Part shown: one piece after another, positions 1 to 64,000 of the stretch
How the letters are laid out: each line of letters opens with the position of its first letter
Numbering within the stretch: position 1 is the first letter of the stretch
Source of the DNA: an uncultured delta proteobacterium
GTDB lineage: Bacteria > Myxococcota_A > Polyangia > Polyangiales > Polyangiaceae
Reading direction: 5' to 3'
Length of the DNA stretch: 64,000 nt
Assembly (NCBI GenBank): GCA_903906315.1
Contig: CAIVJW010000384.1
Span: 1-64,000 of the forward strand
Position numbers and translations under genes: made by a program
The notes under the pieces: model-generated
The model's database searches: none
Told to the model about the DNA's origin: nothing
What the model saw: only the letters and a program-made list of their open reading frames with translations

Positions 1-438
1 CGGCCGGTGAGTGGGTGCGCCGACCTCGCGGGCGAGCTTGGGATCGTCGAGCTGCCAAGCGGCCAGCGTGCGCAGGGCCAAGGACGGCACGGTGCCGATG
101 TCCCCGTCGGCCGTCTCCCACCGGGCCACCGTCACCCGCGTGAGCCCGAGCCGCTCGGCAAGCTGCGCCTGCGTCATCCCGAGCAGCTCACGAAGGAACC
201 GGACCTCCTTCGGTCGCAGCTCCTCCTGCCCAATGATCATCCGAGCCAGCACGTCGTGCATGGCCTCGACGACGGGGCCTTCGAGCATGACGGCGCCGCA
301 GGTCGTGCAGCGGAGAGCATCTGCGCTGAGGACGACGACCTCGTCGAGGCCCACGAGCGCGCTCACGTCGTGGTTCTCGACGTGCCCGGGAGCCATCGTG
401 CCGGTCTGGCAGGTCGAGCAGCGCATCTCCGCACCCAT
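1..438 (-). CDS. MqsA-like zinc-finger/HTH regulator, 3' end outside window
   Basis: Reading leftward from ATG at 438, this frame is open to the window edge (146 codons). It has two CxxC knuckles near the N-terminus (CSTCQ and CTTCG), the arrangement of YgiT/MqsA-type antitoxin zinc fingers, then an XRE-type helix-turn-helix (LGMTQAQLAERLGLTRVTVARWE). MqsA-family proteins bind DNA and usually neutralise an MqsR toxin; no MqsR is seen here. Its ATG overlaps the TGA of the upstream higA as TGATG, so translation is probably coupled and the protein is the third product of a higB-higA operon. It may be an extra antitoxin or an autoregulator. The C-terminus is not visible. Confidence 0.8.
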   Translation of the reverse strand, partial: MGAEMRCSTCQTGTMAPGHVENHDVSALVGLDEVVVLSADALRCTTCGAVMLEGPVVEAMHDVLARMIIGQEELRPKEVRFLRELLGMTQAQLAERLGLTRVTVARWETADGDIGTVPSLALRTLAAWQLDDPKLAREVGAPTHRP

Positions 439-746
439 CACGCCGATCGTCGTACCACGGGCCGCACCTTGCGGTGCCCCCGAGCCCGCAGCGCCTCGCG
501 GGCCTGCCAGAGGTCATAGCTCGTCTGGAGGTTCATCCAGAACTCGGGCGTCGAGTCGAACACCTCGGCAAGAAGCAGGGCGGTCTCTGCCGAGACGGCC
601 CGCTTGCCGTTGATGAGCGTGTTCACGCGCTGGATCGGCACGCCCATCTTTTCGGCGAGGGCCACCTGCGTCATGCCGAGCGGCTTCAAGAACTCCTCCA
701 AGAGGATCTCGCCGGGCGTGGTCGGTGCGCGGTGCTTCGGGATCAT
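438..746 (-). CDS. higA: HigA-family antitoxin (XRE type)
   Basis: 102 aa. The N-terminal PGEILLEEFLKPLGMTQ block, a helix-turn-helix at about residues 25-49 and the later SPEFWMNLQTSYDLW-like segment match the VapI/HigA antitoxin family almost along its length. It should bind and neutralise the HigB toxin encoded 42 bp upstream and repress their common promoter. Its stop overlaps the start of the MqsA-like gene (TGATG). Normal length for the family and no missing segment. Toxin-first gene order is typical of higBA. Confidence 0.92.
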   Translation of the reverse strand: MIPKHRAPTTPGEILLEEFLKPLGMTQVALAEKMGVPIQRVNTLINGKRAVSAETALLLAEVFDSTPEFWMNLQTSYDLWQAREALRARGHRKVRPVVRRSA

Positions 747-788
747 GGTCTCACCTTCGGGGTTCCGGACACAGAGACGGCGGCATAG

Positions 789-1082
789 TCACGAGTGGTA
801 GTCCTCGACGCGAACGTCCTCGGCGCCACCCGCCTCGAACCGGAAGACGACGCGGAACTGATCGTTGACGCGGATGCTCCAGAGCCCCACGAGGTCGCCC
901 TTCAGCTTCTCCAAGCGGTTGCCCGGCGGTGCTCGCAGGTCCTTCACGTCCGTCGCGGCGTTGAGGGCGTCGAGCTTGCGTCGGGCGATGCCCCAGATCG
1001 ACTTCGGGATCGTACGGGCCGCCTTGGTCTCGGTGCCGTGGAAGATGTCCTCGGTCGTCTGGTCGCCGAAGGACCGGATCAT
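789..1082 (-). CDS. higB: HigB-family toxin (RelE superfamily mRNA interferase)
   Basis: 97 aa from ATG at 1082. A longer frame opens at TTG 1118, but the family begins with MIRSF, which is exactly the ATG chosen. The conserved PPGNRLEKLKGD and WSIRVNDQFRVVF segments and the C-terminal GGAEDVRVEDYH are those of the HigB/RelE-like ribosome-dependent mRNA interferases, which cleave mRNA when the antitoxin is lost. The candidate promoter at 1090-1118 would start transcription at or one base before the ATG, so the transcript may be leaderless. Followed by higA. Confidence 0.92.
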   Translation of the reverse strand: MIRSFGDQTTEDIFHGTETKAARTIPKSIWGIARRKLDALNAATDVKDLRAPPGNRLEKLKGDLVGLWSIRVNDQFRVVFRFEAGGAEDVRVEDYHS

Positions 1083-1089
1083 GAGCGCA

Positions 1090-1118
1090 AGGTTAGCGCT
1101 TGCACGGATGACGTTCAA
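1090..1118 (-). promoter_or_regulatory. Candidate sigma70-type promoter of the higB-higA-mqsA-like operon
   Basis: On the minus strand TTGAAC (1118-1113) and TAACCT (1095-1090) are separated by 17 bp. The distance from the -10 box to the higB ATG is 7 bases, which predicts little or no 5' leader. This is a motif match only. Confidence 0.4.
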
Positions 1119-1156
1119 GCGTGCGTAGCACCAGCCGCGTCTTCATCGACGCGGCC

Positions 1157-1237
1157 ACGTTCGTGGTGCCGGGCTACTTCGTCACGAGAGGGCCTCGATG
1201 TCCGGACGGATCACGTTCGTGACCCCGGGGTACCTTG
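1157..1237. repeat. Two imperfect 25-bp direct repeats upstream of higB
   Basis: Copies at 1157-1181 and 1213-1237 share ACGTTCGTG, then CCGGG, then TAC, with starts 56 bp apart. They lie in the 174-bp gap upstream of higB and are the only notable structure there. They could be regulator sites, or a small in-frame peptide repeat (TFVVPGY / TFVTPGY). Function unknown. Confidence 0.4.
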
Positions 1238-1256
1238 GCGACCCCGGTCGCGCACG

Positions 1257-1919
1257 TCAACGACGAGGCAGCTTCCTCGCCGCCGCTCTCTCGTAGCTCG
1301 CGGCCACCCTCGCCAGCAGCGCCGCCGAGGGGGCGCCATTCTTCCCGATGCCCTCGATCGTGAGCGACAACATGATCCACGTTGGGTAGACGTCGAACGC
1401 GCAGGCCGTCGCCACCTCCTCGCTCCAGTTCAGCGCCACGTCGAGGATCCCGTCGGGCTCGATCTCGCGATCGACCTCGTTGATCCGCCGAACGAAGACG
1501 CGCAACCCATCGAGCCCGTCTACGGCGAGGTCCACCGACGCGGGCCGCTTCCGGTGCCCCCAGCAGGAGCCCTTCGTCAGGATGCGCGGGTCAGCCCGCA
1601 GCGCCAGCACGAGGGGCTCGATCTCCGGGTCGAGCGGGTCGTAGATGTCATCGACTGGGTGCGTCGGGACGTCGTCCTCGGCCTCGGGCCCGTCCTCCGG
1701 CGCGGTGGGCTCGGTCTGGACGAGCTGCATCCACCGCGCCTTGCCCGGCTCCCGCGTGCTCAGGCCCGTCTCGGCCAGCGTCACGACCGTGCGGTCAGCC
1801 GAGACAGCTGCCACCTGGAAGAACGCGACCATCTCGGCCTCCGAGGGCGCCTGGCCGTGCAGCGCCACGTAGCTCTGGATGTAGTCGAGGTAGGCGGGCG
1901 GCTTCGCGGTCGGGTTCAA
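1257..1919 (-). CDS. LexA-like winged-helix domain protein of unknown function
   Basis: 220 aa from a TTG start. Residues about 8-60 (AYLDYIQSYVALHGQAPSEA, then a recognition-helix region ending TREPGKARWM) resemble the N-terminal winged helix of LexA. No LexA protease dyad or cleavage site follows. The C-terminal part is unfamiliar and includes a GSCWGH motif and a WSEEVATACAFDVYP segment. The TTG has no obvious ribosome-binding site. The same frame stays open and protein-like for about 33 further codons upstream, to a TGA at 2019-2021, with no ATG, GTG or TTG, so the true start may be unusual or the gene may have lost its 5' end. A role in DNA binding is inferred from the fold match only. 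Confidence 0.6.
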   Translation of the reverse strand: MNPTAKPPAYLDYIQSYVALHGQAPSEAEMVAFFQVAAVSADRTVVTLAETGLSTREPGKARWMQLVQTEPTAPEDGPEAEDDVPTHPVDDIYDPLDPEIEPLVLALRADPRILTKGSCWGHRKRPASVDLAVDGLDGLRVFVRRINEVDREIEPDGILDVALNWSEEVATACAFDVYPTWIMLSLTIEGIGKNGAPSAALLARVAASYERAAARKLPRR

Positions 1920-2070
1920 GGCCGGCCGATCATCTGCGACGACAAGGTCGGCGTCGAGCCCCTGGATGTCTGCCGGCGCCCCCAGCTGCCCGAGAACGTC
2001 GGGCCGCAGCCCACCGCCTCATCCCCCCTCGACCCGGACGGCCGGACAGGTGGACGCGGTGGGCCGTTCC

Positions 2071-2105
2071 TCCCAATACGGGAGCTGTTGATCCCACCGC
2101 GGGAG
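2071..2105 (+). promoter_or_regulatory. Paired operator dyads in the second higBA promoter
   Basis: Two near-identical dyads, TCCCAATACGGGAG (2071-2084) and TCCCACCGCGGGAG (2092-2105), sit 21 bp apart, two helical turns. They overlap a possible promoter: TTGATC at 2088-2093 and TACGGT at 2110-2115, spacer 16. Binding by the HigA encoded downstream would explain autoregulation. The -10 box ends 6 bases before the GTG start of higB. Confidence 0.55.
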
Positions 2106-2121
2106 GTGGTACGGTGGCGAC

Positions 2122-2436
2122 GTGTGGGTGCTCGAAGAACGAACCCTCAAGGCGTTCTGGACGCTCTTCCCGCAGGCTATGGGGCCGCTCGTCGCTTGGC
2201 TGAAGGAAGTCGAGCGGGCGCGGTGGCGGAACACGGCTGACATCCGCGCCCGCTATCGAACGGCGGACTTCGTCGGCGACAAGGTCATCTTCAACATCGG
2301 CGGCAACAAGTACCGGATGGTCGTCCGTTTCAGGTACGCGGATGCGTCCGCGACGCCGCCCCTGAACGGGATCGCGCTCATCCTCTTCATCGGCACGCAC
2401 GCGGACTACGACAAGATCGACGTGACGGCGCTCTGA
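2122..2436 (+). CDS. higB: HigB toxin, COG4680 type
   Basis: 104 aa from GTG. The sequence follows the HigB_toxin family from end to end: WLKEV near residue 25, a TADFVGDKVIFNIGGNKYR core at about 48-65, and the terminal FIGTHADYDKID. These proteins are RelE-fold mRNA interferases. It belongs to a different branch from the HigB at 789-1082, so the two systems are unlikely to cross-neutralise. Its antitoxin follows 26 bp downstream. The GTG is favoured because it directly follows the promoter/operator block and gives the family's normal N-terminus. Confidence 0.93.
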   Translation: MWVLEERTLKAFWTLFPQAMGPLVAWLKEVERARWRNTADIRARYRTADFVGDKVIFNIGGNKYRMVVRFRYADASATPPLNGIALILFIGTHADYDKIDVTAL

Positions 2437-2462
2437 CCGGGCTCTCCAGCGAGGTGTGACCC

Positions 2463-2948
2463 ATGAACATCCGACCCATCAAGACGGACGCCGATCACGA
2501 CGAGGCTCTCGCCGAGGTCCGGCGCCTCTGGAACGCACCGCCCGGTAGCCCCGACGCGGACAAGCTCGAAGTCCTCGCTATGCTCCTGCACCACTACGAG
2601 CGCGAGCGGCATCCCATCGCGATGCCGGATCCGATCGAGGCGATCAAGTTCCGCATGGAGCAGCAGGGGCTCTCGCGCAGCGACCTCTTGCCGATCTTCG
2701 GGACGACCGGGCGCACCTCCGAGGTGCTCGCCGGCAAGCGCCCCCTCACGCTGGAGATGATTCGGAAGCTCCACGCGATGTTCGACATCCCCCTCGACGT
2801 GCTCGTGCAGCCGCCCCCGAAGGCGAAGATCCGGAGGTCGTCTTCTGCGGCCAAGCGAGTGGCGTCATCACGTCCAAGGGCGAAGGGATCGGTTCCCGGC
2901 CACCGGAAGGCGAAGCCGAGCCGGAGCGTGCAGAGGAAGGCGGGGTGA
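2463..2948 (+). CDS. higA: HigA antitoxin, COG5499 type, with basic C-terminal tail
   Basis: 161 aa. Residues 1-115 match the long HigA family: a dimerisation region starting MNIRPIKTDADHDEAL, then DPIEAIKFRMEQQGLSRSDL and the helix-turn-helix ending in GKRPLTLEMIRKLH. It should neutralise the HigB just upstream and bind the dyads at 2071-2105. The last ~45 residues are an Arg/Lys/Ser-rich tail (RRSSSAAKRV and similar) that I do not expect in the family; it may add nonspecific nucleic-acid affinity. A 4-base overlap (GTGA) leads into a tiny downstream frame. Confidence 0.92.
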   Translation: MNIRPIKTDADHDEALAEVRRLWNAPPGSPDADKLEVLAMLLHHYERERHPIAMPDPIEAIKFRMEQQGLSRSDLLPIFGTTGRTSEVLAGKRPLTLEMIRKLHAMFDIPLDVLVQPPPKAKIRRSSSAAKRVASSRPRAKGSVPGHRKAKPSRSVQRKAG

Positions 2949-3058
2949 GCGGTGAGGCGGCAGCGCCCGGTTCCACGCCGAGGGTCTGTAGGCACGGCGG
3001 CGAACTCGAAGTCGTCGCCGTCTTCGACAACAAGCGGATCGCGTTGAAGGGCGTGTAG
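2945..3058 (+). CDS. Possible 37-aa protein overlapping the end of higA
   Basis: A GTG inside the higA stop (GTGA overlap) opens a 37-codon frame ending with TAG at 3056-3058. The C-terminal ELEVVAVFDNKRIALKGV reads like a real beta-strand-rich peptide and the overlap is typical of coupled genes. It is too short for a family assignment and could be chance or a gene remnant. Confidence 0.35.
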   Translation: MSGEAAAPGSTPRVCRHGGELEVVAVFDNKRIALKGV

Positions 3059-3334
3059 GCGGGCCCCTCTACCCGCCCACCTCGACCACCACGCCGCTCT
3101 GCCCGGAGAGCCCGGCCCCCTCTCACGCCTCGACGACGTGGGCCTCGCGGGCGAGCTGGTCGGAGATGAGGGCGCGGTCGAGCGTGGGGGCGAGGGGGCC
3201 ACACTTCCGCAACGTCGCGTGAGGCTACGGCCTCCAAGGAAGCTTGCCTCCGTGCTTTCTGCGCTCGCCACGCGGGCGTAGCCTCTCGATCACGGGGCGT
3301 GCCTGACAGCCCCACGCGCCAAGGGGAGATGCCA
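3059..3334. other. Intergenic stretch with a possible gene remnant
   Basis: No complete gene. On the minus strand at about 3127-3215 a short frame reads RALISDQLAREAHVVEA before a stop, which looks like the tail of a lost protein. The last bases hold the ribosome-binding site AAGGGGAG (3321-3328) of the next gene. Confidence 0.3.
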
Positions 3335-4381
3335 ATGCGTAGCCGATGGGTGGGGTTGGTGGTCGCGGTTGTCGTGGGTGCGGGGTGCGGTGGCGAGAAG
3401 GCGGACGGGGGGAGCGGGACGGCGGGTGGTGGATCCGCTGAGTCGGGCGCGTGGTGCCAGGGGAGCCTTCAGGGAGACATCTGCACAGTCGTCGCGTCGC
3501 CTGGCAGCGCGTGGATCGTGGTGGACGCGACCGGCGTCTACATGACGGGGCAAGACGCCGCCGCGGTGAGCAGAGTGCCGCTCAACTTCGGCCCACCCGT
3601 CACCATCGCCCCGGCGGCGGCTCTTCGATCGGCCCGTCTCGCGGCCGATGCTACCAACGTCTATTGGACGACCATTGGCGAAAGCTACGAAGAGTACGGC
3701 GCCTGCACGGTCATGACGGTATCGAAAGACGGCGGCACGCCCATCACCCTCGCTTCGGGACAGAGCGCACCGCAAGGCATCGCGGTGGACGAGACCAATG
3801 TATACTGGACGGACTATGGACCGTACGAGGGCGATGGCGGCGTCGGTGGATTCAAGGAGAACGAGGGCAAGGTGATGAAGGTGCCGAAGGATGGTGGCAC
3901 ACCTGTCACACTCGCTTCGGGACAAACTACCCCTTGGGGTATCGCAGTCGATGCGACCCATGTCTATTGGGGAACCAAGAACGCGGTCATGAAGGTCGCG
4001 AAGGACGGCGGCGCGCCCATCACGCTTGCTTCGGGGCTGCAGGCAGCCGACATCGCCGTCGACGCGACCAGTGTCTACTGCCGTGGCGTCAATAACATAT
4101 TCAAGGTACCGCGGGGCGGCGGTGCGCCAGTTATCATCGCGACCGAGGCTGCTGGTATGCCTGGCGGAATAGCTACGGACGGATTCAACATCTACTTCGG
4201 TTCCGGCCATGGCGCAGACTTGCCCGCAGTTTACAGGGTACCTGTGGGCGGTGGCTCGGCTACCGTCATCGCTGTCGAGCCCACGGGGTCTCGGTGGAAC
4301 GGTCCTTACGACGTCGCCGTAGACGCGACGAGCGTGTACTGGACGCCCGACGAGGGGTCGCTGATGAAGATCCGGAAGTAG
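3335..4381 (+). CDS. Lipoprotein with repeated VYWT beta-propeller blades
   Basis: 348 aa. The signal peptide MRSRWVGLVVAVVVGAGC ends in a lipobox with Cys18, followed by a Gly/Ser/Asp linker. The rest is a run of blades of about 45-50 residues, each with an (A/D)xTxVYW(T/G) strand and a (K/R)VxKDGGxPxxLASG turn, as in the six-bladed propellers common in myxobacterial lipoproteins. No catalytic residues are apparent; binding or scaffolding at the cell envelope is the usual guess. ATG 3335 is preferred to ATG 3329 because the Shine-Dalgarno ends only at 3328. Its signal sequence is nearly the same as that of the gene at 5030. Confidence 0.85.
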   Translation: MRSRWVGLVVAVVVGAGCGGEKADGGSGTAGGGSAESGAWCQGSLQGDICTVVASPGSAWIVVDATGVYMTGQDAAAVSRVPLNFGPPVTIAPAAALRSARLAADATNVYWTTIGESYEEYGACTVMTVSKDGGTPITLASGQSAPQGIAVDETNVYWTDYGPYEGDGGVGGFKENEGKVMKVPKDGGTPVTLASGQTTPWGIAVDATHVYWGTKNAVMKVAKDGGAPITLASGLQAADIAVDATSVYCRGVNNIFKVPRGGGAPVIIATEAAGMPGGIATDGFNIYFGSGHGADLPAVYRVPVGGGSATVIAVEPTGSRWNGPYDVAVDATSVYWTPDEGSLMKIRK

Positions 4382-4461
4382 CTCAGACGACGCAAACGTT
4401 GCTGCCTCAATACCGGCAGCGTCGGATGACGAAGATCCCGATTCACGAGGAGGCATCCCTG

Positions 4462-4992
4462 ATGTGTACACGGTGTGCGGTAGGCCTGGTGCTCGCACTC
4501 CTCGTTGTCGGCTGCAGCGGCAGCAGCAAGCCCACGGGCGGAGGTGGCTCGGGAGACGGCGATGCCGGGGTTGGCAACAACGCTGCCGGTACAACCTGCC
4601 CAGGTGGCCGGTACCTCATTCTTGACCCTGGCGACAAGCTGGGAACGGGTTTGGTCAAGGACACCACCACGAACCTCACCTGGGACAGATCCTCCTACAG
4701 TCTTGGCGGTTCGGGCTCGTCACTGTCGGACGACGCATTCTACTGTCAGTCAGTACGGAATGCCCGCCTTCCTACCAAGGACGAGGCTGTTGCCATAGCG
4801 GGCGCCAACTTCGACGTCTGTGCTTGGCCGGTGGGGTGGCTGACGTGGACCTCCACTTCATCAGGTTCCACGCCAGGCGGTGAAGGAATGGCGTGGTACG
4901 TCCCCGATGGCGACATCAACATGGGCTCCAACGGGGGGAGTCCGGTCGAGTACAGTGTCGAGTACAACGGCGAGGCGCTGTGTGTCCGCTGA
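4462..4992 (+). CDS. Lipoprotein with DUF1566-like C-terminal domain
   Basis: 176 aa. A short signal peptide ends in a lipobox (LVVGC, Cys18), then a Gly/Ser/Asp-rich linker of about 30 residues. The remainder has features of DUF1566/Lcl-type domains: VKDTTTNLTWDR, CQSVRNARLPTKDEAVAIA and a late W-rich strand (WLTWTSTSS, MAWYV). Such domains occur in bacterial surface proteins; the ligand is unknown. ATG 4462 follows an AGGAGG-like site at 4448-4453. It lies 80 bp after the propeller gene and 37 bp before the SUMF1 gene, so the three probably form one operon. Confidence 0.8.
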   Translation: MCTRCAVGLVLALLVVGCSGSSKPTGGGGSGDGDAGVGNNAAGTTCPGGRYLILDPGDKLGTGLVKDTTTNLTWDRSSYSLGGSGSSLSDDAFYCQSVRNARLPTKDEAVAIAGANFDVCAWPVGWLTWTSTSSGSTPGGEGMAWYVPDGDINMGSNGGSPVEYSVEYNGEALCVR

Positions 4993-5029
4993 GGACGACC
5001 GTCAACTTCATGAGGTCGGAGGCTTCCCG

Positions 5030-6097
5030 ATGATGCGTAGTCGATGGGTGGGATTGGTGGTCGCGGCTATCGTGGGATGTGGCGGCAGTACGCCAAGCGG
5101 TGGAACCGGCACCGGAGGCGCGGGCCAGGGCGGCGCGGGTACTGGAGGGGCGGGCGGAGCGGGCACATACGGCGTGCCCGAGCAGTCGTGCGCCGGTGGT
5201 CTCGTCTGCGCCGGGATCTCGTGCTGCGACGCCGCGCTGGTCCCGGGGGGCAGCTTCCCGATGGGGAGGAGCGAGCTGGCCGGCGACCCGGATTACTACC
5301 CGAACGGCAATGCCAACGAGCTCCCGGAACACACGGCCACGGTGGCGGACTTCCGCCTCGACACGTTCGAGGTCACGGTGGGGAGGTTCCGGAAGTTCGT
5401 CAACGCCTTCAATGGTACGCCGCCCGCGCCGGCCGCGGGTGCGCACCCGCTGATCCCGGACAGCGGATGGCAGGCCGGGTGGAATGCCTCCCTCGCGGTC
5501 AGCCAGGCGGCGCTCATCAACAACCTCAAGTGCGAGCCCGGAAAATCGACGTGGACTGACGCCCCCGATGCGAATGAGAGCTACGCCATCAGCTGCGTGA
5601 GCTGGTTCGAGGCGTTCGCATTCTGCGCCTGGGACGGCGGGCGACTACCAACCGAGGCCGAGTGGGAGTACGCAGCGGCGGGCGGGAGCGAGAACCGGAT
5701 GTACCCGTGGGCGAGCGGCGCTGCGCCGGACAACACCCTCGCGGTGTTCGACTGCATGCACGACGATATTGCCGGATGCTCGTTCGCCGACCTCGCGCCC
5801 GTTGGCAGCACGCCAGCCGGCAATGGCAAGTGGGGGCACCGCGACCTGGCGGGCGGCATGGACGAGTGGATCCTCGACTGGTATGATTCAGAGTGGTACT
5901 CTGGCGCAGGCCATGTATGCGATAACTGTGCCAATCTATTGGTCAATCGAGTCGATGTCCGCATGCACCGAGGCGGCGATTGGAGCGGTTTTAGCGCCGG
6001 CGACACGTCCAACCTGCGCGCCTCGCGTCGCGCGGGCGCGGATCCTCTGCAACGCCAGGGCGAACTCGGCTTCCGGTGCGCGAGGAGTGCGCCGTGA
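5030..6097 (+). CDS. Lipoprotein with SUMF1/FGE-sulfatase-like domain
   Basis: 355 aa. The lipobox Cys is at residue 17, followed by a Gly/Ala/Thr linker. From about residue 65 it has the SUMF1 landmarks in order: PGGSFPMGR, FEVTVGRFRKFVNA, ISCVSWFEAFAFC, GRLPTEAEWEYAAAGG, HRDLAGGMDEW, HRGGDWSGF, LGFRCA. Formylglycine-generating enzymes of this fold need a C-terminal cysteine pair; the HRGGDWSGF region lacks it, so this is more likely a non-catalytic or sugar/peptide-binding SUMF1 protein. GGTCGGAGG at 5014-5022 supports the start at 5030 (an ATG at 5033 is also possible). The end of the lipoprotein cluster. Confidence 0.87.
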   Translation: MMRSRWVGLVVAAIVGCGGSTPSGGTGTGGAGQGGAGTGGAGGAGTYGVPEQSCAGGLVCAGISCCDAALVPGGSFPMGRSELAGDPDYYPNGNANELPEHTATVADFRLDTFEVTVGRFRKFVNAFNGTPPAPAAGAHPLIPDSGWQAGWNASLAVSQAALINNLKCEPGKSTWTDAPDANESYAISCVSWFEAFAFCAWDGGRLPTEAEWEYAAAGGSENRMYPWASGAAPDNTLAVFDCMHDDIAGCSFADLAPVGSTPAGNGKWGHRDLAGGMDEWILDWYDSEWYSGAGHVCDNCANLLVNRVDVRMHRGGDWSGFSAGDTSNLRASRRAGADPLQRQGELGFRCARSAP

Positions 6098-6543
6098 ATG
6101 GTCGGCGGGCGAGAGAGGCCGAGATGGCCTCACCTCGAAGCGTGTAGCGAGCCCCTGGTGACGCCAAGTCATGCACGGTCGTCCGTCGGGGCGGCGACGC
6201 GGTGAGCTAGCGCAGTAACTACCCCCGTTGCGCTATCCCAACGGCTAGCCCCTCGAAATCCTCCGGGCCGGATCCTCGCCTGCGGGGAGCAGGTGGGGCA
6301 CCGGGCTTGGGCGCCGCGTCAGGCGCCAGATCCCGCCCGGCCTGGCCATCGAACAACCGACACCGTGTCGCTTGTTCGGGTCGGCGCCGAGCAGGCCGCA
6401 GGGGTGAGGTTGAGAGCCCGACTGCGATGGTTGCCTGGAATCAAGCCCCACCTGCGGGCCCTGGACGCTGAAAAGCCGAAGCCCCCGCACGCCACGAGCA
6501 CGACCTCGGGCACGCGGGGGCTTCTGTGCTTGGCAGCGGCGGG
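6098..6543. other. 446-bp intergenic region between convergent genes
   Basis: No gene seen. It holds an inverted repeat TAGCGCA/TGCGCTA (6208-6214 and 6229-6235) that could terminate the lipoprotein operon, and the terminator described at 6478-6524. Confidence 0.4.
6478..6524 (-). terminator. Terminator downstream of the first ParB gene
   Basis: A perfect 11-bp stem GAAGCCCCCGC / GCGGGGGCTTC (6478-6488 and 6514-6524) with a 25-base loop. On the minus strand it is followed by GGCTTTTC. It lies 20 bp past the stop of the leftward parB-like gene. Confidence 0.6.
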
Positions 6544-8175
6544 CTACTCGGCGGCCTTCTTGGTGCCGACCAAGCGCTCGACCTTCTCGCACATCTGGCG
6601 GGCCCACGCCTCCGTCGTCGGCCGCCCGGAGATGATGAACCGACGGACCTCCGCACGAAGGGCGTCGGCCTTCGGGTTCTCGCTGTCGGGCGGGAGCCGG
6701 GTGAGAGCCTCGATCACCAGACGCGCACCCTCATCCAGCTCGATGAGAGCGTTCGCCTTCGGACTCACGTCGTACCTGTCGGCCTCGATGCCGAGGGCGT
6801 CGATCATCTCGTGGAGCTGCGCCAGAGCGCGCATCACGGTGACGTTCGGCAGAAGATGAAGGACCTCACGAGCCTCAGAAGCGATGGCCGTCAGAGCGCC
6901 CCTGACGGCGTCGAAGCTCTCGTGGTCGCGCCACTTGGCGATGTAGACGTCGGCGGGCTCCTCGTCCTCCGGGGCGTCGTCCCCGTCGTCGTCCTCGTCC
7001 TCGTCCGGCTCCTCGTCCCCGTCGTCGTCCTCGGGCTCCTGGTCCCCGTCGCCATCGCCGTCCCCGGGGGCGTGATCGTCCTCGGGCTCGTCGTCGTCGG
7101 GCGGCTCCGTCGTCTCGGTGGGCTCGGACTCGCTCGGGGACTCGTCCGGTTCGGCGCCGTTGGTCGTGTCGTCGGCGACGAGCTTGTCGTCGTGATCGTC
7201 CGCGATGACTGGGTCGAGCGGCTCGACCTCCTCGACGGCCACGCCGCACGGCTCCCGCGTGCCGAGCACGATCGCCTCGACCTGCCTCTTCGTCTCGATC
7301 AGCGACCACTTCTCGTCGACGCAGAGGCGGGCGAGCCGGGCCCACTGCTCCTGGGGCGCCTTCTCGATCGCCGCCAGGTGCTCGGCCCGGTCACGCAGGA
7401 GGATGACGTTATACCGGTCAAGCTCGTCACGAACGGCCAGGAACACGCGAGCGCCCTTCCTGTAGCGGCTCAGGTTCGGCGGCTGGAGCCCGCAGCGGGC
7501 GGCGTAGTCCCGGACGGTGACGCCGACCTCCTCGGCCTTGATCGAGTGGAGGCCCTGTTCAAGGGCCGAGAGCGGCTCCTGAACGTTCGCCGAGGCGAGG
7601 TAGACGAGCGCCTCGGCGTCGGTGGCCTTGATGACGATCACCGGCATCTGCCGCATGCGGGCCTTCATGCCTGAGCCGAGCCGGGTGTTGCCCGAGAGGG
7701 TCTGGAAGCGCGCTCCGATCCGACGGACGACGAGCGGGTGATTGGGGCTCGCGCGACCATCCCGCTCCATCTGGGCGGCGAGGCTGTTGGAGACCTCGCT
7801 CTCGTGCGGGATGCGAGGGTTCATTGGGTGCGGGTCGATGAGGTCGATGTCGATCCACTGGACGGTGCCCTCGGCGACCGGCGCTACCGGGATCGGCGCC
7901 GGGCCCCTGCCGGTCGGCACCGGCGGCCTCATCGTCAGGGCATCCAGGGTGGCCTTCGCCGCCGGGTACGTCGCGAGGACATCCTGATGGCAGGAGAACT
8001 CCTCGTCCGGACCCTTGTTCCCCGAACGCTTGTACGCCACGTAGGCAGTAAGGAACGGCCGCAGGGTCTCGTTCGAGCTGTCCGTGACCGGCACGTTGCG
8101 GATGTGCGAGAGAGCCGTCGTGTAGGCCGACTTCAGCACCTCGTCGGTGACCGTCTCGGTGGCGTCGGCGCTCAC
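6544..8175 (-). CDS. ParB/RepB/Spo0J-family protein with acidic linker
   Basis: 543 aa from a GTG overlapping the TGA of the preceding gene (GTGA). Residues about 105-200 form a ParB N-terminal nuclease-like fold: IDLIDPHPMNPRIP, a HPLVVRR strand, LSGNTRLGSGMKA where CTP-binding ParBs have GERR, and a VQEPLSALEQ helix. An HTH region follows (VRDYAARCGLQPPNLSRYRKGARVF). Residues about 325-425 are almost all Asp/Glu/Pro/Gly, a disordered acidic linker, before a helical C-terminal domain. No ParA is present, so classical segregation is doubtful; plasmid maintenance or regulation is possible. A second ParB-like protein at 9933 shares the RYRKGARVF/RYMRGARVF region but is diverged. Confidence 0.85.
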   Translation of the reverse strand: MSADATETVTDEVLKSAYTTALSHIRNVPVTDSSNETLRPFLTAYVAYKRSGNKGPDEEFSCHQDVLATYPAAKATLDALTMRPPVPTGRGPAPIPVAPVAEGTVQWIDIDLIDPHPMNPRIPHESEVSNSLAAQMERDGRASPNHPLVVRRIGARFQTLSGNTRLGSGMKARMRQMPVIVIKATDAEALVYLASANVQEPLSALEQGLHSIKAEEVGVTVRDYAARCGLQPPNLSRYRKGARVFLAVRDELDRYNVILLRDRAEHLAAIEKAPQEQWARLARLCVDEKWSLIETKRQVEAIVLGTREPCGVAVEEVEPLDPVIADDHDDKLVADDTTNGAEPDESPSESEPTETTEPPDDDEPEDDHAPGDGDGDGDQEPEDDDGDEEPDEDEDDDGDDAPEDEEPADVYIAKWRDHESFDAVRGALTAIASEAREVLHLLPNVTVMRALAQLHEMIDALGIEADRYDVSPKANALIELDEGARLVIEALTRLPPDSENPKADALRAEVRRFIISGRPTTEAWARQMCEKVERLVGTKKAAE

Positions 8176-8384
8176 CTGCCACCCCCGATCCTGGAGCCGT
8201 TGGTGGCGGGCCTGTCGACCAGATCGCCGAGCGCCTGGGCGAGCGGATCGCAGTAGAGGTGGATCGCCGAGTCGATGATGTCCCCGACCGTGCGCGTCTC
8301 GATGGCCGCTTTGGTCCTGGCAAGCTGCAACGCTTGGGGGGAAATGGTCGTGTGCAGGTTCCTGAGCTTCGCGATACCGGGCAT
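8172..8384 (-). CDS. Small ribbon-helix-helix-like protein
   Basis: 70 aa, with a good AGGAGG ribosome-binding site just upstream of the ATG. The N-terminal strand LRNLHTTISPQALQLARTKA and the helix pair around IETRTVGDIIDSAIHLYC fit an RHH/CopG DNA-binding fold. It overlaps the ParB gene by four bases, so the two are probably translationally coupled. An 8-bp-arm dyad lies 18 bp upstream of its ATG and may be its operator. Confidence 0.65.
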   Translation of the reverse strand: MPGIAKLRNLHTTISPQALQLARTKAAIETRTVGDIIDSAIHLYCDPLAQALGDLVDRPATNGSRIGGGR

Positions 8385-8402
8385 ATGCCCCTCCTATGTG
8401 GA

Positions 8403-8429
8403 GGGCACCGACTGATGCGTGCGGTGCCC
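8403..8429. promoter_or_regulatory. Dyad upstream of the RHH-parB pair
   Basis: GGGCACCG (8403-8410) and CGGTGCCC (8422-8429), perfect 8-bp arms with an 11-bp spacer. The position suggests an operator for the RHH protein or a ParB site. Confidence 0.45.
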
Positions 8430-8470
8430 GGTCACTTAAGAACACCGGATGCACCCCCCGAACGCCCGAC

Positions 8471-8493
8471 AATCGACACCGGGGCGGTCGATT
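8471..8493. promoter_or_regulatory. Second dyad between resolvase and RHH genes
   Basis: AATCGAC (8471-8477) and GTCGATT (8487-8493), perfect 7-bp arms with a 9-bp spacer. A candidate parS-like or recombination site; no direct evidence. Confidence 0.35.
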
Positions 8494-8615
8494 TCATGGT
8501 CGGTGCCACTCGGCCGCAGAGCCGGGGATGTGATCCTGCGGTGCCGGGTCGCGGCCGGCCTTCGACAACGTGAAGGTTCTTGAAGGCACCGACCGCCTTC
8601 GGCGAGCCCTTGGAA

Positions 8616-9224
8616 TCAAGCCTCGCCCGAGGGCACTTCCGGGAGGGGTTCTCGAAGGGCCGCGTGCAGCGTGCCGACACCGACTCCGAGCGCCTTGGCG
8701 ACGGCTGCGTAGCTCTGCCCCTCGGCCCGAAGCTGGTGGGCCCGTTCAAGATCAACCCGGACCCGCGGTCGGCCGATCCTCCGTCCACGTCGACGAGCGG
8801 CATCAAGACCGGCCTTGACCCTCGACCGGATCAACTCACGTTCCAGCTCCGCCACGGCCGCGATGATCGAGAACGTGAACCGGCCGGTCGGGGTCGAGGT
8901 GTCGATCGCGTCGTGCAGGCTCACGAAGTCGATCCCCAAAGAGTTGAACTCGTCGAGCGCGGTCACGAGGTGCTTCACCGACCTCGCGAAACGGTCGAAC
9001 TTCCAGCAGGCGACCACCGAGAACTTCCGGCGGCGAGCATCCCGCATCAGCTCATCGAGCTTGGGACGGCGGTCCTTGGCGCCCGAGACCCCGACGTCGA
9101 TGTACTCGGCAACGATCGTCCACCCGCGGTTCCGGGCGAACTCACGAAGCCCGTCGAGCTGCATCTCGTGGTGCTGCTCGGAGGTGGAGACGCGGGCGTA
9201 GACGGCTACCTTCTTGGCGTTCAT
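8616..9224 (-). CDS. Serine recombinase, resolvase/invertase family
   Basis: 202 aa. The catalytic serine is Ser13 in VYARVSTSEQ; the motifs DVGVSGAKDRRPKLDELM, CWKFDRFARS and GRFTFSIIAAVAELERE follow in the usual order. A short C-terminal HTH comes after RRRGRRIGRPR (ADLERAHQLRAEGQ-like helix, then AVAKALGVGVGTLH). These enzymes resolve cointegrates or invert segments through a serine-DNA intermediate. No transposase is next to it, so multimer resolution of the element is a reasonable role. The ATG at 9224 is preferred over an in-frame TTG at 9227. Confidence 0.93.
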   Translation of the reverse strand: MNAKKVAVYARVSTSEQHHEMQLDGLREFARNRGWTIVAEYIDVGVSGAKDRRPKLDELMRDARRRKFSVVACWKFDRFARSVKHLVTALDEFNSLGIDFVSLHDAIDTSTPTGRFTFSIIAAVAELERELIRSRVKAGLDAARRRGRRIGRPRVRVDLERAHQLRAEGQSYAAVAKALGVGVGTLHAALREPLPEVPSGEA

Positions 9225-9313
9225 CAAGGGCTACTACGCGGATTGCCGAACGCCTCAGCCAGAGGCGGCCCCAACCCAACCATTCGAGCCCCGTACCGTA
9301 TTGCGCCATCCGG

Positions 9314-9652
9314 TCAGTGCGTCGGCCCGATCCTCATCCGGGCGAGCTGCCGATCGAACGCCCGCCTCCATCGCGCAGCTCCGAGGATCACGCCATCAAG
9401 GTAGGCGCCCAGCACGCCGAGCCTCACCCACTCCTCTACTGCGTGCCACCGGACGGGCAGTTCGTGCTCGCGGACGACGAGGTCACCTTCGAGGCCGATG
9501 ACGATCACGACCCAGTCGCGACCGCGGCGGTCCACGAGGACGTGGGGCTGTAGGCCGAGGTCGAGCAGAGCGGCGAGCAGCGGCAGCAGGGCGTCACCGG
9601 TGGCCACGTCGAGGAGGCCGGCACGGGCGGGGCTGAGGTTGGAGTAGCACAT
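9314..9652 (-). CDS. Hypothetical protein, 112 aa
   Basis: Not recognised. The sequence is composed like a real protein: a Leu/Ala-rich helix near residues 15-33, a hydrophobic strand HVLVDRRGRDWVVIVIGLEGD, and a basic C-terminus. It could be a small alpha/beta protein encoded upstream of the resolvase in the same direction, 89 bp away. No signal peptide or clear domain. Confidence 0.5.
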   Translation of the reverse strand: MCYSNLSPARAGLLDVATGDALLPLLAALLDLGLQPHVLVDRRGRDWVVIVIGLEGDLVVREHELPVRWHAVEEWVRLGVLGAYLDGVILGAARWRRAFDRQLARMRIGPTH

Positions 9653-9932
9653 CCACCTACTACGCCACCGGGGCCCAGGTTCAGCATCGGAGCGGAGCCC
9701 ACAAAAATAATTTCGCAGGCACTTCAGCTACTTGGCTCCTCACGGACAACTATTTTCTGGGTACCAGGCTGAAACCGACCACCCGCTGGAATAGTAGAGG
9801 CACGAACCCAGCGCCTGGGCCGACCCCAGGAAGACTGCGAAGCTGCCGACTCACAAAGGCATTTAGGCGGGGCAAACCCCGCGCTGCCTGATGAGGATCG
9901 GTGGACGCGGTGCTGGGCGGAGGTATGCCCAC
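9653..9932. other. Divergent control region with hairpin before the second parB-like gene
   Basis: Includes the most A/T-rich patches in this part of the window (around 9703-9716 and 9750-9757). A perfect GCGGGG-CAAA-CCCCGC hairpin lies at 9867-9882. A GGGCGGAGG Shine-Dalgarno at 9915-9923 precedes the ATG at 9933. The hairpin could be regulatory or part of a partition or origin site. Confidence 0.35.
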
Positions 9933-11678
9933 ATGAACGCACACGTTGCCACCGCGACCGCTCTCTCCACGTCCGACTCGTCGCCCACGCCCGAGTCCCT
10001 CACCGTCACGACCGACTCCGCCCCGGTGTCGGCTCCCACCGCCACCACCCGTCTCGCAGAGGAGGCCGCCGCCTGGCTCCGCTTCTGCCAGCAGGTCGTG
10101 GACAAGGGCTTCGTGACGCACGAGGAGCGGACCACGGTACTCGCCGGGTTGGCGGAGCGTTCCTGGCGGCGCCTGCTGAACATGGATGGGACGCGGTTCG
10201 ATCGGTTCGAGGATCTCTGTGCCGCTCCGCGTCCCTTCGGGCTCGCCCGCCCTCATGCCGAGGTGAACGAGATCGTGCGCCAGGTCCGCACCTGCCCGCC
10301 CCCGCCGGAGAGCGGAACCGGGCTGCGGGCTCACGCGACGGAGGCCGGAGGGACCGACCTGATCGAGCCGTCCCCGAGTTCGGTGCCGATCGAGCCGCAG
10401 TCTGCGGTGCGTTCCAAGGCGAAGGCCGGTGCGGGGGCGACTCCGGCCCTGCCCATCTCGACGCAGCAGAAGGCGTCGAAGGTCGGAAAGGGGGCCGCCG
10501 CGCGCGAGGCCAAGAAGAACGGGGCGGCGGTCGACGAGAACGCCTCCCAGCGGCTCGAAGCTCTTGCGATCGATGTCCTCGATGCCCACCCGAGGAACCC
10601 CCGCCTGGCGCCCCACCCGGAGACGCTCAGCGGCCTCGTCGAGCAGATGAAGAAGGCGGGCGCGTTCGATCGGACGCACGCCATCAAGGTTCGCGTCAAG
10701 GGCGGCGGCCGGTACGAGATCCTCTCGGGCCACCAGCGCGTCGAGGCAGCCCGGCAGGCCGAGCTGGCCACCGTGTGGGCCTTCGTGGTCGAGGCCACCG
10801 ACGACGAGGCCTACATGATGCTCATCCTCGCCAACACGCAGGAGCCGCCCAGCAAGCTCGAAGTTGCGCTTCATGCGCTCGGGGTCGTCGACGAGAAGTC
10901 CAAGGACTCGATCGCCGGATACGCGCGGAAGGTCGGCCTCCAGCGCGAGAACCTCTCCCGGTACATGCGGGGCGCCCGCGTCTTCGAGGCCATCCGGCAG
11001 GACATCGGCCCGGATAACGCGATGCTCCTCCGCGACCGCGCCGACCACCTTGCCCGGATCGCCAAGGCTCCCAAGGGCGACTGGGCCCCGCTCGCCACGC
11101 AGCTCGCGAAGGAGCAGTGGTCGATCAAGGACACCGAGGTCGCGGTCAAGCAGACCGGTGCGACGGGGGGCCACGACGATCGGCAGACACGCCCGAGCGA
11201 CACCAAGGTCGGGGTCGAGGCCATGCGGGGCGCCACGGGAGCGGACGACAGGGAGCCTTCGGGGGACCCCGACCACGAGCACCTGGTTCAGCTCCTCACC
11301 CGGCACGCGGAGACGCTCCGCGAGATCCAGACGTTCCTCGGCGGGATGCCGGCCGCGCCGCTCATGAAGGCGATCAAGCCCTTCGTGGAGGGCTACGTGA
11401 CGACGGGGGTGGCCCCGACGATCGACACGGCCGACCTTCTCGCACGCCGGGCGGTCTACGGACGGGTCACGAAGCTTCAGGCCGAAGCGATCGTCGATCC
11501 CGAGGTTGCCGCCGCAACCCAGGCGCTCAACCCGGAGGGCGCACTCCGGAACCCCGACCTCACGGTCGCACATGTGGATCGTCTGGCCGCCTCGTTCGAC
11601 GAGATGGTCGCCCCCGTCGACGAGACGAGCCCGATCGAGCAGCTCCTCGGCGTTGGTGGCACGGAGGTGGCCGAGTGA
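9933..11678 (+). CDS. Second ParB-family protein
   Basis: 581 aa. A long N-terminal region (1-200) contains a helical segment with WLRFCQQVVDKGFV and a low-complexity Ala/Pro/Lys linker. The ParB fold spans about 205-310: IDVLDAHPRNPRLAPHPETL, LSGHQRVEAARQAEL (in place of GERR), and LANTQEPPSKLEV. HTH region: IAGYARKVGLQRENLSRYMR. The C-terminal third is helical. The DnaN-like gene overlaps its stop by four bases (GTGA), tying the two products together. ATG 9933 has a good ribosome-binding site; an upstream ATG at 9891 does not. No ParA is nearby. Confidence 0.85.
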   Translation: MNAHVATATALSTSDSSPTPESLTVTTDSAPVSAPTATTRLAEEAAAWLRFCQQVVDKGFVTHEERTTVLAGLAERSWRRLLNMDGTRFDRFEDLCAAPRPFGLARPHAEVNEIVRQVRTCPPPPESGTGLRAHATEAGGTDLIEPSPSSVPIEPQSAVRSKAKAGAGATPALPISTQQKASKVGKGAAAREAKKNGAAVDENASQRLEALAIDVLDAHPRNPRLAPHPETLSGLVEQMKKAGAFDRTHAIKVRVKGGGRYEILSGHQRVEAARQAELATVWAFVVEATDDEAYMMLILANTQEPPSKLEVALHALGVVDEKSKDSIAGYARKVGLQRENLSRYMRGARVFEAIRQDIGPDNAMLLRDRADHLARIAKAPKGDWAPLATQLAKEQWSIKDTEVAVKQTGATGGHDDRQTRPSDTKVGVEAMRGATGADDREPSGDPDHEHLVQLLTRHAETLREIQTFLGGMPAAPLMKAIKPFVEGYVTTGVAPTIDTADLLARRAVYGRVTKLQAEAIVDPEVAAATQALNPEGALRNPDLTVAHVDRLAASFDEMVAPVDETSPIEQLLGVGGTEVAE

Positions 11679-13045
11679 GCGCCGACATGTCGGCCGACAA
11701 GGTGGCCTCGCTCTCGGGCACGAGCGAGGTCACCCAGTCTGACCGGGCGCGGCTGACGCCCCCCTTGCGGGCGCCCGAGCCCACGATCCTGACCGCGCGT
11801 GCCGGCGACCTCGTGACGGCGTTCAAGTTGGCTTCGACCGTCTTGGACGCGAACAGTCGGCGCGGAGCCAAGGACGGGGCGGCCTACGTCATCGAGGCCG
11901 GAACCGATGGCGCCTTCGTGATCGTGAGGGGCCGACAGGTCACGGTCCGCGTGCCGATCAAGGATGCGAGGGTCCGGCGGCCCGGACTGATCTCGATCAA
12001 CCGGAAGCGCCTCGCGGAGTCGTGGCGGCACCTCAAGGGCACCACCTCGATCCACATCGCGTGCATCCACAAGAGCGAGGCGCAGGACGTCGTTGTTTGC
12101 ACCGCCGACTCCGGCGCGGTCACCAACGACCCAGCCCCCCGCGTCGTCCGGTTCGACACGCGGGCGCTCTTCGAGGGCTTCTCGCAGGAGGGCCCGTGCC
12201 AGGCACTCGTGCTCTCGCTGGCGCTCGCGGTAGCCGTCGGGTTCGTGTCCACGGACCCCGCAGAGGTACGCGGTCGGTTCAAGGGCGTGACCGTTCGGAG
12301 CCGCTGCGTCGTGGCCTCGGACGGGGTACGTGGCGTCATCATTCGGTCGGACGCGCTCCCCGATGTCACGGGCTGGCTCTCGCCCGAGGCCTGCAAGGCG
12401 CTCGTGCCCCTCCTTCATCGCGTACGGGGGGATGCTTCGGTCGCCGTGAGCGGGGGTCGAATCCAAGTCCGGTCCCACTCGACCGATGCCACGGTGGTCA
12501 CGACGTTCACCGAGGAGGATCTACTCGGCAAGCTGCATTCGCCAGGAAGCGCAGCGGATCTGAGCATCGAGGCCGACGTTGCGGAAGTCGATCGAGTGAT
12601 GCGTTTCCTCGCGGTCGGGCACACGCGGGCGGTCGGGTTCCAGCTTGACCCGACGAACGGGCGGGTCCTGGTCGCCAACACCGGGCGGCCGGGCGAGGGG
12701 GGCGTCGTGCCGGTCGAGGGTGCCGGCGCGACCGGGAGCCCAGAGTGCATCCCGACCTTCCCGATGAAGGACCTTGCCATCGTCGCCGACGGGCTACGGG
12801 GAGAGCGGGTCTGGATCGACTTCAGGCGCCTTGGCAACCAAGTGCTCGTGTCGTCGCGCGAGACTGTCCTGGTTCGTCGGGGTAGCGGCAGCACGAAGGC
12901 GGTCACGGACGGCATCAGGATCGACCGCTTCGTGGTCGTTCCGATCAACCCGTCCTCCGCCTCCCTTCCTGAGCCGCCGCCTCGTTCCCATGTGTCGTGC
13001 GTGGGCGCTCCGCGGCACGAAGCCGTGGGGCCGGGGTGTCCGTGA
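11675..13045 (+). CDS. DnaN-like sliding-clamp homologue
   Basis: 456 aa from GTG overlapping the parB-like TGA. It has the three-domain layout of the polymerase III beta clamp. Domain 1 begins near DLVTAFKLASTVLDANSRRG and contains VPIKDARVRRPGLISINRKR. Domain 2 has VVASDGVRGVIIRSDALPD and a LSPEACKALVPLL helix (compare ATDGHRLA and the LKELLKLL helix in DnaN). Domain 3 has GRVLVANTGRPGEGG and FPMKDLAIVADGLRGERVWI. Overall identity looks low, and the C-terminal MPVRM-type cleft residues are not preserved (tail VGAPRHEAVGPGCP). It may be an element-encoded clamp that recruits replication factors or marks element DNA. A fold prediction would settle it. Confidence 0.6.
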   Translation: MSADMSADKVASLSGTSEVTQSDRARLTPPLRAPEPTILTARAGDLVTAFKLASTVLDANSRRGAKDGAAYVIEAGTDGAFVIVRGRQVTVRVPIKDARVRRPGLISINRKRLAESWRHLKGTTSIHIACIHKSEAQDVVVCTADSGAVTNDPAPRVVRFDTRALFEGFSQEGPCQALVLSLALAVAVGFVSTDPAEVRGRFKGVTVRSRCVVASDGVRGVIIRSDALPDVTGWLSPEACKALVPLLHRVRGDASVAVSGGRIQVRSHSTDATVVTTFTEEDLLGKLHSPGSAADLSIEADVAEVDRVMRFLAVGHTRAVGFQLDPTNGRVLVANTGRPGEGGVVPVEGAGATGSPECIPTFPMKDLAIVADGLRGERVWIDFRRLGNQVLVSSRETVLVRRGSGSTKAVTDGIRIDRFVVVPINPSSASLPEPPPRSHVSCVGAPRHEAVGPGCP

Positions 13046-13214
13046 GAGAGCCTACCAACGGAGGCCCGCCGGCCGGTCGCCGAGGTCATCGAGGCAGATG
13101 GCATCGACGTGCTGCTCGCGAGCACGCGGGCCGCCCTCTGCTACCTGCGAAGAAGCCACTCGACGACGAGCCTGGTTGCCATCCACCCCACGACAGCCGT
13201 GACGACCTGGACGA

Positions 13215-13838
13215 TCATGTCGTCCCCCGCGCGGTACCGGGCGCCCGGTCAAGCCCGGGAGGGCCTGACGCGGTGCAGCAGGCCGGGAAGCTCGCTGCGC
13301 TCATCCTGGCCGTCAGGGCCGCCATGAACGCGGAGGCCGTCTCAGCAGGGGCCACCTCACGGACGGTCTCCCGGACGGCGCCCACCAACATCCCGATGAT
13401 CGTCTCGATGTGCTCGGGCCGGATGGTGCCGCCCTCGCGGCGGAGCTGCTCGCGAGCTGCCACGAGATCGGCAAGGCGACCGAGGGCATTGACCCGGCGA
13501 CCAGAGATCCGCTCGGCCTCAGGGCGACCCTCCCGTTGGGCCCTCCGCCGTTCCCACGCGAGCGAGGCGGCCTCCCGGGCCACCCCATCCATTGCCCGCT
13601 GGATGATGTCGAGCGGGGCGTCGGTCTCAGCTCGAACCAGCTCGTCCGCGCGGATTGCGATATCCGCAGCCCGACCGACCGCCTGGTGGTAGGCGCGCTC
13701 ATCGATCGTCGGTGCGCATTCGAGCCTGCGAGGTCGGCCAGGACGACGACGCACAAGGGGCGTGGGGCCGTCTTCGAGCTGCCGCAGGGGGATCACAACG
13801 GCGGCCAGTGGGCCCTGGGGCATGTGGGGCTTGGTCAT
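13215..13838 (-). CDS. Hypothetical helical protein, 207 aa
   Basis: Not recognised. The ATG at 13838 is chosen because the longer frame upstream is an antisense shadow of the replication gene. After a Pro/Arg-rich N-terminus (RRRPGRPRRLE), the sequence is mostly amphipathic helix: QAVGRAADIAIRADELVRAE, WERRRAQREGRPEAER, RVNALGRLADLVAAREQLRR, HIETIIGMLVGAVRETVREV. It lies 121 bp downstream of the rep gene on the same strand and may be a replication or copy-control partner. Confidence 0.55.
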   Translation of the reverse strand: MTKPHMPQGPLAAVVIPLRQLEDGPTPLVRRRPGRPRRLECAPTIDERAYHQAVGRAADIAIRADELVRAETDAPLDIIQRAMDGVAREAASLAWERRRAQREGRPEAERISGRRVNALGRLADLVAAREQLRREGGTIRPEHIETIIGMLVGAVRETVREVAPAETASAFMAALTARMSAASFPACCTASGPPGLDRAPGTARGTT

Positions 13839-13959
13839 CGCACTAGGAGCGACGCGACAAGTAGATCCTGAGTTCGGGGACGGATTACTGAGGTCTAGCA
13901 CGCAGCGTGGTCGAGCGGTCGTGAGCTTGATTTTCGGGGGACCACGGGCCCTCGGGACG

Positions 13960-15303
13960 TCACGCGGTGAGCTGCCGGAGGATCGCTTCGATGTCGAGTT
14001 CGGAGGCGGATGCGGGGCGGCCTTCAGCGAGGCCGGGGCCCGCGTGGGCCGCCTCCGTAGAGTCGCTCTCCTCATCCTCCTCGTCGGGGTCACGGGACTC
14101 GTCGTCGGTGAACTCGTCGAACGAGATGTCCTCGGCCTTCCAAGGGGGCGTGACGAAGGCCACGGCTGGGTCGAAGTCCGGGAGGTCGGGCGGGAACGTG
14201 TCGGGCAAGTACGGGCTGAGGGCCTGGGCAATCTCCGTGATCGCCGCGCCCATCGTGCTGAACGGCGAGGCATCGGGGGGAACGCCGAGCCTGCGTAGTT
14301 CGCCAAGGGCCTCACGAACGGCCGACACGGACTTGCCGGTCAGCTCTGCGGCCTCGTTGATGGGATACGCCGAGGCCACGAAGTACAGGGCGATGAGGTC
14401 GTTGAGGCGCTGTGGGGTCAGCGTCTTCCTGCGGCCAAGGGTAAGGTCGCCAGCGGAGAGACGCGATTGGCCCTCCCGAAGCTTTCCCACGACCTCGCGG
14501 ACGTGGGAGGCGAACAGGGTACGATCGGCGCCACTCTGGGGATCACCGAGGCGAAGGCGATAGGCCTCACGGGCAAGCACCCAGCCGTCGATCCTCGGGT
14601 CGCACATCAGCGCGAGCGTGGGGAGGTGGTCGCCGATCCGCGTGCCGAAGAGGCGCCTGAGCCCCTGCGCTTGCCTCAGCGTGACCTCGAAGCGGAGTGA
14701 GTGCTTGGCGTGTTCGACAAGCTGCTCGATCCTCGTGCGGTCGGCCGCGTTCTTCTTCGCCTTGAGGTGGGACTGAAGCTCCAGCCCCTTCACGTAGAAC
14801 TTCGCGCTCAGCGACTTCGTGTACCAGGCGATGGTTGAAGTCGTGGGTGAGCCGTGCGTGTCGATCCTCGATCGGTACCGGCGCTGGATGCCGAGGCAAC
14901 CGTGGGCGACCCGGAGCGGGTCGGAGACGTGAAGGTCTACGGCATGAGAGCTGCGGATGACGGCCCAGCGCTCAACCGGGAAGCGGACGGCAAGCTCGGA
15001 GCCGACGGCAGATGTTGGGAGGTGAAGGGTCTGGGCGATGCCCTGCCGGAGGCGGCGGAGCCCGAGCTGCTCGACGTTGTCGATCGGCATGAGCGGGTAG
15101 TTCACGGGGTGGTCGTGAAGCCACCGGGGGACGGAGAGCCGGACCGAGACGACGCCGGTCTCGGCTACGGAGACGAACAACCCGTTCGGACCGGACGTGC
15201 CCCAACGACGTGGCGCGCGAGACGGCGTGTCGAGGGGCATCATCCAGTCGGGGGGCCCGTTGATGCCCTCGACACGGCCCGCGAAGGTCAGGTCATCTAG
15301 CAT
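13960..15303 (-). CDS. Replication protein, filamentous-phage gene II/X-type
   Basis: 447 aa from ATG 15303 (GAGG seven bases upstream). The middle of the protein carries the hallmarks of the phage/plasmid gene II/X replication family: a strand with VDLHVSDPLR, an IAWYTKSLSAKFYVKGLELQ segment containing the YxKGxEL signature, and LRFEVTLRQAQGLRRLF. The family nicks double-strand DNA to start rolling-circle replication. The C-terminal third is a putative HTH (AAELTGKSVSAVREALGELR) followed by a Pro/Asp/Glu-rich tail. An Asp/Glu stretch near residue 415 echoes the acidic linker of the neighbouring ParB. The upstream 233 bp are a candidate origin. Confidence 0.72.
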   Translation of the reverse strand: MLDDLTFAGRVEGINGPPDWMMPLDTPSRAPRRWGTSGPNGLFVSVAETGVVSVRLSVPRWLHDHPVNYPLMPIDNVEQLGLRRLRQGIAQTLHLPTSAVGSELAVRFPVERWAVIRSSHAVDLHVSDPLRVAHGCLGIQRRYRSRIDTHGSPTTSTIAWYTKSLSAKFYVKGLELQSHLKAKKNAADRTRIEQLVEHAKHSLRFEVTLRQAQGLRRLFGTRIGDHLPTLALMCDPRIDGWVLAREAYRLRLGDPQSGADRTLFASHVREVVGKLREGQSRLSAGDLTLGRRKTLTPQRLNDLIALYFVASAYPINEAAELTGKSVSAVREALGELRRLGVPPDASPFSTMGAAITEIAQALSPYLPDTFPPDLPDFDPAVAFVTPPWKAEDISFDEFTDDESRDPDEEDEESDSTEAAHAGPGLAEGRPASASELDIEAILRQLTA

Positions 15304-15536
15304 CGGAGGCCTCAAACGCTACGAATCCCGTATGTGTGCGGGGGTGGGGTGATCGGATGATGTAGAAAACAAGCTCAATTCGACTCCGATAGGCGTCGTC
15401 GGCATCCGTTGCTGAGGCAAAGGTGTCCTTATTATTAGGGCCGAGCCGAAGGAGGGGGCGCCAGGCCACGCTGACGCCCCCCCTCGACAGGCGACCGAAC
15501 GTCTGCTGGTTCTTCGGAGCCATGGCTGCCGCGCCC
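15304..15536. other. Candidate replication origin upstream of the gene II-like rep
   Basis: The gap between the rep ATG and the next leftward gene is A/T-richer than its surroundings. It contains CCTTATTATTAGGG (15427-15440) and a hairpin GGGGGCG (15454-15460) / CGCCCCC (15475-15481). Rolling-circle origins often combine an A/T-rich nick site with a hairpin near rep. The hairpin could instead be the terminator of the gene ending at 15537. Confidence 0.35.
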
Positions 15537-15899
15537 CTACACCAGTAGCTCGGCGTGGTGCCCGAAAACCTGCGGGGCCCGCCCGTACCGGACGGTGAGG
15601 CGACCGCTCGACGTCGAGAGGAGCCGCCTGATCTCTGCGGCCTGACCCCCAAGCGTCCGAGTGCGGTCGGTCACCATGCGAACCACGGCGGCGTCGCCAA
15701 CCACGATGTCGATGGCCTGCGACTTCTTCGTTGCGACCGTCACGAGGGCGAGGAGGGCGCGCACGATGGCATCGGCGTGGCTGCTGGACTCCCAGTGGTT
15801 CCTGACGAGCGCCGGCTCCCCCGATGGCGTCCGACAGGCGATCTGGCCGATCGAGACTTCGGGGTCGAGGTCGCGGGCGAAGACGAACGCGGTGGCCAT
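15537..15899 (-). CDS. Hypothetical protein with an RNase H-like pattern
   Basis: 120 aa, ATG overlapping the stop of the upstream RHH gene (TGATG). The order of a beta-hairpin (ATAFVFARDLDPEVSIGQIA), a helix (SSHADAIVRALLALVTVA) and a strand ending in an acidic residue (AIDIVVGDAAVVRMVTD) loosely recalls the RNase H fold, but the catalytic acids are not convincingly present. I would call it unknown. The coupling with an RHH protein mirrors the layout at 8172-8384. Confidence 0.6.
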   Translation of the reverse strand: MATAFVFARDLDPEVSIGQIACRTPSGEPALVRNHWESSSHADAIVRALLALVTVATKKSQAIDIVVGDAAVVRMVTDRTRTLGGQAAEIRRLLSTSSGRLTVRYGRAPQVFGHHAELLV

Positions 15900-16105
15900 C
15901 ACGGCCTCGCCTCGGCGACATGCCGGACTGGAGCGACGGGCTCGGGCAGGGACTCACCCATCTCGTGGTACCGAAGGACGAGGAGCACGCCCTCGCGCAT
16001 CAGCTCCTGGCGGGAGAGGCCGGTGTCGGCCGCGAGATGGGCGAGGCGGCGGGCCCATTCGGTGGGGATCGTGGAACGGATGTTACGGACTTGCAGGTCG
16101 CTCAT
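15899..16105 (-). CDS. Ribbon-helix-helix DNA-binding protein
   Basis: 68 aa with a textbook AGGAGG seven bases before the ATG. The N-terminal strand QVRNIRSTIPTEWARRLAHL and the helix-turn-helix LAADTGLSRQELMREGVLLVL fit the CopG/MetJ-type RHH fold. Probably a repressor of its own operon; a dyad at 16145-16161 lies in its promoter region. Coupled to the next gene by a TGATG overlap. Confidence 0.75.
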   Translation of the reverse strand: MSDLQVRNIRSTIPTEWARRLAHLAADTGLSRQELMREGVLLVLRYHEMGESLPEPVAPVRHVAEARP

Positions 16106-16144
16106 GGTGAAACCTCCTGCAAGGATGTGAGTACAAGAACTCTA

Positions 16145-16161
16145 GCGACCTAAAGAGTCGC
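16145..16161. promoter_or_regulatory. Dyad upstream of the RHH gene
   Basis: GCGAC-7 bp-GTCGC at 16145-16161, 40 bp upstream of the RHH start and within the divergent control region shared with the rightward gene at 16203. A candidate operator. Confidence 0.35.
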
Positions 16162-16202
16162 CGACGTCACCATTTTCGAAGGGCTGTTGCCGCGTTGCCA
16201 CC

Positions 16203-16418
16203 GTGGAGACGGTCGCCGCGCTCGACCGCGACCGGGTGACCGACGTCGTCCTGGTGACGAGCGAGCCGACCGTTGTCATCGACATCCGGCACGGCTGCCG
16301 GGTCAGGCTACTCGCGGTGCTCCGTCGGCTTCGGGCGATCCAGCAGCTCGTCGGGGCGGTCGAGAACCGGCGTCCCGAGGACGGGCGGCCCTGTGGCACG
16401 CCGGGCCGTCAAGGATAG
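16203..16418 (+). CDS. Small hypothetical protein, 71 aa
   Basis: GTG start, no strong ribosome-binding site. The translation VAALDRDRVTDVVLVTSEPT, then VVIDIRHGCRVRLLAVLRRL, has the hydrophobic periodicity of a small folded protein and G/C-ending codons typical of the region. Not recognised. Transcribed away from the RHH operon and 95 bp before the next rightward gene. Confidence 0.4.
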   Translation: METVAALDRDRVTDVVLVTSEPTVVIDIRHGCRVRLLAVLRRLRAIQQLVGAVENRRPEDGRPCGTPGRQG

Positions 16419-16513
16419 TAATATCCGGGCGGCTCGGCCGGCACACGGCCTTCGCTCAACCAGTACGACACGGCGTGCTCGCCGCGCGACGTCCGGTGGT
16501 CTATGAACGTGGT

Positions 16514-17656
16514 GTGCCCTCCGCCCCAGAGGAAGTCCGACTGCGACGACGCACGACCGAACTTGCGATGGTTTGCCGTGATGCGTGGCAGCTCCGGCAG
16601 CTCGTCGAGACGCTTCGTGCCGACGACCTGGGCGGCCACCTCGCACCCGCATTGGCCCCGCACCTCGCCTTCTACGCCGTCGAGGCGCGGGCCTGGCTTC
16701 ACGGGAATGGGCCAGCCACGGGCGTCTTCGCTGCACTGGATGAACACCTTCCGTCGATCAAGGCCACCCGAGAGCACCTGAAGCTGAGCGCGGGGCGCGA
16801 CGATCTCGTAGGGCTTGCTCGGCTCCTCACCGCGTGCGAGTCGCGGAGCGTCGCGTGGTTCCATCGCCCCCACCGGGGCTGGCTTGGACGGTTCAAGAGT
16901 CTGTGGCAACGCGACCTCGGGCTCTGCTTCCTCGGAAGCGACCTGATCTCCACGACGCACGTCGGTTTGGCGAATCTCGTCCCCGAAGACCTGAACGCCC
17001 TCGATTCGGCGGGCGAGCCGTTCGAGGAGGTGAGGAAGGCGTCCTTCGCTCGGGCAGAGGCGGCGGGGCGGGTAGTCGGTGCGATCACGACGTGGGTGCC
17101 GCAGATGGCGGCATCGGCTGCGGGGGCGCCCGAACTGACTGTGTGCGCTCAAGACCTGAAGGACGTCGATTGCAAGTCTGTGGACTACTACGCCGAGGTC
17201 GGGCGCAGAACGGGGCTGCCTTCGTCGAACGTGCCCGCGTTCGTGTTCATGGCCTGCCAGGTCAACTTGGCCGAGAGGGTGCTTCCCGCCCTCCTTTCAA
17301 GGACGAGCGACTACCTTTTCCGTATGCGCTACCTCGCGGCGTACTCCGCTCTGGAGGCCTTGCGGCGCATCGGGCATGAACTGCGCGGAGAGCTTGCCAG
17401 CCCAGTCGGGCGGGTGGTCAAGTCCGTCCAGGCGTCACCCTCCGGCCGAGGCTTCAGGAAGCTCGGCACGAAGCTTCGACGCGACGTTGCGCACTACGAG
17501 ATCGCGTCGTTGACCGTGCCATCTGACGGCCCGGCGGCGCTCTCCCTCCGCGGCCTGCTCGACCACCACGCTCCCTCCGTAGGCGAGATCGACGAGCAGA
17601 TCGCCGCCATTCTTGGCACAATCTCGACTGAGGCTAGGCTGCTACTCCAACCGTAG
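16514..17656 (+). CDS. Hypothetical protein, about 380 aa
   Basis: Not recognised. GTG 16514 gives 380 aa; ATG 16568 gives 362 aa. The sequence is soluble and mostly helical, with distinctive segments WFHRPHRGWLGRFKSLWQRD, ITTWVPQMAASAAG and LFRMRYLAAYSALEALRRIG. A late VAHYEIASL segment, together with the ALEALRRIG helix, resembles the hepn-like helical domains of some defence proteins, but the Rx4-6H motif is not clear. Convergent with the amidoligase operon (stop codons 52 bp apart). Confidence 0.65.
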   Translation: MPSAPEEVRLRRRTTELAMVCRDAWQLRQLVETLRADDLGGHLAPALAPHLAFYAVEARAWLHGNGPATGVFAALDEHLPSIKATREHLKLSAGRDDLVGLARLLTACESRSVAWFHRPHRGWLGRFKSLWQRDLGLCFLGSDLISTTHVGLANLVPEDLNALDSAGEPFEEVRKASFARAEAAGRVVGAITTWVPQMAASAAGAPELTVCAQDLKDVDCKSVDYYAEVGRRTGLPSSNVPAFVFMACQVNLAERVLPALLSRTSDYLFRMRYLAAYSALEALRRIGHELRGELASPVGRVVKSVQASPSGRGFRKLGTKLRRDVAHYEIASLTVPSDGPAALSLRGLLDHHAPSVGEIDEQIAAILGTISTEARLLLQP

Positions 17657-17708
17657 AGGGCGCCTCCCACCGCCTCCTATGCGACGTGCTCCCCGACCAC
17701 GTTTGTGC

Positions 17709-18575
17709 CTACGGTTGGCGCCTCGTCGACCGCGACAGCGTTCCCAGCCAGCGTATGCCCCGTACGCCTCCGAGCTTCCACGCGGCCTCGGCGTCCTTGC
17801 AGCTCATCGTGGTCACACCCTCGCCCGCGGGGTCGGCGATCGTGACCTGGTCCCGCAGACGGTCGAGAAGCAGAACGTGCCGCCGTTCGACCACTCGGTC
17901 GCGACGCTGACCGAATCGGAGCACCTTGAGGATGCGGTCGTTGATGGGCTCGAACGGATCGAAGTCGTCGAGCTTCCGTGCCCGGCCGTGGAACAACCCA
18001 GCGACCTCGCTCAGGACGCGGAGGTCCGCGTCGGTCAGCCCGCCAAGCCGTGTCCTGGCCAGCATCTGGGCCCGGTGCTCCTCGTCGCCAACGCGGCCGA
18101 CGAGGTCGTCGGCCTTCGTGTCGGGCGTGACCGTGCCGAGCACGATGGCGGCCGTATGGACGACATGGAGGGCCGATGCGGCGGCCGGGACATCGTGGGC
18201 CATGAAGCTGAGATCGGGTCGGGGGCGTTCGACCTCGGTTTGGACAAGGCCGAGCAGGTGATCCACGACCGCGCCGATCGCGAAGGTCCCGTCGATCTTT
18301 CGCGGCCACGTTCGGGACGTCCGATGGCCCGAGCCGTGGACGGTGATCACGTCGGGCCCCTGGAGAGCGGGGCCCGGCAACGCGGGAAGGCGGACCTGAA
18401 CGCCACGAAGGACGCGATCCCCGATACGGACGCGGAGTACGGGCATCCCGTGCTCGACGGTGAGGCTCTCTTGCCGAAGGGCAACGCCCCGCTTGAGCCG
18501 CACCTCAGCGAGAATCTCGTCGCGGAGAACCCGGGCCTCTCGGGGCAGTCCGTTGCGGTCAACGCCGGCCCTCAC
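17709..18575 (-). CDS. Possible E2-like (UBC-fold) protein in the helicase-amidoligase operon
   Basis: 288 aa from GTG, three bases after the helicase-amidoligase stop. The N-terminal 130 residues read as helix, then four strands (LTVEHGMPVLRVRIGD, VLRGVQVRLPALPGPA), a PDVITVHGSGHRT loop with a Pro and His, and a DGTFAIGAVVDHLLGLVQ helix. This is the order of prokaryotic E2/UBC-like domains. The catalytic cysteine expected after the His loop is absent (the only Cys is near the C-terminus), so if the fold is right it is an inactive E2 variant. The C-terminal half is unfamiliar. The fold call is a weak inference; the gene itself is convincing. Confidence 0.6.
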   Translation of the reverse strand: MRAGVDRNGLPREARVLRDEILAEVRLKRGVALRQESLTVEHGMPVLRVRIGDRVLRGVQVRLPALPGPALQGPDVITVHGSGHRTSRTWPRKIDGTFAIGAVVDHLLGLVQTEVERPRPDLSFMAHDVPAAASALHVVHTAAIVLGTVTPDTKADDLVGRVGDEEHRAQMLARTRLGGLTDADLRVLSEVAGLFHGRARKLDDFDPFEPINDRILKVLRFGQRRDRVVERRHVLLLDRLRDQVTIADPAGEGVTTMSCKDAEAAWKLGGVRGIRWLGTLSRSTRRQP

Positions 18576-18578
18576 GGC

Positions 18579-20888
18579 TCAGTTGTACGGAGCCCAGTTG
18601 GCTGCCACCCGACACCACTCGGACAGCTCTGGGTGCCGAGCCCACTCGCGGATGACTTCGGCGCGCCGGAGCCGCAGCCGTTCGAGAAATGTCTCCCCAC
18701 GCGGCTCTTTCCCGCACGGCAGGAAGCACCTCGCGAGGGTCAACAGGTTCGACGACGGCTCAATCCGTCTGACGTCGGGCAGGTCAGGAACCGAGGGGCG
18801 GCCCGTTGAAGCGAACAGGATCTGCTGCCACAGGCTGCACCACAGCAGAATCTGCCCGGCATTGAGGGTGCCCTGGTGCATCCGCACCTCGATGTACGGA
18901 TCTCGCGTCCGTACAACCAGCGGCTGAAGGTTCACGGTAGCCGTTCGAGCGTCAGGGGCACTGATGCGCGCGCGAAGAAGCGCTTGGTTGAACGACAGGA
19001 GATCGTAGCTCGAAACCACCGAAGAGATGGGCTGACATCGGGTGTTGCAGGCACCGACATCGTGGGCGCTCCCATCGAAGCGCGTGACCTGGGAGGGGCT
19101 CACAAGGGTCGCCAGAGCACCCTCGAAGATTCGAAGCAGCCGAATGAAGTGCGTCAGGTCGGCGGACGGGCTCCACGACAGGTGAAGGCGCAGGTCCGTT
19201 CGGTGGTCGAGCCCCAGGCCTTCCTGAGCGGCTGCGGCCTGGAGCGCACCGGCGGCCGCGACGACCTCGGCGAACCCAGGTTCGTCCGCTAGTTCCCGTG
19301 AGAGGACTCGCCAGCCAACGCGCGAATCGTAGTGGGCCCCCCAGAGCGAGTCCTCTCCGGTGGACACCAGACTCGTGGTCGGAGATGCCACCCTGCCCGG
19401 AAGCCGTGATCGCAGGTGCTCACAGATCGTCTGAGCAGCCGACCACCAGGTCGGCGCGTCGCGGATCATGTAGAGGTTCGAGAACGTCCGGTGCGCCAGA
19501 TCGAACTCGACGCGGAACCGCTGACCCTTGCGGAACCACAGTCCGCGCATGGGATCTGCGACCGAGGCGTCCGATGGTATCCAGGTTGGGGCTCCCGTCG
19601 CCGCATAGGGGTACGAGGCGGGGTTGAGCCCCGGTGCGATAGTGGATGTGACCACCTTGGCCCCCCCGTCGACGTTCGCGCCGGTGCCGGCGAAGAACAC
19701 CTTGGCCGTCCTGAGATCGGCGCCGAACCGGTCGAGGTTGTCGGTGAACTCGACGATGTTGAAGGTGCGCTTGCCGGTGGACTTGTCGAGCCGCGACGCG
19801 CGCCCGACCATCTGCGAGTAGAGAATGTCGCTGAGAGTCGGCCTCGCCAAGAACACCGTCTGGACCGAAGGCACGTCGACCCCGTGGGTGAGCATCTCGA
19901 CGTTGACCACGACGTCGACCCGGTTGCGCTTGAATGCGTCGAGGTATTCGCGGTTCTCGCGGTCCTCGTTGTCCGAGTGGATGGCACGGGCGCTCACTCC
20001 ACGGACGTTGAGCATCGTGGCGAGCCCAGTCGCGTGCTCCTTGGTGCAGGCGAAGATGATCGTGCGCCCGTAGACCCTCGCGTTCGCGAGGTAGTGGTTC
20101 ACGATGAGTTCGTTTCGCGGGCGGCTGGCGGCCAACTCCTTGAGAGAGCCGGTCGTGAAGTCGGACCACTCGTTGAGGCGGTTGGGCGTCCACGCCACGC
20201 CTGTCCGAACTGGTTCGTGCATCACGGGCTTCGCGAGGTAGTCTTCGCGAACCAAGTCCTCGAACGTCTTCTGGAAGACGACCTTGACGGACCCGTCCGG
20301 CGACGGCTTCGGGGTCGCGGTCAGCCGCAAGACCCGCAGGCTATGTTCGTCGATCGCTCTCCGGACCGCTCTCCCGCTGCTCCCATTCTCGCCCCAGTGG
20401 CACTCGTCCCAGACGACGAGACCGACCCCGCTAAGCGCCCCCTTGGCGATGCGGTTCTCCAGCGTCATGAGCGTCGTGTACCGAACCGCCCCTCCGTCCT
20501 CCGGAAGCGGGTGCAGCGGCCCGTCCTCGCCCCCGATCCGCGAGATCTTGCCCCAGTAGCGGTGGCGTCGGCAGAGGTCTTGCGCGGCTTGATGCAGGAG
20601 CCGCCAATCTTTCGTCACCCACAGGACCACTGAGTTCGAGACAAACTGCCGTGATTGCCAAAACGCAACCACGTCGTTGCCGACCAGAGTCTTGCCACCT
20701 CCCGTTGCGATCTGTACGAGTGGTCGACCCGAGGGGCTCAGGTGGCGAAGGGCCGTCTTGATGGCCTCTTCCTGGTAGGGCCTTGGCTTCTTGGGGTCGG
20801 ACGTCTCCGTGAACTCCCGGAGGAGGCGCTCGGCATAGGCCCGGCTTCGGTAGTTGCCGGCCGCGTCCACTCCGTCGTCGTCGTACAC
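18579..20888 (-). CDS. SF2 helicase fused to a C-terminal amidoligase-like domain
   Basis: 769 aa. Residues 35-400 are an SF2 helicase: Q-like RPYQEEAI, Walker A ATGGGKT (61-67), DECH (161-164), LTATP (189-193) and motif VI QMVGRASRLDK (359-369). Residues about 455-700 resemble Amidoligase_2 (COOH-NH2 ligase, glutamine-synthetase-like fold): FRVEFDL (458-464), GWRVLSREL (525-533), RTDLRLHLSW (563-572, in place of GLHVH), NLQPLV (653-658), then YIEVRMHQGTLNAGQILLWC (665-684), the strongest match. Such ligases join amines to carboxylates using ATP. The two domains in one chain suggest nucleic-acid-triggered modification of a protein or small molecule. GTG 20888 is five bases after the upstream stop; a GTG at 20870 is an alternative. 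Confidence 0.8.
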   Translation of the reverse strand: MYDDDGVDAAGNYRSRAYAERLLREFTETSDPKKPRPYQEEAIKTALRHLSPSGRPLVQIATGGGKTLVGNDVVAFWQSRQFVSNSVVLWVTKDWRLLHQAAQDLCRRHRYWGKISRIGGEDGPLHPLPEDGGAVRYTTLMTLENRIAKGALSGVGLVVWDECHWGENGSSGRAVRRAIDEHSLRVLRLTATPKPSPDGSVKVVFQKTFEDLVREDYLAKPVMHEPVRTGVAWTPNRLNEWSDFTTGSLKELAASRPRNELIVNHYLANARVYGRTIIFACTKEHATGLATMLNVRGVSARAIHSDNEDRENREYLDAFKRNRVDVVVNVEMLTHGVDVPSVQTVFLARPTLSDILYSQMVGRASRLDKSTGKRTFNIVEFTDNLDRFGADLRTAKVFFAGTGANVDGGAKVVTSTIAPGLNPASYPYAATGAPTWIPSDASVADPMRGLWFRKGQRFRVEFDLAHRTFSNLYMIRDAPTWWSAAQTICEHLRSRLPGRVASPTTSLVSTGEDSLWGAHYDSRVGWRVLSRELADEPGFAEVVAAAGALQAAAAQEGLGLDHRTDLRLHLSWSPSADLTHFIRLLRIFEGALATLVSPSQVTRFDGSAHDVGACNTRCQPISSVVSSYDLLSFNQALLRARISAPDARTATVNLQPLVVRTRDPYIEVRMHQGTLNAGQILLWCSLWQQILFASTGRPSVPDLPDVRRIEPSSNLLTLARCFLPCGKEPRGETFLERLRLRRAEVIREWARHPELSEWCRVAANWAPYN

Positions 20889-20893
20889 CGCCT

Positions 20894-21586
20894 CTACTTC
20901 CCGCTCAGGATTCGGCGAAGGGGTTTGAATGCGTGCAGGATCTTGGCCGCGTCGCCAGGCGTCATGCGGGCTACGTCGGTCGGGCCGAAGTCGCAGAAGA
21001 TCCAGACGTCGGCCCACCAGTCGCGTCGTCCGTCGATCTCCGCAAGCCGATCCACCACCTCCTGGAACGAAGATGGGCACGCCCGTCGGAGAACGTGCCC
21101 GTCTGTCACCACGAAGACCATCTCCTCACGCTCCTCGTCGTCGCCCTCGCTTCGGCCGATGCGGTGCGTTCCGATGAACAGCCCCAGGGGTCGACCCAAG
21201 CCTTTCGCGATGGCTGCCAGGGCCTCCTTGAGCGATGGTGCCCTCAGAGTCGCAAGGCGGCCCCAGTCCCAGGCGTGCCGGTTCATCGTCCGACCGGAAG
21301 CGGCGTCCCTTCCTTCCTCGCCCTTCTCGATGCTGAGGCCCAGGGACAGCACCGAGTGGTCGTGGTCGATCGACATCAGGTACTGGGCGACAGGGGGGCC
21401 GTCATCGGTCTCGCGGATGTAGTAGCCGCTCGTGTGCCCGTACGACTCGTGCTTCTTCAACAGCAAGGCGCCCGTTCCGAGGAGCGTCTGGAGGTGGTCG
21501 CGGATCTGTTGCGTCCGGGTCGGCTTGGGGTCGAGTGACAGATCGAACCATCCATCCGAAAGCCACTTGGGATCGAGTGTCCTCAT
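20894..21586 (-). CDS. Unknown protein in the helicase-amidoligase operon, 230 aa
   Basis: ATG 21586 with AGAGGAG six bases upstream. Not recognised. It looks soluble and alpha/beta: PTRTQQIRDHLQTLLGTGAL, YLMSIDHDHSVLSLGLSIEK, SLKEALAAIAKGLGRPLGLF, EEMVFVVTDGHVLRRACPSS, DWWADVWIFCDFGPTDVARM. The last two segments could be strands of a nuclease or effector core, but no catalytic set is clear. The next gene begins five bases after its stop, so it is expected to work with the helicase-amidoligase. Confidence 0.7.
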   Translation of the reverse strand: MRTLDPKWLSDGWFDLSLDPKPTRTQQIRDHLQTLLGTGALLLKKHESYGHTSGYYIRETDDGPPVAQYLMSIDHDHSVLSLGLSIEKGEEGRDAASGRTMNRHAWDWGRLATLRAPSLKEALAAIAKGLGRPLGLFIGTHRIGRSEGDDEEREEMVFVVTDGHVLRRACPSSFQEVVDRLAEIDGRRDWWADVWIFCDFGPTDVARMTPGDAAKILHAFKPLRRILSGK

Positions 21587-21685
21587 AGCCCGCTCCTCTG
21601 CCTCTCCGAGTCGGTTCGTTCGCTTCTCACGCTCGCCCCACCGTGCCCGGTGCCATCGACGAGCCCATCACGCCAGGATCGCGAG

Positions 21686-22090
21686 TTACATGGTCCAAGC
21701 GAGCGGGTGACGGTGTAGGCCCCGGTCGTCGAGCATGAGATGGACTTGTAGGTCGTCGCCGACGTGCGCTGCGCCCTCCATCACGAGGATGGCTTGTTCG
21801 TGTCCCTCGGGTTCACGGGAGATCACGATGTCGATGAGCCTCCCCCGCACCGGCGCGACCGGCTCCCAGTCTATCTCCCAGTCTTGAACCTGGATCTCGT
21901 GGCCTACCGCTTCGGCTCGGAGCCGTTCGACGAGCGCCCAGGCGCCGGGCTCGGGCCTCCATGCGGCACGGGCGGCGGCCGTTCGACGCCGGTCCCGTTC
22001 GGCTTCCTCCGGCGTAGGCGACCCCTCAAGGTACACCGGACCCGAAGGCACACACCAAGGGTTGTCCCGCAGTGAGATGGTCGTCGGCAT
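21686..22090 (-). CDS. Hypothetical protein, 134 aa
   Basis: Not recognised. The N-terminal half is charged and helical (PEEAERDRRRTAAARAAWRP); the C-terminal half has short strands ending DDLQVHLMLDDRGLHRHPLA. It lies 28 bp after the helicase gene at 22119-24203 and 99 bp before the 230-aa gene, in the same direction, linking the restriction genes to the amidoligase operon. Confidence 0.6.
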   Translation of the reverse strand: MPTTISLRDNPWCVPSGPVYLEGSPTPEEAERDRRRTAAARAAWRPEPGAWALVERLRAEAVGHEIQVQDWEIDWEPVAPVRGRLIDIVISREPEGHEQAILVMEGAAHVGDDLQVHLMLDDRGLHRHPLAWTM

Positions 22091-22118
22091 GATGGGGGCT
22101 GCCTTTCCGGTCTACTGC

Positions 22119-24203
22119 CTACCCTCGAAGGTCATCAAGGAACTCCGAGCGCGGCTCGGCGCTTGTCACCAGCAGGTGGTCCCGCGCCCTCGTACATGCG
22201 ACGTACAAAAGCTGCCGCTCCGTGTCGTACACCTCTTGAAGGTCGCTGGTGTCACCGACGGCCTCGACGCGCTCCTGCGACGGGATCACCTCGTCATCGC
22301 AGGCCATGACCACGACGGCCCTGAACTCCAACCCCTTGGCGAGGTGCATGGTGCAGATCGAGACGTGTCCGTTCGCCGTCTCGACATGCTCGTCGAGGAC
22401 CTTGAACGGCACTCCAGCCGCCTTTACGGCGGCCTTGGCTCGGTCGACCTGATCGTCGGATCGAACGAACACGCCGACCTCGTGCGGGAGGATGCCCCCC
22501 TTGCCCCGGTCCGTGAGCCAGGCCGCGACGCCAGCCACCTCCGCGTCGAACGACTTGAACGTCTCGATCGTCGGCGGCGGGCCGTTGAACACCGACACCG
22601 AGTCGTTCCGCTTCTCGTCGTTGCCGTCGACATCGCTGAAGCTCGGGCCCAGCAGGCGATCCGCCCGGCTTCGGATCTGGTGGGACGTCCGGTAGTTGAC
22701 GCGGAGGGTTCGGGAGCGCCCACGAACGTCGACCCCGAGCGCCTTCCACGAGAACGGCTGCTGGAAGATCCGTTGCCCGAGATCGCCCGCAAAAAAGAGA
22801 GCGTTCGGGCGCGTCGCGCCCAGGGTGGCGAGGAAGCGAACGTGGGCGATCGACAGGTCCTGCGCCTCGTCGACGACGGTGAAGTCGAACGGGGCGTGCT
22901 TGGCCTTCGCGATGGCGGCCGTCACGGAGGCGAACATCCCGGCCTCGGTCACGAGCTTCCTGGCGGCAAGCTCCCCCCGGACCTGATCGAAGATCGACCA
23001 GAGAAGCTTCCGCTGGGCCTCGGGCAGCCGGGTCTTGCGGCCCAGGCGTGCGACGTCTCGGTACGACTCCCAGTCGCCGAGTTGCCAGGCATCGACGACG
23101 TGCTCCCACTCCGACACCAGGAAGGTGAATGAGAACTTGTGCCCGGGGACGTTCGCGGATGCGGCCCGGATCAGGTCGGGGATCACGTCACGGTCGGCGA
23201 CGGTGACGGTTCCGACGTGCGCCTTGTGCAGCCGAAGACCGACTGCCGTGAGCGAGTGAACGTCGATCCTCTCGCCGAGCTTCGGCTCGGTGCCGAGGAG
23301 CCGCCGGAGCTTGCCCTGGAGGGCGTTGGCGAGGGTGTCGGAGTACGTCGTGAGCAGCACCCGAGCATCCGGGTTGCTTCGGGCGAGGAACGCCGCCCGA
23401 TGCAGGGCGACGATGGTCTTCCCCGTACCGGCGGAGCCGGCCACCCGCGCGGGCCCCGCGTAGTCACGCTCGACCGTCTGCCGCTGGTCGGGGTGGAGGA
23501 AGACGGTCCACCGGTCCCACGGGTAGTCGAGAGCGCGGGCAAGTTCCTCCGCGTTCGCCATTACGCGGAACCGGCGTTGGGCGTCGGGGTGGTCGAACGG
23601 GCTGGCCGACTTCGCCACCGCCGCCGCAGCCCTGGGCTTCCCGCCCGTTGCGAGTTCGAGCAGTGCCTCGACTGCTTCGGCCGGCAGGTGGTCGGTCAGC
23701 GAGAGCAGCGATTCGTCGGTTGCCTCCCTCACGTCGAGGATCCACTCTGGCGGCACGCCGTAGCCGAGCAGGGTTTGCTCGGGCAGGTCGGCGAAGACTC
23801 GCCTTGGGGGCGCCTTCTTGGGCGGCGCGGCGACCTTCCGCTCGACGTAGACCGGGACGACGACCTCCTTGACGGTTTCCCGGACCTCGACGAGTTGCGC
23901 GGCCCCGGTGGTCGGGTGCGTCTCCAGCTTCCTGCGCTCGGCCCAGGCGTACGCCTTGTGATGGTGATCGACGTAGCAGAGCAGCAGGCTCGCATCCGTT
24001 CGATGGACGATGATACGCAGGTCCATGTTTGGGCTGACGGACCAGAAGTGCTTGTCCTTTGCGTGGTCGAGCTTGTGGTACCGCAGGCCCGGCGTAGCGG
24101 GATTCATCTGAAGGTCGAAGGCTGCCATCTTTGCAGCCTTCTGCTCATCCCCGGTCAGTCGGGTGAGGCTCTCCGTGAACGTGTCAGCTATGAGGAACTG
24201 CAT
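22119..24203 (-). CDS. UvrD/PcrA-type SF1 helicase with N-terminal RelE/ParE-like domain
   Basis: 694 aa. Residues 1-95 have the RelE-fold pattern: FTESLTRLTGDEQKAAKMAA, GLRYHKLDHAKDKHFWSVSP, DLRIIVHRTDASLLLCYVDH, and HHKAYAWAERRK at 81-92. A linker follows, then the SF1 core: Walker A GSAGTGKT (256-263), VVDEAQDL (443-450), RTLRVNYRTSHQIRSRADRL and, near the end, TMHLAKGLEFRAVVVM and QLLYVACTRARDHLLV. UvrD-family helicases unwind DNA 3' to 5'. The ATG follows the methyltransferase stop by two bases, so it is coupled to the R-M genes. The RelE part may bind RNA or ribosomes, or serve only as an interaction module. Confidence 0.88.
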   Translation of the reverse strand: MQFLIADTFTESLTRLTGDEQKAAKMAAFDLQMNPATPGLRYHKLDHAKDKHFWSVSPNMDLRIIVHRTDASLLLCYVDHHHKAYAWAERRKLETHPTTGAAQLVEVRETVKEVVVPVYVERKVAAPPKKAPPRRVFADLPEQTLLGYGVPPEWILDVREATDESLLSLTDHLPAEAVEALLELATGGKPRAAAAVAKSASPFDHPDAQRRFRVMANAEELARALDYPWDRWTVFLHPDQRQTVERDYAGPARVAGSAGTGKTIVALHRAAFLARSNPDARVLLTTYSDTLANALQGKLRRLLGTEPKLGERIDVHSLTAVGLRLHKAHVGTVTVADRDVIPDLIRAASANVPGHKFSFTFLVSEWEHVVDAWQLGDWESYRDVARLGRKTRLPEAQRKLLWSIFDQVRGELAARKLVTEAGMFASVTAAIAKAKHAPFDFTVVDEAQDLSIAHVRFLATLGATRPNALFFAGDLGQRIFQQPFSWKALGVDVRGRSRTLRVNYRTSHQIRSRADRLLGPSFSDVDGNDEKRNDSVSVFNGPPPTIETFKSFDAEVAGVAAWLTDRGKGGILPHEVGVFVRSDDQVDRAKAAVKAAGVPFKVLDEHVETANGHVSICTMHLAKGLEFRAVVVMACDDEVIPSQERVEAVGDTSDLQEVYDTERQLLYVACTRARDHLLVTSAEPRSEFLDDLRG

Positions 24204-24205
24204 CA

Positions 24206-27025
24206 CTACACCTTGAAGACCTTCATCACCTCGTCGCCGAGGTGGTTGATCACCTTCACCGCGATGCGCCCGTGCGGCGGCCGTACGAACGGTCGCGAGG
24301 TGTCGCTGTTCAGGCTGGCCCACGCCTCGGCGTCGATCTCCGCCTTCAACGTCGTCTTGAGGGCCCCGTACGGGTCGTTCGCCCCGAGGAAGTAGGCGTG
24401 GCGCACGAAGAACGACTCCTCGTTGTAGTCGGTGTCGATGAACCAGCAGGCGATGCCGCCGGGCCCACTGCTCTCGATCTCTCCGGTCTGCGGCTTGAAC
24501 ACGTCGACGCCGTTGACCTTCACCCGGAGCGCGCCGCCCTTCTCCGTGATGAGGTCGATGTCGGGCTCCCCGAAGACCACGAACAGGTTGCCCTTGCCCG
24601 TGTTCTTGAGGTTCTCGGACATGTGCAGGTCGGCGTTCATGCGGGCCTTGAGCACCGGGAGCCGGCCGAGCTTGTTGAACTCCGTCGTGTGGGCCTCGTA
24701 GTTGAAGGCGCAAGCGACGAGCACATCGAAGCCGGCCTCCGCGGCCTCTCGGGCGGCGGCGACCAAATCGGTCCGCTGGACGGTGCCGAACTCGGGCCCG
24801 ATGAAGATGGCGGCGCGCCGCTCGACGTCGGCCTCCAGATAGCGCCCCTCGGCACAGACCAGATCCCCTGGCCACCGGACGAGGCTCGTGAAGCCGATCT
24901 TGTCGGCCTTGTGCGCTTGCTGCACTCCGGCGACGCGCAGGTTCTCAAGGACCATGTCGGGGAACGAGAGCTTCGCCCCGTACTTCTCGGTCCGCTCGGC
25001 CACCCGGTCGATGAGGTCGCCGTTCTCGTCGACCGCCACCATCCGGTGGGGGCTCAGGCTCTCGACCGTGAACGGCCCGGCGACGCGGACCTTCTTCTTG
25101 TCCTCGTAGGGCTTGTCGTAGAGGTACTCGAACTCGGCCTTCGCGGCGATCGAGGCGTCGATCTCCTTCTGGCGACCAATGCGCGCCTGCCACCAGCCGG
25201 CATGGAGCTTCTTGGCGGGCTCGGGCCACGCGTTGTCGGCTTCGCGAGGAACCTCCCACTCCTGCCACTTCTTCTTGAGGGTGGCGTTCAGCTTCTCGCG
25301 GAGGGGCTCCAGGACGCCCTGCCACTTCTCCCAGAGCACGTCGATCTCGGTGTTGTTGGCGATCGACTTGAGGGTGATGTGGGGAACCCGCTCGTTGACG
25401 AACCCATGACGGATGTTGCCCTGGACCGGCTGCGAGCTTGGGGCGGTACGGGCGACTTCCGCCTCCTTGACCTGCCCTTCCTTCGAGTCGGCGAGCAGGT
25501 AGAACGGGTAGCGAGCCCCCATGACGCGGGCTCGTGCTAGGGCCAGGGCGACGCGGGACGTATCGATCGTGATCCACCGCCGGCCCCATTGCTCCGCGAC
25601 GTGGGCTGCGGTGCCCGAACCGCACGTGGGATCGAGCACGAGGTCACCCGGATCCGTCACCATCAAGATGCAGCGCTCGACAACCTTGCCCGACGTCTGC
25701 ACGACGTACACCTTGTCCATCGCGCTACCAGATTGCGTGTCGACCCAAAGGTCGGTGACTGGGAATACTGGAAAGTCGCCGTGAAATCGAACATAGTTCA
25801 GGCTGTTGCCCGCGAGTTCGATTCTCGATGCTGCTTGCAGCCTCTTCATCCCGAGTTCGTTCGTCTTCCAGCGAGACGACATCGATGGTCGCACGGTCGC
25901 GCCATGATGCGACACAGCGAACCAACTTGCCGCTCCCTCGCCTTTCGCGCGCCCCACAGATTGACTTGTCAGGGTTTGAAGCCGGAAGACCCTATTTGCC
26001 TGTCCAGATGCCACGGTCGTGCCGACTTCACTCGACCTCAGGCGCGTCCGCAGACCGTTCTCATGCTGGAGAAATGTGTAGGTCGCGTCGCCATCCTCCC
26101 CCAGACGGCGATCCAGGTAGCACTGACGGTACTTCAGGTGCTCGACATCCTTCGCGTACATCAAAATGAAGTCTGTGGTTCCCGGGAGGTGCTCGCTCGT
26201 CGCTCCACTGGTCTTCTTCACTGAAATCTGCGCGACGCAGTTTGCAGGCCCAAATACCTCATCGAGAACAACGCGCACTCGATGGACATTCTCGTCGCCG
26301 ATCTGCACGAAGAGCGCGCCGGTAGTTGCGAGTAGGTCACGAGCCACCGTGAGGCGATCGCGCAGGTACGTCAGGTAGCTGTGTATGCCGTCTCGCCAAG
26401 TGTCGCGAAACGCCTTCACCTGCTCGGGTTCACGAGTGATGTGGCCCGCGTTGCCGTCCTTCACGTCGCGGCTGGTCGTCGACCACTGGAAGTTCGAGTT
26501 GAACTTGATGCCGTACGGGGGGTCGAAGTAGATGCACTGGACCTTCCCCCGAAGCCCTTCGCGCTCGGCTAGGCTCGCCATCACCTGGAGCGAGTCGCCC
26601 AGGATCATGCGGTTCGCCCAGTTCTGATCGTGCTGGTAAAACTCGGTCTTGTCGGCGTCCTTGGGGATGCCGTTGAAGTCCCCGAACAGGTCGGCCTGGT
26701 GCCCCGACTGCTGTGACCGCCCACCCTTCGTCTGCCGCAGAAGCTCCTCGATCAGACTCTTCGGGTGGACCTTCTCCTGGATGTAGAGGGGCGGCGCGTG
26801 GACAACGAGGTCGCTCCAGTCCTGCTCGTCCTTGCCTCGCCAGACGAGTTGCGGGTCGAGGTCCGGGTTGCGCGGGTAGCGAAGCTCCTTCGGCTTCAGG
26901 TCTTCACCCCGGAGCACCGGCTGGAACTCGGCCGTGGGGATGTTCTTCCGCTTGTCGCTCGGGTGCCGGATGGCTTCGACGGTCTTCGCGGTGCTCGGCG
27001 TGCTGGTCGTCTTCTTCGGAGGCAT
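24206..27025 (-). CDS. Type III-like Mod DNA methyltransferase (beta class)
   Basis: 939 aa. Catalytic motif IV FDPPYG (167-172) precedes SAM motif I DPTCGSGT (465-472), the order of beta-class amino-methyltransferases such as type III Mod. The region between them (TYLRDRLTVARDLLATTGAL, FVQIGDENVH, TTDFILMYAKD) is typical. The long C-terminal part (500-939) probably holds the target-recognition and coupling regions. It is longer than classical Mod (about 650 aa), as usual for the branch paired with BPTD_3080-type Res proteins. Two bases separate its start from the Res stop. Confidence 0.92.
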   Translation of the reverse strand: MPPKKTTSTPSTAKTVEAIRHPSDKRKNIPTAEFQPVLRGEDLKPKELRYPRNPDLDPQLVWRGKDEQDWSDLVVHAPPLYIQEKVHPKSLIEELLRQTKGGRSQQSGHQADLFGDFNGIPKDADKTEFYQHDQNWANRMILGDSLQVMASLAEREGLRGKVQCIYFDPPYGIKFNSNFQWSTTSRDVKDGNAGHITREPEQVKAFRDTWRDGIHSYLTYLRDRLTVARDLLATTGALFVQIGDENVHRVRVVLDEVFGPANCVAQISVKKTSGATSEHLPGTTDFILMYAKDVEHLKYRQCYLDRRLGEDGDATYTFLQHENGLRTRLRSSEVGTTVASGQANRVFRLQTLTSQSVGRAKGEGAASWFAVSHHGATVRPSMSSRWKTNELGMKRLQAASRIELAGNSLNYVRFHGDFPVFPVTDLWVDTQSGSAMDKVYVVQTSGKVVERCILMVTDPGDLVLDPTCGSGTAAHVAEQWGRRWITIDTSRVALALARARVMGARYPFYLLADSKEGQVKEAEVARTAPSSQPVQGNIRHGFVNERVPHITLKSIANNTEIDVLWEKWQGVLEPLREKLNATLKKKWQEWEVPREADNAWPEPAKKLHAGWWQARIGRQKEIDASIAAKAEFEYLYDKPYEDKKKVRVAGPFTVESLSPHRMVAVDENGDLIDRVAERTEKYGAKLSFPDMVLENLRVAGVQQAHKADKIGFTSLVRWPGDLVCAEGRYLEADVERRAAIFIGPEFGTVQRTDLVAAAREAAEAGFDVLVACAFNYEAHTTEFNKLGRLPVLKARMNADLHMSENLKNTGKGNLFVVFGEPDIDLITEKGGALRVKVNGVDVFKPQTGEIESSGPGGIACWFIDTDYNEESFFVRHAYFLGANDPYGALKTTLKAEIDAEAWASLNSDTSRPFVRPPHGRIAVKVINHLGDEVMKVFKV

Positions 27026-27027
27026 GG

Positions 27028-30000
27028 CTAGTTCTTCTCGGTCGACGGCGATGCGGTCGTGGTTGCGAGTAGGTCGGCGAACGCCTTCTCGACCTTCGCC
27101 TCGAAGTCGGCCTCGATGCGGTAGATCTCCGTGAACTCCGCGAAGGCCCACCGGCCGTGCGTCCCGAGGTGGTTCACGCCGGGCACCCAATACGTATCCA
27201 TCGTCGCCTTTTTCTCTTTCGCGTCCTCGCGGCGGTAGCCCTTGATCTCGACGATCAGGTGGAGCGGGTCGTCGGGGCCGTGACCGTCGTCCACGAGGAC
27301 GATGAAGTCCGGCAAGTACTTCCGGGCCACGGAGCCGAAGCGGTAGGGCACTTCGAGGCCGAGATTCTGGTTCTTGACGTAGGCCAACACCTTCGGGTGA
27401 GCCTCGGCGACGCGGCAGAACTCGCCTTCCCAATCGCTATCGAGGATCACCCAGTTGATGTGGCAGCGGTCGGCTCGCGGCTGCCACCGCAGCGTCTTCG
27501 ACGTGTTGAAGCGGACCGTACTCGTCGATCCCGTCGAGTTGTACGGGTCGAGGAGCGCCTTTACCGGCTTGCTCCCGAGGAACGACGCGGTGATGGCCCG
27601 CGTGATCCGCTCGCAGGCGACGTCGGCAAGCTGCTCGTACATCAGCAGCGCCGGGTACGTCCCGCCCTTGCACACGAGGCAGGTGTCGAGCCACTCCTTG
27701 GTGATGCGCTTCAACTGCCCGAAGAGGTGGAGCTTCGGCTCTTCCCCTGGGTCGCGCCACTTCGTGTAGAGCAGCCGGTGCGTCAGGTGGAACACGAGCG
27801 TCGACGGGCGCATGTCGGCCAGGTGGTCCAGGCTCATGTCGGCTGTCTCGCCGATGATGCCGGCGTTCTGCGTGACCGACGGGCCGACGAGGTCGGGGGT
27901 TAGCTCCAGGATCGAGTCGTCGCTGAAGGTGGCGGTCAGCCGCTCCTCGGGTAGGTCGACGCGGTAGCCGTCGACGCGAGGGAAGTGGATCTCCAGCGCG
28001 TCTCGGTCGGGCCGCACGGCCTTGACGACGATGGTCTCTCGTGGCGGTTGCGGCGGGGCCGGGACCGGCTTGGCTGTGAAGTCGAAGGGGATGCCGAACA
28101 CGTCGGCGTACTCGACGTTGAACAACCCCTCCTCGTTGAGGTCGTACGACTGCCGGCGGAGCGCGCGACCGATCACCTGCTCACAGAGGAGCTGCGTGCC
28201 GAAGGCCCGGATGCCGAGGACGTGCGTGACCGTGTTAGCGTCCCACCCCTCCGTGAGCATCGAGACGGACACGACGCAACGGATGCCGCCGCCGAGAGTG
28301 CCGGGCTTGCCGACGGTGTTCATCACCTCCCGGAGAAGCTCCTGGTCGGTGATGTCCTCGGCCCGGTGGGCATCCCCCGTCCGTTCGACCATCTCGCGCC
28401 GGAACCGCTCGATCTCGGTGGCCGCCATCTTGCGGAAGTTGTCGTCGAGGGCGTCCCCCGCTTCGAGCTGCTCGCTGTCGATGAGCAGCGTGTGGGGCCG
28501 GGGCAGGGGGTTGCCGTGCTCGTCGGTGTTCCTGAAGAGGGGCAGGCGCCCCGCTTCCGGCGTCTCGCTACCGTTGGCGTGTTTGCGGGTGAACCCGGAC
28601 ACGTAGTCGTAGACGAGCTTCGAGATCGCCGTGTTCTGGCAGACGATGATGAAGCACGGCGGCTCCTTGATGTCGCGCTCCGCCCAGAGCTTGAAGGTCT
28701 TCTCGTAGTGGCCGTAGAGCGCCGAGAGCGCCGTCTGGAGTCGAGCGGGGAGCTTGAGCGGGTCGAGGTCTTCGCCGCCCGCCCGCCCTTTCTTGGGCAT
28801 GTCGGCGCGGATGTGCTCCCAAAGCGTTCGGAACATCGGCATCTCGCTGCCTGAGATGTTCTCGGCGACCGGCACGCGGGGGAGCTTCACGATCCCGCAC
28901 TCGATCGCATCCATGAGGGAGAAGTCGCTCATGGTCCACGGGAACAGCGTGCCTTCGGCGTAGCCGGAGCCGCTCAAGAAGAACGGCGTCGCGGACAGGT
29001 CCAGGATGCGGCCGACCCCGAGCTTCCGGGTCACGGCTTCGAGGCCCGCGATCCACAGTCGCGCCGCCTCGTTGTTCTTCTCGGCTTCCTTCCGCTCGTC
29101 GCCCTTGAGGTCTTCGTCGTCGGGCTCTTCGGGCTTCTCACGGTAGCAGTGGTGCGCCTCGTCGTTGATGACGAGGATGTTCTTCATCCCCATGAGGTCG
29201 GGCATGACCCGCTGGATCATCTGCCCTTCGGTCTCCAGCGTGTCTAAGTCGTCCCCGACCCTTCCCTTGAGAAGGGCGCGGCCTCCGGCCGAAAGCTCGA
29301 CCCGCTCCCTGAGCTTGAAGGCATGGAAGTTCGTGATGACGATCTTCGCCCGTTGCACGTCTTCGAGCATGTCGTTCGGGACAAGCTCGCGGGTGGAGTA
29401 GTAGTTGTCGGGGTCGTTCGGCTGGAGGACGCGCAGCCGGTCCTTGATCGTAAGGCCCGGCGTGCAGACGAGAAACCCACGGGTGAAGGTCTTGCTGCCC
29501 GGTCGACGTACCGCGTTCACCGTCTGCCAGGCGATGAGCATCGCCATCACGGTCGTCTTCCCGGCCCCCGTGGCGAGCTTCAGGGCGAGCCGCATCAAGC
29601 CCGGGTTGGCATCCCGGTTCGCCGCCTCCAGTAGCCCGAGCAGGGGCTTGCCGTGCTTGGAGTTCGGGGCGACCTCGGTCAGCCAGATGGCCGTCTCCAC
29701 CGCCTCGACCTGGCAGAAGAACGGCCGGAGGCCGCTGTACTTGTGGCTTCGCCAGTGTTGAAGGAGGCGAGCGGTCTCGGGCGTAACCTGCCAGTGACTC
29801 GGGTTGGGGATCGATCGCCACGCTTCTACGTGACCGCGCACCTGGTTGATGATGCCGGTCGTGTCGTACTGCTGCTCCTTCGTCGACAGGCCCTTGCCCT
29901 CGTCGAAGACCATCTCCTCCTGAACCGCCGTCCGACGCTTCTTCGGCTTGGGGATCGGCGTGATGAACTCGGCCTTGCGCCGCGCCTCGATGATCTTCTG

Positions 30001-30117
30001 CGTTGGTTGCCCGGTCTTGTCGAGTTCCCAGTGGCGCCCCGGCCGCTCGTAGGGCGAGTTGAGGATCGGGTGCGAGAAGAACGGGTTCTCGTCGGCGGGG
30101 GGCGTGCTGAGCGGCAT
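27028..30117 (-). CDS. Type III-like restriction subunit Res (helicase plus PD-(D/E)XK nuclease)
   Basis: 1029 aa. SF2 motifs: LATGAGKT (181-188), VINDEAHH (316-323), ILDLSATPFF, then a GIRCVVSVSMLTEGWDANTV block and QVIGRALRR. A C-terminal nuclease has PD at 936-937 and E957-x-K959 in VEIKGYR, the PD-(D/E)XK signature. It matches the BPTD_3080-like Res family and should cut DNA lacking methylation by the adjacent Mod. First gene of a leftward operon; a good promoter (30153-30181) lies upstream. Confidence 0.92.
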   Translation of the reverse strand: MPLSTPPADENPFFSHPILNSPYERPGRHWELDKTGQPTQKIIEARRKAEFITPIPKPKKRRTAVQEEMVFDEGKGLSTKEQQYDTTGIINQVRGHVEAWRSIPNPSHWQVTPETARLLQHWRSHKYSGLRPFFCQVEAVETAIWLTEVAPNSKHGKPLLGLLEAANRDANPGLMRLALKLATGAGKTTVMAMLIAWQTVNAVRRPGSKTFTRGFLVCTPGLTIKDRLRVLQPNDPDNYYSTRELVPNDMLEDVQRAKIVITNFHAFKLRERVELSAGGRALLKGRVGDDLDTLETEGQMIQRVMPDLMGMKNILVINDEAHHCYREKPEEPDDEDLKGDERKEAEKNNEAARLWIAGLEAVTRKLGVGRILDLSATPFFLSGSGYAEGTLFPWTMSDFSLMDAIECGIVKLPRVPVAENISGSEMPMFRTLWEHIRADMPKKGRAGGEDLDPLKLPARLQTALSALYGHYEKTFKLWAERDIKEPPCFIIVCQNTAISKLVYDYVSGFTRKHANGSETPEAGRLPLFRNTDEHGNPLPRPHTLLIDSEQLEAGDALDDNFRKMAATEIERFRREMVERTGDAHRAEDITDQELLREVMNTVGKPGTLGGGIRCVVSVSMLTEGWDANTVTHVLGIRAFGTQLLCEQVIGRALRRQSYDLNEEGLFNVEYADVFGIPFDFTAKPVPAPPQPPRETIVVKAVRPDRDALEIHFPRVDGYRVDLPEERLTATFSDDSILELTPDLVGPSVTQNAGIIGETADMSLDHLADMRPSTLVFHLTHRLLYTKWRDPGEEPKLHLFGQLKRITKEWLDTCLVCKGGTYPALLMYEQLADVACERITRAITASFLGSKPVKALLDPYNSTGSTSTVRFNTSKTLRWQPRADRCHINWVILDSDWEGEFCRVAEAHPKVLAYVKNQNLGLEVPYRFGSVARKYLPDFIVLVDDGHGPDDPLHLIVEIKGYRREDAKEKKATMDTYWVPGVNHLGTHGRWAFAEFTEIYRIEADFEAKVEKAFADLLATTTASPSTEKN

Positions 30118-30152
30118 GGCGATCTGGAAGGCCCTGGAGCGTTGGGGCCGCG

Positions 30153-30181
30153 ATCATACGGGGCCGCTCGCCCGTCCCCAA
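30153..30181 (-). promoter_or_regulatory. Candidate promoter of the restriction operon
   Basis: On the minus strand TTGGGG (30181-30176) and TATGAT (30158-30153), 17 bp apart, give a predicted start about 29 bases before the Res ATG. The best promoter-like match seen in the window. Confidence 0.55.
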
Positions 30182-30234
30182 GGGCTTCGGCTGAACCAGG
30201 CTGAACTCCCACACGCCGCCGTGTACCCATCGTC

Positions 30235-30519
30235 ATGGCGCACGTTCGCTTCGATTTTCGCCCCGACGACCACGGGCCCGTCCCCGACCTCCCCCCGCTC
30301 CTGACGGCCACGGCGCCCCCCGCCTGCGAGGTCTGCGGGGGCCCCGTTCCCACGAGCAAGCCTGCCCGATGCTGTTCCGCCCGCTGCCGAGCGGAAGCCT
30401 CTCGCCGTCGAAGGGCCAAGGCCGACCGCATCCGCCTGGACGCCGCTGAGGCCGCGCTCCTCGATGCCCTCCGCATGGTCGGGGAGCTGCGGGCCGAGTT
30501 GGCCCGGAGGGCAGCGTGA
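30235..30519 (+). CDS. Small zinc-ribbon-like protein, 94 aa
   Basis: A CxxC pair (CEVCG) followed by CCSARC forms a likely zinc knuckle near residues 31-51, then an Arg-rich helix and a Leu/Ala-rich coiled coil (ALLDALRMVGELRAELARRA). Proteins of this shape are common on mobile elements and bind nucleic acid. Divergent from the restriction operon and coupled to the next gene (TGATG). Confidence 0.65.
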   Translation: MAHVRFDFRPDDHGPVPDLPPLLTATAPPACEVCGGPVPTSKPARCCSARCRAEASRRRRAKADRIRLDAAEAALLDALRMVGELRAELARRAA

Positions 30520-30830
30520 TGCTCGACGACACCGGCACGTTCGAACTGCCCCCGCTTACCCCCGAGCTGGCCGAAGACGACGAGCGGCTCGGGGAGGCGG
30601 CGGATTACGTCATCCGGATCGACCCCACGGCGAGCAGGCGTGCCCACGAGATCGCCGAGCATCAGGCGTGGCTCCGTGACGCGGTGGACGCGGACGCCTA
30701 CAGGCTCGTCTTGGAGATCGAGGCACGCCAGACGGAGAGGTGGGCAGATCTGCTACTTGTGGTCGCCGCGTGGGCGTTCGGGGAGGGGCGGCGGCATCCG
30801 ATGGCGCCCGGTGATGGGGGTGGGTCGTGA
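30519..30830 (+). CDS. Hypothetical protein, 103 aa
   Basis: ATG overlaps the upstream stop (TGATG). An acidic N-terminus (PELAEDDERLGEAADYVIRI), then a long helix (WLRDAVDADAYRLVLEIEAR) and a hydrophobic helix (WADLLLVVAAWAFGEG). Not recognised. The middle gene of three coupled small genes. Confidence 0.6.
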   Translation: MLDDTGTFELPPLTPELAEDDERLGEAADYVIRIDPTASRRAHEIAEHQAWLRDAVDADAYRLVLEIEARQTERWADLLLVVAAWAFGEGRRHPMAPGDGGGS

Positions 30831-31165
30831 AGGGGCGCGTGAAAGACGGAAGCGATTCCGCCTTTGAGGGCGGTGGGCCCGCCCGTGGGCGCCGTGGACA
30901 GAGGCGCGCTGCCGCCACGACCAAGCTCATCGACACGCCGATGGCCATCGCGTCCGACGGCACGCTCTTGATCAACCTCACGCACCTCGACTCGTCCGGG
31001 GACGTGCTCCGGGACGCGCGCCGGCTCATGCGAGACGGGCACCAGGTGTTCGTGGGCGTCGCGCTGGGGCCCGGGATGCGGCGGCTGGTCCTGCGGGAGG
31101 TCGATCAGGTGCTCGCCGATGTGGTCGGCAGGGCGGGCCCTCGCCTCAGCGGCCCCCGCCGTTGA
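30827..31165 (+). CDS. Hypothetical protein, 112 aa
   Basis: GTG overlapping the previous stop (GTGA). A disordered basic N-terminus is followed by IASDGTLLINLTHLDSSGDV and RLMRDGHQVFVGVALGPGMR, probable strands of a small fold. Unknown function. Third gene of the small operon starting at 30235. Convergent with the HTH gene at 31171. Confidence 0.55.
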   Translation: MKGRVKDGSDSAFEGGGPARGRRGQRRAAATTKLIDTPMAIASDGTLLINLTHLDSSGDVLRDARRLMRDGHQVFVGVALGPGMRRLVLREVDQVLADVVGRAGPRLSGPRR

Positions 31166-31170
31166 CCGCC

Positions 31171-31479
31171 CTACCGCGCTGGCCGTCTCACCCGCTGGGA
31201 TGGCTTCCTGCGCTCGGGCTGCTCGACCTTCGCGGCGTACAGGGGTTCGTCGAGCACGGGCTGCCCGGCCACGGTGACGAGGTCGGCGACCGAGACGCCG
31301 TACTTCTGCGCGAGGAGGAACAACGTCCTGAGGGTCGGGTTGCCGCCGCCTCGTTCAAGCGCCGCGAGCAGTCGGAACGTAAGGGCTTCGGCTGCCGCCT
31401 CCTCCTGCGTGAGCCGGGCCCGCCACCTGGCCTTGCGGGCGTTCGAGCCCACCAGCTTGGCGAACCGCGTGAAATCCAC
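31171..31479 (-). CDS. XRE-family transcriptional regulator
   Basis: 102 aa. A helix-turn-helix spans about residues 12-62: GSNARKARWRARLTQEEAAA, ALERGGGNPTLRTLFLLAQK, YGVSVADLVTV. A basic tail follows. A single-domain repressor or antitoxin-like protein; no toxin partner is adjacent. The start lies 19 bp before the lipoprotein gene's upstream region. Confidence 0.85.
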   Translation of the reverse strand: MDFTRFAKLVGSNARKARWRARLTQEEAAAEALTFRLLAALERGGGNPTLRTLFLLAQKYGVSVADLVTVAGQPVLDEPLYAAKVEQPERRKPSQRVRRPAR

Positions 31480-31598
31480 CGAGGAACTTCACGCCAAGGC
31501 AGCCCCTCTAGACAGTCCAGTAAAAGGATGGTCTCGTGCGGCGCCGAAAACGAACACGAGGCCCGGTCGCTCGTGATGACCGGGGACGGAGGATGGCG

Positions 31599-32162
31599 AT
31601 GAACGGCTCCTTGAAGGTCTTGGCGGTGCTCTCGGTCGTGGCGCTCATGTCGGGGTGCGCCGACAAGGCGCAGCCTTCGTTCGACGAGTGCGCCAAAGCG
31701 GAGTCGGGGAAGGACTGGGCGAAGGCCGTTCTGGCGTGTGAGGAGGCGGTGAAGCTTGGCCCGGAGTCGAAGGCAGGGAAGGCCGCCGCCGAGAAGCTGC
31801 CCGCCCTGAACGCCGAGGCGAAAGCGGCGGAAGCCAAGGCGAAGGCCGACGCGGAAGCCAAGGCGAAGGCCGACGCGGAGGCCCAAGCGGCAGGGGCGAA
31901 GGCGCGGGCCGAGAGGCAGGCGGCAGCAGCGGCAGCCCAAGAGGCCAACCTCGCCGCCTTGAAGAAGAAGATCCACACGTCGAGCCTTCCAGCCAACATG
32001 GACTTCGAGTCTGACAAGTGCGTTTCGGGGGGGAAACCTCCTCACGGATTGGAGTTCACGGGCGGCACCTACGCAGAAAACGGGCAGGTGGCACTGGCGC
32101 GAGGATGTGTCCCCGCCCACTACGGCACCGGCAGCACTGACAACAACTACTGCTGCCCGTAG
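31599..32162 (+). CDS. Lipoprotein with Ala/Lys/Glu coiled coil
   Basis: 187 aa. ATG 31599 (six bases after GGAGG) is preferred to the ATG at 31593. The signal peptide ends VVALMSGC with the lipobox Cys at about residue 20. A short TPR-like helix pair (FDECAKAESGKDWAKAVLAC) is followed by a highly repetitive coiled coil (EAKAKADAEAKAKADAEAQA) and a Cys-rich C-terminus (two CxxG-type turns, ending NYCCP). A secreted or surface-anchored structural protein is likely; no enzyme motif. Confidence 0.8.
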   Translation: MNGSLKVLAVLSVVALMSGCADKAQPSFDECAKAESGKDWAKAVLACEEAVKLGPESKAGKAAAEKLPALNAEAKAAEAKAKADAEAKAKADAEAQAAGAKARAERQAAAAAAQEANLAALKKKIHTSSLPANMDFESDKCVSGGKPPHGLEFTGGTYAENGQVALARGCVPAHYGTGSTDNNYCCP

Positions 32163-32455
32163 TAGCCCGGCCCGAGTCCGCACTCATCGATCGAGGCGTG
32201 GGCATCGAAGCCGCCGCTCGGCAGGAGCCGCGAGATCGGCACGGGAGTCCGGCCGACGTTGCCCACTTTCGGCCGGAAATCATCGCCGATCCAAAAATGT
32301 GAAAATCGAGATCGGCCCCATGGCTTTCAACAAGGCCGGGGGTATCGGGGTTCTTGGGGTTCTCCCGAGCGATGCCCGCGCGCACCATCGATACGGCACG
32401 TCGCCGGGTCTGACCGGGCCGAAGAGGTTAATGGGTCGGTTCTTGGGGGTCGGCT

Positions 32456-32698
32456 CTAGTTCTCGGGCAACTTCCTGGTGATCTCGGTGATGACCGCGTC
32501 GGTCTTCTCGATCATCTCCTCCGGCGACGAGGCCTCGACCTCGATCCCGAGCGGCACGACGCTGAGCACCACCTGCCGACGGCACGTCATGTTCGTGTAG
32601 ATCTGCCTGAGCCGATCGTAGTTGATGGGCTTCTCGACCACCGCCACCACTGCGGGCCTGACCTTCCTCGGCCTGCGAGGGCGGGTCTTGCGGCTCAT
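32456..32698 (-). CDS. Hypothetical protein, 80 aa
   Basis: ATG overlaps the stop of the upstream gene (ATGA). A basic N-terminus (SRKTRPRRPRKVRPA) precedes a helix (INYDRLRQIYTNMTCRRQ) and a strand VVLSVVPLGIEVEASS. Not recognised. Confidence 0.55.
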   Translation of the reverse strand: MSRKTRPRRPRKVRPAVVAVVEKPINYDRLRQIYTNMTCRRQVVLSVVPLGIEVEASSPEEMIEKTDAVITEITRKLPEN

Positions 32699-33234
32699 CC
32701 TGGTCTCCCCATACATCGCAGCACTGGGTCGAGAAGGCGCATAGCCCTGACGAGTACGATCAGGCTGAGCATCGGACGGCTGCCCTCGTAGTCCGTCATG
32801 AGCGCGGCGGTTCGGGCCCACCAGACGGCTTCGTGCTGGTGCCCGAGCAGACGTTCGTGGGCGGCGATCGAGTACGCGGCCACCGCCTCCTGCACCTCGG
32901 AGACGCGGTGGTCATCGAAGCGCAGGCTGTACAGGTGCGTGAACCAGCGGCGCCCAAGCTGCGAGCCGACCGTGGGGCTCTCCTGGAGCCTCACGAGCGC
33001 GTGTGCCCACGGGACATCTCCCTCGTCATCGGCGGGATCGACGGCACTCAGGAGAAGCCCGTGCGCAGCGTCGGCTGCCGCCGGTGGGTCATCCTGCCAC
33101 GGCAGCTCGTCGATCCTCGTGATGACCCCGAGATGGGCGGGCCGCGCGTGGGGACGCAGAAGCCGCGCCTGGCGGGCGTCGAGCAGGGGCAGCAGCACGC
33201 GCTCGACCTCGTCCCAGCTCTTGGGGACGAACAT
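32695..33234 (-). CDS. Hypothetical protein, 179 aa
   Basis: Not recognised. Mostly helical with conserved-looking segments: SWDEVERVLLPLLDARQARL, LGVITRIDELPWQDDPPAAA, QLGRRWFTHLYSLRFDDHRV, YEGSRPMLSLIVLVRAMRLL. Eight bases separate its start from the RHH gene at 33243, so the three leftward genes form one operon. Confidence 0.6.
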   Translation of the reverse strand: MFVPKSWDEVERVLLPLLDARQARLLRPHARPAHLGVITRIDELPWQDDPPAAADAAHGLLLSAVDPADDEGDVPWAHALVRLQESPTVGSQLGRRWFTHLYSLRFDDHRVSEVQEAVAAYSIAAHERLLGHQHEAVWWARTAALMTDYEGSRPMLSLIVLVRAMRLLDPVLRCMGRPG

Positions 33235-33242
33235 CGGGCGCC

Positions 33243-33617
33243 CTAGTCCTCGACGATCGCGGCCAGCGCCGCCTTGAGCCGCGCCGGTACCGTCTTCTCG
33301 ACGCTCTCCAGGACGAGCTGCGAGATCGTCACGCCCTCGACGCGGGCGAGCAGACGGATCTGCCGCGCGAGCTTCTCCGGAACCGTCAGCGAGAGGATCG
33401 TCCGAGTGTCCGGGCGTGCGGCCGTCTCGGTCACGAGGGCCGCCTGCGGCTCGGGGGCCGGGGCCTCGGTGGGCTTCGTGTCCACGGTGGGGGCCGCGAG
33501 CACGGTGGGCGCCTCGGCCTTCGGGCCAACGTCGCCCGCGGGCTTCTGGGCGTCCGTTGCGGCCTTGCTGTTGGAGTTCTGGGGGGACTTCGCGGCGGTC
33601 GGGGCGGTGGGGCTCAT
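33243..33617 (-). CDS. RHH-like protein with disordered Ala/Pro N-terminus
   Basis: 124 aa. Residues 1-70 are an Ala/Pro/Thr/Glu low-complexity region; residues about 73-110 (ILSLTVPEKLARQIRLLARV, EGVTISQLVLESVEKTVP) fit a ribbon-helix-helix. Probably a DNA-binding regulator of the small leftward operon. The long disordered N-terminus is unusual for a CopG-size protein. Confidence 0.65.
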   Translation of the reverse strand: MSPTAPTAAKSPQNSNSKAATDAQKPAGDVGPKAEAPTVLAAPTVDTKPTEAPAPEPQAALVTETAARPDTRTILSLTVPEKLARQIRLLARVEGVTISQLVLESVEKTVPARLKAALAAIVED

Positions 33618-33755
33618 GCGCCTACTACACCGCGAGGTGGGTCGGTTCAGCCGGGATCAGCATGGAAACGTGAGGCACGAGGCGCCCGACGACAAAAGAA
33701 CGGGGGCGTTCATTTCGACGGGCCGGCGGGTGATCGCGCCGGTGTAGACCGATCG

Positions 33756-34370
33756 GTGAACCAGAAGCACGATCAGTGGCTGAAGCCGGGTGCGGCTCCG
33801 CGTACCATAGGAGTGAGCACCGCTAGAATTTCGACGAGCGCGGTAGAGGACGTGTCGCTCGACGACCCCTTGCCGTTCGACAAGGACGACGACAAGCCCG
33901 AGCCCGAGCACCCGACGAAGGTGTGGGTGCTTTGCGCGCCCGAGAACGTGCCGAAGTACGGGCTCGACTACGCGACCCCCGACGAGCTGGGCAGGCGGTT
34001 TGCGCAGTCCAAGGTCGCGAACGATCCTGCCCCGAACCCTGTGCCGCACGCAGCGGCCGAGAGGCCCGGTGCGGTCCGCCTGGAGTTCGCGACCCGAGAG
34101 GAGTTCGTCGCCTTCGTCGCCGAGCACGCGCAGGAGCAGGCGGAGCGCGTCTACATGACCGTCTCCGAGTACGCGAAGTACCGGGGCCTCGCGAAGCGGA
34201 CCATCGAGAGCCGCATCCTCGAAGGGATGCCGCTCGAAGGGCGAAGCAAGCACCGACGCGTCCACGTCGAACACGCGGACGAGTGGTTCCGCGCTCAGCG
34301 CCCTGGTGCTGTGCCGCAGGCCAAGGCCAACGCTCTGCGTGCTGTCGCCGCTCTCCGGAGCAAGCCGTGA
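33756..34370 (+). CDS. Excisionase-like DNA-binding protein
   Basis: 204 aa from GTG. The C-terminal part has an excisionase-like winged helix: YMTVSEYAKYRGLAKRTIES, then GRSKHRRVHVEHADEWFRAQ. An acidic, Pro-rich N-terminus (DDPLPFDKDDDKPEPEHP) is of unknown use. The stop is overlapped by the integrase GTG (GTGA), the usual coupling of xis and int, so it probably controls excision direction. Confidence 0.75.
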   Translation: MNQKHDQWLKPGAAPRTIGVSTARISTSAVEDVSLDDPLPFDKDDDKPEPEHPTKVWVLCAPENVPKYGLDYATPDELGRRFAQSKVANDPAPNPVPHAAAERPGAVRLEFATREEFVAFVAEHAQEQAERVYMTVSEYAKYRGLAKRTIESRILEGMPLEGRSKHRRVHVEHADEWFRAQRPGAVPQAKANALRAVAALRSKP

Positions 34371-35692
34371 GGGGCAAGCGCGGTAGCGGACGCGGGTGGG
34401 CGATCCTGAAGAAGAAGAGGGACGGCCACTTCGTCTTGAAGTACCGCGTCGAGGTCCGCGCTGCTGACGGCGCCTTGGGCTCGAAGTGGAGGCAGCACCG
34501 CGTTCCGGTCGACTGCCAGACCCGTGCGGACGCCGAGGTGTACGCGGCGGTCTTCGTCGAGTCCGTCGCGACGGCCACCAAGGAAGCGGTGCCCGCGTCG
34601 GAGACCACGTCGGAGCCGCAGCCTCCGAGCGACCCCGTGCTCGCGGACTTCATCTCCCGGTGGCTCACCTACAGGAAGGGCCTCGTGACGGCGCGGCGCA
34701 TCCGTCCTGCGACGCACAAGCAGGACAAGGGGAACTGGAAGACGCACATCGAGCCCGTGCTCGGCCAGGTGCCGATGTCGAGGCTTCTTGAGAACACGCC
34801 GATCCGCGAGTTCATCCGCGCCAAGGCCATCGAGAAGGCGAACTTCACCGTGCGCAACATCGCGAGCACGTTGAAGACCATGCTCGACGACATCGACGCC
34901 GAGGGCTGGTTCCAGTTCCCCAGGAACCCGATGCGGCACAAGAAGGTCGTCGAGCTGCTGCCGCCGCCGAGGACGAGGGCCGGCAAGAAGATCATCGTCC
35001 ACATCGTCCGCGAGGACGTGGAGAAGCTCCTCCAGTCGAGGCGGGTCCAGGCGGAGCACAAGATCAGGTACGTGACGGCGTTGACCACCGGCCTTCGTGA
35101 CGGGGAGCTGCGCGGCTTGCGGCTCAACAGCGTCCACCTGGAAGGCGCGGCCCCCGTGCTCAAGGTGCGGCTTGCGGTCGCGCTCGAAGGGTTCGATGGC
35201 CGCAACACCGAGCAGCAGTTGAAGACGGAGGACGCCGTGCGCGATCTACCCATGCAGCCGCTGGTTGCCGAAGCGCTCGCGTGGTGGATCAAGACCGGGT
35301 GGGTCCGGTGGGTCGGGCGGCGGCCGAAGCCCGAGGACTTCCTCTTCCCGAACGCCAAGGGGAAGCCGTGTCGACCGCGAAGCTCCGATCAGATCCGTGC
35401 CGACCTCACGCTCGCGGGGTGCTCCGCGACCTACGAGGGCCACAACATCACGATGCACGCGCTGCGGCGGACCTTCTCGACCCGGCTCGACGAGTTCCCC
35501 GAGGTCCACCGCGTGAAGCACGACCTCATGGGCCACTCGGGCAAGGGCGTCGATCAGATCCACTACACGGCCACGTCGCAGCAGACGAAGCGGCGGGCGA
35601 TCGAGAGCATCCGCCTGGACGTGTCCGTGAGCGACATCACGAACGACGAGGCCGTGGGCACGACCTCGTGCGACGCGAAGGCGGCCGAGTGA
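34367..35692 (+). CDS. int: Tyrosine site-specific integrase
   Basis: 441 aa from GTG. An N-terminal arm-binding-like region and SAM-like core-binding domain are followed by the catalytic domain with R (TTGLRDGELRGL, about residue 243), HALRR (about 365-369), the GHSG histidine (about 389) and the nucleophile Tyr in HYTATS (about 400). The complete R...H-x-x-R...H...Y set suggests it is active. It cuts and joins DNA at att sites. It ends 92 bp before a tRNA-Ser-like 3' half, the expected attachment site. Confidence 0.92.
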   Translation: MRGKRGSGRGWAILKKKRDGHFVLKYRVEVRAADGALGSKWRQHRVPVDCQTRADAEVYAAVFVESVATATKEAVPASETTSEPQPPSDPVLADFISRWLTYRKGLVTARRIRPATHKQDKGNWKTHIEPVLGQVPMSRLLENTPIREFIRAKAIEKANFTVRNIASTLKTMLDDIDAEGWFQFPRNPMRHKKVVELLPPPRTRAGKKIIVHIVREDVEKLLQSRRVQAEHKIRYVTALTTGLRDGELRGLRLNSVHLEGAAPVLKVRLAVALEGFDGRNTEQQLKTEDAVRDLPMQPLVAEALAWWIKTGWVRWVGRRPKPEDFLFPNAKGKPCRPRSSDQIRADLTLAGCSATYEGHNITMHALRRTFSTRLDEFPEVHRVKHDLMGHSGKGVDQIHYTATSQQTKRRAIESIRLDVSVSDITNDEAVGTTSCDAKAAE

Positions 35693-35784
35693 CCCGAGTT
35701 TGGTGCGAAGTTTGGTGCGGGCTCCTTCCCCGGCCGCACCAAACTCGGCCGAGGAGGGAGCCGTTTCGCCAATGATTCCGTGGA

Positions 35785-35838
35785 GGAGGAGAGGGGATTC
35801 GAACCCCTGGATGACTTGCGCCATCGGCGGTTTTCAAA
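35785..35838 (-). tRNA. 3' half of a tRNA-Ser gene (probable attachment core)
   Basis: On the minus strand the bases from TTTGAAA (a UGA-anticodon loop) through the strand ACCGC, a long variable arm GATG...CATC, and the T-arm AGGGG-TTCGAAT-CCCCT to the acceptor strand CTCCTCC are all tRNA-Ser-like. The expected GGAGGAG acceptor 5' strand and D-arm are missing upstream, and the base before the loop does not form a proper anticodon stem. It is therefore a partial gene, as created by integration at a tRNA 3' end, beside the integrase. Confidence 0.65.
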
Positions 35839-36225
35839 GTGCCGCCGACGCTCGAGCGCACCGCTCTGAAGTCGCCCCCCGAACCCTGCGAGATCAGGCA
35901 GAAAACCCTGCCGGATCGCGCGCTTGGGACAGCCTCGTGGAGGTTCGGGGGCGCGACCGAAACACGACAGGACGGGACGCAAAATGACGGGGCACGACGG
36001 TGGCTGCGTGAATAGGGCGTGAATGGTTCACGTGGCGGTGGCTGCGGTCTTCACAGGCGAATTTGCTCGTGGAGCTCGTTGCCATCGGGGCAGCCGGCCG
36101 CTCGTCGACGGCATCCACGAAGGGGGAGGTCGGCCCCGTCCGAGAACCGCCGCCCACGTGACGGGTCCGATTGTCGCGACGTCGCGACTCTTCGCTCGGC
36201 TCCTCGGAGCGGGTCACGGGGTCAG
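35839..36225. other. 387-bp stretch without a recognised gene
   Basis: Nothing convincing on either strand. It begins directly after the tRNA-like fragment and marks the change from element to defence island. Confidence 0.4.
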
Positions 36226-36570
36226 CTACCTCGTCACCCGGCCCATCGCGGCCAGCACGATCGGCTCCGCGCCGTCGGTGAGCGCGACGAGGTCCGCGGC
36301 GGCCGTCGCCGCGCGCTCCGCGCGCTTCCACGCCGCGGCATGACCGAGCGTGCCCGGTCCGTGCCGCTCGGCGAGTTCGAGTGCCTGCGCGAGGTCGAGG
36401 CCGGTGGTGGCGATCTTCGCCAGCGTCACGGCGCCGGCCCCTTCGGCAACACGAGCCGCGAACACCGCACGCACGAGCCCGAGGAGATCTCGAACGGCTT
36501 CGAGGGGGAACGGGTCGTGCCGGATGGAGAGCACGCGATGAACGTCGTCGCGCGCCCGGCCGTCGTCCAC
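36226..36570 (-). CDS. Hypothetical protein, about 114 aa
   Basis: Not recognised. The helix-rich translation (FPLEAVRDLLGLVRAVFAAR, LDLAQALELAERHGPGTLGH, WKRAERAATAAADLVALTDG) has normal codon bias for the region, but there is no good ribosome-binding site. It may be a decayed fragment. Confidence 0.4.
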   Translation of the reverse strand: MDDGRARDDVHRVLSIRHDPFPLEAVRDLLGLVRAVFAARVAEGAGAVTLAKIATTGLDLAQALELAERHGPGTLGHAAAWKRAERAATAAADLVALTDGAEPIVLAAMGRVTR

Positions 36571-36658
36571 GCCGATGCTCGTGCGCTCGGACGCGGAAGG
36601 TCACGGTGACGTACCGGCCGCCTTCCACGTGCGCCGACGGCGTGCGAGCTTGCCGGCG

Positions 36659-36871
36659 ATGCGCACCGTGACCGCCCGCGACGACCTGCCCGAGTTCAAG
36701 CACACCGCGTGCTGGCAGCTCATCCCCGGCGTGGTGCTCGTCGCGAGCTGGAACGACGACGACGCGTTGGTCACGTACAACCTGCCGGTCGTCGACGCGA
36801 CGCTCTTCCCGTTCGAGCTGGGTGCGGTGCGGCGGGAGCAGCGGCTCGCACTGACGTACGGCCAGGCGTAG
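36659..36871 (+). CDS. Small hypothetical protein or gene fragment, 70 aa
   Basis: ATG 36659. CWQLIPGVVLVASWNDDDAL and VVDATLFPFELGAVRREQRL read like a real beta-rich protein, but it is short and flanked by decayed sequence, so it may be the remaining end of a longer gene. Confidence 0.35.
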   Translation: MRTVTARDDLPEFKHTACWQLIPGVVLVASWNDDDALVTYNLPVVDATLFPFELGAVRREQRLALTYGQA

Positions 36872-36919
36872 CGGCGGCGGCCAGGGTGCCCTTCGCGACC
36901 AGCAGCCCCGCTCGGCCGG

Positions 36920-37165
36920 CCCGGAGAGGAGCTCAACCTCACCGACATGTGGCGGGCCACAGGTCGGACATGAGCTAGAAGCCGGCCGACTGGCCTGACC
37001 AGATCGGCACGCAGCGCTTCATCAGCACCCTGGCCGAAACCACAGGCGCCGACTGTGGTTTGCTGACCCGCTCCGCCGAGGCGCGCAACGGCGGTTCCCA
37101 GCCCACTGGCAGATCGGCGTCCGCTACTCGTCCCTCTCGACCCGCCCCGCCCCGAGCTGCTTCGT
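36920..37165 (+). pseudogene. Frameshifted KilA-N domain gene
   Basis: Three fragments in changing frames follow the KilA-N domain in order: ELNLTDMWRATG (to a TGA at 36970), KPADWPDQIGTQRFISTLAE and LLTRSAEARNGG (36979-37095), then, after a shift, PAHWQIGVRYSSL (from about 37098). KilA-N proteins are phage/plasmid DNA-binding proteins. The gene is decayed by at least two frame disruptions and loses its 3' end before the nuclease gene. Confidence 0.65.
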
Positions 37166-37209
37166 CCCGGCGTTCTCCACGGCCGCGGTGCTGTCGGCGT
37201 GGATCGGCC

Positions 37210-39000
37210 TCACGCCTTGGCCGCCTTCGGCGCCGGCATGTCCCAGGTTCGGAGCGCGAGCTGCGTCAGCATCTCCTGGCGCCGGTCGATGTCCTGCGAC
37301 TTCCAGTCGTCGAACGACAGCAGCCCCCGCGTCACCTTGTCGACGGCGGTCTCCTTCCCGATGCTCACTTTCTCGGCCAGGGACTTGGTGAGCAGGAGAG
37401 CCGACTGCGCGTAGGCCTTCTTCTTCTCCTTGAACGTCCCGTTGCCGATCGAGCAGTTGATGCTCTTCTCGACGAGCGTCAGGTTGCCAAGGCAGTGGAT
37501 GTAGTCGTGGAGCTCGTCGGCCTTGTCGAAGGTCTTGAGCACCGCCGCGGATGGGGTTTGCGGCAGGATGTGCTCGACCTCGATCTTCTTGTTGATGTAG
37601 GTGCCGAGGTCGATGTGCGCGCCCGTGCTGCCCCAGGCCCGCTCGTTGACGCCTTGGGTCAGGCGCGCCAGGACGTACCTCATCCGGTACTTCTGCAGCT
37701 TCGACTCTTCGAGCTCGCGGAATGCCAGAACGAAGCGCGTCGCGAGCTTCTCCTTCTCCGGCCCGATCCGCTTTGCGATGAAGATCTCGAGGCCATCGAG
37801 GTTCTTCACCGTCCGGATCTCGGAGGCCCACTGCGCGAAGAGGCGCTCGAACTCGCGGGTGTTCTCGCGCGTGATGACGTACGCGAAGAAGAGGTTCTCG
37901 ACGTGCCGGCACAGCGCTTCGAAGGCGTCCCCCTTGAGGTGGCGACCCGCGAGTAAGAGGATAAGGTGCTGGCGCGCGGCGCCGCTCATGTACGAGATGT
38001 TGGTCAGGAAGCGGTTCGTCGTGCCGTCCGGCCCGCTACCGTCGAGGAAGTTGACGTAGGCCGTCGCCGCGCCGATGAGCCTGTCGACGAACTCGAGCGG
38101 CTTCGACCTGTAACCGCAGACCTTCTCGTTCTTCACGAACCACTCGTAGATCTCCTCCTCGCGAAGCCGCTCCACGCCGTGGTCGGCGAAGATGTAGTAG
38201 CGGAGGAACCGGAGCGGCTTCTCGCCCGCCTGGTAGAGCGTGTCGACCAGCTCCTTCCACTTCACTTTCAGCTTGTCGAAGGCGCTGGTGCTGGCATTCA
38301 TGAACATCAGGTTCTTGAGCAGGTCCATCGAGTCGAGGCCGACGCCGCGATCGTTGATCGTCTCGAAGACCCGGAGCGCGTGCGCGATGCTGGCGGTCTT
38401 CACCCGGATAAGCTTCACGCGCATGGTGAAGAACGCGTAGAACCTCTTCACGCCGGCCGCGTCGCTCTCGAACTTCTCTTGCAGGAAGCCCCGGATCGTC
38501 CTGTAGGCGTTGAGGATGTTCTGCACGGAGCGCGTCTTGGCATCGATGGCGTCGACGTCAGCCCCCTCGCCAGCGATCGTCTCGAGGACGTTGCAGCTAT
38601 CCTCGTACTGGAGCGACACGCGGTACCGGAAGACGTCCTCGCCGTCGGCGCCAACGGCCGACGCCGCGATGACGGTCTTGAGCGTGCCGGGCGCTGCCTT
38701 GGGCGCCACGCGCTGCAGGTGGTCACGGATCGCGCACAGGAGAATGTACGACGTCGTCATGCGCTGCTGGCCGTCGATGAGCTCGAACACGTTGTCCGGC
38801 CCGGGGCACACGACGATGCTGCCGAGGAAGTACTCCGACCCCTCGCTCTCGGAGGTGTACTCGTTGTGCACGTCTTCGAGGAGCTGCTGGACCTGCTCGT
38901 CTTCCCATACGTACTCGCGCTGGTAGCTCGGCACCGAGTAGAAGTCCTTGAAGAGGTCACCGACGGTCAGGTCCTGAGACTCGATCGTTTGAGAAGCCAT
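37210..39000 (-). CDS. GmrSD-type DUF262/DUF1524 nuclease
   Basis: 596 aa. The N-terminal DUF262 (ParB/Srx-like NTPase) has SVPSYQREYVWEDEQV and the IDGQQRMTT motif (DGQQR 76-80). The C-terminal DUF1524 has an HNH-like VEHILPQTP block (about 470) followed by CLGNLTLVEKSIN. This is the architecture of GmrSD type IV restriction enzymes and related defence nucleases, which cut modified phage DNA. ATG 39000 follows AGGAGAACACG; the upstream in-frame ATG has no such site. It sits just downstream of drmC, in the same direction. Confidence 0.88.
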   Translation of the reverse strand: MASQTIESQDLTVGDLFKDFYSVPSYQREYVWEDEQVQQLLEDVHNEYTSESEGSEYFLGSIVVCPGPDNVFELIDGQQRMTTSYILLCAIRDHLQRVAPKAAPGTLKTVIAASAVGADGEDVFRYRVSLQYEDSCNVLETIAGEGADVDAIDAKTRSVQNILNAYRTIRGFLQEKFESDAAGVKRFYAFFTMRVKLIRVKTASIAHALRVFETINDRGVGLDSMDLLKNLMFMNASTSAFDKLKVKWKELVDTLYQAGEKPLRFLRYYIFADHGVERLREEEIYEWFVKNEKVCGYRSKPLEFVDRLIGAATAYVNFLDGSGPDGTTNRFLTNISYMSGAARQHLILLLAGRHLKGDAFEALCRHVENLFFAYVITRENTREFERLFAQWASEIRTVKNLDGLEIFIAKRIGPEKEKLATRFVLAFRELEESKLQKYRMRYVLARLTQGVNERAWGSTGAHIDLGTYINKKIEVEHILPQTPSAAVLKTFDKADELHDYIHCLGNLTLVEKSINCSIGNGTFKEKKKAYAQSALLLTKSLAEKVSIGKETAVDKVTRGLLSFDDWKSQDIDRRQEMLTQLALRTWDMPAPKAAKA

Positions 39001-39355
39001 CGTGTTCTCCTGCCAGATCTCTGGGCTGACGACGTCATCGACCACAGGCGCGCGCCGTTCGCTCATCGCGTGTCGACGCTCGCCATAGCCTGCACGGGCG
39101 CCCGCTGGAACAGCCGCTCCTGGCGCCAGTCAGGTAGCCGAAGTGCAGCTCGTTCGGCAGGGCGGGCCAGAGCCGCAGGACCCGGCGCCGGAGACCGGAT
39201 CGCCGGGGAGCTCGGAGACGTCCCGGAGTGCTCGAGCGAGTGTCCAAGCCCTGCGCCTCGATCACCGAGCCGTGTGTCGCGAGTCCGGGATGCGGCCCGC
39301 GGCCGCTTCTCCTCGCGGAGCTTGGTCTCGCGACCGCGCGTCTCGCGCCGCACCG
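39001..39355. other. 355-bp gap between drmC and the DUF262 gene
   Basis: No complete gene. Short protein-like pieces on the minus strand (ALRLPDWRQERLFQRAPVQA and, in another frame, LPNELHFGYLTGARSG, around 39063-39175) suggest a decayed gene. The DUF262 ribosome-binding site is at the left end. Confidence 0.35.
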
Positions 39356-40141
39356 CTACACCCCCGCCAGCCTCTTCAACACTCCTGCCGCAACGAGCGC
39401 CTCGAACTGGCTGACGAGGCCGCGTGCGAACGTCGCGTCCTCCACCAGCGCGCCCGCCTCAATGTTCCTCTCCTGCGCGGCCTCCGTGAAATTAGCCGAG
39501 CCGACGTACGCGGTTCGGCCGTCGACGACGACGCATTTCGCGTGGAGCGCCGCCCGCTTCGCGCCGCGCTCATGGAGCTTGAGCGCGCGCGGATCGTAGT
39601 AGACCTCGGGCAGCCGCGTGCCCGGCCACTGCTCGTCGCGAAAGCGATCTGCGAACTCCTTCAGGAGCTGCGTCGAGGACGTCGTGTCCTTCCGCCGCCG
39701 TTCGACGTTCAGGAACATGCGCGCCTCGAGCTGCGGCTGCGTTGCCAGACGCTCGGCGAGAGCGCCGAACACGGAGTGCCCTTGGTGGACCGCGAAGCCC
39801 GCGATGAGCACGCTGCGGGTAGCACGCCCGAACAGCTCGCGGATCACCACGCTCGTATCGCGGCTGCTCATCCCCGCGACCTCCGGCCCCGACCACACCA
39901 GCGCGGCGGTGCTGCGCGCAGATTGGGACGCGTCGACCAGCTCGAGCGCGACGGCGATCTGCGCTGGCCCGAGCCCCCGTACGTCGAGCCCGGCGAGCTC
40001 GTCAGCGATCGCGGCTGCCGCCGCCAGCCCGGTGTACAGCCGAACGGAGAGCGGCGTGTAGGGCGGTCCGAGGCGCCCTGCCTCCAGCGCGGATGCGAGC
40101 GCGCGCCTCGCGTCGCGCGGGATCGTTGCGAGCGCCGACAT
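39356..40141 (-). CDS. drmC: DISARM protein DrmC (PLD-family)
   Basis: 261 aa. The C-terminal PLD/HKD motif reads LHAKCVVVDGRTAYVGSANF with TEAAQERNIEAG following (about residues 195-225). The N-terminal half is helical with PYTPLSVRLYTGLAAAAAIA. Length and layout match DrmC, the phospholipase D-fold protein at the end of DISARM core operons. Its ATG overlaps the drmB stop (TGATG). Confidence 0.85.
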   Translation of the reverse strand: MSALATIPRDARRALASALEAGRLGPPYTPLSVRLYTGLAAAAAIADELAGLDVRGLGPAQIAVALELVDASQSARSTAALVWSGPEVAGMSSRDTSVVIRELFGRATRSVLIAGFAVHQGHSVFGALAERLATQPQLEARMFLNVERRRKDTTSSTQLLKEFADRFRDEQWPGTRLPEVYYDPRALKLHERGAKRAALHAKCVVVDGRTAYVGSANFTEAAQERNIEAGALVEDATFARGLVSQFEALVAAGVLKRLAGV

Positions 40142-41991
40142 CAGAGGTCCGCTTCGCCGAAGAACTCGGCGCCGAGATCCTCGACCGTCGGGATCACGAG
40201 GCTCCGGTCGAGCCAGTCGTTCCGACGCTCGCAGGACGGTTCGGCGATCAGCAGGCAGCCATGGCACGCGGCGCCGTGGAGGTACCGCTCGGCGATCGGG
40301 TCGTTCGGGCGGTGCTGCGCGCACACGGGATCGTTGGAGCAGAGGGTGCCCATCTCCAGCGCCGCGCGCAGATGCTCCTCGATGTTGCGGCCGATCTGAA
40401 CGAGCCCGCCGAGCGTCCCCTCGGAGTCGGGTGTGCCGGTGTAGAGAAGAATTCCGAGGCCCGCCTCGGTGGGGTAGATGCGCTCGCGGATCGAGCTGGC
40501 AGAGTACCCGCACGCGAGCGACAGCGCCTGAATGAGCAGGTGCGACAGCGAGTGCAGCAGGATGTACCGCGGTCCGGGAAACTCCCCGTAGGCGCCCGAG
40601 TTGCGCGTCTTCCAGCGATCGAAGCCCTCGCGCAGGGCCCTGATGCGCCAGTCGACGGCGGGGCGCTCGAGCCACCTGGAGACGTCGTCCTGCCGGAACG
40701 TGACGAGCACCCCCTCGCCGCGGTTCTCTACGGCCGGCACCCAATTCGCGTCGCGAGCAAGCGGTGCGCGGCGAACGTCGAGGGCGAGCTCGCCGTCGAT
40801 GTCGGGCATCGCCGACTCGAACCGCGTGAACCCGATCTGCGCGGTGACCTCGCGAAGACGATGAACGAGGACCACCCGGTCGACCTTCTTCATCGGCCCG
40901 TCCTGACTCGCTGGGCGAGGCAGTGGTGCCGCGAAGAACTCGCGCTCGGGGACGTCGTCGACGGCGCTCTCCGGCTGCGCGAGCAACGTCTCGATCTCCG
41001 CCTGCTTGATGCTCTTCTCTGCCGGCGTCGCGTTCGACTTGCGTCGCTGGATCTCGTGCAGCACCGCCTCATCGGAGAGGCCTTCGAGCGTCGAGGCGAC
41101 GTTGGCGCGGCGGCGCTCCTTCTTGAGGTCCCCGAGATCCTCGACGTAGAGCAGGTGCTGGTCCCAGACTCGCTCGACGGCCTCGCGGAGGCGCTCGTCC
41201 GAGTCCGGGATGGAGATGACGCTGAGCACCTGCGCGAAGTAGGAGTTGCTCGCCGAGCGGAGCAGCAGCCGGTTCGGCAGGGCCTTGCCGGTCGTGCCTC
41301 CGCAGTCCTCGTTGGCGCCGGCGCCGAGCCAGGGGCGCTTTCCGCGACACGGGCCGAGGGGGGCGCCGCCCTCTCCGGTGGGGAGCGCCTGCACGAGCGA
41401 TCGGCTCGCGCCGCACTCGCAGCGCACGAAGACGGCGGCGAGATCGCCGCTGGTCCCGCGCTCGTCGATCCAAAGCTTCCGGCGGCACGAGGATGTTCCC
41501 GTGTGCGTGAACCAGTGCCAGTCGAGGTCGGAGATGTGGCCGTTCGCGCACGCTTGCACGAAGCGCACGGGCACGACGGGGTGCCGCTTCCTGTCGGGGC
41601 CAATCCAGCACGAGCCGCCTACGAGGTCTCGCTCCGACACGAGGCGGCGGGAGCGGACGTTCTCGCCCCAGACCTCGTCCTTCTGCACGACGAACCAGCT
41701 CGGGAACCGCCACACCTGGATGCCGGTCTTGGGCGCGTCGGACGCGGCGGAGTCCACCGGCGGCGCGAATAGACGCACGTCGTCGCGGCCGAGGACGCGG
41801 CGCACCTTTGCCAGCAGGCGGTCCTCGCGGATCGCACGGAAGCCGCCCTCGTCGGGATCGCCCCACAGGTCGAGGCCGCCGATGAGCACCGAGTGCTGTG
41901 GCAGGTCGAGCATCGCGCCCGGCCCGAACGACGTCACGACCTGGCTCTGCCGGATCTGCCCGTGCGGGCGGGCCTTGGGTTTCGGCCTCAC
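40141..41991 (-). CDS. drmB: DISARM protein DrmB (DUF1998)
   Basis: 616 aa from GTG overlapping the drmA stop (GTGA). It begins with the family's RQSQVVTSFGPGAMLDLP and contains CANGHISDLDWHWF, several Cys pairs that probably bind zinc, the YSASSIRERIYP stretch, and the C-terminal CHGCLLIAEPSCERRNDWLD. DUF1998 proteins accompany a large helicase in DISARM and related systems; DrmA and DrmB are thought to act as a complex on DNA. Confidence 0.9.
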   Translation of the reverse strand: MRPKPKARPHGQIRQSQVVTSFGPGAMLDLPQHSVLIGGLDLWGDPDEGGFRAIREDRLLAKVRRVLGRDDVRLFAPPVDSAASDAPKTGIQVWRFPSWFVVQKDEVWGENVRSRRLVSERDLVGGSCWIGPDRKRHPVVPVRFVQACANGHISDLDWHWFTHTGTSSCRRKLWIDERGTSGDLAAVFVRCECGASRSLVQALPTGEGGAPLGPCRGKRPWLGAGANEDCGGTTGKALPNRLLLRSASNSYFAQVLSVISIPDSDERLREAVERVWDQHLLYVEDLGDLKKERRRANVASTLEGLSDEAVLHEIQRRKSNATPAEKSIKQAEIETLLAQPESAVDDVPEREFFAAPLPRPASQDGPMKKVDRVVLVHRLREVTAQIGFTRFESAMPDIDGELALDVRRAPLARDANWVPAVENRGEGVLVTFRQDDVSRWLERPAVDWRIRALREGFDRWKTRNSGAYGEFPGPRYILLHSLSHLLIQALSLACGYSASSIRERIYPTEAGLGILLYTGTPDSEGTLGGLVQIGRNIEEHLRAALEMGTLCSNDPVCAQHRPNDPIAERYLHGAACHGCLLIAEPSCERRNDWLDRSLVIPTVEDLGAEFFGEADL

Positions 41992-44900
41992 GACTCCTCC
42001 TCCTGCTCGAGCAACGCGCCGTCGAAGGTCTTCACCCAGAGGTTCACGCTCGGCTCGACGTCACGGAGGGAACGATGCGCGCGGAACTTCCGAGCGTCCG
42101 GCCCGAGCGTCTTCAGCTCGGGGTCGAGTGGGTCTCGCAAGAGGGGCGGCGCCTCGCCCACCTCGCGCTGGTACTGCAGCCCCGCTCCGTGTTCCTTCTG
42201 GCGTGTGCCGATCCGACTCCACGAGTCGAGGAGGTCGTCGATGCGTCCCTTCAGGTGCGCGGTCTCGCCCTCGATGGTCTTCGCGGCGAGGTCTCGGTCG
42301 TGCGCAGCGAAGCGCGTGGAGAGTGCGGCTGCTGCCTCGTTTGCAGCGGAGCGATGGACGCCGAGCTCGCGCGCGCTGGCCGGAGCCGTCAGCGCGCCGA
42401 CGCCGTGCCGCACGAGGGCGACGGTGACGCCGGCCAGGCCGCGGTCCACCGCGCGGGGCGCGAACGGCGTGACGCTGGTCGCCTCGACGGATCGGTAGAA
42501 GCTCTCGTGGTACGCCTCGAACCGCTCGTAGTGGGAGCGGTCGCGCGGACGGTGGACGTTGAGCAGCGTGACCACGAGCCCCGGGCGCGCGTCGTCGCGG
42601 CCGACCCGGGAGGTCGCCTGGATGTACTCGGCCGTCGTCTTGGGCTGCCCGAGCACGACCATGAGGCCGAGGCGCGTGATGTCGAGACCGACGGAGATCA
42701 TGTTCGTCGCGAGCGCGACATCGACGTGGTCGTCCTCGGTGTAGGGCATGGCGAGCCGACGCTTCGTGTCGGCCACCTTCGCGGTGCTCTCACGACTGGT
42801 GAGCTCGAGCACTTCGTAGGCGATCCTGCGCCCAGCGAAGGGACCGGCCTGCTGGCCGACGCGTCGCCGGCGGTCGAACCCGACGAGGCGCGAGCTGACC
42901 TCGTCCTCGACGATCCGTCGGCTGCCACCCAGCTCGCGCAGGCTGTTGAAGTAGCCGAGCAGCGTCATGTACGGGTCGGCGGGGTTGTCCGCGTTGCGAC
43001 TCCCGCCTTCTTCCTCGTAGATGCGGGCGACGGCCGCCATCAGCGCGAGGTACGTCCGCAGCAGCACGACCTTGAGGCTGCGCCCCTGCGCGGCGATACC
43101 GAGGTAGAGGCGCGCGTGGCGGGCGCCTGCCTTCGGGTCTTCGAGCTCGATCGCCGGCACCGTCTTCGCAAAGAACGAGTCGCGAACGTCGGGTCCCGGC
43201 GGCGGGAAGATGTCGACGTCCCTCCTCGCGAAGAGCGCGTGGATCTGCTTTTCAGCGCGCCGAATCGTCGCCGTCGAGGCGATCACCTTCGGTCGCACGG
43301 TCTTGCCGGAGGTCGTGCGCGAGGTGAGCGCGTCGAGCGCGGTCTCATAGAGCCCCACCATCGTCCCCAGCGGCCCCGAGATGAGGTGCAGCTCATCCTG
43401 GATGATGAGGTCGGGCGGGAGCAGCGCGTGCTCGAGCGGCCGGCCGCGCGTCGGCTCGCACGGCCCGTAGAACCCCTCCGCGTCGTGACGCTCGACCTTG
43501 CCGAAGAGCGCTCCGGTCTCGCCGACCCACGGCAGGCTCGCGAACTTGTCGACCGTCGCGATGAGGAAGCAGGGCAACCTGCGGTAGATCGGCTCGTCGA
43601 CCGCGACGACGGGGAGCAGCCGGTCACGCGAGAACTCGCAGCGCCGGTTCACGCACGACACGCGGAGGTCGGTCGGGTGGTCTTCGTTCAGGCGACCGTT
43701 CGCGACGAGCGTGAACGAGGCCGGCTTGAACTTGGTGCCGCACCAGGGGCAGTTCTCGAGCGGGATCGGGCTCGGCTTCTTCTCGTCGTTGCGGAACGCG
43801 ATGGTCTTGGACCGCGCCGAGCTCTTGTCGCCATCTCCCTTCGCTCCCATCCGGTTCGGCGTCGCGGCCTGCCCGACCCACAGGCCGATCTCGAAGGGCC
43901 AGGTGCCGAGCGTCGCGACGTCGGCGGCGCGTTCGAGCTCGAGTGCGCAGATCAGCGTCGCTGCGCGTCCCAGCTGGTCGAGCGTCAGCAGGCGGAGCGT
44001 GTAGCGCATCAGCACGCTCATGCCCGCCGAGAGGACGCCCGGGTTCTCGAGACGTCGCAGCACGAGGGTGACCGCGGCGAGGCCGAGGTACGCCTCCGTC
44101 TTGCCGCCCCCGGTCGGGAAGAACAAGAGGTCCACCGTCTCACGGTCCGCGTGCTTCGGGTCCACGATCCCCGGGAGGTTCATCAGCACGAAGGCGAGCT
44201 GGAACGGCCGCCAGGTCGGGACGGCGCCGGGCTTGTCGTACGTGCGCGGGTCCCGCTGCCTCGCGGCCCGCGCCATCGCGCGGTTGGCGAGGCGGAAGGC
44301 CAACCGCGCACGGTCGTTCGTAGCCAGCAGCTCGATGCCGGCGGCGATGCGCCGACGCACGTTCTCCGCCCGCCGGAGTAGCTCGACGGCGACGTCCCTG
44401 CGAGTCGCGTGGTCGATGGGGGTGCCGCGTTGCTGCTCGATCCACGTCGCGTATGCGTCCACGAGCGCGCCGAGCGAGTCGCGCGCTGCGGCTGCGCTGT
44501 CGAGTTCCGCGAGCGCTTCCATGCCGAGCTCGACCTTGGCCGGAACCGCGCCAGGCACGACCCTCTCGACCTCGGCGCGGGGGGCCCACGTCGTCTCGAC
44601 CTCGGCGCACACGCGGTCGTCCCGCACGTGCGCTGTCGTCGCCGCCCCATGCCCGACCGCGAACTCGAAGACGCCGCGGTACTGCAGGTCCGCGACCTGG
44701 TCGTCCCAGTCCTTGCCGTCGCGACCGCGGAGGTTCGGTCGCGCCACGAAGCCGACGAGATTCGACCGGGCGAGGATGGGGAGGGCCATCGCACCGAGCG
44801 ACTGGGGTCGTGCGACCGGCTCGACGTGCAGACGCAGGGCGACCTGGAAGATGAACCCGGCGTCGCGTTGCACATCCGGTGTCGGGGTGCGCTTGTTGAC

Positions 44901-45485
44901 GAGGAAGACGGACACGGCGCGCGTCCCGGCGGGCACGAGCTTCGACGCGCGGCTCGAGACCGGCCGACAGCTCACGACGAGCTCCAGTCCGTCCGAGCTC
45001 GGCACCGGGTAGGGCTTGCGGCCCGTCTTGACGCCGACCGGCACGTCCTCGCTCCGCGGCGTGCGCTGCCAGAGCTCTCGCCCGCGTGTCGACGCTGGCG
45101 CCGTGTCCTCCTCGTCGGGCGCAGCCTCGACGACGCGGTAGTCGCCCCAGGAGACGGTCACGACGATCTCATCAATGCCCTCGGGGACCAGCACGCTCGC
45201 CCCCATGGACGACGGGAGGTGGGCGCGCCGCGTCGACGCGCCGTCGGGCGTCGCGTCGTCGTCCGTGCCGGCGGCTCCCGCGACCCCTAGCTCCTCGTTC
45301 GCCGTCTCGTCGGTACGGTCCCTCTCCTCCGCCTCGAACGGCACCAAGAACCCCGTGAGGTACCAGCGCGAAGGAGGCGTATCGAGGACCTCGCTTTCGA
45401 GCGCGTGCCCGGGCGTAGGGCCGATCAGATCGAGCTCGACGACGGAGGCGAGCTCGGCGCGGACGTGGGCGGCGGTGCGGGGCAT
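41988..45485 (-). CDS. drmA: DISARM helicase DrmA
   Basis: 1165 aa from ATG 45485; the frame upstream of it runs into the transposon-end repeats and is not used. Walker A FFPTGGGKTEAY at about 452-462, DEAH-like IIQDELHLISGPLGTMV (about 695-710), STATIRRAEKQI (motif III region), a CPWCGTKFKP zinc knuckle, and late helicase motifs with TNMISVGLDITRLGLMVVLG and ATSRVGRDD. This is the DrmA layout. The separation of drmA from drmMI by about 10 kb of other genes is abnormal; the gene itself is intact. Confidence 0.92.
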   Translation of the reverse strand: MPRTAAHVRAELASVVELDLIGPTPGHALESEVLDTPPSRWYLTGFLVPFEAEERDRTDETANEELGVAGAAGTDDDATPDGASTRRAHLPSSMGASVLVPEGIDEIVVTVSWGDYRVVEAAPDEEDTAPASTRGRELWQRTPRSEDVPVGVKTGRKPYPVPSSDGLELVVSCRPVSSRASKLVPAGTRAVSVFLVNKRTPTPDVQRDAGFIFQVALRLHVEPVARPQSLGAMALPILARSNLVGFVARPNLRGRDGKDWDDQVADLQYRGVFEFAVGHGAATTAHVRDDRVCAEVETTWAPRAEVERVVPGAVPAKVELGMEALAELDSAAAARDSLGALVDAYATWIEQQRGTPIDHATRRDVAVELLRRAENVRRRIAAGIELLATNDRARLAFRLANRAMARAARQRDPRTYDKPGAVPTWRPFQLAFVLMNLPGIVDPKHADRETVDLLFFPTGGGKTEAYLGLAAVTLVLRRLENPGVLSAGMSVLMRYTLRLLTLDQLGRAATLICALELERAADVATLGTWPFEIGLWVGQAATPNRMGAKGDGDKSSARSKTIAFRNDEKKPSPIPLENCPWCGTKFKPASFTLVANGRLNEDHPTDLRVSCVNRRCEFSRDRLLPVVAVDEPIYRRLPCFLIATVDKFASLPWVGETGALFGKVERHDAEGFYGPCEPTRGRPLEHALLPPDLIIQDELHLISGPLGTMVGLYETALDALTSRTTSGKTVRPKVIASTATIRRAEKQIHALFARRDVDIFPPPGPDVRDSFFAKTVPAIELEDPKAGARHARLYLGIAAQGRSLKVVLLRTYLALMAAVARIYEEEGGSRNADNPADPYMTLLGYFNSLRELGGSRRIVEDEVSSRLVGFDRRRRVGQQAGPFAGRRIAYEVLELTSRESTAKVADTKRRLAMPYTEDDHVDVALATNMISVGLDITRLGLMVVLGQPKTTAEYIQATSRVGRDDARPGLVVTLLNVHRPRDRSHYERFEAYHESFYRSVEATSVTPFAPRAVDRGLAGVTVALVRHGVGALTAPASARELGVHRSAANEAAAALSTRFAAHDRDLAAKTIEGETAHLKGRIDDLLDSWSRIGTRQKEHGAGLQYQREVGEAPPLLRDPLDPELKTLGPDARKFRAHRSLRDVEPSVNLWVKTFDGALLEQEEES

Positions 45486-45580
45486 GGGACGCGCGAGTGT
45501 CGCTCCATCACGGCGAGGGCGCGCGGTCGACGGAGCGGACCCGGCTCGATGAGCGCAGCCGCGTGAATTGAGGGATGTCC

Positions 45581-45820
45581 GATCGCGAAGATGGAGGGGC
45601 AGCCGTCGGCGTTCTGGTTCCTCGCGATCGCACGCGGCGAGGTGATCCGTGTGCGCCGACAAGGCGCCGGATCGCGAAGATGGAGGGGTGGTCCGGGCCG
45701 GCGCCGGACCGTCGCGTCGACGACGCCAGCGGGCATGATCACGAAGAGGGAGGGAGAGGTCGGGGCGGCGCCGAAGGGCGGCGAGACCGCGACGCGGCGG
45801 GGATCGCGAGGATGGAGGGG
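45581..45820. repeat. Four spaced ~19-bp repeats at the left end of the transposon
   Basis: Copies of GATCGCGAAGATGGAGGGG at 45581-45599, 45670-45688, 45737-45755 (GATCACGAAGAGGGAGGGA) and 45802-45820 (one mismatch), with starts 89, 67 and 65 bp apart. They lie between the drmA start and the last transposon gene. Arrays like this at element ends are typical transposase-binding sites. No inverted copies were found at the other end by eye. Confidence 0.7.
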
Positions 45821-45834
45821 CGCAGGCCGTCCGA

Positions 45835-46104
45835 TCAGAAGTCGACGTCGTCGGCCGGCACGTCGAGGCTCCGGTCGATGGCGTCGCGGTATCGGTCGAG
45901 CTCGGTGGCGAGGCGCCGGGCGGCGCGCGCGAGGGCGCGGGCGCGGCGGAGTGTGGGCGGCGCAGCGCCGAAGGGCGGGTCGTCGTCGAGCGTCGGATGC
46001 TCGAGCGTGAGGGCGATGACGAGCGCGTGGGCGGCGGCGCCGACGAGGTCGACGACGACGATCTCGGGCGCGGCGTAGAGCCGCTGGGCGACGGATGGGC
46101 TCAT
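45835..46104 (-). CDS. Small transposon protein, 89 aa
   Basis: ATG overlaps the ATPase stop (ATGA). Two helices (IVVVDLVGAAAHALVIALTL and PTLRRARALARAARRLATEL) and an acidic C-terminus. No family recognised; its coupling to the ATPase suggests an accessory transposition protein. Confidence 0.65.
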   Translation of the reverse strand: MSPSVAQRLYAAPEIVVVDLVGAAAHALVIALTLEHPTLDDDPPFGAAPPTLRRARALARAARRLATELDRYRDAIDRSLDVPADDVDF

Positions 46105-46934
46105 CGCTTTCGGGCCGGGGGCTTGGGTTTCGGGGTGCCGGAGAAGACGTCGAGGTAGAGCTTCTCGTCGAGACGCGCGAGCTCTCGGTCGGCTGCGACG
46201 GTGAGCAGCTCGTCGGCGAGATTCATGAGGACGCGGTAGTTGCCGGCAGCGTGGTCGGCGAGCGTGCTCCGAAGCTCGGTGGGCAGGAGCGCGGGCGCGC
46301 CGGCGGCGGCGAGCAGGTGGTCGAGGCAGGCGAGCAGCTCGTCGCGGGCGGCGTAGTCGAGGACGAGGCGACGGCGGATTCGCGAGCCGAGCGGGAGCAG
46401 CTCGGCGGAGCGAAGGCGGTCGGGTAGACGGGCGTCGCCGGCGAAGACGACGCAGAGCAGCTGCTTGGTGTCGAGCTCCTTGCTGGCAAGGATGCGCAGC
46501 TCGTTGAAGACCGTGGTGAGGGTCTCCTGGGCCTCGTCGATGATGAGGACGGGACGACAGCGGGTGGAGCCGATGTGCTCGGTCCAGCGGCTGCGCAGCG
46601 CCTTGAAGCCGGCCCAGCGATTGTGGGCTGCGAGCGGCACGCCGAACAGGTCGGCGAGCTCGCGGTAGAAGTCCATGGTGCGACTCTGCGGGTGCTCGAG
46701 GGTGCCGACGAGGACGTCGGGCAATGCGCGGAGTCGGTCCGCGAGCAGGCGGAGCGCGACGCTCTTGCCGGTGCCGGGGTCGCCGGTGAGCAGGGCGAAG
46801 CCGCCGTCGGCGATGCCGAGCTCGACGCGGCGCAGGAAGGAGTCGACGGCGGGCGTGGTGTAGAGCGCCTCGAGCGGGACGTCGGGGCGGAACGGGTTGA
46901 ATTTGAGGCCGTACAGGGACAGGAGCTTGCTCAT
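46101..46934 (-). CDS. ExeA/TniB-like AAA ATPase
   Basis: 277 aa. It begins with the ExeA/TniB-type YGLKFNPFRPDVP, Walker A GDPGTGKS (51-58), Walker B LIIDEAQE (130-136), sensor-like AGDARLPDRL and a winged C-terminal domain. It should regulate target choice or assembly of the DDE transposase encoded just upstream, whose stop overlaps its ATG (ATGA). Confidence 0.88.
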   Translation of the reverse strand: MSKLLSLYGLKFNPFRPDVPLEALYTTPAVDSFLRRVELGIADGGFALLTGDPGTGKSVALRLLADRLRALPDVLVGTLEHPQSRTMDFYRELADLFGVPLAAHNRWAGFKALRSRWTEHIGSTRCRPVLIIDEAQETLTTVFNELRILASKELDTKQLLCVVFAGDARLPDRLRSAELLPLGSRIRRRLVLDYAARDELLACLDHLLAAAGAPALLPTELRSTLADHAAGNYRVLMNLADELLTVAADRELARLDEKLYLDVFSGTPKPKPPARKR

Positions 46935-48424
46935 CGATCCTCCGGAGTCGGTGTGTCGTGGTCGGTGTCGTCGTCGTGGCCGGCGTCGTCTTCGGGCTCG
47001 GGCGCGCGCTGCGGGATGAAGCCGGGCGGCAGGCCGGTGGCCGCGTACTCGGCCATGAGCGCGCGCAGATGCGGAGCGATGCCAGCGGGCTTGCGCGGCG
47101 GCCGCTCGGCGGGTGCGTCGACGTCGAGCGCGCGTCGGACTCCGTCGGCGCGCCGGGCCTTGTCGAGGGGCACGAGGGTGGCGAGGTGCGTGCCTTTGCG
47201 CTGGTCGACGAGGTCGACGGTCGAGAGATCCCAGCGTGCGACGCGCACGCGGACGTGGCGCAGCGCGCGGTACACCGAGGGCACCTCGAAGCGAATGCCC
47301 TCGACGGTGATGGTGCCGTCGCTCCGGCGCTGCGTGCGCGTGAGCTCGGAGCGGAAGACGCGGCGCAGGGCGTCGGAGCTCGGGCTCGGGCGGCCGACGG
47401 AGGGGCCGCGCAGGTAGCGGTCGAGCGGCGCCTCCCCGATCTCGCGGTGCTCCTTGTGCTGGTACTCGTGCTCGACCCAGGCTTGCGTGGCCGTGTTGAG
47501 CAGGTCGAGGGTGAGGGTCGGCTCGCCCTCGAGCATGGGCAACAGGCGTCCTTCGATCTGGGTCCAGAAGCACTCTTGTTTGCCATTCTGCTCGGGCGAC
47601 GCGGGCAGCGTGGTGTGGTGGACGATCCCGAGCCGCTCGAGGCCCTCGAGGGTCTCGGCGGCGGTCATGGCGCCGCCGTTGTCGGTCAGCAGGGCGCGAG
47701 GCACCCCGCGCTTCTGGATCGCCTGCGAGAGACCGTGAATCAGAAACTCGGCGCACTCCTCGCCGAGGTACCACTGCAGGTGACAGCAGAGACGGGAGCG
47801 GTCGTCGAGGATGCCGAGCAGCTGCGGCTTCACGAGCTCGCCCGAGGGCGTGGCGATCGCGCGAGACCCCTCGTGGAAGTCGAGGTGCCACAGACCGTGG
47901 ACGTGCTCGACCTCGTAGGAGCGCTTCTCGCGAGGGACGAAGTCGTCGTCGCGGCGCCGCGGCTTGCGCTTCACCCGGGTGAGCCCGAGATCCTGCAGGG
48001 TGCGCCGGACGGCCGCGTAGCCGGGCACCTTTCCGACGGCCGGGTCGGTGCGCGCGAGGGCCACGAGGTTGTCGTGGTGCAGCTGGTAGCTCCAGCGCGG
48101 GTGGTCGCGGTGCTGAGCGCGCATGGCCGCGACCAGGGCCTCGCCGACGCTCGGGTGCGTGCCGGCGTGCTTCGAGACCTTGCGCTCGAGGACGGTGATC
48201 GGGTCGGCCTCGCCGCGCGCGGCGTAGTACCAGCGCTCGATCGTCTTGAAGGCGAAGTGAAGCTTGTCGCCGCGCGACGGGTGCTGCCACGAGCGGGCGG
48301 CGAGCTCCTCGATCCGCGCGCGCAGCTCACCGTCGTCGGCTGGTGAGGCGAGCAGCGGACCGATGATCGAAAAGCGCAATCGTGCCCAGCGCACGCGCGT
48401 GGGCGTGTCGTCGTCGTGGGCCAT
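46931..48424 (-). CDS. DDE (rve-type) transposase
   Basis: 497 aa. An N-terminal helical/HTH region (FKTIERWYYAARGEADP) is followed by the integrase core with D182 (HLDFHEG), D248 (LLTDNGG) and E284 (EQNGKQECFW), and a Mu-type C-terminal beta-barrel region (IRFEVPSVYRALRHVRVRVA). The C-terminus is acidic. Full length with all three catalytic residues, so it is potentially active. Confidence 0.92.
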   Translation of the reverse strand: MAHDDDTPTRVRWARLRFSIIGPLLASPADDGELRARIEELAARSWQHPSRGDKLHFAFKTIERWYYAARGEADPITVLERKVSKHAGTHPSVGEALVAAMRAQHRDHPRWSYQLHHDNLVALARTDPAVGKVPGYAAVRRTLQDLGLTRVKRKPRRRDDDFVPREKRSYEVEHVHGLWHLDFHEGSRAIATPSGELVKPQLLGILDDRSRLCCHLQWYLGEECAEFLIHGLSQAIQKRGVPRALLTDNGGAMTAAETLEGLERLGIVHHTTLPASPEQNGKQECFWTQIEGRLLPMLEGEPTLTLDLLNTATQAWVEHEYQHKEHREIGEAPLDRYLRGPSVGRPSPSSDALRRVFRSELTRTQRRSDGTITVEGIRFEVPSVYRALRHVRVRVARWDLSTVDLVDQRKGTHLATLVPLDKARRADGVRRALDVDAPAERPPRKPAGIAPHLRALMAEYAATGLPPGFIPQRAPEPEDDAGHDDDTDHDTPTPEDR

Positions 48425-48494
48425 AGGCCTCCTTGGGCGGCGCGAGGGAGGCGCCGCGACCGAAGAGACCCTACGCCCGCCGGCGAAACGCGGG

Positions 48495-49133
48495 TCAGGC
48501 CATCTTCTGCGGATCTCCGGAGGGCCCGGGGTCGTCGCCGACGCCCCTCACGAATCGAGATCCGTCGGGCACCGAGGTCGTCGTCAGCGGCGCGAGCTGT
48601 CGGAGCGCGACGCCGAGGCACGCCTTGGCGTCGCCCGCGAGGCGCGCGAGCAGCGACGCCGGGAGGTCGGCCGTGGCGACCGCGGGCACGAGCCGCGACG
48701 CGAGCGCGACGAACACGGCGGTCGCCGTGAACGGGCCGCGCCACCAGGCGAGCCACCGACCGACCGTGCGCGCCGGCACGCCCGTGGCGCGGCGGACCGC
48801 TTTCGGCGACCACGCGCCGAGCGCCAGCGCGACGGTGCACGCGGCGAGCACGACCGCCCCGGCGTACACGCGGCGCCCAAGAAAGCGCACCGAGGGCGGC
48901 GTCGCCCGCCGCCGGCACCCACGCCGGTCGCAGCAGAGGCTGAAGCGCCGGCGGCAGGTCTCCACGGCCGCGCCGATCGTGCCACCGCACGGCTTGCGGT
49001 CGTAATCGCTGCGGTGCAGCCGCCCGCAGCCGCAGCGAAGGCAACCGCCGGCGGCGACCGCGCCGGCGATCGCGGCGTCGATCCGCGTGAGCCCCTCGAA
49101 AAACTCGATCCCGAGCACGACCTCGTCGAACAT
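48495..49133 (-). CDS. Zinc-ribbon/HTH protein of the transposon
   Basis: 212 aa from ATG 49133 (GGAGGT just upstream; the in-frame GTG at 49154 is less likely). A Cys-rich region (CLRCGCGRLHRSDY, then CRRRFSLCCDRRGCRRR) precedes helices with an HTH pattern (WSPKAVRRATGVPARTVGRW). It is the first gene of the transposon operon and probably a DNA-binding partner in transposition. Not similar enough to TniQ for that name. Confidence 0.7.
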   Translation of the reverse strand: MFDEVVLGIEFFEGLTRIDAAIAGAVAAGGCLRCGCGRLHRSDYDRKPCGGTIGAAVETCRRRFSLCCDRRGCRRRATPPSVRFLGRRVYAGAVVLAACTVALALGAWSPKAVRRATGVPARTVGRWLAWWRGPFTATAVFVALASRLVPAVATADLPASLLARLAGDAKACLGVALRQLAPLTTTSVPDGSRFVRGVGDDPGPSGDPQKMA

Positions 49134-49163
49134 GTCCACCTCCGGTCCAGACACCCGGAGGCG

Positions 49164-49204
49164 AGCCCCCTCGGACGAACTTCGACAAGTTTTCCGAGGG
49201 GGCT
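49164..49204. repeat. 12-bp inverted repeat at the right side of the transposon
   Basis: AGCCCCCTCGGA (49164-49175) and TCCGAGGGGGCT (49193-49204) with a 17-base loop, followed rightward by TTGTTTG. It may be a terminator for rightward transcription or part of the transposon's right end. Confidence 0.45.
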
Positions 49205-49321
49205 TGTTTGCGTGGCCCTCTCGGAACGGGATCAGGATGGCGGCGGCGACCCTCGCGTCACGCGGCTGCGCTCATCGATCGCTTGGCTCGCCGATCCCCA
49301 CGGACTATGCTTCGTCGCACG

Positions 49322-49984
49322 ATGTCGATCGGCGCGTACACCGCGGAGCGAGCCGCCGCCCTGTCGGGCGTGCCCAAGTCGACCCTTCATTGGTGGGCTC
49401 GTAACGACATCCTCGTCCCCAGCGTCTCACCGACCAAGGTGAGGCTCTGGTCGCACTCCGATCTCCTCGCCCTCCGCGTGATCTACTGGCTCCGGCAGAA
49501 GAAGACCGCCGAGACCGGCGTCGAGGTCCCCTCGAGCAGCATGCCCGCCGTTCGACGCGCGCTCCGCGAGCTGCAGAGCCTCTCCATCCCCCTCTGGCGA
49601 GACGATCGCCCTTCGGTCCTCGTCGACACGAAGGGGCAGATCCATATCGACGCGAAGGCCGGCGTGGAGACGCTGACCGGGCAGCTCGTCGCGCCCGAGA
49701 CGCTCGACCTCATCGCCCCGTTCACGACCATCGAGGGCAGCACGGGGCCCGACCTGCTCCGCCCGCGGCCGCTCTTGCGGATCGTGCCCGGCAAGCTCGG
49801 CGGCTCGCCGCACGTGGACCACACGCGGCTCGAGACCCTGGCTCTTGCCTCCCTCCGCGCGGACGGGCTGACGGCGGCTGCGATTCGCGAGCTCTACCCC
49901 TACCTCGAGGAGCAGCAGATCATCGAAGCGCTCGACCTCGAGGAGCAGCTCGCCCGCAACCTTACCATCGCGGCGGCGGCCTGA
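49322..49984 (+). CDS. VapB45-like antitoxin (MerR-type HTH plus DUF433-like region)
   Basis: 220 aa. A MerR-like N-terminus (YTAERAAALSGVPKSTLHWW, KVRLWSHSDLLALRVIYWLR) is followed by a second HTH/DUF433-like C-terminal domain (LRADGLTAAAIRELYPYLEE). This two-domain layout is the antitoxin of the VapBC45/DUF433-DUF5615 type of system. An ATG at 49307 would add five residues. The toxin gene follows immediately. The only rightward genes within the DISARM block. Confidence 0.75.
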   Translation: MSIGAYTAERAAALSGVPKSTLHWWARNDILVPSVSPTKVRLWSHSDLLALRVIYWLRQKKTAETGVEVPSSSMPAVRRALRELQSLSIPLWRDDRPSVLVDTKGQIHIDAKAGVETLTGQLVAPETLDLIAPFTTIEGSTGPDLLRPRPLLRIVPGKLGGSPHVDHTRLETLALASLRADGLTAAAIRELYPYLEEQQIIEALDLEEQLARNLTIAAAA

Positions 49985-50491
49985 TTGGAACGGCGCCTCT
50001 TCGCGCTCGATCACAACTTCCCCGAGCCCATCGTGCTCGCGATCGCCAAGGCGATCCCGGCCGCCGAGCTCGTGCCCGTGCGGGCGATCGGCCCTGAGCT
50101 AGCCGAGCTCGAGGACTGGGAGCTCCTGGCCAGGCTGCACCGGGACGAGCGCACGTGGGACGGGCTCATCACCAATGACGTGGCGATGCTCTCGCAGCCG
50201 AAGGAGATGACCGCGCTGAGCCAGACCCGCCTGACGCTCGTCGTCGCCCGTGGCGAGGGGAGCAACCCGATCCGCGCGGCCGGGGTGCTGCTCTGCCATC
50301 TCAATCACATCTGCCGCCACACGACGCATGAGCGCGCGCAGATCTGGGACCTGCGCGTGAAGCAGAAGAACGCCGAGGAGCCGCGCGCCTTCCTCGAGAG
50401 GATCGCCGAGAAAACCGGCACGACGCCCGAGGAGCTGGTCCGCGTGAATCGGCTCGACGCGAAGCTCCTCGGCGAACGGCGACACAGCTAG
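49985..50491 (+). CDS. PIN-like toxin (VapC45/DUF5615-type)
   Basis: 168 aa from a TTG directly after the antitoxin stop. Acidic residues in ALDHNFPEPI, LEDWELLARL and LITNDVAML sit where PIN ribonucleases carry their metal-binding Asp residues. The C-terminal helix region (HICRHTTHERAQIWDLRVKQ) is typical of the larger DUF5615-like relatives. Expected to cleave RNA when the antitoxin is lost. It stabilises the island or acts as an abortive defence. Confidence 0.75.
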   Translation: MERRLFALDHNFPEPIVLAIAKAIPAAELVPVRAIGPELAELEDWELLARLHRDERTWDGLITNDVAMLSQPKEMTALSQTRLTLVVARGEGSNPIRAAGVLLCHLNHICRHTTHERAQIWDLRVKQKNAEEPRAFLERIAEKTGTTPEELVRVNRLDAKLLGERRHS

Positions 50492-50511
50492 GCGGGCCCG
50501 CGGACGCCGCA

Positions 50512-52554
50512 TCATCCCCTCGGCGACAGGTCCAACGTCATGCGGCGCAGCGCCGCGTCGGCCTCGATGCGGGCGTCACCCTGCGCCCCGTCGTCCTTGG
50601 CGAGACGGCTCGCCGCCTTGCCGAGCAGGACGCCGTGCCAGCGGTCACGCGCGACGAGCTGGTGGAACATGCGCTCGTCATAGGTCCGCGGGACGAGGCA
50701 GTAGAGGATGTCGAGCGGCTCGCGCAAGCGCCGGCCGACGCGGTCGGCGCGTCCCTCGCGCTGCTCCATCTTCGCGGGGTTCCACTCGAGGTCGTAGTGG
50801 ACGATGCGCCGCGTGTACGTGTGCAGGTCGATCCCCTCGGCGCCCACGTTGCTGGCGACGAGCACCCATGGCGGGGTGAGCCGACGGAATGCGGTGGACA
50901 CCCGGTCCCGCTCCGTCCGCGCCTCGTCCCCGGTGTAGCGCGCGACCCAGCCGTGGTTCGGCCGCGGAGGCAGGACGAAGACCGATTCGAGCGCGTCTCT
51001 GGCCTGGCGGAGAGAGCCGCGGCGGTCCTCGTCTGCCTCGCCCGCGGTGCGCGCCTCGTCGGCTGCCGCGATGCTGCGGCGCAGGTCGGCCAGCAGCCTT
51101 CGCAGGTAGCCGTCGTGCGCGCCCGCGAGCGCGGTGGCGACCTCGTCCTCCGCGAGAGCGCGAAGATCGTCTGCGGCCTTCCGCACGGCGCGCTGCACCG
51201 CTACCGCGGCGCCAGCGGCGGTCGCGGCAAGGTCGTCCGCCTCCTCAAGAAACCGTTTGCGGCCCGTTGCCCGGCAGCGTCCCCAGTCACGACGACGGCG
51301 GCGCACCACCTCGACCGCCTTGTCAAAGGCTTGCCCGAGACGCTCTTTGAGGACGTCGGCGTGCCCGCGAACCCAGGAGGTGAAGACGATCGTCTTCAGC
51401 GGGACGCCGATCTCGAACGCCCGCTCGAGGTCGTTCGCCCACGCCGCGGCGGCCCACGCCGTCAGGGCTTCAAGGCGCGGCGATGGCGCATCGGAGGTTC
51501 CGCGAGCCACGAAGCGCCGCAGCTCGGTCGCAACGAAGGTGCGCTCGTCCAGGTCCCCGCGCGACGCGAGCCGTAGCCGCAGCCGGAGGTAAGCGATCTC
51601 GAAGTCCTCCTCCGACTGTGAGCGCTCCGTCGGCTCGAGGGATCCCAGCAGAGTGGCAACCCCGCCCTCGTCGAGCCGGTCGATCGAGCGCTCGAGCGAG
51701 ATGACGCGCCCGCTCGGCGCGAGCACGCTGTAGCTGCGGGGGCTCTTCGGCTGACGCGAGCGCGATGCGATGCGGCGGAGCAGCTCAGAGGCACCCTCGC
51801 GTTGCCGGGCGGACGGTCCCGGCTCGTCGGTCGAGTGGAACCGGGCGTCGACGGCGTTGATGAATTCGCGAACGGCGGGCTGCGCGAACGGGTTCGTACC
51901 GTGTCGCAGGATGCGCGAGCTCAGCGAGCTCCACTCGCGCGGCTCGAGCTGGAACGGGGTCGCCGAGAGGAGCAGCTTCCTCGTGCAGCGCCCGTGCCGC
52001 TCGACCTCCTCCAGCGCCTTTCGTGCCCTCGGATGGTGCGCCTCGTCGACGATGATGACGTCCCACTTCGCACGGAGCAGCGCGGCCACGCCGCGTCCCT
52101 TCGTCAGGAGCAGGTTGTGGCTCACCAGATACGTGCCCGATGTCGCGTGAAACCGGCCGTACCGACGCGAGGTCTTCACGTGGTCTGACCTTCGAATCGG
52201 AACGACGAACGACAACGTCTTGAGCGCCCAGGGTGCGAAGCATCGCGTCCGCGCCCAGCGGTCGAGCACCTTGCGGAGCTCGCCCCCCGCGGCGAGCTCG
52301 TCTTCCCACTTGCTGACCAGATTCGGCGGGCAGATGATGAGCACCCGCCCGCGGTGCCGCTTCCGCCTCATGGACTCGAGCAGGCGCGCTGCCGTGGCGA
52401 GCGCCTCCCACGTCTTGCCCATCCCGACGCCGTCGCAGAAGAGCACGCCGTCCTGATCGCCTTCGGAGAGGAACTTCCCGCTCCGAAGTCGCACGCAGGC
52501 CCAGCCTGCGGCCGCATTCTGGTGCGACTTGCCCGTGTCGAGGCCTCGGCTCAT
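50512..52554 (-). CDS. SNF2-like helicase in the DISARM accessory cassette
   Basis: 680 aa. DGVGMGKT (41-48), DEAHH (170-174), LLSATPF, TSWVRGHADVLKERL, and motif V/VI in SNVGAEGIDLHTYTRRIVHY and REGRADRVGR. An SNF2-type DNA translocase of the same general class as DrmD but much shorter and diverged. Its ATG overlaps the PLD gene stop (ATGA), so it is the last gene of a three-gene unit (DUF6361-like, PLD, helicase) lying between drmMI and the inserted transposon. Confidence 0.9.
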   Translation of the reverse strand: MSRGLDTGKSHQNAAAGWACVRLRSGKFLSEGDQDGVLFCDGVGMGKTWEALATAARLLESMRRKRHRGRVLIICPPNLVSKWEDELAAGGELRKVLDRWARTRCFAPWALKTLSFVVPIRRSDHVKTSRRYGRFHATSGTYLVSHNLLLTKGRGVAALLRAKWDVIIVDEAHHPRARKALEEVERHGRCTRKLLLSATPFQLEPREWSSLSSRILRHGTNPFAQPAVREFINAVDARFHSTDEPGPSARQREGASELLRRIASRSRQPKSPRSYSVLAPSGRVISLERSIDRLDEGGVATLLGSLEPTERSQSEEDFEIAYLRLRLRLASRGDLDERTFVATELRRFVARGTSDAPSPRLEALTAWAAAAWANDLERAFEIGVPLKTIVFTSWVRGHADVLKERLGQAFDKAVEVVRRRRRDWGRCRATGRKRFLEEADDLAATAAGAAVAVQRAVRKAADDLRALAEDEVATALAGAHDGYLRRLLADLRRSIAAADEARTAGEADEDRRGSLRQARDALESVFVLPPRPNHGWVARYTGDEARTERDRVSTAFRRLTPPWVLVASNVGAEGIDLHTYTRRIVHYDLEWNPAKMEQREGRADRVGRRLREPLDILYCLVPRTYDERMFHQLVARDRWHGVLLGKAASRLAKDDGAQGDARIEADAALRRMTLDLSPRG

Positions 52555-54203
52555 CGCGGGCCTCCAATCGTCGAGCGCACCCATTGCTCGATCGCGCCGA
52601 CGAGGTGCGCGTCGCTCGCCGGCGCTCGCGCGAGGCTCGCGAGGAGCGCCTCCCCGAGTTGCGCTCGGTACGCGCGGCGCCCCCTCGACCGCTCGATGGC
52701 GCGCTTCAGGACGGCCAGGTGGACCGCGATCTTGTCGATCGCTCCCTGGTGCTCGGCCGCGTCGAGCCTGCGCCGGAGTTCCTCTTCTTCCTCCCGCTGC
52801 GCGTCGGGCTCGTCGTCACCGTCATCATCCGCGGCCTCGCGGGCGGCCGGCCCCGCGACGACCACGCGCCCGAGCAGGTCATCGGTCCAGCTCGCCAGCA
52901 CATCGTCCACCGTCGACATGGCGTCGTCGCCCGGGACGTGAGGCGCGTTCACGACGAACGGGACATCGCCGCCGCCCGTGATCTCGAACGCGGTGAACAT
53001 CCGCGCCTCGGGCATCGGGCCGGGGACGTCGAGCGTCGCGGTGAGACCTCGAACCTTGGGCTGGTACTTCTTGCCGTGGAGTCGGATGTCGAGCCCGGCG
53101 GCCGGTGAGACGAGGTGCATCGTTAGACGCCAACCATCGCGGCGCGGACTGGCTTCGGCCGCGAGCACGGAGCCTTGCGCCTCGACATCACCGTCATGCT
53201 GTCGAGGTCGAAGCTCGGCTGGCGTCGTCCCGAACCACCGGCCGAGATCGGCGACGAACGCGTTTGCGTCCGCGGTACTGAGCGGCATCTTGACGAGGAT
53301 CTCAACGTTGCCGCCCCCACCAACCCGCCGGCAGAGCGCCTTGCTCGTCAGGTTGGCGCTCCCCATCCAGAGGTGCGGACGAGCGCTGCGCACGAGGTAG
53401 CCCTTGGCGTGCAGCGTCCGCGGGCGCGCCGGATCGTCACCGTCGTCGGCGTCGGCCTCGCTCAGTTTGTCCGGGCGGAAGCCGCGCTGCGCGACGCCTT
53501 TGATGGCGAGTCGCGCGTCCGTGTGAACGGTCACGCGCGACCGCTCGACGCGCTTCCACAGCCCCTCGAGGCCCCCCGTGGCGTAAGCCGGGGAGATGAT
53601 GTCGATTCGCGCGCCGCGCGGCGCCTTGCTGAGCCGGTCGACGAATGGCCCGGCAAGCGACGTCCACACGCGTTCGCTCTCGTGTGGCCCGGGCAGGCCG
53701 GCGAGCGCGCGGGCGACGGCACGCTTGGCGGCAGGGTCGAGCGTGACGGCCGCGTTGGACTGCAGCGCGCTGAAGAACGCCACCACGCCAGCGACCACGT
53801 CCTCGTCATCGCTGTGCGCCCAGAGCTCGAGGTTCCCGCCGAGTCCCCCGCTGGTGAGGTTCGCGGAGCCGAAGCAGACACGCGCCCGCGGGCCGGCTCG
53901 GAGCAGAAGGAGCTTGGGGTGGAAGACACCGCCCCGAACGCGAACGGGGTGCACGTTCGCTTCCGGAGACGCGCCGCGCCCACCACGGCCGAGCTCCTTC
54001 TCGAGCTCGCGGGCGTCCGCCAGCACGACGGTGCGGAACTGGCGCCCCCGCCGCGAAAGAGCGTGGAGCACGCGCGTATCGAGGAGGTGCAGGTCGACGC
54101 CGTAGGTGCAAAAGACAGCCCACCGCGGGGCACCTCCAGCGCTCGACCGGACGAAGTCGTCGATCGGGTCGAGCCAGCGCCTCCAGTCGACGCCGCGGCT
54201 CAC
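52551..54203 (-). CDS. PLD-family nuclease with two HKD-like motifs
   Basis: 550 aa from GTG overlapping the upstream stop (GTGA). Two phospholipase D-type motifs: H95/K97 in FHPKLLLL with GSANLTSGGLGGNLE, and H265/K267 in LHAKGYLV with GSANLTSKALCRRVG. A C-terminal beta domain and an acidic then helical tail follow. Two motifs in one chain suggest a complete pseudo-dimeric active site, unlike the single-motif DrmC at 39356. Acts with the helicase and DUF6361-like protein by operon position. Confidence 0.85.
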   Translation of the reverse strand: MSRGVDWRRWLDPIDDFVRSSAGGAPRWAVFCTYGVDLHLLDTRVLHALSRRGRQFRTVVLADARELEKELGRGGRGASPEANVHPVRVRGGVFHPKLLLLRAGPRARVCFGSANLTSGGLGGNLELWAHSDDEDVVAGVVAFFSALQSNAAVTLDPAAKRAVARALAGLPGPHESERVWTSLAGPFVDRLSKAPRGARIDIISPAYATGGLEGLWKRVERSRVTVHTDARLAIKGVAQRGFRPDKLSEADADDGDDPARPRTLHAKGYLVRSARPHLWMGSANLTSKALCRRVGGGGNVEILVKMPLSTADANAFVADLGRWFGTTPAELRPRQHDGDVEAQGSVLAAEASPRRDGWRLTMHLVSPAAGLDIRLHGKKYQPKVRGLTATLDVPGPMPEARMFTAFEITGGGDVPFVVNAPHVPGDDAMSTVDDVLASWTDDLLGRVVVAGPAAREAADDDGDDEPDAQREEEEELRRRLDAAEHQGAIDKIAVHLAVLKRAIERSRGRRAYRAQLGEALLASLARAPASDAHLVGAIEQWVRSTIGGPR

Positions 54204-55402
54204 GATGAGCCTCCGGCAACGCCGAGGTCGACGGCGAGCTGCCCCAGGGCCGCGAGTCGATAGGGATGAAAACCGACGCCCGTCTCGAGGTTCTTCGTCC
54301 CCGCGGCCGGCAGCCTCTCGATGCGCGCCCCGTTGAGCTCGATCCAGGCATCTCCGCCCTTCGCGTCGGCGTGGTGTCGGAGGAGCTCGCGCACGAACTC
54401 CCTCACGTCCTCGGTCGCGAGCTTCGCGAGCTCGAACGGTCTCGGATCGAGGGCGAGCTGTCCGAGGTCGACCGTCCGTAGAGCGGCCTCCAGGCGAAGC
54501 GCTCCGCGCAGCGCGCCCATCGCGAGAGACGCTCGCTCATCGAGCTCCGACGGAGCGGTCTCGAGCTCCTCGAACGACAGCCGCGCGCGCGCCTTGCGGG
54601 CCTTCTCGAGCGCGTTCACGAGGGGCCCGATGGACTTGTCCACGCGCGTGAGCGTCGCCGAGAACGCGTGCTTGAGGCCCGTCGAGACCCACTCCCAGAC
54701 TTGGGCGCAGTGAAGCACCCACGCGGGGTCATCGCTGGGGGCGCCGCCGGGCAGCTTGGCCGCAGTCGCGAGCGCCACGCCCGGGCTCAGTCCCGCGAGG
54801 TCACGCACCCGCCGTCCCAACGTCTCGAGCGTGTGGGCACGTCGCGCCATGCTTTCGCTCGCGTTGCCGCGCCGGTCGAAGCCCAGGCGCTTCCGGAGCA
54901 GGGCAGCCTCTCGGCCCGGCACTTCACTCAAGCACGGCCGCGCCGTCCCCGTGTACATGCGGGCGACCGCCAAGCCGTCGTCCGTCAGCTCGGCCGGCGC
55001 GCGCCGGTCGAATAGGCCGAGCGCGCGGAGCAGCGGTCGGTACTGGCTGAAGGCCGTCGTGCTGTAGAGCAGCTCGGGCCGGGCGGGGCGCCCGGTCTTC
55101 AACGCGCTCGCAATCCGAGATCGCCCGACCACGGCCGGGCACTCGTCGCCGCGTTCGTGCCGCTCGGCCTCCGCGAGCGCGAGCTTCCCTTCCGCCCGCC
55201 GCAGCGCCGCGATGCGGTCCTTCTCCTTGCGCGCGCGCTGCGCCGCCCAGCAGAAGAACGACAGGTAGCGCGCCCGGCGCGTCAGCACGGAGATCTCCGG
55301 CAACAGGAGGTCCGCGAAGAAGTCGGCCTGCGCCGCCAGGCCCAGGGCGTCGACGGCGATCTCGCGCGACGGATCTGCTTGCACCCACGCGAACGTGCCC
55401 AT
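54200..55402 (-). CDS. DUF6361-like protein
   Basis: 400 aa. The N-terminus (MGTFAWVQADPSREIAVDAL, ADLLLPEISVLTRRARYLSF) resembles DUF6361 proteins, which have a comparable ADLLFPG...TRARYFLF segment. The rest is helical and unfamiliar, with no catalytic motif. Ten bases separate it from the drmMI C-terminal gene, so the cassette is continuous with the DISARM operon. The family assignment is from memory of the motif and moderate at best. Confidence 0.65.
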   Translation of the reverse strand: MGTFAWVQADPSREIAVDALGLAAQADFFADLLLPEISVLTRRARYLSFFCWAAQRARKEKDRIAALRRAEGKLALAEAERHERGDECPAVVGRSRIASALKTGRPARPELLYSTTAFSQYRPLLRALGLFDRRAPAELTDDGLAVARMYTGTARPCLSEVPGREAALLRKRLGFDRRGNASESMARRAHTLETLGRRVRDLAGLSPGVALATAAKLPGGAPSDDPAWVLHCAQVWEWVSTGLKHAFSATLTRVDKSIGPLVNALEKARKARARLSFEELETAPSELDERASLAMGALRGALRLEAALRTVDLGQLALDPRPFELAKLATEDVREFVRELLRHHADAKGGDAWIELNGARIERLPAAGTKNLETGVGFHPYRLAALGQLAVDLGVAGGSS

Positions 55403-55412
55403 GCTCCCCCCT

Positions 55413-57002
55413 CTACCCGAACAGCCCGCCTTGCCCCGTCGGCGGCGTTCGGGTCTTCGCCTTCTTCGTGGCGGTCGCCGCGCGCTCCTCCGTCGGCTGT
55501 CGCCTCTTCTTGGCGGCCTGCACGAGCTTCACCTCCGCCCCCGCGAGCCGCTCCTCCTCGGCCCGCTCCGCGTTCAGCGCGAGCAGCCGCGCGAGCACCT
55601 CGTCGCGCACCTCGTCCAGCCAGCGCCAGCGCCAGGGCTTCTTGCGCTTCTTCGCGCGCCCGTCGTCGTCCTCAGCCTCGTCCTCGTAGTCGAGGAGGAA
55701 CTCGCAACGCGGGATGACGTCGGTCCAGCCGTAGGCGTCGAGGACGGCGCGGTCCATCGCGTCGTGCAGCTCGCGCAGGCGCAGGATGCCGACGTCGTGC
55801 TCGTCCGGGTCGTGGAAGCGGTTGTACGTCGCCGTCAGGCCCTGGTCGTTCTGGACCATGAGCGCTGCGCGGAACTCGTAGTAGACGCGACCGGCATCCT
55901 CAAGGGTGGCGTTCGGTTCCCAGTTCGTAGGGAACGGGAACGTTTCGAAGCAATCCGATGGCGTGTAGCGAGGATCGTCTTTGAAGCTGGAACCGCGAAA
56001 CCGGACCCACGCCTCGTGAACGCGAGACTGGAGGAGCGCGAGCGCCGCGTCCTGAGGCAGCGCAATTACGACGACGGTGTGTCCGAAAACCACGTTCGAC
56101 GGCTGGAAGGCAAATGCAAGGTGCGTGCTCACCTGCGACGTCGCAAGCACTCGCGGGACTCTGGCAACGGCATCAAACAGCGCGTGGGAGTATTGCCCCC
56201 ATCGCCACCAGTGCGCCTTGCGCCGCTTCGCGTCGCCCTCGTCGCCCAGCTTGTCGCGCGTGGGCTTCACTCGCGTTTCCAAAAGCGCCATGAGGTCAGG
56301 CCATCGTCGAGCCTCTTGCTCGGTCATGTCAGCGAAGTTGATCACGTGGCCACGAAGCGCCTGCTGCGGATCGGTGTTGATCTGCTCGCCGCCTTGGAAT
56401 GGAAACACCCGTTCCGCGTTTCGAGGGTCGCGACGGACCACTTCCCGAAGGTCCTCGATGGAATTCGCGCCGGGATTACCGTCCTCGAAAATGAACCCGG
56501 CACCCAGAATGTAGCTGCCGACGAACGCCCTCCCTGCGTTCGCGTGAAGGTGCGGGGGATCGTTGTCGCACCCAGTACCGAGTAGGTACGCAGAGACTCT
56601 GTCGACCTCCTTTCCGTTGAGGTGGCAGGGCGTCGCTGCGACCCCGCGGCGCAGATGAACCACGCTGACGATCACAGCCGCGACACCTGGCCATCTCACG
56701 CGCTTGCACGCGTCGTAGATGTGGCCGCCGTTGGTGCAGATCCACCCGAGGCCCGTGCACCGAGTATCGCCCTGGGCCACCGTGTTTGTTGCAATGAGCC
56801 CTGCCGTGCCTCCCGGTCTCAGCAGGTCGAACGCTCGCCGAAGGAAGTAGGCCGCCAGGTCGCTGCTGCCGTGTGCTCCTGGAAAGACCTCGCAGAGGAA
56901 GTAGACGTACTCCTTGCCTTGGCCTGCGAAAATCAGGTTCTTGTGGGCGAACGGAGGGTTCCCGACGAAGGCATGAAAGCCGCCGCGCTTCTCGTCGCTC
57001 AT
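55413..57002 (-). CDS. Methyltransferase catalytic half B (NPPF motif), PglX/DrmMI-like
   Basis: 529 aa from ATG overlapping the preceding stop (ATGA). It begins as the second half of a PglX/DrmMI-type N6-adenine methyltransferase: GGFHAFVGNPPFAHKN (motif IV NPPF at 15-18), SSDLAAYFLRRAFDLLRPGG, TAGLIATNTVAQGDTRCTGL, WPGVAAVIVSVVHLRRG. A target-recognition region and a charged C-terminal extension follow. It has no SAM-binding motif I of its own and so must pair with the half encoded at 58063-60432. It looks like the canonical DrmMI C-half. Confidence 0.85.
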   Translation of the reverse strand: MSDEKRGGFHAFVGNPPFAHKNLIFAGQGKEYVYFLCEVFPGAHGSSDLAAYFLRRAFDLLRPGGTAGLIATNTVAQGDTRCTGLGWICTNGGHIYDACKRVRWPGVAAVIVSVVHLRRGVAATPCHLNGKEVDRVSAYLLGTGCDNDPPHLHANAGRAFVGSYILGAGFIFEDGNPGANSIEDLREVVRRDPRNAERVFPFQGGEQINTDPQQALRGHVINFADMTEQEARRWPDLMALLETRVKPTRDKLGDEGDAKRRKAHWWRWGQYSHALFDAVARVPRVLATSQVSTHLAFAFQPSNVVFGHTVVVIALPQDAALALLQSRVHEAWVRFRGSSFKDDPRYTPSDCFETFPFPTNWEPNATLEDAGRVYYEFRAALMVQNDQGLTATYNRFHDPDEHDVGILRLRELHDAMDRAVLDAYGWTDVIPRCEFLLDYEDEAEDDDGRAKKRKKPWRWRWLDEVRDEVLARLLALNAERAEEERLAGAEVKLVQAAKKRRQPTEERAATATKKAKTRTPPTGQGGLFG

Positions 57003-58063
57003 TGCAGCCCCTCCCACCAGAGGTGGACGCGCGTTCGCTCCTCCTCAGTGAGGCCGAACGCAGTCGCGACGCGTGCGTCAAGGTCGGCCTGCTCCGCGAC
57101 GTCGAGCCCCGCGTTGCGCTCCGACCACGCCCGCCCGAGCGCTGCGAGGTCCTTCACGAGCGCAGTGTTCGGCGGCGCCGGCGTCGCGCGCAGGTGGCCG
57201 ATCTTCATCTGCGGCATGCCCTGCCGCGCATCGCGGTGGCGCATGTAGTGGAGCCAGCGGATCGGCGTCGCGTTCAGGTACGCGACCAGGAAGGCTGCCG
57301 GGTGCTCGTCGTCCTCGAAGCCGGCCAGGATCGAGTTGCGGAAGCCCACGCCGTCCGAGAGCGCGGCCATCGGCACGCGCGCGGTCTGGCGAATGAGCAC
57401 ACGCACGGCCTCCCACTCGGCCGGTTCGCGCAGGCGATCGCGGAACCACGCCGGATCCGCGTAGTTCGACGGCAGCTTCCGGCGGAAAGGCTCGAGGTCA
57501 CTCCCCACGCGGAGCGCGACCGAGTGGACCGCGTCGGGAGCCGCGGCCAGGTGATGGGTGTCCGGCCCGGAGCTCTGCAGGCCGCGCTCGCCGAAGAGGT
57601 GCGGCGGAAGCGCAGGCCGGTCCATCTTCGCGAGGAGGCGGCGCGCGCCCTCGTCGAGGTCGGGGCGCTCGACGGGCCACGGCTCCGCCTCGCTCATCGT
57701 GCGATCGTTGGCGAGGCGCGTCGACCGGAGCACCATGCTCGGCTGGAACACGCCGAGGAAGCCGTCCTCGCCGAGGTCGGGCAGGTCGTCGTCGCAGGTG
57801 CACCGCTTGTCGTGCGCCAGCCGCGTCGGGGCATAGCCGTTCTGCTCGGACATCGAGCTCGGCAGGATGATCCCCATGCGACCGCCGGGTACGAGCAGCT
57901 CGGCGCAGCGCTCGACGAACATGCCCTGAAGGTTCCTGAAGCCTGCGAAGCTCTCATACCGGTCGAGGAAGTAGCGCCGCAGCGGCTCGGCCATCGGCTG
58001 CGCCGCCTTGCCCGCGTAGGAGACCCAGGGAGGGTTGCCGACCAGGGCCGAGAAGCCGCGCAC
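56999..58063 (-). CDS. Methyltransferase catalytic half A (NPPW motif)
   Basis: 354 aa from GTG sharing one base with the upstream TAG (TAGTG). It starts RGFSALVGNPPWVSYAG with NPPW at 10-13, then FVERCAELLVPGGRMGIILP, the strand pattern of an N6-adenine methyltransferase second half. A target-recognition-like region follows. It lacks motif I. It is not closely related to half B, so the locus has two successive catalytic halves behind one SAM-binding half. Confidence 0.85.
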   Translation of the reverse strand: MRGFSALVGNPPWVSYAGKAAQPMAEPLRRYFLDRYESFAGFRNLQGMFVERCAELLVPGGRMGIILPSSMSEQNGYAPTRLAHDKRCTCDDDLPDLGEDGFLGVFQPSMVLRSTRLANDRTMSEAEPWPVERPDLDEGARRLLAKMDRPALPPHLFGERGLQSSGPDTHHLAAAPDAVHSVALRVGSDLEPFRRKLPSNYADPAWFRDRLREPAEWEAVRVLIRQTARVPMAALSDGVGFRNSILAGFEDDEHPAAFLVAYLNATPIRWLHYMRHRDARQGMPQMKIGHLRATPAPPNTALVKDLAALGRAWSERNAGLDVAEQADLDARVATAFGLTEEERTRVHLWWEGLQ

Positions 58064-60432
58064 TACGGCCCTCCCGTGGGCGCCGCCGCGCCGCCATCGA
58101 ACACCTCGGGGAACTCGATCTCCCAGTGGAACGGCGTGACGCGGTCGGCCTCCGGCGTCGCGGGCAGGTCGGCAAGGCCGCGCGTCTCGACGTGCGCTCG
58201 GTAGTCCTTGAGCCTCGCCTCGCGGTCCTTGGGCGTCTTGCCGCTGAAGAAGGCCTCGATGACGAGGTCGCCGACCCGACGCACCGTCTCGAGCGACTCG
58301 TCGGCTTCCCGAAGCAGCCGCCGCTTCTCGCCGGTGTCGTCGGAGTCGCCGAGCGCGTGGATGGCGGCCCGGAGGACCCGCGCGCGGTCGATCGCGGCGT
58401 CGAGCTGCTTGCGGATGAGCGGCACCTGGCCCTTCGGCGCCCAGTGGAAGCTCGCGATCTGCTCGCGCGAGAGGCCGACGAGCGAGTCCCCCTGCCGGAG
58501 CGAGTGGTCAAGGAACGTGAACGGGTGGTCCTTCGCCAGCGTGACGAGCCACAGCGAGAGCTTCGCGAGGTCGACCGCGAACGGGTTCTTGTCGACGCCG
58601 TAGAGGCAGCGCTGCGCCACGAGGCGGCGCGCGTGGAGCACGGGGTCCTCGTCCGGCGGAAGCGCCGGCATCCCGTGCCGCTGCCACGCCTCGACGAGGT
58701 GGTCCCCGAGCCAGCGACATGCGGCCACGAGAAACGCCCCGGAGCCCATCGCCGGATCGCAGACCTTGAGGCCCAGGAGCTGCTCGGCCTTCGGCGACGG
58801 ACCGAGGTCCGCGACGATCGGCCGCAGCGTCTTCTCGACGATGGGCTCGGTGAGGGCGCGCGGCGTGTAGTGCGAGCCCGACCGGCGCCGTTCCTCCGTC
58901 GGCTGAAGGATCATCGTCCCCGGCGGGAGCACCTCGGGCGTGCGCGGCGAGACGTTGCTGCCGAGGGCGTGCTTCAGCTCCTCGGGCGTCTTCGCCTGCT
59001 TGATGGCGTCCTGCGCCTTCCCCGTCGGCTTGCAGCCCGCCTCGTCGGCGAGGGCCTTGAGCCGGTCCGCCCCCGAGCGTGCGAGGAGCGAGGTCGCGCC
59101 GAGGGTAACGTGGTGCGGCCTCACCGCGATCGACGGCTCCAACACCGTCTCGATCGTGAAGCCCATCATCGCCTCGTAGACGCTGCCGATCTGCTCGACG
59201 TCGAGCGCGCGGTAGGAGAGGCGCTCGCCGCCGAGCAGCAGCAGGTTCTCGAGGACGCGGAACACGACGCCGTCGGCCACCTTCGGCGGGTCGAGCGGCT
59301 CGCCCACGACGCGCGTCGTGCGCCACGGCCGCCCTTCGAGGAACGGGTGGGCGTCCGGATCGAACAAGCGGCCATAGTGCGGGGAGAGCCGCAGCTTGCC
59401 GTGGGCTCCGCCGTCGTGGATGAGGCGGAAGAGCGACAGCAGCCGTGACCAGGCGCCGAAGCGCCGGTCCATGTCGTCCGGGTAGCGCGCGGCGTCGTCC
59501 CGCAGCTTCTCGAACAGCGCGGTCACCGCGTAGTGCCGGACGTACACCGGGTCGGTCGAGAGCAGCGAGCGGTCCTCCGCGTAGAGCACGAAGACGAGGC
59601 GCAGGAGCGTGGCGAGCAGCCCGCCGTAGATATGACTCGGCTCCTCGCGCAGCACTTCGGCGAGCAGCCGCTCCTCGGTCGCGGCGTTCGCCGCCTGGAA
59701 GCCGCGCAAGAGCTCGTGCAGCGCGGCGAGCACCTGCTCGGCGAGCCGGGTCGAGACCTCGTTCTGGTATCGGCGGCTGTCCTTCAGGATCGCCGGCAGG
59801 CGCGCCGCTTCGGGCCCGCGGAACAGCCGCGCCGCGCCGAGCAGCATGTAGACCGCGCCGGCGATCGATCGGCCAGCCGACTCGCACATGTTCGGGACGC
59901 TGAATGTGATGTGCCCCGAGGACTCGCCGCGCGGCGCGTACACGAGCCGCAGCGCCTCGCCCGAAAAGAGCAGGCCGATGGGCACGTCGAGCTCTCGCAG
60001 CATTCGCTCGAGGCGAGCCTGCGGGGTCGCTTGCCATCCGGCGTCGCTCTGCGCCTTGTCGAGGTCCGTCGCCTCCGGCACGACGCTCACGAGGATCAGC
60101 CACCGGCCCTCGCCGCTCGGAACCGCCCACGTCGGCCGCAGCGTCTCGCCGTACTCGGGGAGCGGCACGGACAGCTCCTCGGGGGGCGCTAGGAGATCGC
60201 CATCCTCCCACTCGAGCACCTCGCGCACGAGCGCGCGCAGCTCCCGGACACACTTCGGCGAATCCTCCGGCGTGGCCAGCGCCCGGAGTGCGCGCTGTGC
60301 GGTCGCCCCCTCGACGTTGCCGAATGTGCACTGCGCTTTCTCGAGGGCCGGAAGCGACACGACCAGCCCGACCGGCTGAACGAAGCCGAGCCATTCCTGG
60401 TGGCGGCGGAGCTCGGGATTCACTGTGGCCAT
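58063..60432 (-). CDS. DrmMI-like methyltransferase, SAM-binding N-terminal half
   Basis: 789 aa from ATG 60432, four bases after the drmD stop. Late residues hold GSHYTPRALTEPIVEKTLRP, motif I VCDPAMGSGAFLVAACRWL (about 556-574) and YGVDKNPFAVDLAKLSLWL. The chain ends just after TPFHWEIEFPEVF, exactly where single-chain relatives continue into GGFDA(I/F)VGNPPF. The split is therefore at the natural hinge. N-terminal residues 1-500 are the large helical region of PglX-type enzymes. In class 1 DISARM this gene is one polypeptide. Confidence 0.87.
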   Translation of the reverse strand: MATVNPELRRHQEWLGFVQPVGLVVSLPALEKAQCTFGNVEGATAQRALRALATPEDSPKCVRELRALVREVLEWEDGDLLAPPEELSVPLPEYGETLRPTWAVPSGEGRWLILVSVVPEATDLDKAQSDAGWQATPQARLERMLRELDVPIGLLFSGEALRLVYAPRGESSGHITFSVPNMCESAGRSIAGAVYMLLGAARLFRGPEAARLPAILKDSRRYQNEVSTRLAEQVLAALHELLRGFQAANAATEERLLAEVLREEPSHIYGGLLATLLRLVFVLYAEDRSLLSTDPVYVRHYAVTALFEKLRDDAARYPDDMDRRFGAWSRLLSLFRLIHDGGAHGKLRLSPHYGRLFDPDAHPFLEGRPWRTTRVVGEPLDPPKVADGVVFRVLENLLLLGGERLSYRALDVEQIGSVYEAMMGFTIETVLEPSIAVRPHHVTLGATSLLARSGADRLKALADEAGCKPTGKAQDAIKQAKTPEELKHALGSNVSPRTPEVLPPGTMILQPTEERRRSGSHYTPRALTEPIVEKTLRPIVADLGPSPKAEQLLGLKVCDPAMGSGAFLVAACRWLGDHLVEAWQRHGMPALPPDEDPVLHARRLVAQRCLYGVDKNPFAVDLAKLSLWLVTLAKDHPFTFLDHSLRQGDSLVGLSREQIASFHWAPKGQVPLIRKQLDAAIDRARVLRAAIHALGDSDDTGEKRRLLREADESLETVRRVGDLVIEAFFSGKTPKDREARLKDYRAHVETRGLADLPATPEADRVTPFHWEIEFPEVFDGGAAAPTGGP

Positions 60433-60436
60433 CGCA

Positions 60437-63400
60437 TCACCCCGTCGCCGGCCATAGGTAGACCACCCCGAGTGGGTCGACCCGATGAGCTCGCACCTCG
60501 TAGCTCCGGCGGATCCGCGCAGGCTCGCTCGCGAGCTCCTTCTCGAGCTCCGCAACCCGTCGGCGCCAGTGACGCTGATCGGCCTCAGCCTGCCTGCGCT
60601 CGGCGTCGTTCCATCCGGCGAACTTCAGCGCGAGCTGTCCACCGTCGACGTCCCTCAGGAGCTCGCCGATCCGCGTGCGCTGTGTCTCGAGCACCTCGCC
60701 GAGGTCGCGCGCCTCGCGCTCGCCGCGTGCGAAGAGCTGCTCGACCGCGCGGTCAGCCTTCTTCTTGGCGAGGGCGTGGAGCTCGGGCAAGAGCTCGGTG
60801 ACGTCTTGTTCGAGCGACCGCCGGAGCTTCGCTGCCGCGCCCTCGTGCGCGGGGCGCGCGGCTCGCAGGGCAGCCTCGACCAGGTCGAGCGTTCGGCGCT
60901 TGGCATCCTCGCCGTAGGCCTTCAGCGGCTCGCGGCGGAGGGCCGGATCGCCCCATCGAGCGGCCACGGCGACGATCTCGTCGTGGAGCCGCGACGCTCG
61001 GTCGCCGTAGAGTGAGAGGCGCCCGAGCAGCACGACGCGCGGGATGGGATCGTCCGACACCACGGCGCACGCGCGCGCGAGGTCGTCGTGCACGAAGCCT
61101 TGCGCGAGGAACCGCCCCAGCAGGCGCTGAACGAGCCTGTGCTCGAGGTGCAGGTGGACGTAGCGGTCGTCGAGCGACCCGACGTCGCGGAACACGACCG
61201 GGCGGATCGGTGCGCGCTTGCGCCAGTCCCACGGCTTCTCGTCCCGCTCGCGGGGCAACCGCAGCGTGTCGAGCGTGTCGGTCCACGTCGGGTCGGTCCG
61301 GAGGCGCGCGTCGTCGGGCGGGAGCCGGTACACCTCGGGTGCGCCGGGCAGCGGTTCGAGCGGGCGTGCTCCGGAGAGCTCGAGCGACGCGGAGAGCGCA
61401 CCGCGGAACGCGTCCTCCTCGAAGCCGAGCGCCTCCTTGGCGCCGGCCATCAGATCGCGGAGCGTGCCGAGCTGCTGCGCAAGCGCTCCGCTGCGCTCGC
61501 GCACCCCCTCCATCTCCTCCTCGGCGGTCGCCTTCGCGTCCGGGTCGACGTCGGCGGAGTCGATCGCCAGCGAGAGGCTCTCGACGTCGGTGCGCCGAAA
61601 GCCCCCTTCGAGCATGCGGCCGAGCCGCCCGTCGAGCACCGGTCCGAGGCTCCCGAGCTCCTCATAGATGCGCTTCGTCTTGCGCACGAGCGTCGCGAGG
61701 ACGCGATCCTCGGGGCGGTCGGCGTAGAAGAAATAGTGGCAGCGGACCACTGGTGCGCGCTGGAGCTTCCGGTCGATGCGGCCGTTGCGCTGCTCCATGC
61801 GGCTCGGGTTCCACGGCACGTCGAAGTGGAAGAGATCGGCGCAGTGGTTCTGCAGGTTCACGCCCTCGCGCGCGGCGTCCGTCGCGATGAGAACGCGGAG
61901 CGGGTGGGCGTCGGGGTCTGCGTTGAAGGCGCGCTTGATGGCCTCGCGGCGCTCGTCGTCCATCCCGCCGTGGAAGGTCTCGATGCGGGCGTCGGCGTCG
62001 TGGGTGCTCGCCAGGAGGCCACGGAGCTGCTCGTCGAGGTACCGCTTCGTGTCCGCGAACTCGGTGAAGATGAGGACACGGGTGCGGTTCCAGGACCGCC
62101 CATTGGCTTCGAGGCAGTGCTCGCGGATCCATGCGACGAGCCGGCTGATGCGCGCGTCGGCGTCGCCGCGGGCTCCCTCGGCGACCGCCGTCATCTTCTC
62201 GAGCAGCGTGTGCTCGCGCGCGTCGAGGTCCTCCCCGGCGAGCGCAGCCACCGTCGCGGCCTCGACCTGAGAGTGCTCCTCGGTGCGCACGTCGTCCTCT
62301 CGCAGTTCGGCGCGATCGTCGTCTGCCCCGGGGGCTTCGATGGCGAAGAGGGCCGCCTGGCGGGCCGGCGCGGACGCATGCTTGGCCCGCGCCTTCGCCA
62401 CGCTCCGCCGATGAACCTCGAGCGTGGAGGCGAACGCCTCGATCGAGGAGAGCAGCCGCTTCTGCAGCGCGGTGAGGACGATCGTGGCTGCGTTGCGCGC
62501 CATCTTCGAGGCGTTCTTCGCGCGCGCCTCGCGCAGCTCGCGGTACTCGTCGAGCAGGCGCGGCAGCACCAAGTCCGGTGAGTCGGCGGGGAGCCCCGAG
62601 AGCGTGTGCTGCACGACTTCGCGCTTCGGGAACGCGATCCCTTGGTCGCGCAGGTCGCCCTTCAGCCGGCGGACCATCACGGCGTCGAGATGCCGCGGGC
62701 TGACCTTCACCCCGCGGCAGAACCGCTGCGGGTCGAGGATCTCGAGGAGCGCGCTGAAGCTGTTGGAGTGCCCGTTGTGCGGCGTCGCCGAGAGGAAGAG
62801 CCGGTGCTCGAAGAGCGGCGCGAGCTCCCGCACGGAGCGGGTGAACCGGGAGTCGACCGCGTACTTTGAGCCGGAGGCGGGCGCGGCGTTGTGCGCCTCG
62901 TCGAGGATCAGAAGCGTGCCGCGCGGCTGTCCGGGTTCTTCCTCCTGCGAGAGCCAGTCGCGCAGCGGCGCGGCGTAGGTCTCGTCGCGCAGGAGTGCGT
63001 GGGAGATGATGAAGCGGCTGTGCGTGGCCCAGGGGTTCACGCCGTAGCCGCGCTCGCGCCGCTTCTGGACGACGTAGTCCCGGTCGAGCACGACAAACCG
63101 CAGGCCGAACCTCTGCTCGAGCTCCGCCTGCCACTGCAGGACGACCGAGGGAGGCACCGCCACGACGATGCGCCGAACCTTCTGGCGGATGAGAAGCTCT
63201 CGCGTGATGAGCCCCGCCTCGATCGTCTTGCCGAGGCCGACGTCGTCCGCGATGAACAGGTTCACGCGCGGGAGCTGGAGCGCCTTGCGGATCGGCTCGA
63301 GCTGGTACGCCATGACCTCGATGCCCGCCCGGTACGGCGCCTGGAACAGCCGCGGTTGGGTCGAGGTGACGCAGCTCCACCGCAGCGTGTGCAAGTATGC

Positions 63401-63640
63401 CGCGAAGAGGTCCGGCGGGTCGAGCCCGCGTACGGAAGCGCGCGCCCACGAGGCGCCGGTGATGGTGCGCGCGTCGATCTCCCGCTCCCAGAGCACATCG
63501 AGGGCCTCCCCCTGCGCATCGTCGTCGAGGCAGGAGAGCCGAACGAGCGTGTCGTCCCCCGGCGACGGCGGAGGGGCGACCTCTTCGACGAGGTAGCGGC
63601 GGCTGCGGACGGCGACGATCTGACCGGGCGTGGGAAGCAT
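60437..63640 (-). CDS. drmD: DISARM SNF2-like helicase DrmD
   Basis: 1067 aa from ATG 63640 (the longer frame upstream is not supported). ADDVGLGKTIEAG (131-143), LLILDEAHNAAP (244-255), LFLSATPHNGHSNSFSALLE, TEFADTKRYL, then DAAREGVNLQNHCADLFHFD and RMEQRNGRIDRKLQ. The C-terminal 350 residues are coiled-coil-rich. This is the class 1 DISARM helicase and the first gene of the leftward operon. Confidence 0.92.
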   Translation of the reverse strand: MLPTPGQIVAVRSRRYLVEEVAPPPSPGDDTLVRLSCLDDDAQGEALDVLWEREIDARTITGASWARASVRGLDPPDLFAAYLHTLRWSCVTSTQPRLFQAPYRAGIEVMAYQLEPIRKALQLPRVNLFIADDVGLGKTIEAGLITRELLIRQKVRRIVVAVPPSVVLQWQAELEQRFGLRFVVLDRDYVVQKRRERGYGVNPWATHSRFIISHALLRDETYAAPLRDWLSQEEEPGQPRGTLLILDEAHNAAPASGSKYAVDSRFTRSVRELAPLFEHRLFLSATPHNGHSNSFSALLEILDPQRFCRGVKVSPRHLDAVMVRRLKGDLRDQGIAFPKREVVQHTLSGLPADSPDLVLPRLLDEYRELREARAKNASKMARNAATIVLTALQKRLLSSIEAFASTLEVHRRSVAKARAKHASAPARQAALFAIEAPGADDDRAELREDDVRTEEHSQVEAATVAALAGEDLDAREHTLLEKMTAVAEGARGDADARISRLVAWIREHCLEANGRSWNRTRVLIFTEFADTKRYLDEQLRGLLASTHDADARIETFHGGMDDERREAIKRAFNADPDAHPLRVLIATDAAREGVNLQNHCADLFHFDVPWNPSRMEQRNGRIDRKLQRAPVVRCHYFFYADRPEDRVLATLVRKTKRIYEELGSLGPVLDGRLGRMLEGGFRRTDVESLSLAIDSADVDPDAKATAEEEMEGVRERSGALAQQLGTLRDLMAGAKEALGFEEDAFRGALSASLELSGARPLEPLPGAPEVYRLPPDDARLRTDPTWTDTLDTLRLPRERDEKPWDWRKRAPIRPVVFRDVGSLDDRYVHLHLEHRLVQRLLGRFLAQGFVHDDLARACAVVSDDPIPRVVLLGRLSLYGDRASRLHDEIVAVAARWGDPALRREPLKAYGEDAKRRTLDLVEAALRAARPAHEGAAAKLRRSLEQDVTELLPELHALAKKKADRAVEQLFARGEREARDLGEVLETQRTRIGELLRDVDGGQLALKFAGWNDAERRQAEADQRHWRRRVAELEKELASEPARIRRSYEVRAHRVDPLGVVYLWPATG

Positions 63641-63936
63641 CAGGCGGGGGCGGAGAGTACCAAGGGCGGCGGGTCGGTGGGCGCGATGTTCCTCGACAGC
63701 CTGGAATGTGCCCGCCGTTCCCGGACGCTCCCCTGAAGTCGTCCGTCGCCCGGCCGCCAACTTCGGTCAGATCTGGCCGAGGTGCTGCGAGCTGCGGCTG
63801 CGGTGGCCGCTTGGCTTCACGCGGACCAGGGGGTGCCTTCGTCCGCGGCGACGGTGTCGTCGCTCAGGGGCCCGCCGCCTGGGCCAGCACGACCTCCGCC
63901 TCCGGGCCCTGGCCCCCCTGCGCTATCGTGAGCGCC
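63641..63936. other. Divergent control region upstream of drmD
   Basis: No gene seen. It should hold the promoters of the leftward DISARM operon and the rightward NADAR-like gene; no convincing -35/-10 pair was found. Confidence 0.4.
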
Positions 63937-64000
63937 ATGTCCGACGTCACCGAACGGGCAGGCTTCGCCTTCTTCTGGAATGGCTGGCCGTCGCAGTGGC
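63937..64000 (+). CDS. Probable NADAR-family protein, 5' end only
   Basis: ATG 63937, 21 codons to the window edge. RAGFAFFWNGWPSQW matches the start of NADAR proteins (FFW-G-(P/F)SQWH), N-glycosidases acting on ADP-ribose-type substrates. With so few residues this is a likely but unproven match. Confidence 0.5.
   Translation, partial: MSDVTERAGFAFFWNGWPSQW

Follow-up and report, generated by a model that had tools for sequence, protein, structure and literature searches.

Sliding clamps are hubs that select which enzymes act on DNA, and a clamp-like gene next to a ParB-type gene raises the question of whom such a clamp would serve. The window, which is the whole stretch of DNA analysed here, comprises bases 1–64000 of a 66,021-base contig from a genome of 8.8 Mb, and in it an open reading frame (ORF) at 11675–13045 follows a ParB-like gene. 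It has to be asked whether the product is a clamp homolog, whether it is made together with the ParB-like protein, and what the pair might do on a mobile element. Our preferred answer, to which we give a probability of about one in two, is that the ORF encodes an element-specific, far-diverged homolog of DnaN (the beta clamp), coexpressed with an orphan ParB and carrying a changed partner surface suited to a specialised partner. Numbers with L, G and C are our own labels for loci, genomes and contigs.

The gene pair and its coding signal

The following features define the pair:

9891–11678, + strand: orphan ParB-like protein of 595 aa, with ParB_N at residues 221–317 (window 10551–10841), from Pfam and TIGR00180
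11663–11669, + strand: Shine–Dalgarno-like GGAGGTG within the 3′ end of the ParB-like gene, from the sequence
11675–11678, + strand: GTGA, in which the start of the clamp gene and the stop of the ParB-like gene overlap, from the ORF coordinates
11675–13045, + strand: divergent DnaN-type (beta) clamp homolog of 456 aa with a GTG start, from the coding signal and HHalign to viral clamps

The ORF at 11675–13045 is coding: its GC content by codon position is 0.69/0.53/0.86, and it scores +0.28 in log-likelihood per codon, where none of the other five frames exceeds +0.09. Over the 3′ end (12872–13045, ~170 bases) the log-likelihood is near zero (−0.03), and the C-terminal tail (about residues 425–456), which lies beyond a clamp-like core of about residues 23–394, is therefore the least certain part of the ORF. 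The stop codon TGA of the ParB-like ORF occupies 11676–11678 and the GTG start of the clamp ORF lies at 11675, giving the four-base overlap GTGA that a sequence-only reading of this DNA had reported. GGAGG (11663–11667) stands 7 nt 5′ of this GTG, and the alternative ATG at 11687 is 19 nt away. The overlap and the site before it form the arrangement for translational coupling that had been proposed, and we infer that the clamp homolog and the orphan ParB-like protein are probably made from one mRNA by such coupling.

The ParB-like genes and their neighbourhood

Two further genes lie upstream of the pair:

6544–8472, − strand: second ParB-like protein, sharing 41% identity with the first (residues 222–420 of the latter)
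8616–9227, − strand: serine resolvase/invertase, flanked on either side by a ParB-like gene (Pfam Resolvase, E 1.5e-48)

ParB_N was recognised in the 9891–11678 protein with 42.1 bits (E 8.9e-11; Pfam cut-off 26.3), while TIGR00180 gave 48.6 bits, below its cut-off of 58.45, and HTH_ParB was not listed. Box II reads GHQRVEAA, the usual form in ParB being GERR.RA. The ParA-binding motif [LFI]G[KR]G[LFI] is absent from the protein, no deviant Walker A motif (KGG.GK[ST]) occurs in the six frames of the 64,000-nt window and no parA gene is a neighbour, and the window holds no site within three mismatches of the parS consensus. The absence of ParA motif, deviant Walker A and parS together weakens the link to partition proper. 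No clamp gene was found beside the relatives of this ParB in G056 (C123) and G243 (C374); the one in G243 has an MCM-like gene next to it.

Profile evidence for a remote clamp homolog

The curated models gave no clamp. Neither Pfam (nothing at E ≤ 10 for PF00712, PF02767 and PF02768) nor PHROGs or PADLOC matched the protein, and no clamp was found among the NCBIfam matches or the PDB sequences; the cut-offs of the three Pfam families are thresholds of recognition and not a property of the protein. A narrow profile of 34 DnaN sequences, built from clamp genes of related genomes, was likewise negative, with HHalign giving a local E of 0.13 over 22 columns and a global E of 0.53, PSSM comparison Z values of 1.3 (whole length), −0.7 (local) and 0.07–2.41 (glocal), and HMMER an E of 0.016. 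The per-domain tests with this profile were unconvincing, and in its most conserved clamp window, in domain 2, the score was reached by 486–798 of 1000 shuffles. Judged by the narrow profile alone, the clamp reading would have been rejected.

A broad profile of 80 clamps gathered from viral contigs aligned with the protein over 344 columns (HHalign E 5e-5, score 41.7), covering residues 23–394 with the three domains collinear, so that the alignment to three DnaN domains claimed earlier stands with its order kept. As controls for this profile, 144 unrelated proteins scored no higher than 23.5 and 60 shuffled sequences no higher than 21.3. Because the broad profile was chosen after the narrow one, its E-values are subject to some selection, and both the controls and a separate set were run to allow for this. 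The separate set, 12 divergent clamps taken from related genomes and absent from the viral set, gave a score of 31.3 over 290 columns, while its controls (100 proteins, 60 shuffles) did not exceed 22.2. With the joint set of 92 (80 + 12) clamps the probability given by HHalign was 86.9 and the E-value 4.2e-6; left out of it were L163 and L165 (partial), L164 (a fragment), the N-terminal half of L153, L156–L158 (weak matches, apparently to unrelated proteins), L046 (a second clamp of ordinary appearance) and the host-type clamps. A set of 111 sequences scored 33.5 over 342 columns, a score reached by none of 144 unrelated proteins and none of 300 shuffles (best 24.7, none with 300 columns or more). 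When the viral clamps were divided into random halves of 40 sequences, six of eight halves gave 329–342 columns, one 270 and one 161. The alignable length to clamp profiles, with three domains in tandem, is 323–344 columns at E 5e-5 to 4e-6, and a ParB profile used as negative control gave E 0.32. Pairwise phmmer matches to single clamps (E 8.5e-5) were not used as proof because the best control was nearly equal (1.0e-4).

Clamp domains have the topology b-a-bbb-a-bb. In two single-sequence AlphaFold models of the protein, both of low confidence (mean pLDDT 40.4 and 40.9), the first part follows this order, with an extra short strand before the second helix in the second model. Foldseek with both models returned nothing at E ≤ 0.001 and no clamp among the best 50 matches listed for each. 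By profile comparison rather than by structure, the product of 11675–13045 is a very remote homolog of DnaN-type clamps.

Features kept and lost

Of the 73 columns conserved in the alignment of viral clamps, the protein retains 27. In domain 1 these include part of the stretch around DARVRRPGLISINRKRLAE, which precedes the second helix, and in domain 2 they include S-D-G-x-R, in which DG.R is the conserved element. The motif TDGHRL reads SDGVRG, with H and L lost, and the FPDY..IP loop is missing. Where clamps usually end in ...VVMPMR(I/L), this protein has ...FVVVPINPSS and a proline-rich tail, V-P-I-N thus standing in place of M-P-M-R; the replacement of the normal C-terminal motif noticed in the sequence-only reading is real. 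We take TDGHRL, FPDY..IP and the M-P-M-R end to form the cleft that binds polymerases and the clamp loader. The protein carries a net charge of +8, whereas the three clamps counted carry −6, −13 and −26.

The conserved partner-cleft motifs of a host-type DnaN processivity factor were looked for by alignment and are absent. As these motifs mark DnaN, the protein should not be called DnaN; it would function, if at all, like a clamp. Its partner surface has most likely changed.

Relatives

No close relative was found in the genome contigs, viral contigs, plasmids or phages searched. In sets of 317 and 377 genomes, which overlap one another, only the own genome appeared at E ≤ 0.001 among the best four to five candidates per genome. 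Three matches were dropped as chance: one of 41 residues with a stop inside (59 genomes, E 0.005) and two to the tail (7 genomes, E 0.095 and 0.30). A single ordinary dnaN lies on a different contig of the own genome, which has no second copy of the clamp homolog. With no close relative at hand, there is no sign of selection to be read from the surface of the protein.

The Rep cassette and the mobile-element context

Downstream of the clamp gene, and facing it, lies a cassette on the − strand that runs from 16105 to ~13.2 kb:

15899–16105, − strand: ribbon-helix-helix (RHH) regulator at the cassette head (Pfam RHH_1, 21.7 bits, cut-off 20.5)
15537–15902, − strand: small gene preceding Rep, corresponding in position to a gene of the G056 cassette
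13960–15315, − strand: Rep-like protein of 451 aa (PHROG 702 'replication protein', E 1.1e-8)
13299–13754, − strand: small gene following Rep, corresponding to the conserved portion of ORF 13215–14315, with a homolog on G056 C75

The RHH, Rep-like and last small genes have homologs in the same order on G056 C75. The RHH homolog there is 48% identical over 54 aa, and the last small gene matches its counterpart at 37% over 153 aa (blastp E 1.2e-20; phmmer E 2.3e-22), while the small gene at 15537–15902 has no blastp match at E ≤ 1e-4 to the gene in its place. The Rep-like protein scored 19.7 bits with Pfam Phage_CRI, below the cut-off of 21.7, and has relatives in three of 317 genomes besides its own (G056, G242 and G272). 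Since this conserved Rep cassette stands beside the gene pair, context supports placing the pair in the replication/maintenance region of an element, either plasmid-like or integrated.

Two ParB-like genes, a resolvase, the Rep-like and RHH genes, a tyrosine recombinase (33923–35692) and defence genes agree with the mobile element that had been proposed, whose ends were not found; the contig ends do not overlap as those of a circular contig would. No polymerase or clamp loader was recognised among the genes scanned near the clamp homolog.

Clamps and ParB–clamp pairs elsewhere

The suggestion that a mobile-element clamp is in itself unusual did not hold. The clamp of L112 is matched in 308 of 72,556 plasmid records (E ≤ 1e-5; a few of these are several megabases long and possibly chromosome-sized replicons) and that of L104 in 82 of 50,697 phage records (E ≤ 1e-5), and by such matches clamp genes are common on mobile elements, being known on plasmids and phages. 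Among genomes of the same order, 173 of 183 have a clamp match and 23 of those, the own genome included, list more than one, some of them fragments. Fifteen stretches fetched from the other 22 hold second clamps of all grades, and in L151, L152, L154 and L155 the clamp-model matches are partial or below cut-off.

The ParB profile matched at seven of the 80 viral clamp loci (L112, L086, L098, L099, L113, L116 and L104). In the Pfam scan, which covered L112, L098, L086, L113 and L104, ParB_N exceeded its cut-off in L112, L098 and L086, fused to a methyltransferase in the last two, and fell below it in L113; L099 and L116 equal L098 and L113 in scores and lengths. In L104 a gene for DUF6551 ends 1 base before the clamp gene; according to PMC12704722, phages have DUF6551 fused to the ParB-CTPase fold. 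Among the 15 fetched stretches, L162 alone has a ParB gene before the clamp, 271 bases apart. Among the loci compared, the directly adjacent ParB_N–clamp pairs are thus those of L112, L162 and this window. A clamp made with a ParB-type protein is uncommon, as had been supposed, but not unique, L112 and L162 each having a ParB_N + HTH_ParB gene beside the clamp. In eight annotated plasmid and phage dnaN regions no ParB is named beside dnaN, and among the open-licence papers found by literature search none has a title or abstract opening that mentions a ParB–clamp gene pair.

Discussion

Considering these results, we propose a plausible model in which a far-diverged member of the DnaN/beta-clamp superfamily acts in the replication/maintenance region of the element. 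Its three-domain core would, by homology, close into a ring on DNA. Loss of FPDY..IP, of H and L in TDGHRL and of M-P-M-R, together with the new tail, would change the partner surface, and the protein would therefore probably give no ordinary service to host DNA polymerase III, serving a specialised partner on the element instead. The most likely role of the ParB-like protein is to bind the DNA of the element, which it would regulate or mark. Direct contact between the two proteins, which the gene pair alone suggests, is possible. Tying replication to partition or excluding host factors, as the sequence-only reading put forward, would be conceivable roles of the pair.

It is very unlikely that the product is an unrelated alpha-beta protein resembling a clamp only by composition. 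The curated models, the PDB search, the single-sequence AlphaFold models and the first, narrow profile all agree with that view, but the broad-profile match of ~340 columns stands clearly apart from shuffles and unrelated proteins. Nor do we expect a decaying gene, that is, a former element clamp under relaxed selection and retained only through cotranscription. The lack of a close relative in any search, the low number of conserved columns and the ~170 bases lacking coding signal would suit decay; the gene nevertheless stays open for 1.37 kb without a stop, with an overall third-position GC of 0.86 and an intact Shine–Dalgarno site and start, and we regard decay as unlikely. A clamp-derived decoy or modulator, whose mixed or empty rings would block host replication factors or shield the element rather than confer processivity, would explain why the cleft-region motifs are lost and the core is kept, and the one normal host dnaN would give it a target. 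Its neighbours, however, are Rep and ParB genes and not an anti-host set, and loss of the cleft could equally end binding to host factors, which leaves the decoy rather unlikely.

The weightiest alternative concerns the pair itself. The two genes may be cotranscribed with no physical partnership between their products: the ParB-like protein would then act in autoregulation or in a partition-like role, and the clamp gene would just be the replication gene that follows, in the manner of phage replication modules. This is quite possible, if short of an even chance. ParB-like genes lie near clamps without adjoining them in L113, L098 and L086, and the annotated plasmid and phage regions point the same way, whereas the overlap found here, the position of the ParB genes in L112 and L162 directly before the clamp and the DUF6551 gene of L104 speak for a closer tie. 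Such cotranscription is compatible with much of our preferred reading and denies only the ParB–clamp contact. Weighed against any partnership, cotranscription without contact is about as likely. At the bold end is a module of two clamps, in which the orphan ParB, as a nucleotide-gated clamp, recognises the element and loads or anchors a polymerase-type ring lacking the host-binding cleft. We consider it improbable; if true, the element would mark and replicate its own DNA with a clamp unusable by the host machinery, and a ParB that helps to place a clamp would be a new way of loading a DNA ring.

For the preferred reading, an element-specific clamp homolog with a specialised partner, the wider meaning lies in a clamp core that lacks the usual partner surface and is joined to an orphan ParB, and this suggests that private clamps, with new partners, arise in the evolution of mobile elements. 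Related genomes hold a gradient of second clamps, some below Pfam thresholds, which annotation pipelines would miss. The novelty here is a clamp from a mobile element that stands at the extreme of this gradient and whose gene overlaps that of an orphan ParB.

Comparison with known systems

The clamp homolog resembles host DnaN (the beta subunit of DNA polymerase III; PF00712/PF02767/PF02768) in its three tandem domains in order over ~340 alignable columns; the DG.R motif in domain 2 and, in domain 1, the stretch that precedes the second helix are also shared. Unlike host DnaN, it lies below every curated threshold, reads SDGVRG, lacks FPDY..IP, ends in V-P-I-N with a tail and has a positive net charge. 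It shares with the clamps of Rhizobium phage RHph_TM3_3_14B, Aurantimonas phage AmM-1 and plasmid Rms139 a place on a mobile element, but those are annotated as dnaN or processivity factor, with no ParB annotated adjacent in the eight regions.

Orphan proteins of the ParB-CTPase fold on mobile elements (PMC12704722) are like the present one in having ParB_N without a ParA motif or parA neighbour. That work reports on fusions of domains and on NTP specificity, and its text has 'sliding clamp' once and 'DNA polymerase III' nowhere.

The viral contig L112 and the prophage-like contig L162 (G196 C192) likewise have a ParB gene followed by a clamp gene on the same strand. Their ParBs are of the ParB_N + HTH_ParB type, however, and the genes stand 200 and 271 bases apart without overlap; the L162 clamp, unlike ours, is recognisable by Pfam, and the rest of both modules differs from that of this window.

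Second clamps in related genomes

Second, divergent DnaN-type clamps were found in related genomes (stretches L151, L152, L154, L155, L159, L160, L161 and L162), and some of them lay beside phage-type recombination genes. For the clamps of L154 and L155, no Pfam clamp model reached its cut-off. Two further open reading frames also matched:

L153:4348-6945, 865-aa ORF, matching the clamp profile at 80 bits
L164:4952-5296, 114-aa ORF, matching part of a clamp at 31.7 bits

The clamp match of the 865-aa ORF was placed by eye in its C-terminal half and a Pfam scan of this ORF gave no match; it is a possible clamp fusion. The 114-aa ORF is perhaps a fragment or a broken gene.

Accompanying genes

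MCM-like AAA+ proteins were encoded next to genes related to the neighbors of the window's clamp, in both cases in bacteria:

L010:2506-4485 (genome G243, contig C374), adjoining an orphan ParB gene; Pfam MCM 25.7 bits, above the cut-off of 23.3
L055:11495-13702 (genome G056, contig C75), adjoining the Rep cassette; 21.0 bits, below the same cut-off

The window itself carried the following toxin, restriction and defense genes, together with a large protein:

438-1118 and 2122-2948, HigB-type toxin genes at both places, with a helix-turn-helix gene beside each (second helix-turn-helix match weak, E 0.057)
24206-30117, Type III restriction-modification pair of methyltransferase (1462.8 bits in PADLOC) and Res-like helicase
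37210-45662, GmrSD-type restriction gene and, after it, DISARM-type DrmB and DrmA
60437-63760, large protein

The sole exact direct repeat of at least 22 bases in the whole contig lay at 31827-31872, with a spacing of 24 bases. The large protein shared about 50% identity across 687 aa with a protein of L043 in the related genome G041, where this counterpart adjoins that genome's second clamp.

What the first reader, a model, noticed from the sequence alone, without database searches (positions are those of the whole stretch)
55413..60432. DrmMI methyltransferase split into one SAM-binding half and two alternative catalytic halves
The first gene carries motif I (DPAMGSGAF) and ends at the hinge just before the place where single-chain relatives have GGFDAxVGNPPF. 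It is followed by two separate genes that each begin with that NPP motif: NPPW (56999-58063) and NPPF (55413-57002). All are coupled by 1-4 base overlaps. The two catalytic halves differ strongly from each other. One shared SAM domain with two interchangeable halves could give two target specificities from one locus.
Basis: partly seen in the sequence, partly recalled or inferred. Interest (0 to 1): 0.8.

Follow-up and report, generated by a model that had tools for sequence, protein, structure and literature searches.

The report
Split DISARM methyltransferase with two C-halves
In a myxobacterial anti-phage (DISARM) operon, the DNA-methylating enzyme that is one protein in every relative examined is encoded as one shared front half and two different, intact back halves, so one locus may mark DNA at two different sequences; whether both back halves really work with the front half has not been tested.

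Summary
On the minus strand, N (58063-60432, motif I) overlaps A (56999-58063, NPPW) by 1 nt, and A overlaps B (55413-57002, NPPF) by 4 nt. The break falls between motifs III and IV. The locus is a complete type I DISARM, with about 10 kb of other genes before drmA.

N and B are the two parts of an ordinary DrmMI. A is the C-half of a solitary methyltransferase family common in this bacterial family; its closest relative is this genome's own copy on contig C284. All 58 distinct relatives read are single chains. A and B each have a GGAGG ribosome site, and no piece shows decay.

Related DrmMI genes exchange C-halves at this same hinge: body-only divergence between two copies in G381, low third-position GC in several bodies, repeated N-halves in G061. 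So "one N, interchangeable C-halves" is well motivated, but docking and activity are untested. A's recognition-like region is 77% identical to the C284 enzyme's, so N+A probably adds an existing specificity rather than a new one. A one-base error at the N/A junction cannot be fully excluded; B is a stand-alone C-half either way.

The parts
58063..60432 (-). N: N-terminal region and SAM-binding half (motifs I-III) of DrmMI, 789 aa
   Evidence: PADLOC DrmMI 783 bits over model positions 5-867 of 935; stops in the hinge
58732..58758 (-). motif I DPAMGSGAF in N
   Evidence: sequence
56999..58063 (-). A: catalytic half (motif IV NPPW onward) with TaqI_C-like region, 354 aa, of the solitary-methyltransferase family
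   Evidence: Pfam Eco57I 34.6 bits; 70% to C-half of the single-chain enzyme on G000:C284
58025..58036 (-). NPPW of A
   Evidence: sequence
58070..58074 (-). GGAGG ribosome-binding site of A, 6 nt before GTG
   Evidence: background 2.9%
55413..57002 (-). B: catalytic half (NPPF onward) with MmeI-type recognition domain and conserved tail of DrmMI, 529 aa
   Evidence: PADLOC DrmMI 504 bits over 865-1340 of 1347; Pfam MmeI_TRD 46 bits
56949..56960 (-). NPPF of B
   Evidence: sequence
57010..57014 (-). GGAGG ribosome-binding site of B, 7 nt before ATG
55866..57002 (-). body of B with GC3 0.75 (exchange cassette); the tail after it has GC3 0.97
   Evidence: change point at codon 379
60437..63760 (-). 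drmD, SNF2-like helicase (start codon uncertain)
   Evidence: NCBIfam NF038317 1104 bits, cut-off 610
41988..45485 (-). drmA
   Evidence: PADLOC DrmA 965 bits
40141..41937 (-). drmB (MZB/DUF1998)
   Evidence: PADLOC DrmB 244 bits; Pfam MZB
39356..40141 (-). drmC (PLD nuclease)
   Evidence: PADLOC DrmC 307 bits

Best explanation
This is the methyltransferase unit of a complete type I DISARM system, made as three translationally coupled polypeptides. N supplies the N-terminal region and the SAM-binding half of a gamma-class adenine methyltransferase; A and B each supply a catalytic half (motifs IV-VIII) with its own DNA-recognition region. N most likely assembles non-covalently with B, giving the normal DrmMI and the DISARM mark, and alternatively with A, giving an enzyme with the recognition sequence of the solitary methyltransferase family that this genome also carries on contig C284. 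One locus would then place two methyl marks. Shown: gene structure, family of each piece, intactness, ribosome sites, single-chain precedents, and exchange of C-halves at this hinge in relatives. Inferred: assembly in trans, use of one N by both halves, two marks. The arrangement probably arose by exchange or duplication of C-halves at the hinge, perhaps from a tandem pair like that inferred in G381 which lost its second N.
For: N and B are the two parts of DrmMI beside drmD in a locus with drmA, drmB and drmC. A and B both start with GGAGG-preceded codons. Few departures from conserved positions: A 3, B 15, N 8, within the range of relatives. The C-half body is an exchange cassette whose 5' boundary is this hinge: two G381 C-halves near-identical in hinge and tail but about 50% in the body, and GC3 dips in bodies of the window B, L087, L088 and L099. 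L062 and L066 are single chains with a DrmMI-like N (51-63% to DrmMI N-halves) and an A-type C-half; L071 has an A-type chain directly behind a DpdE/DrmD-like helicase. Repeated DrmMI copies in one genome: G381, G061. Motif order differs between amino-methyltransferase classes at the III|IV boundary (PMC2890505), so a chain break there is plausible.
Against: No relative has N with two C-halves or N free of its C-half. A belongs with N-halves only about 40-57% identical to this N, so docking may be weak. Known natural splits lie elsewhere in the fold. The structure attempt failed (pLDDT 31) and no complex could be modelled. The N tree is too weak to prove the chimeras.
Confidence: 0.45

Rival explanations
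1. Only N+B is the DISARM methyltransferase, now working as a two-piece enzyme. A is an inserted C-half that does not pair productively with N: a passenger, or a competitor that titrates N.
For: N and B belong to the same family and A does not. A is kin to the resident solitary enzyme, whose N-half is only 44% identical to this N.
Against: A is intact, has its own strong ribosome site and a close ATGA coupling to B. DrmMI-like N-halves carry A-type C-halves in L062 and L066.
Confidence: 0.22
2. N+A (perhaps also as one frameshifted chain) has replaced N+B as the working enzyme, and B is a displaced but not yet decayed remnant.
For: A lies directly behind N, and N's last residues (VFDGGAAAPTGG) and A's GFSA resemble the hinge of L063 (VFDAGADGGPGFSA) more than typical DrmMI hinges.
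Against: B has its own start with GGAGG, no decay and a native tail. A remnant would not need a start codon at the hinge.
Confidence: 0.15
3. The N/A break is a one-base sequencing or assembly error; the true gene is an N-A chimera followed by a free B half.
For: A single base would join the frames; the genome is a 455-contig draft; the break lies in a linker.
Against: The stop coincides with the only TAGTG in about 24 kb of this strand and with GGAGG at 6 nt. There is no long homopolymer at the junction. B stays a free C-half in any case.
Confidence: 0.12

Closest known systems
DrmMI of type I DISARM (single chain, about 1310-1420 aa)
   Same: N plus B cover the family model from end to end; drmD directly upstream; drmA, drmB and drmC downstream
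   Different: Split at the hinge before motif IV into two genes, with a foreign C-half gene in between
Solitary single-chain Eco57I-type methyltransferases of Polyangiaceae and kin (such as G000:C284, L062, L110)
   Same: A is their C-half, 40-70% identical along its whole length
   Different: There A is covalently joined to its own N-half and is not in a DISARM operon; L071 is the only one seen next to a DrmD-like helicase
Natural two-subunit C5 methyltransferases M.AquI and M.EcoHK31I (PMC3404938)
   Same: One methyltransferase made as two polypeptides
   Different: C5 rather than amino class; split after motif VIII or around motif IX, not between III and IV; only one partner each
Type I restriction-modification with alternative S subunits; phase-variable hsdS or pglX
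   Same: A constant methyltransferase part with changeable specificity
   Different: There the whole catalytic fold is constant and only recognition changes; here catalysis goes with recognition. No inverted repeats
Serratia DISARM with DrmMI and DrmMII (PMC9142583)
   Same: Two methyl marks from one DISARM operon
   Different: Two separate complete enzymes, adenine and cytosine
MmeI (type IIL) and BREX PglX
   Same: Gamma-class single chain with the same order of domains; B matches MmeI 5HR4
   Different: Single chains; no second C-half

Membership tests
Type I DISARM | drmD, drmMI, drmA, drmB, drmC together (definition in PMC9252829) | tested here: met
   All five found by PADLOC or NCBIfam models; about 10 kb of other genes before drmA
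DrmMI | sequence match over the whole family model | tested here: met
   N 5-867 of PDLC02638 and B 865-1340 of PDLC02643; A does not match beyond 22.6 bits
DrmMI | one continuous chain | tested here: not met
   Three frames; 58 of 58 distinct relatives read are single chains as far as their contigs reach
Gamma-class amino-methyltransferase | order I-II-III-IV...TRD with NPP[YFW] | tested here: met
   Order kept across the genes; NPPW and NPPF
Solitary N'-A methyltransferase family | A-type C-half covalently joined to its own N-half, outside DISARM | tested here: not met
   A is free and lies between N and B
Phase-variable specificity system | inverted repeats or a recombinase at the cassette | tested here: not met
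   Only short imperfect repeats; no recombinase gene found within the methyltransferase genes
Two-subunit methyltransferase with shared subunit | assembly of N with A and with B, and activity of both pairs | not testable with these tools
   No complex modelling; model of A alone failed

The most novel reading that the evidence does not exclude
A combinatorial methyltransferase: one SAM-binding subunit shared by two alternative subunits that each carry both catalysis and target recognition, giving one DISARM system two methyl marks, by fixing in trans a hinge at which this family exchanges C-halves anyway.
Probability: 0.42. Interest if true: 0.75.

Novelty: new variant of a known kind. Interest (0 to 1): 0.6.

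Why it matters
If true, it is a natural split through the catalytic fold of an adenine methyltransferase with one half shared by two partners, which shows how a defence operon can gain a specificity without a second whole enzyme. It also makes a general point testable: in DISARM the hinge before NPP looks like an exchange point for whole catalytic-plus-recognition halves, with signs of it in G381 and G061 as well. This bears on how DISARM changes its self mark.

Tried and rejected
(1) Other N/A/B loci: none seen among 317 class genomes; the one scan of genome contigs gave one single-chain relative. (2) Apparent splits in relatives turned out to be contig ends (L083-L085), broken frames (L086, L096, L129) or an IS insertion elsewhere in the gene (Nostoc C057). 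(3) Invertible cassette: no suitable repeats. (4) Conflict between N tree and C tree as proof of recombination: the N tree is too weakly resolved, so only pairwise identities are used. (5) Structure of A from two sequences: pLDDT 31, not used. (6) dN/dS as proof of selection on A after its arrival: synonymous sites are near saturation given codon bias, so at best a weak argument. (8) Literature: no description of a DrmMI with alternative halves found; subscription papers are not covered.

Full report
What is there. On the minus strand three frames follow one another behind drmD: N (58063-60432), A (56999-58063) and B (55413-57002). N's TAG shares one base with A's GTG; A's TGA overlaps B's ATG by four bases. 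N holds motifs I-III and stops in the hinge after FHWEIEFPEVF; A begins VRGFSALVGNPPW and B begins MSDEKRGGFHAFVGNPPF. The Pfam domain Eco57I is divided between N (2-25), A (74-144) and B (71-139), while the single-chain relative L063 carries it in one piece. A matches M.TaqI from residue 98, just before its NPPY at 105-108 (numbering from PMC3874165). So the chain is broken between motifs III and IV, inside the methyltransferase fold.

What the pieces are. PADLOC places N on positions 5-867 of one DrmMI model (783 bits) and B on 865-1340 of another (504 bits); B also has an MmeI-type recognition domain. A scores only 22.6 bits against DrmMI. The upstream gene is DrmD by NCBIfam (1104 bits, cut-off 610). 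drmA, drmB and drmC follow at 41988-45485, 40141-41937 and 39356-40141. The locus is a complete type I DISARM, with about 10 kb of other genes between B and drmA.

Relatives. B-type halves were found in 114 of 317 genomes of the class and A-type halves in 68. Of the 58 distinct relatives fetched and read (38 A-type, 20 B-type), every one is a single chain through the hinge, as far as its contig reaches; a few B-type copies are broken elsewhere (L086, L096). Most B-type chains with enough flanking sequence lie beside drmD or drmA/B. DrmMI of cyanobacterial plasmids, 48-53% identical in N, are also single chains, 1324-1420 aa in those checked. A-type chains are mostly solitary: the neighbours checked are topoisomerase-helicase, esterase, OmpA, acyltransferase and the like. 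The window is the only place seen where A and B follow one N.

Is the split real? A and B each have GGAGG, 6 and 7 nt before the start codon; 2.9% of start-like codons on this strand have that. TAGTG occurs once in about 24 kb of this strand, here. That speaks for an evolved start. But a single base would join N and A, the genome is a draft of 455 contigs, and no second sequence of the locus was available. B is free of this doubt, since A lies between it and N.

Are the pieces alive? Counting positions conserved in at least 90% of relatives (in all relatives for N), A departs at 3, B at 15 and N at 8, each within the range of its relatives. There are no stops or frame breaks inside them. A's branch (0.30) is not longer than those of its neighbours L063 and L062 (0.38 and 0.44).

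Where A came from. A is nearest to the C-half of the single-chain enzyme on contig C284 of the same genome (70%). It shares more synonymous codons with it than codon bias predicts (excess 0.27, against 0.05-0.17 for A with other relatives), while the N-halves of the two loci show no such excess (-0.02). So A, but not N, is kin to the resident solitary enzyme. In the A family the TRD-like region (186-300) is nearly as conserved (mean pairwise identity 0.62) as the catalytic core (0.66), which suggests one conserved target. In the window A this region is 77% identical to C284's, more than the core is (71%). If N+A works, its mark is therefore probably that of the solitary enzyme.

A general feature of the family. 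In G381 two DrmMI C-halves are close in the hinge and in most of the tail (mostly 87-97% per 60 columns) but about 50% alike in the body between. In the window B, GC3 is 0.75 up to codon 379 and 0.97 after it; the same dip occurs in L087 (0.99, 0.79, 0.97 for N, body, tail), L088 and L099, though not in all. The body thus behaves as a cassette whose 5' boundary is the point at which the window's gene is split. Contig ends in G381 fit one simple order, drmD-N1-C1-orf-N2-C2-orf-drmA-drmB: a tandem pair of DrmMI with different C-halves. This is inferred, since the repeat itself is missing from the assembly. In G061 the N-half occurs in four copies 91-94% identical in DNA, one behind drmD and one behind drmC. 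Extra C-halves in DISARM loci have thus probably arisen more than once; the window's version keeps one N for two C-halves.

Precedent for both pairings. N-B is the normal DrmMI. L062 and L066 are single chains with an A-type C-half and a DrmMI-like N: L062's N is 51-63% identical to DrmMI N-halves and 43-49% to most N-halves of A-type enzymes. L071 has an A-type chain directly behind a DpdE/DrmD-like helicase. The N tree does not resolve their place firmly, so this is suggestive only. The boundary III|IV is where the order of the two modules differs between the alpha, beta and gamma classes (PMC2890505), so a chain break there is plausible; M.AquI and M.EcoHK31I are split elsewhere (PMC3404938).

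Judgement. The arrangement is real in the assembly and unusual. The most likely reading is a two-piece DrmMI whose N-half can be completed by either of two C-halves, one with the DISARM mark and one with the resident solitary enzyme's mark. Assembly, sharing and marks are not shown. Rivals are N+B only, N+A only, and a one-base error.

Noticed in passing
window 45835-55402: Between B and drmA lie a DUF6361/ZacA-like gene, a PLD/ZacB-like gene and an SNF2/ZacC-like gene (50512-55402), a MerR-DUF433 gene pair on the plus strand, and a transposition-like pair (rve integrase 46931-48424 with AAA ATPase 46101-46934): a second defence module and a mobile element inside the DISARM operon.
   Followed up: partly
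window 37210-39066: A GmrSD-type (type IV restriction) gene directly behind drmC.
   Followed up: no
window 6544-35692: Probable mobile island: tyrosine integrase (34367-35692), ResIII helicase plus N6/N4 methylase plus UvrD-like helicase (22119-30117, type III-like), and two genes with ParB N-terminal domains (6544-8175, 9933-11678).
   Followed up: no
L135 5415-8705: A different methyltransferase in G329 is split between motif I (DPACGSG, ORF 5415-7076) and motif II (FYGIDINPFAV, ORF 7080-8705); could be a frameshift or another natural split.
   Followed up: no
L159, L160, L161, L162 (genome G061): Four DrmMI N-halves 91-94% identical in DNA, one behind drmD (L161) and one behind drmC (L160): repeated N-halves around DISARM.
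   Followed up: partly
L083 end (4967) and L084 start (1): Both DrmMI genes of G381 have a C-run just upstream of the hinge, at contig ends; a slippage site or merely the cause of the assembly break.
   Followed up: no
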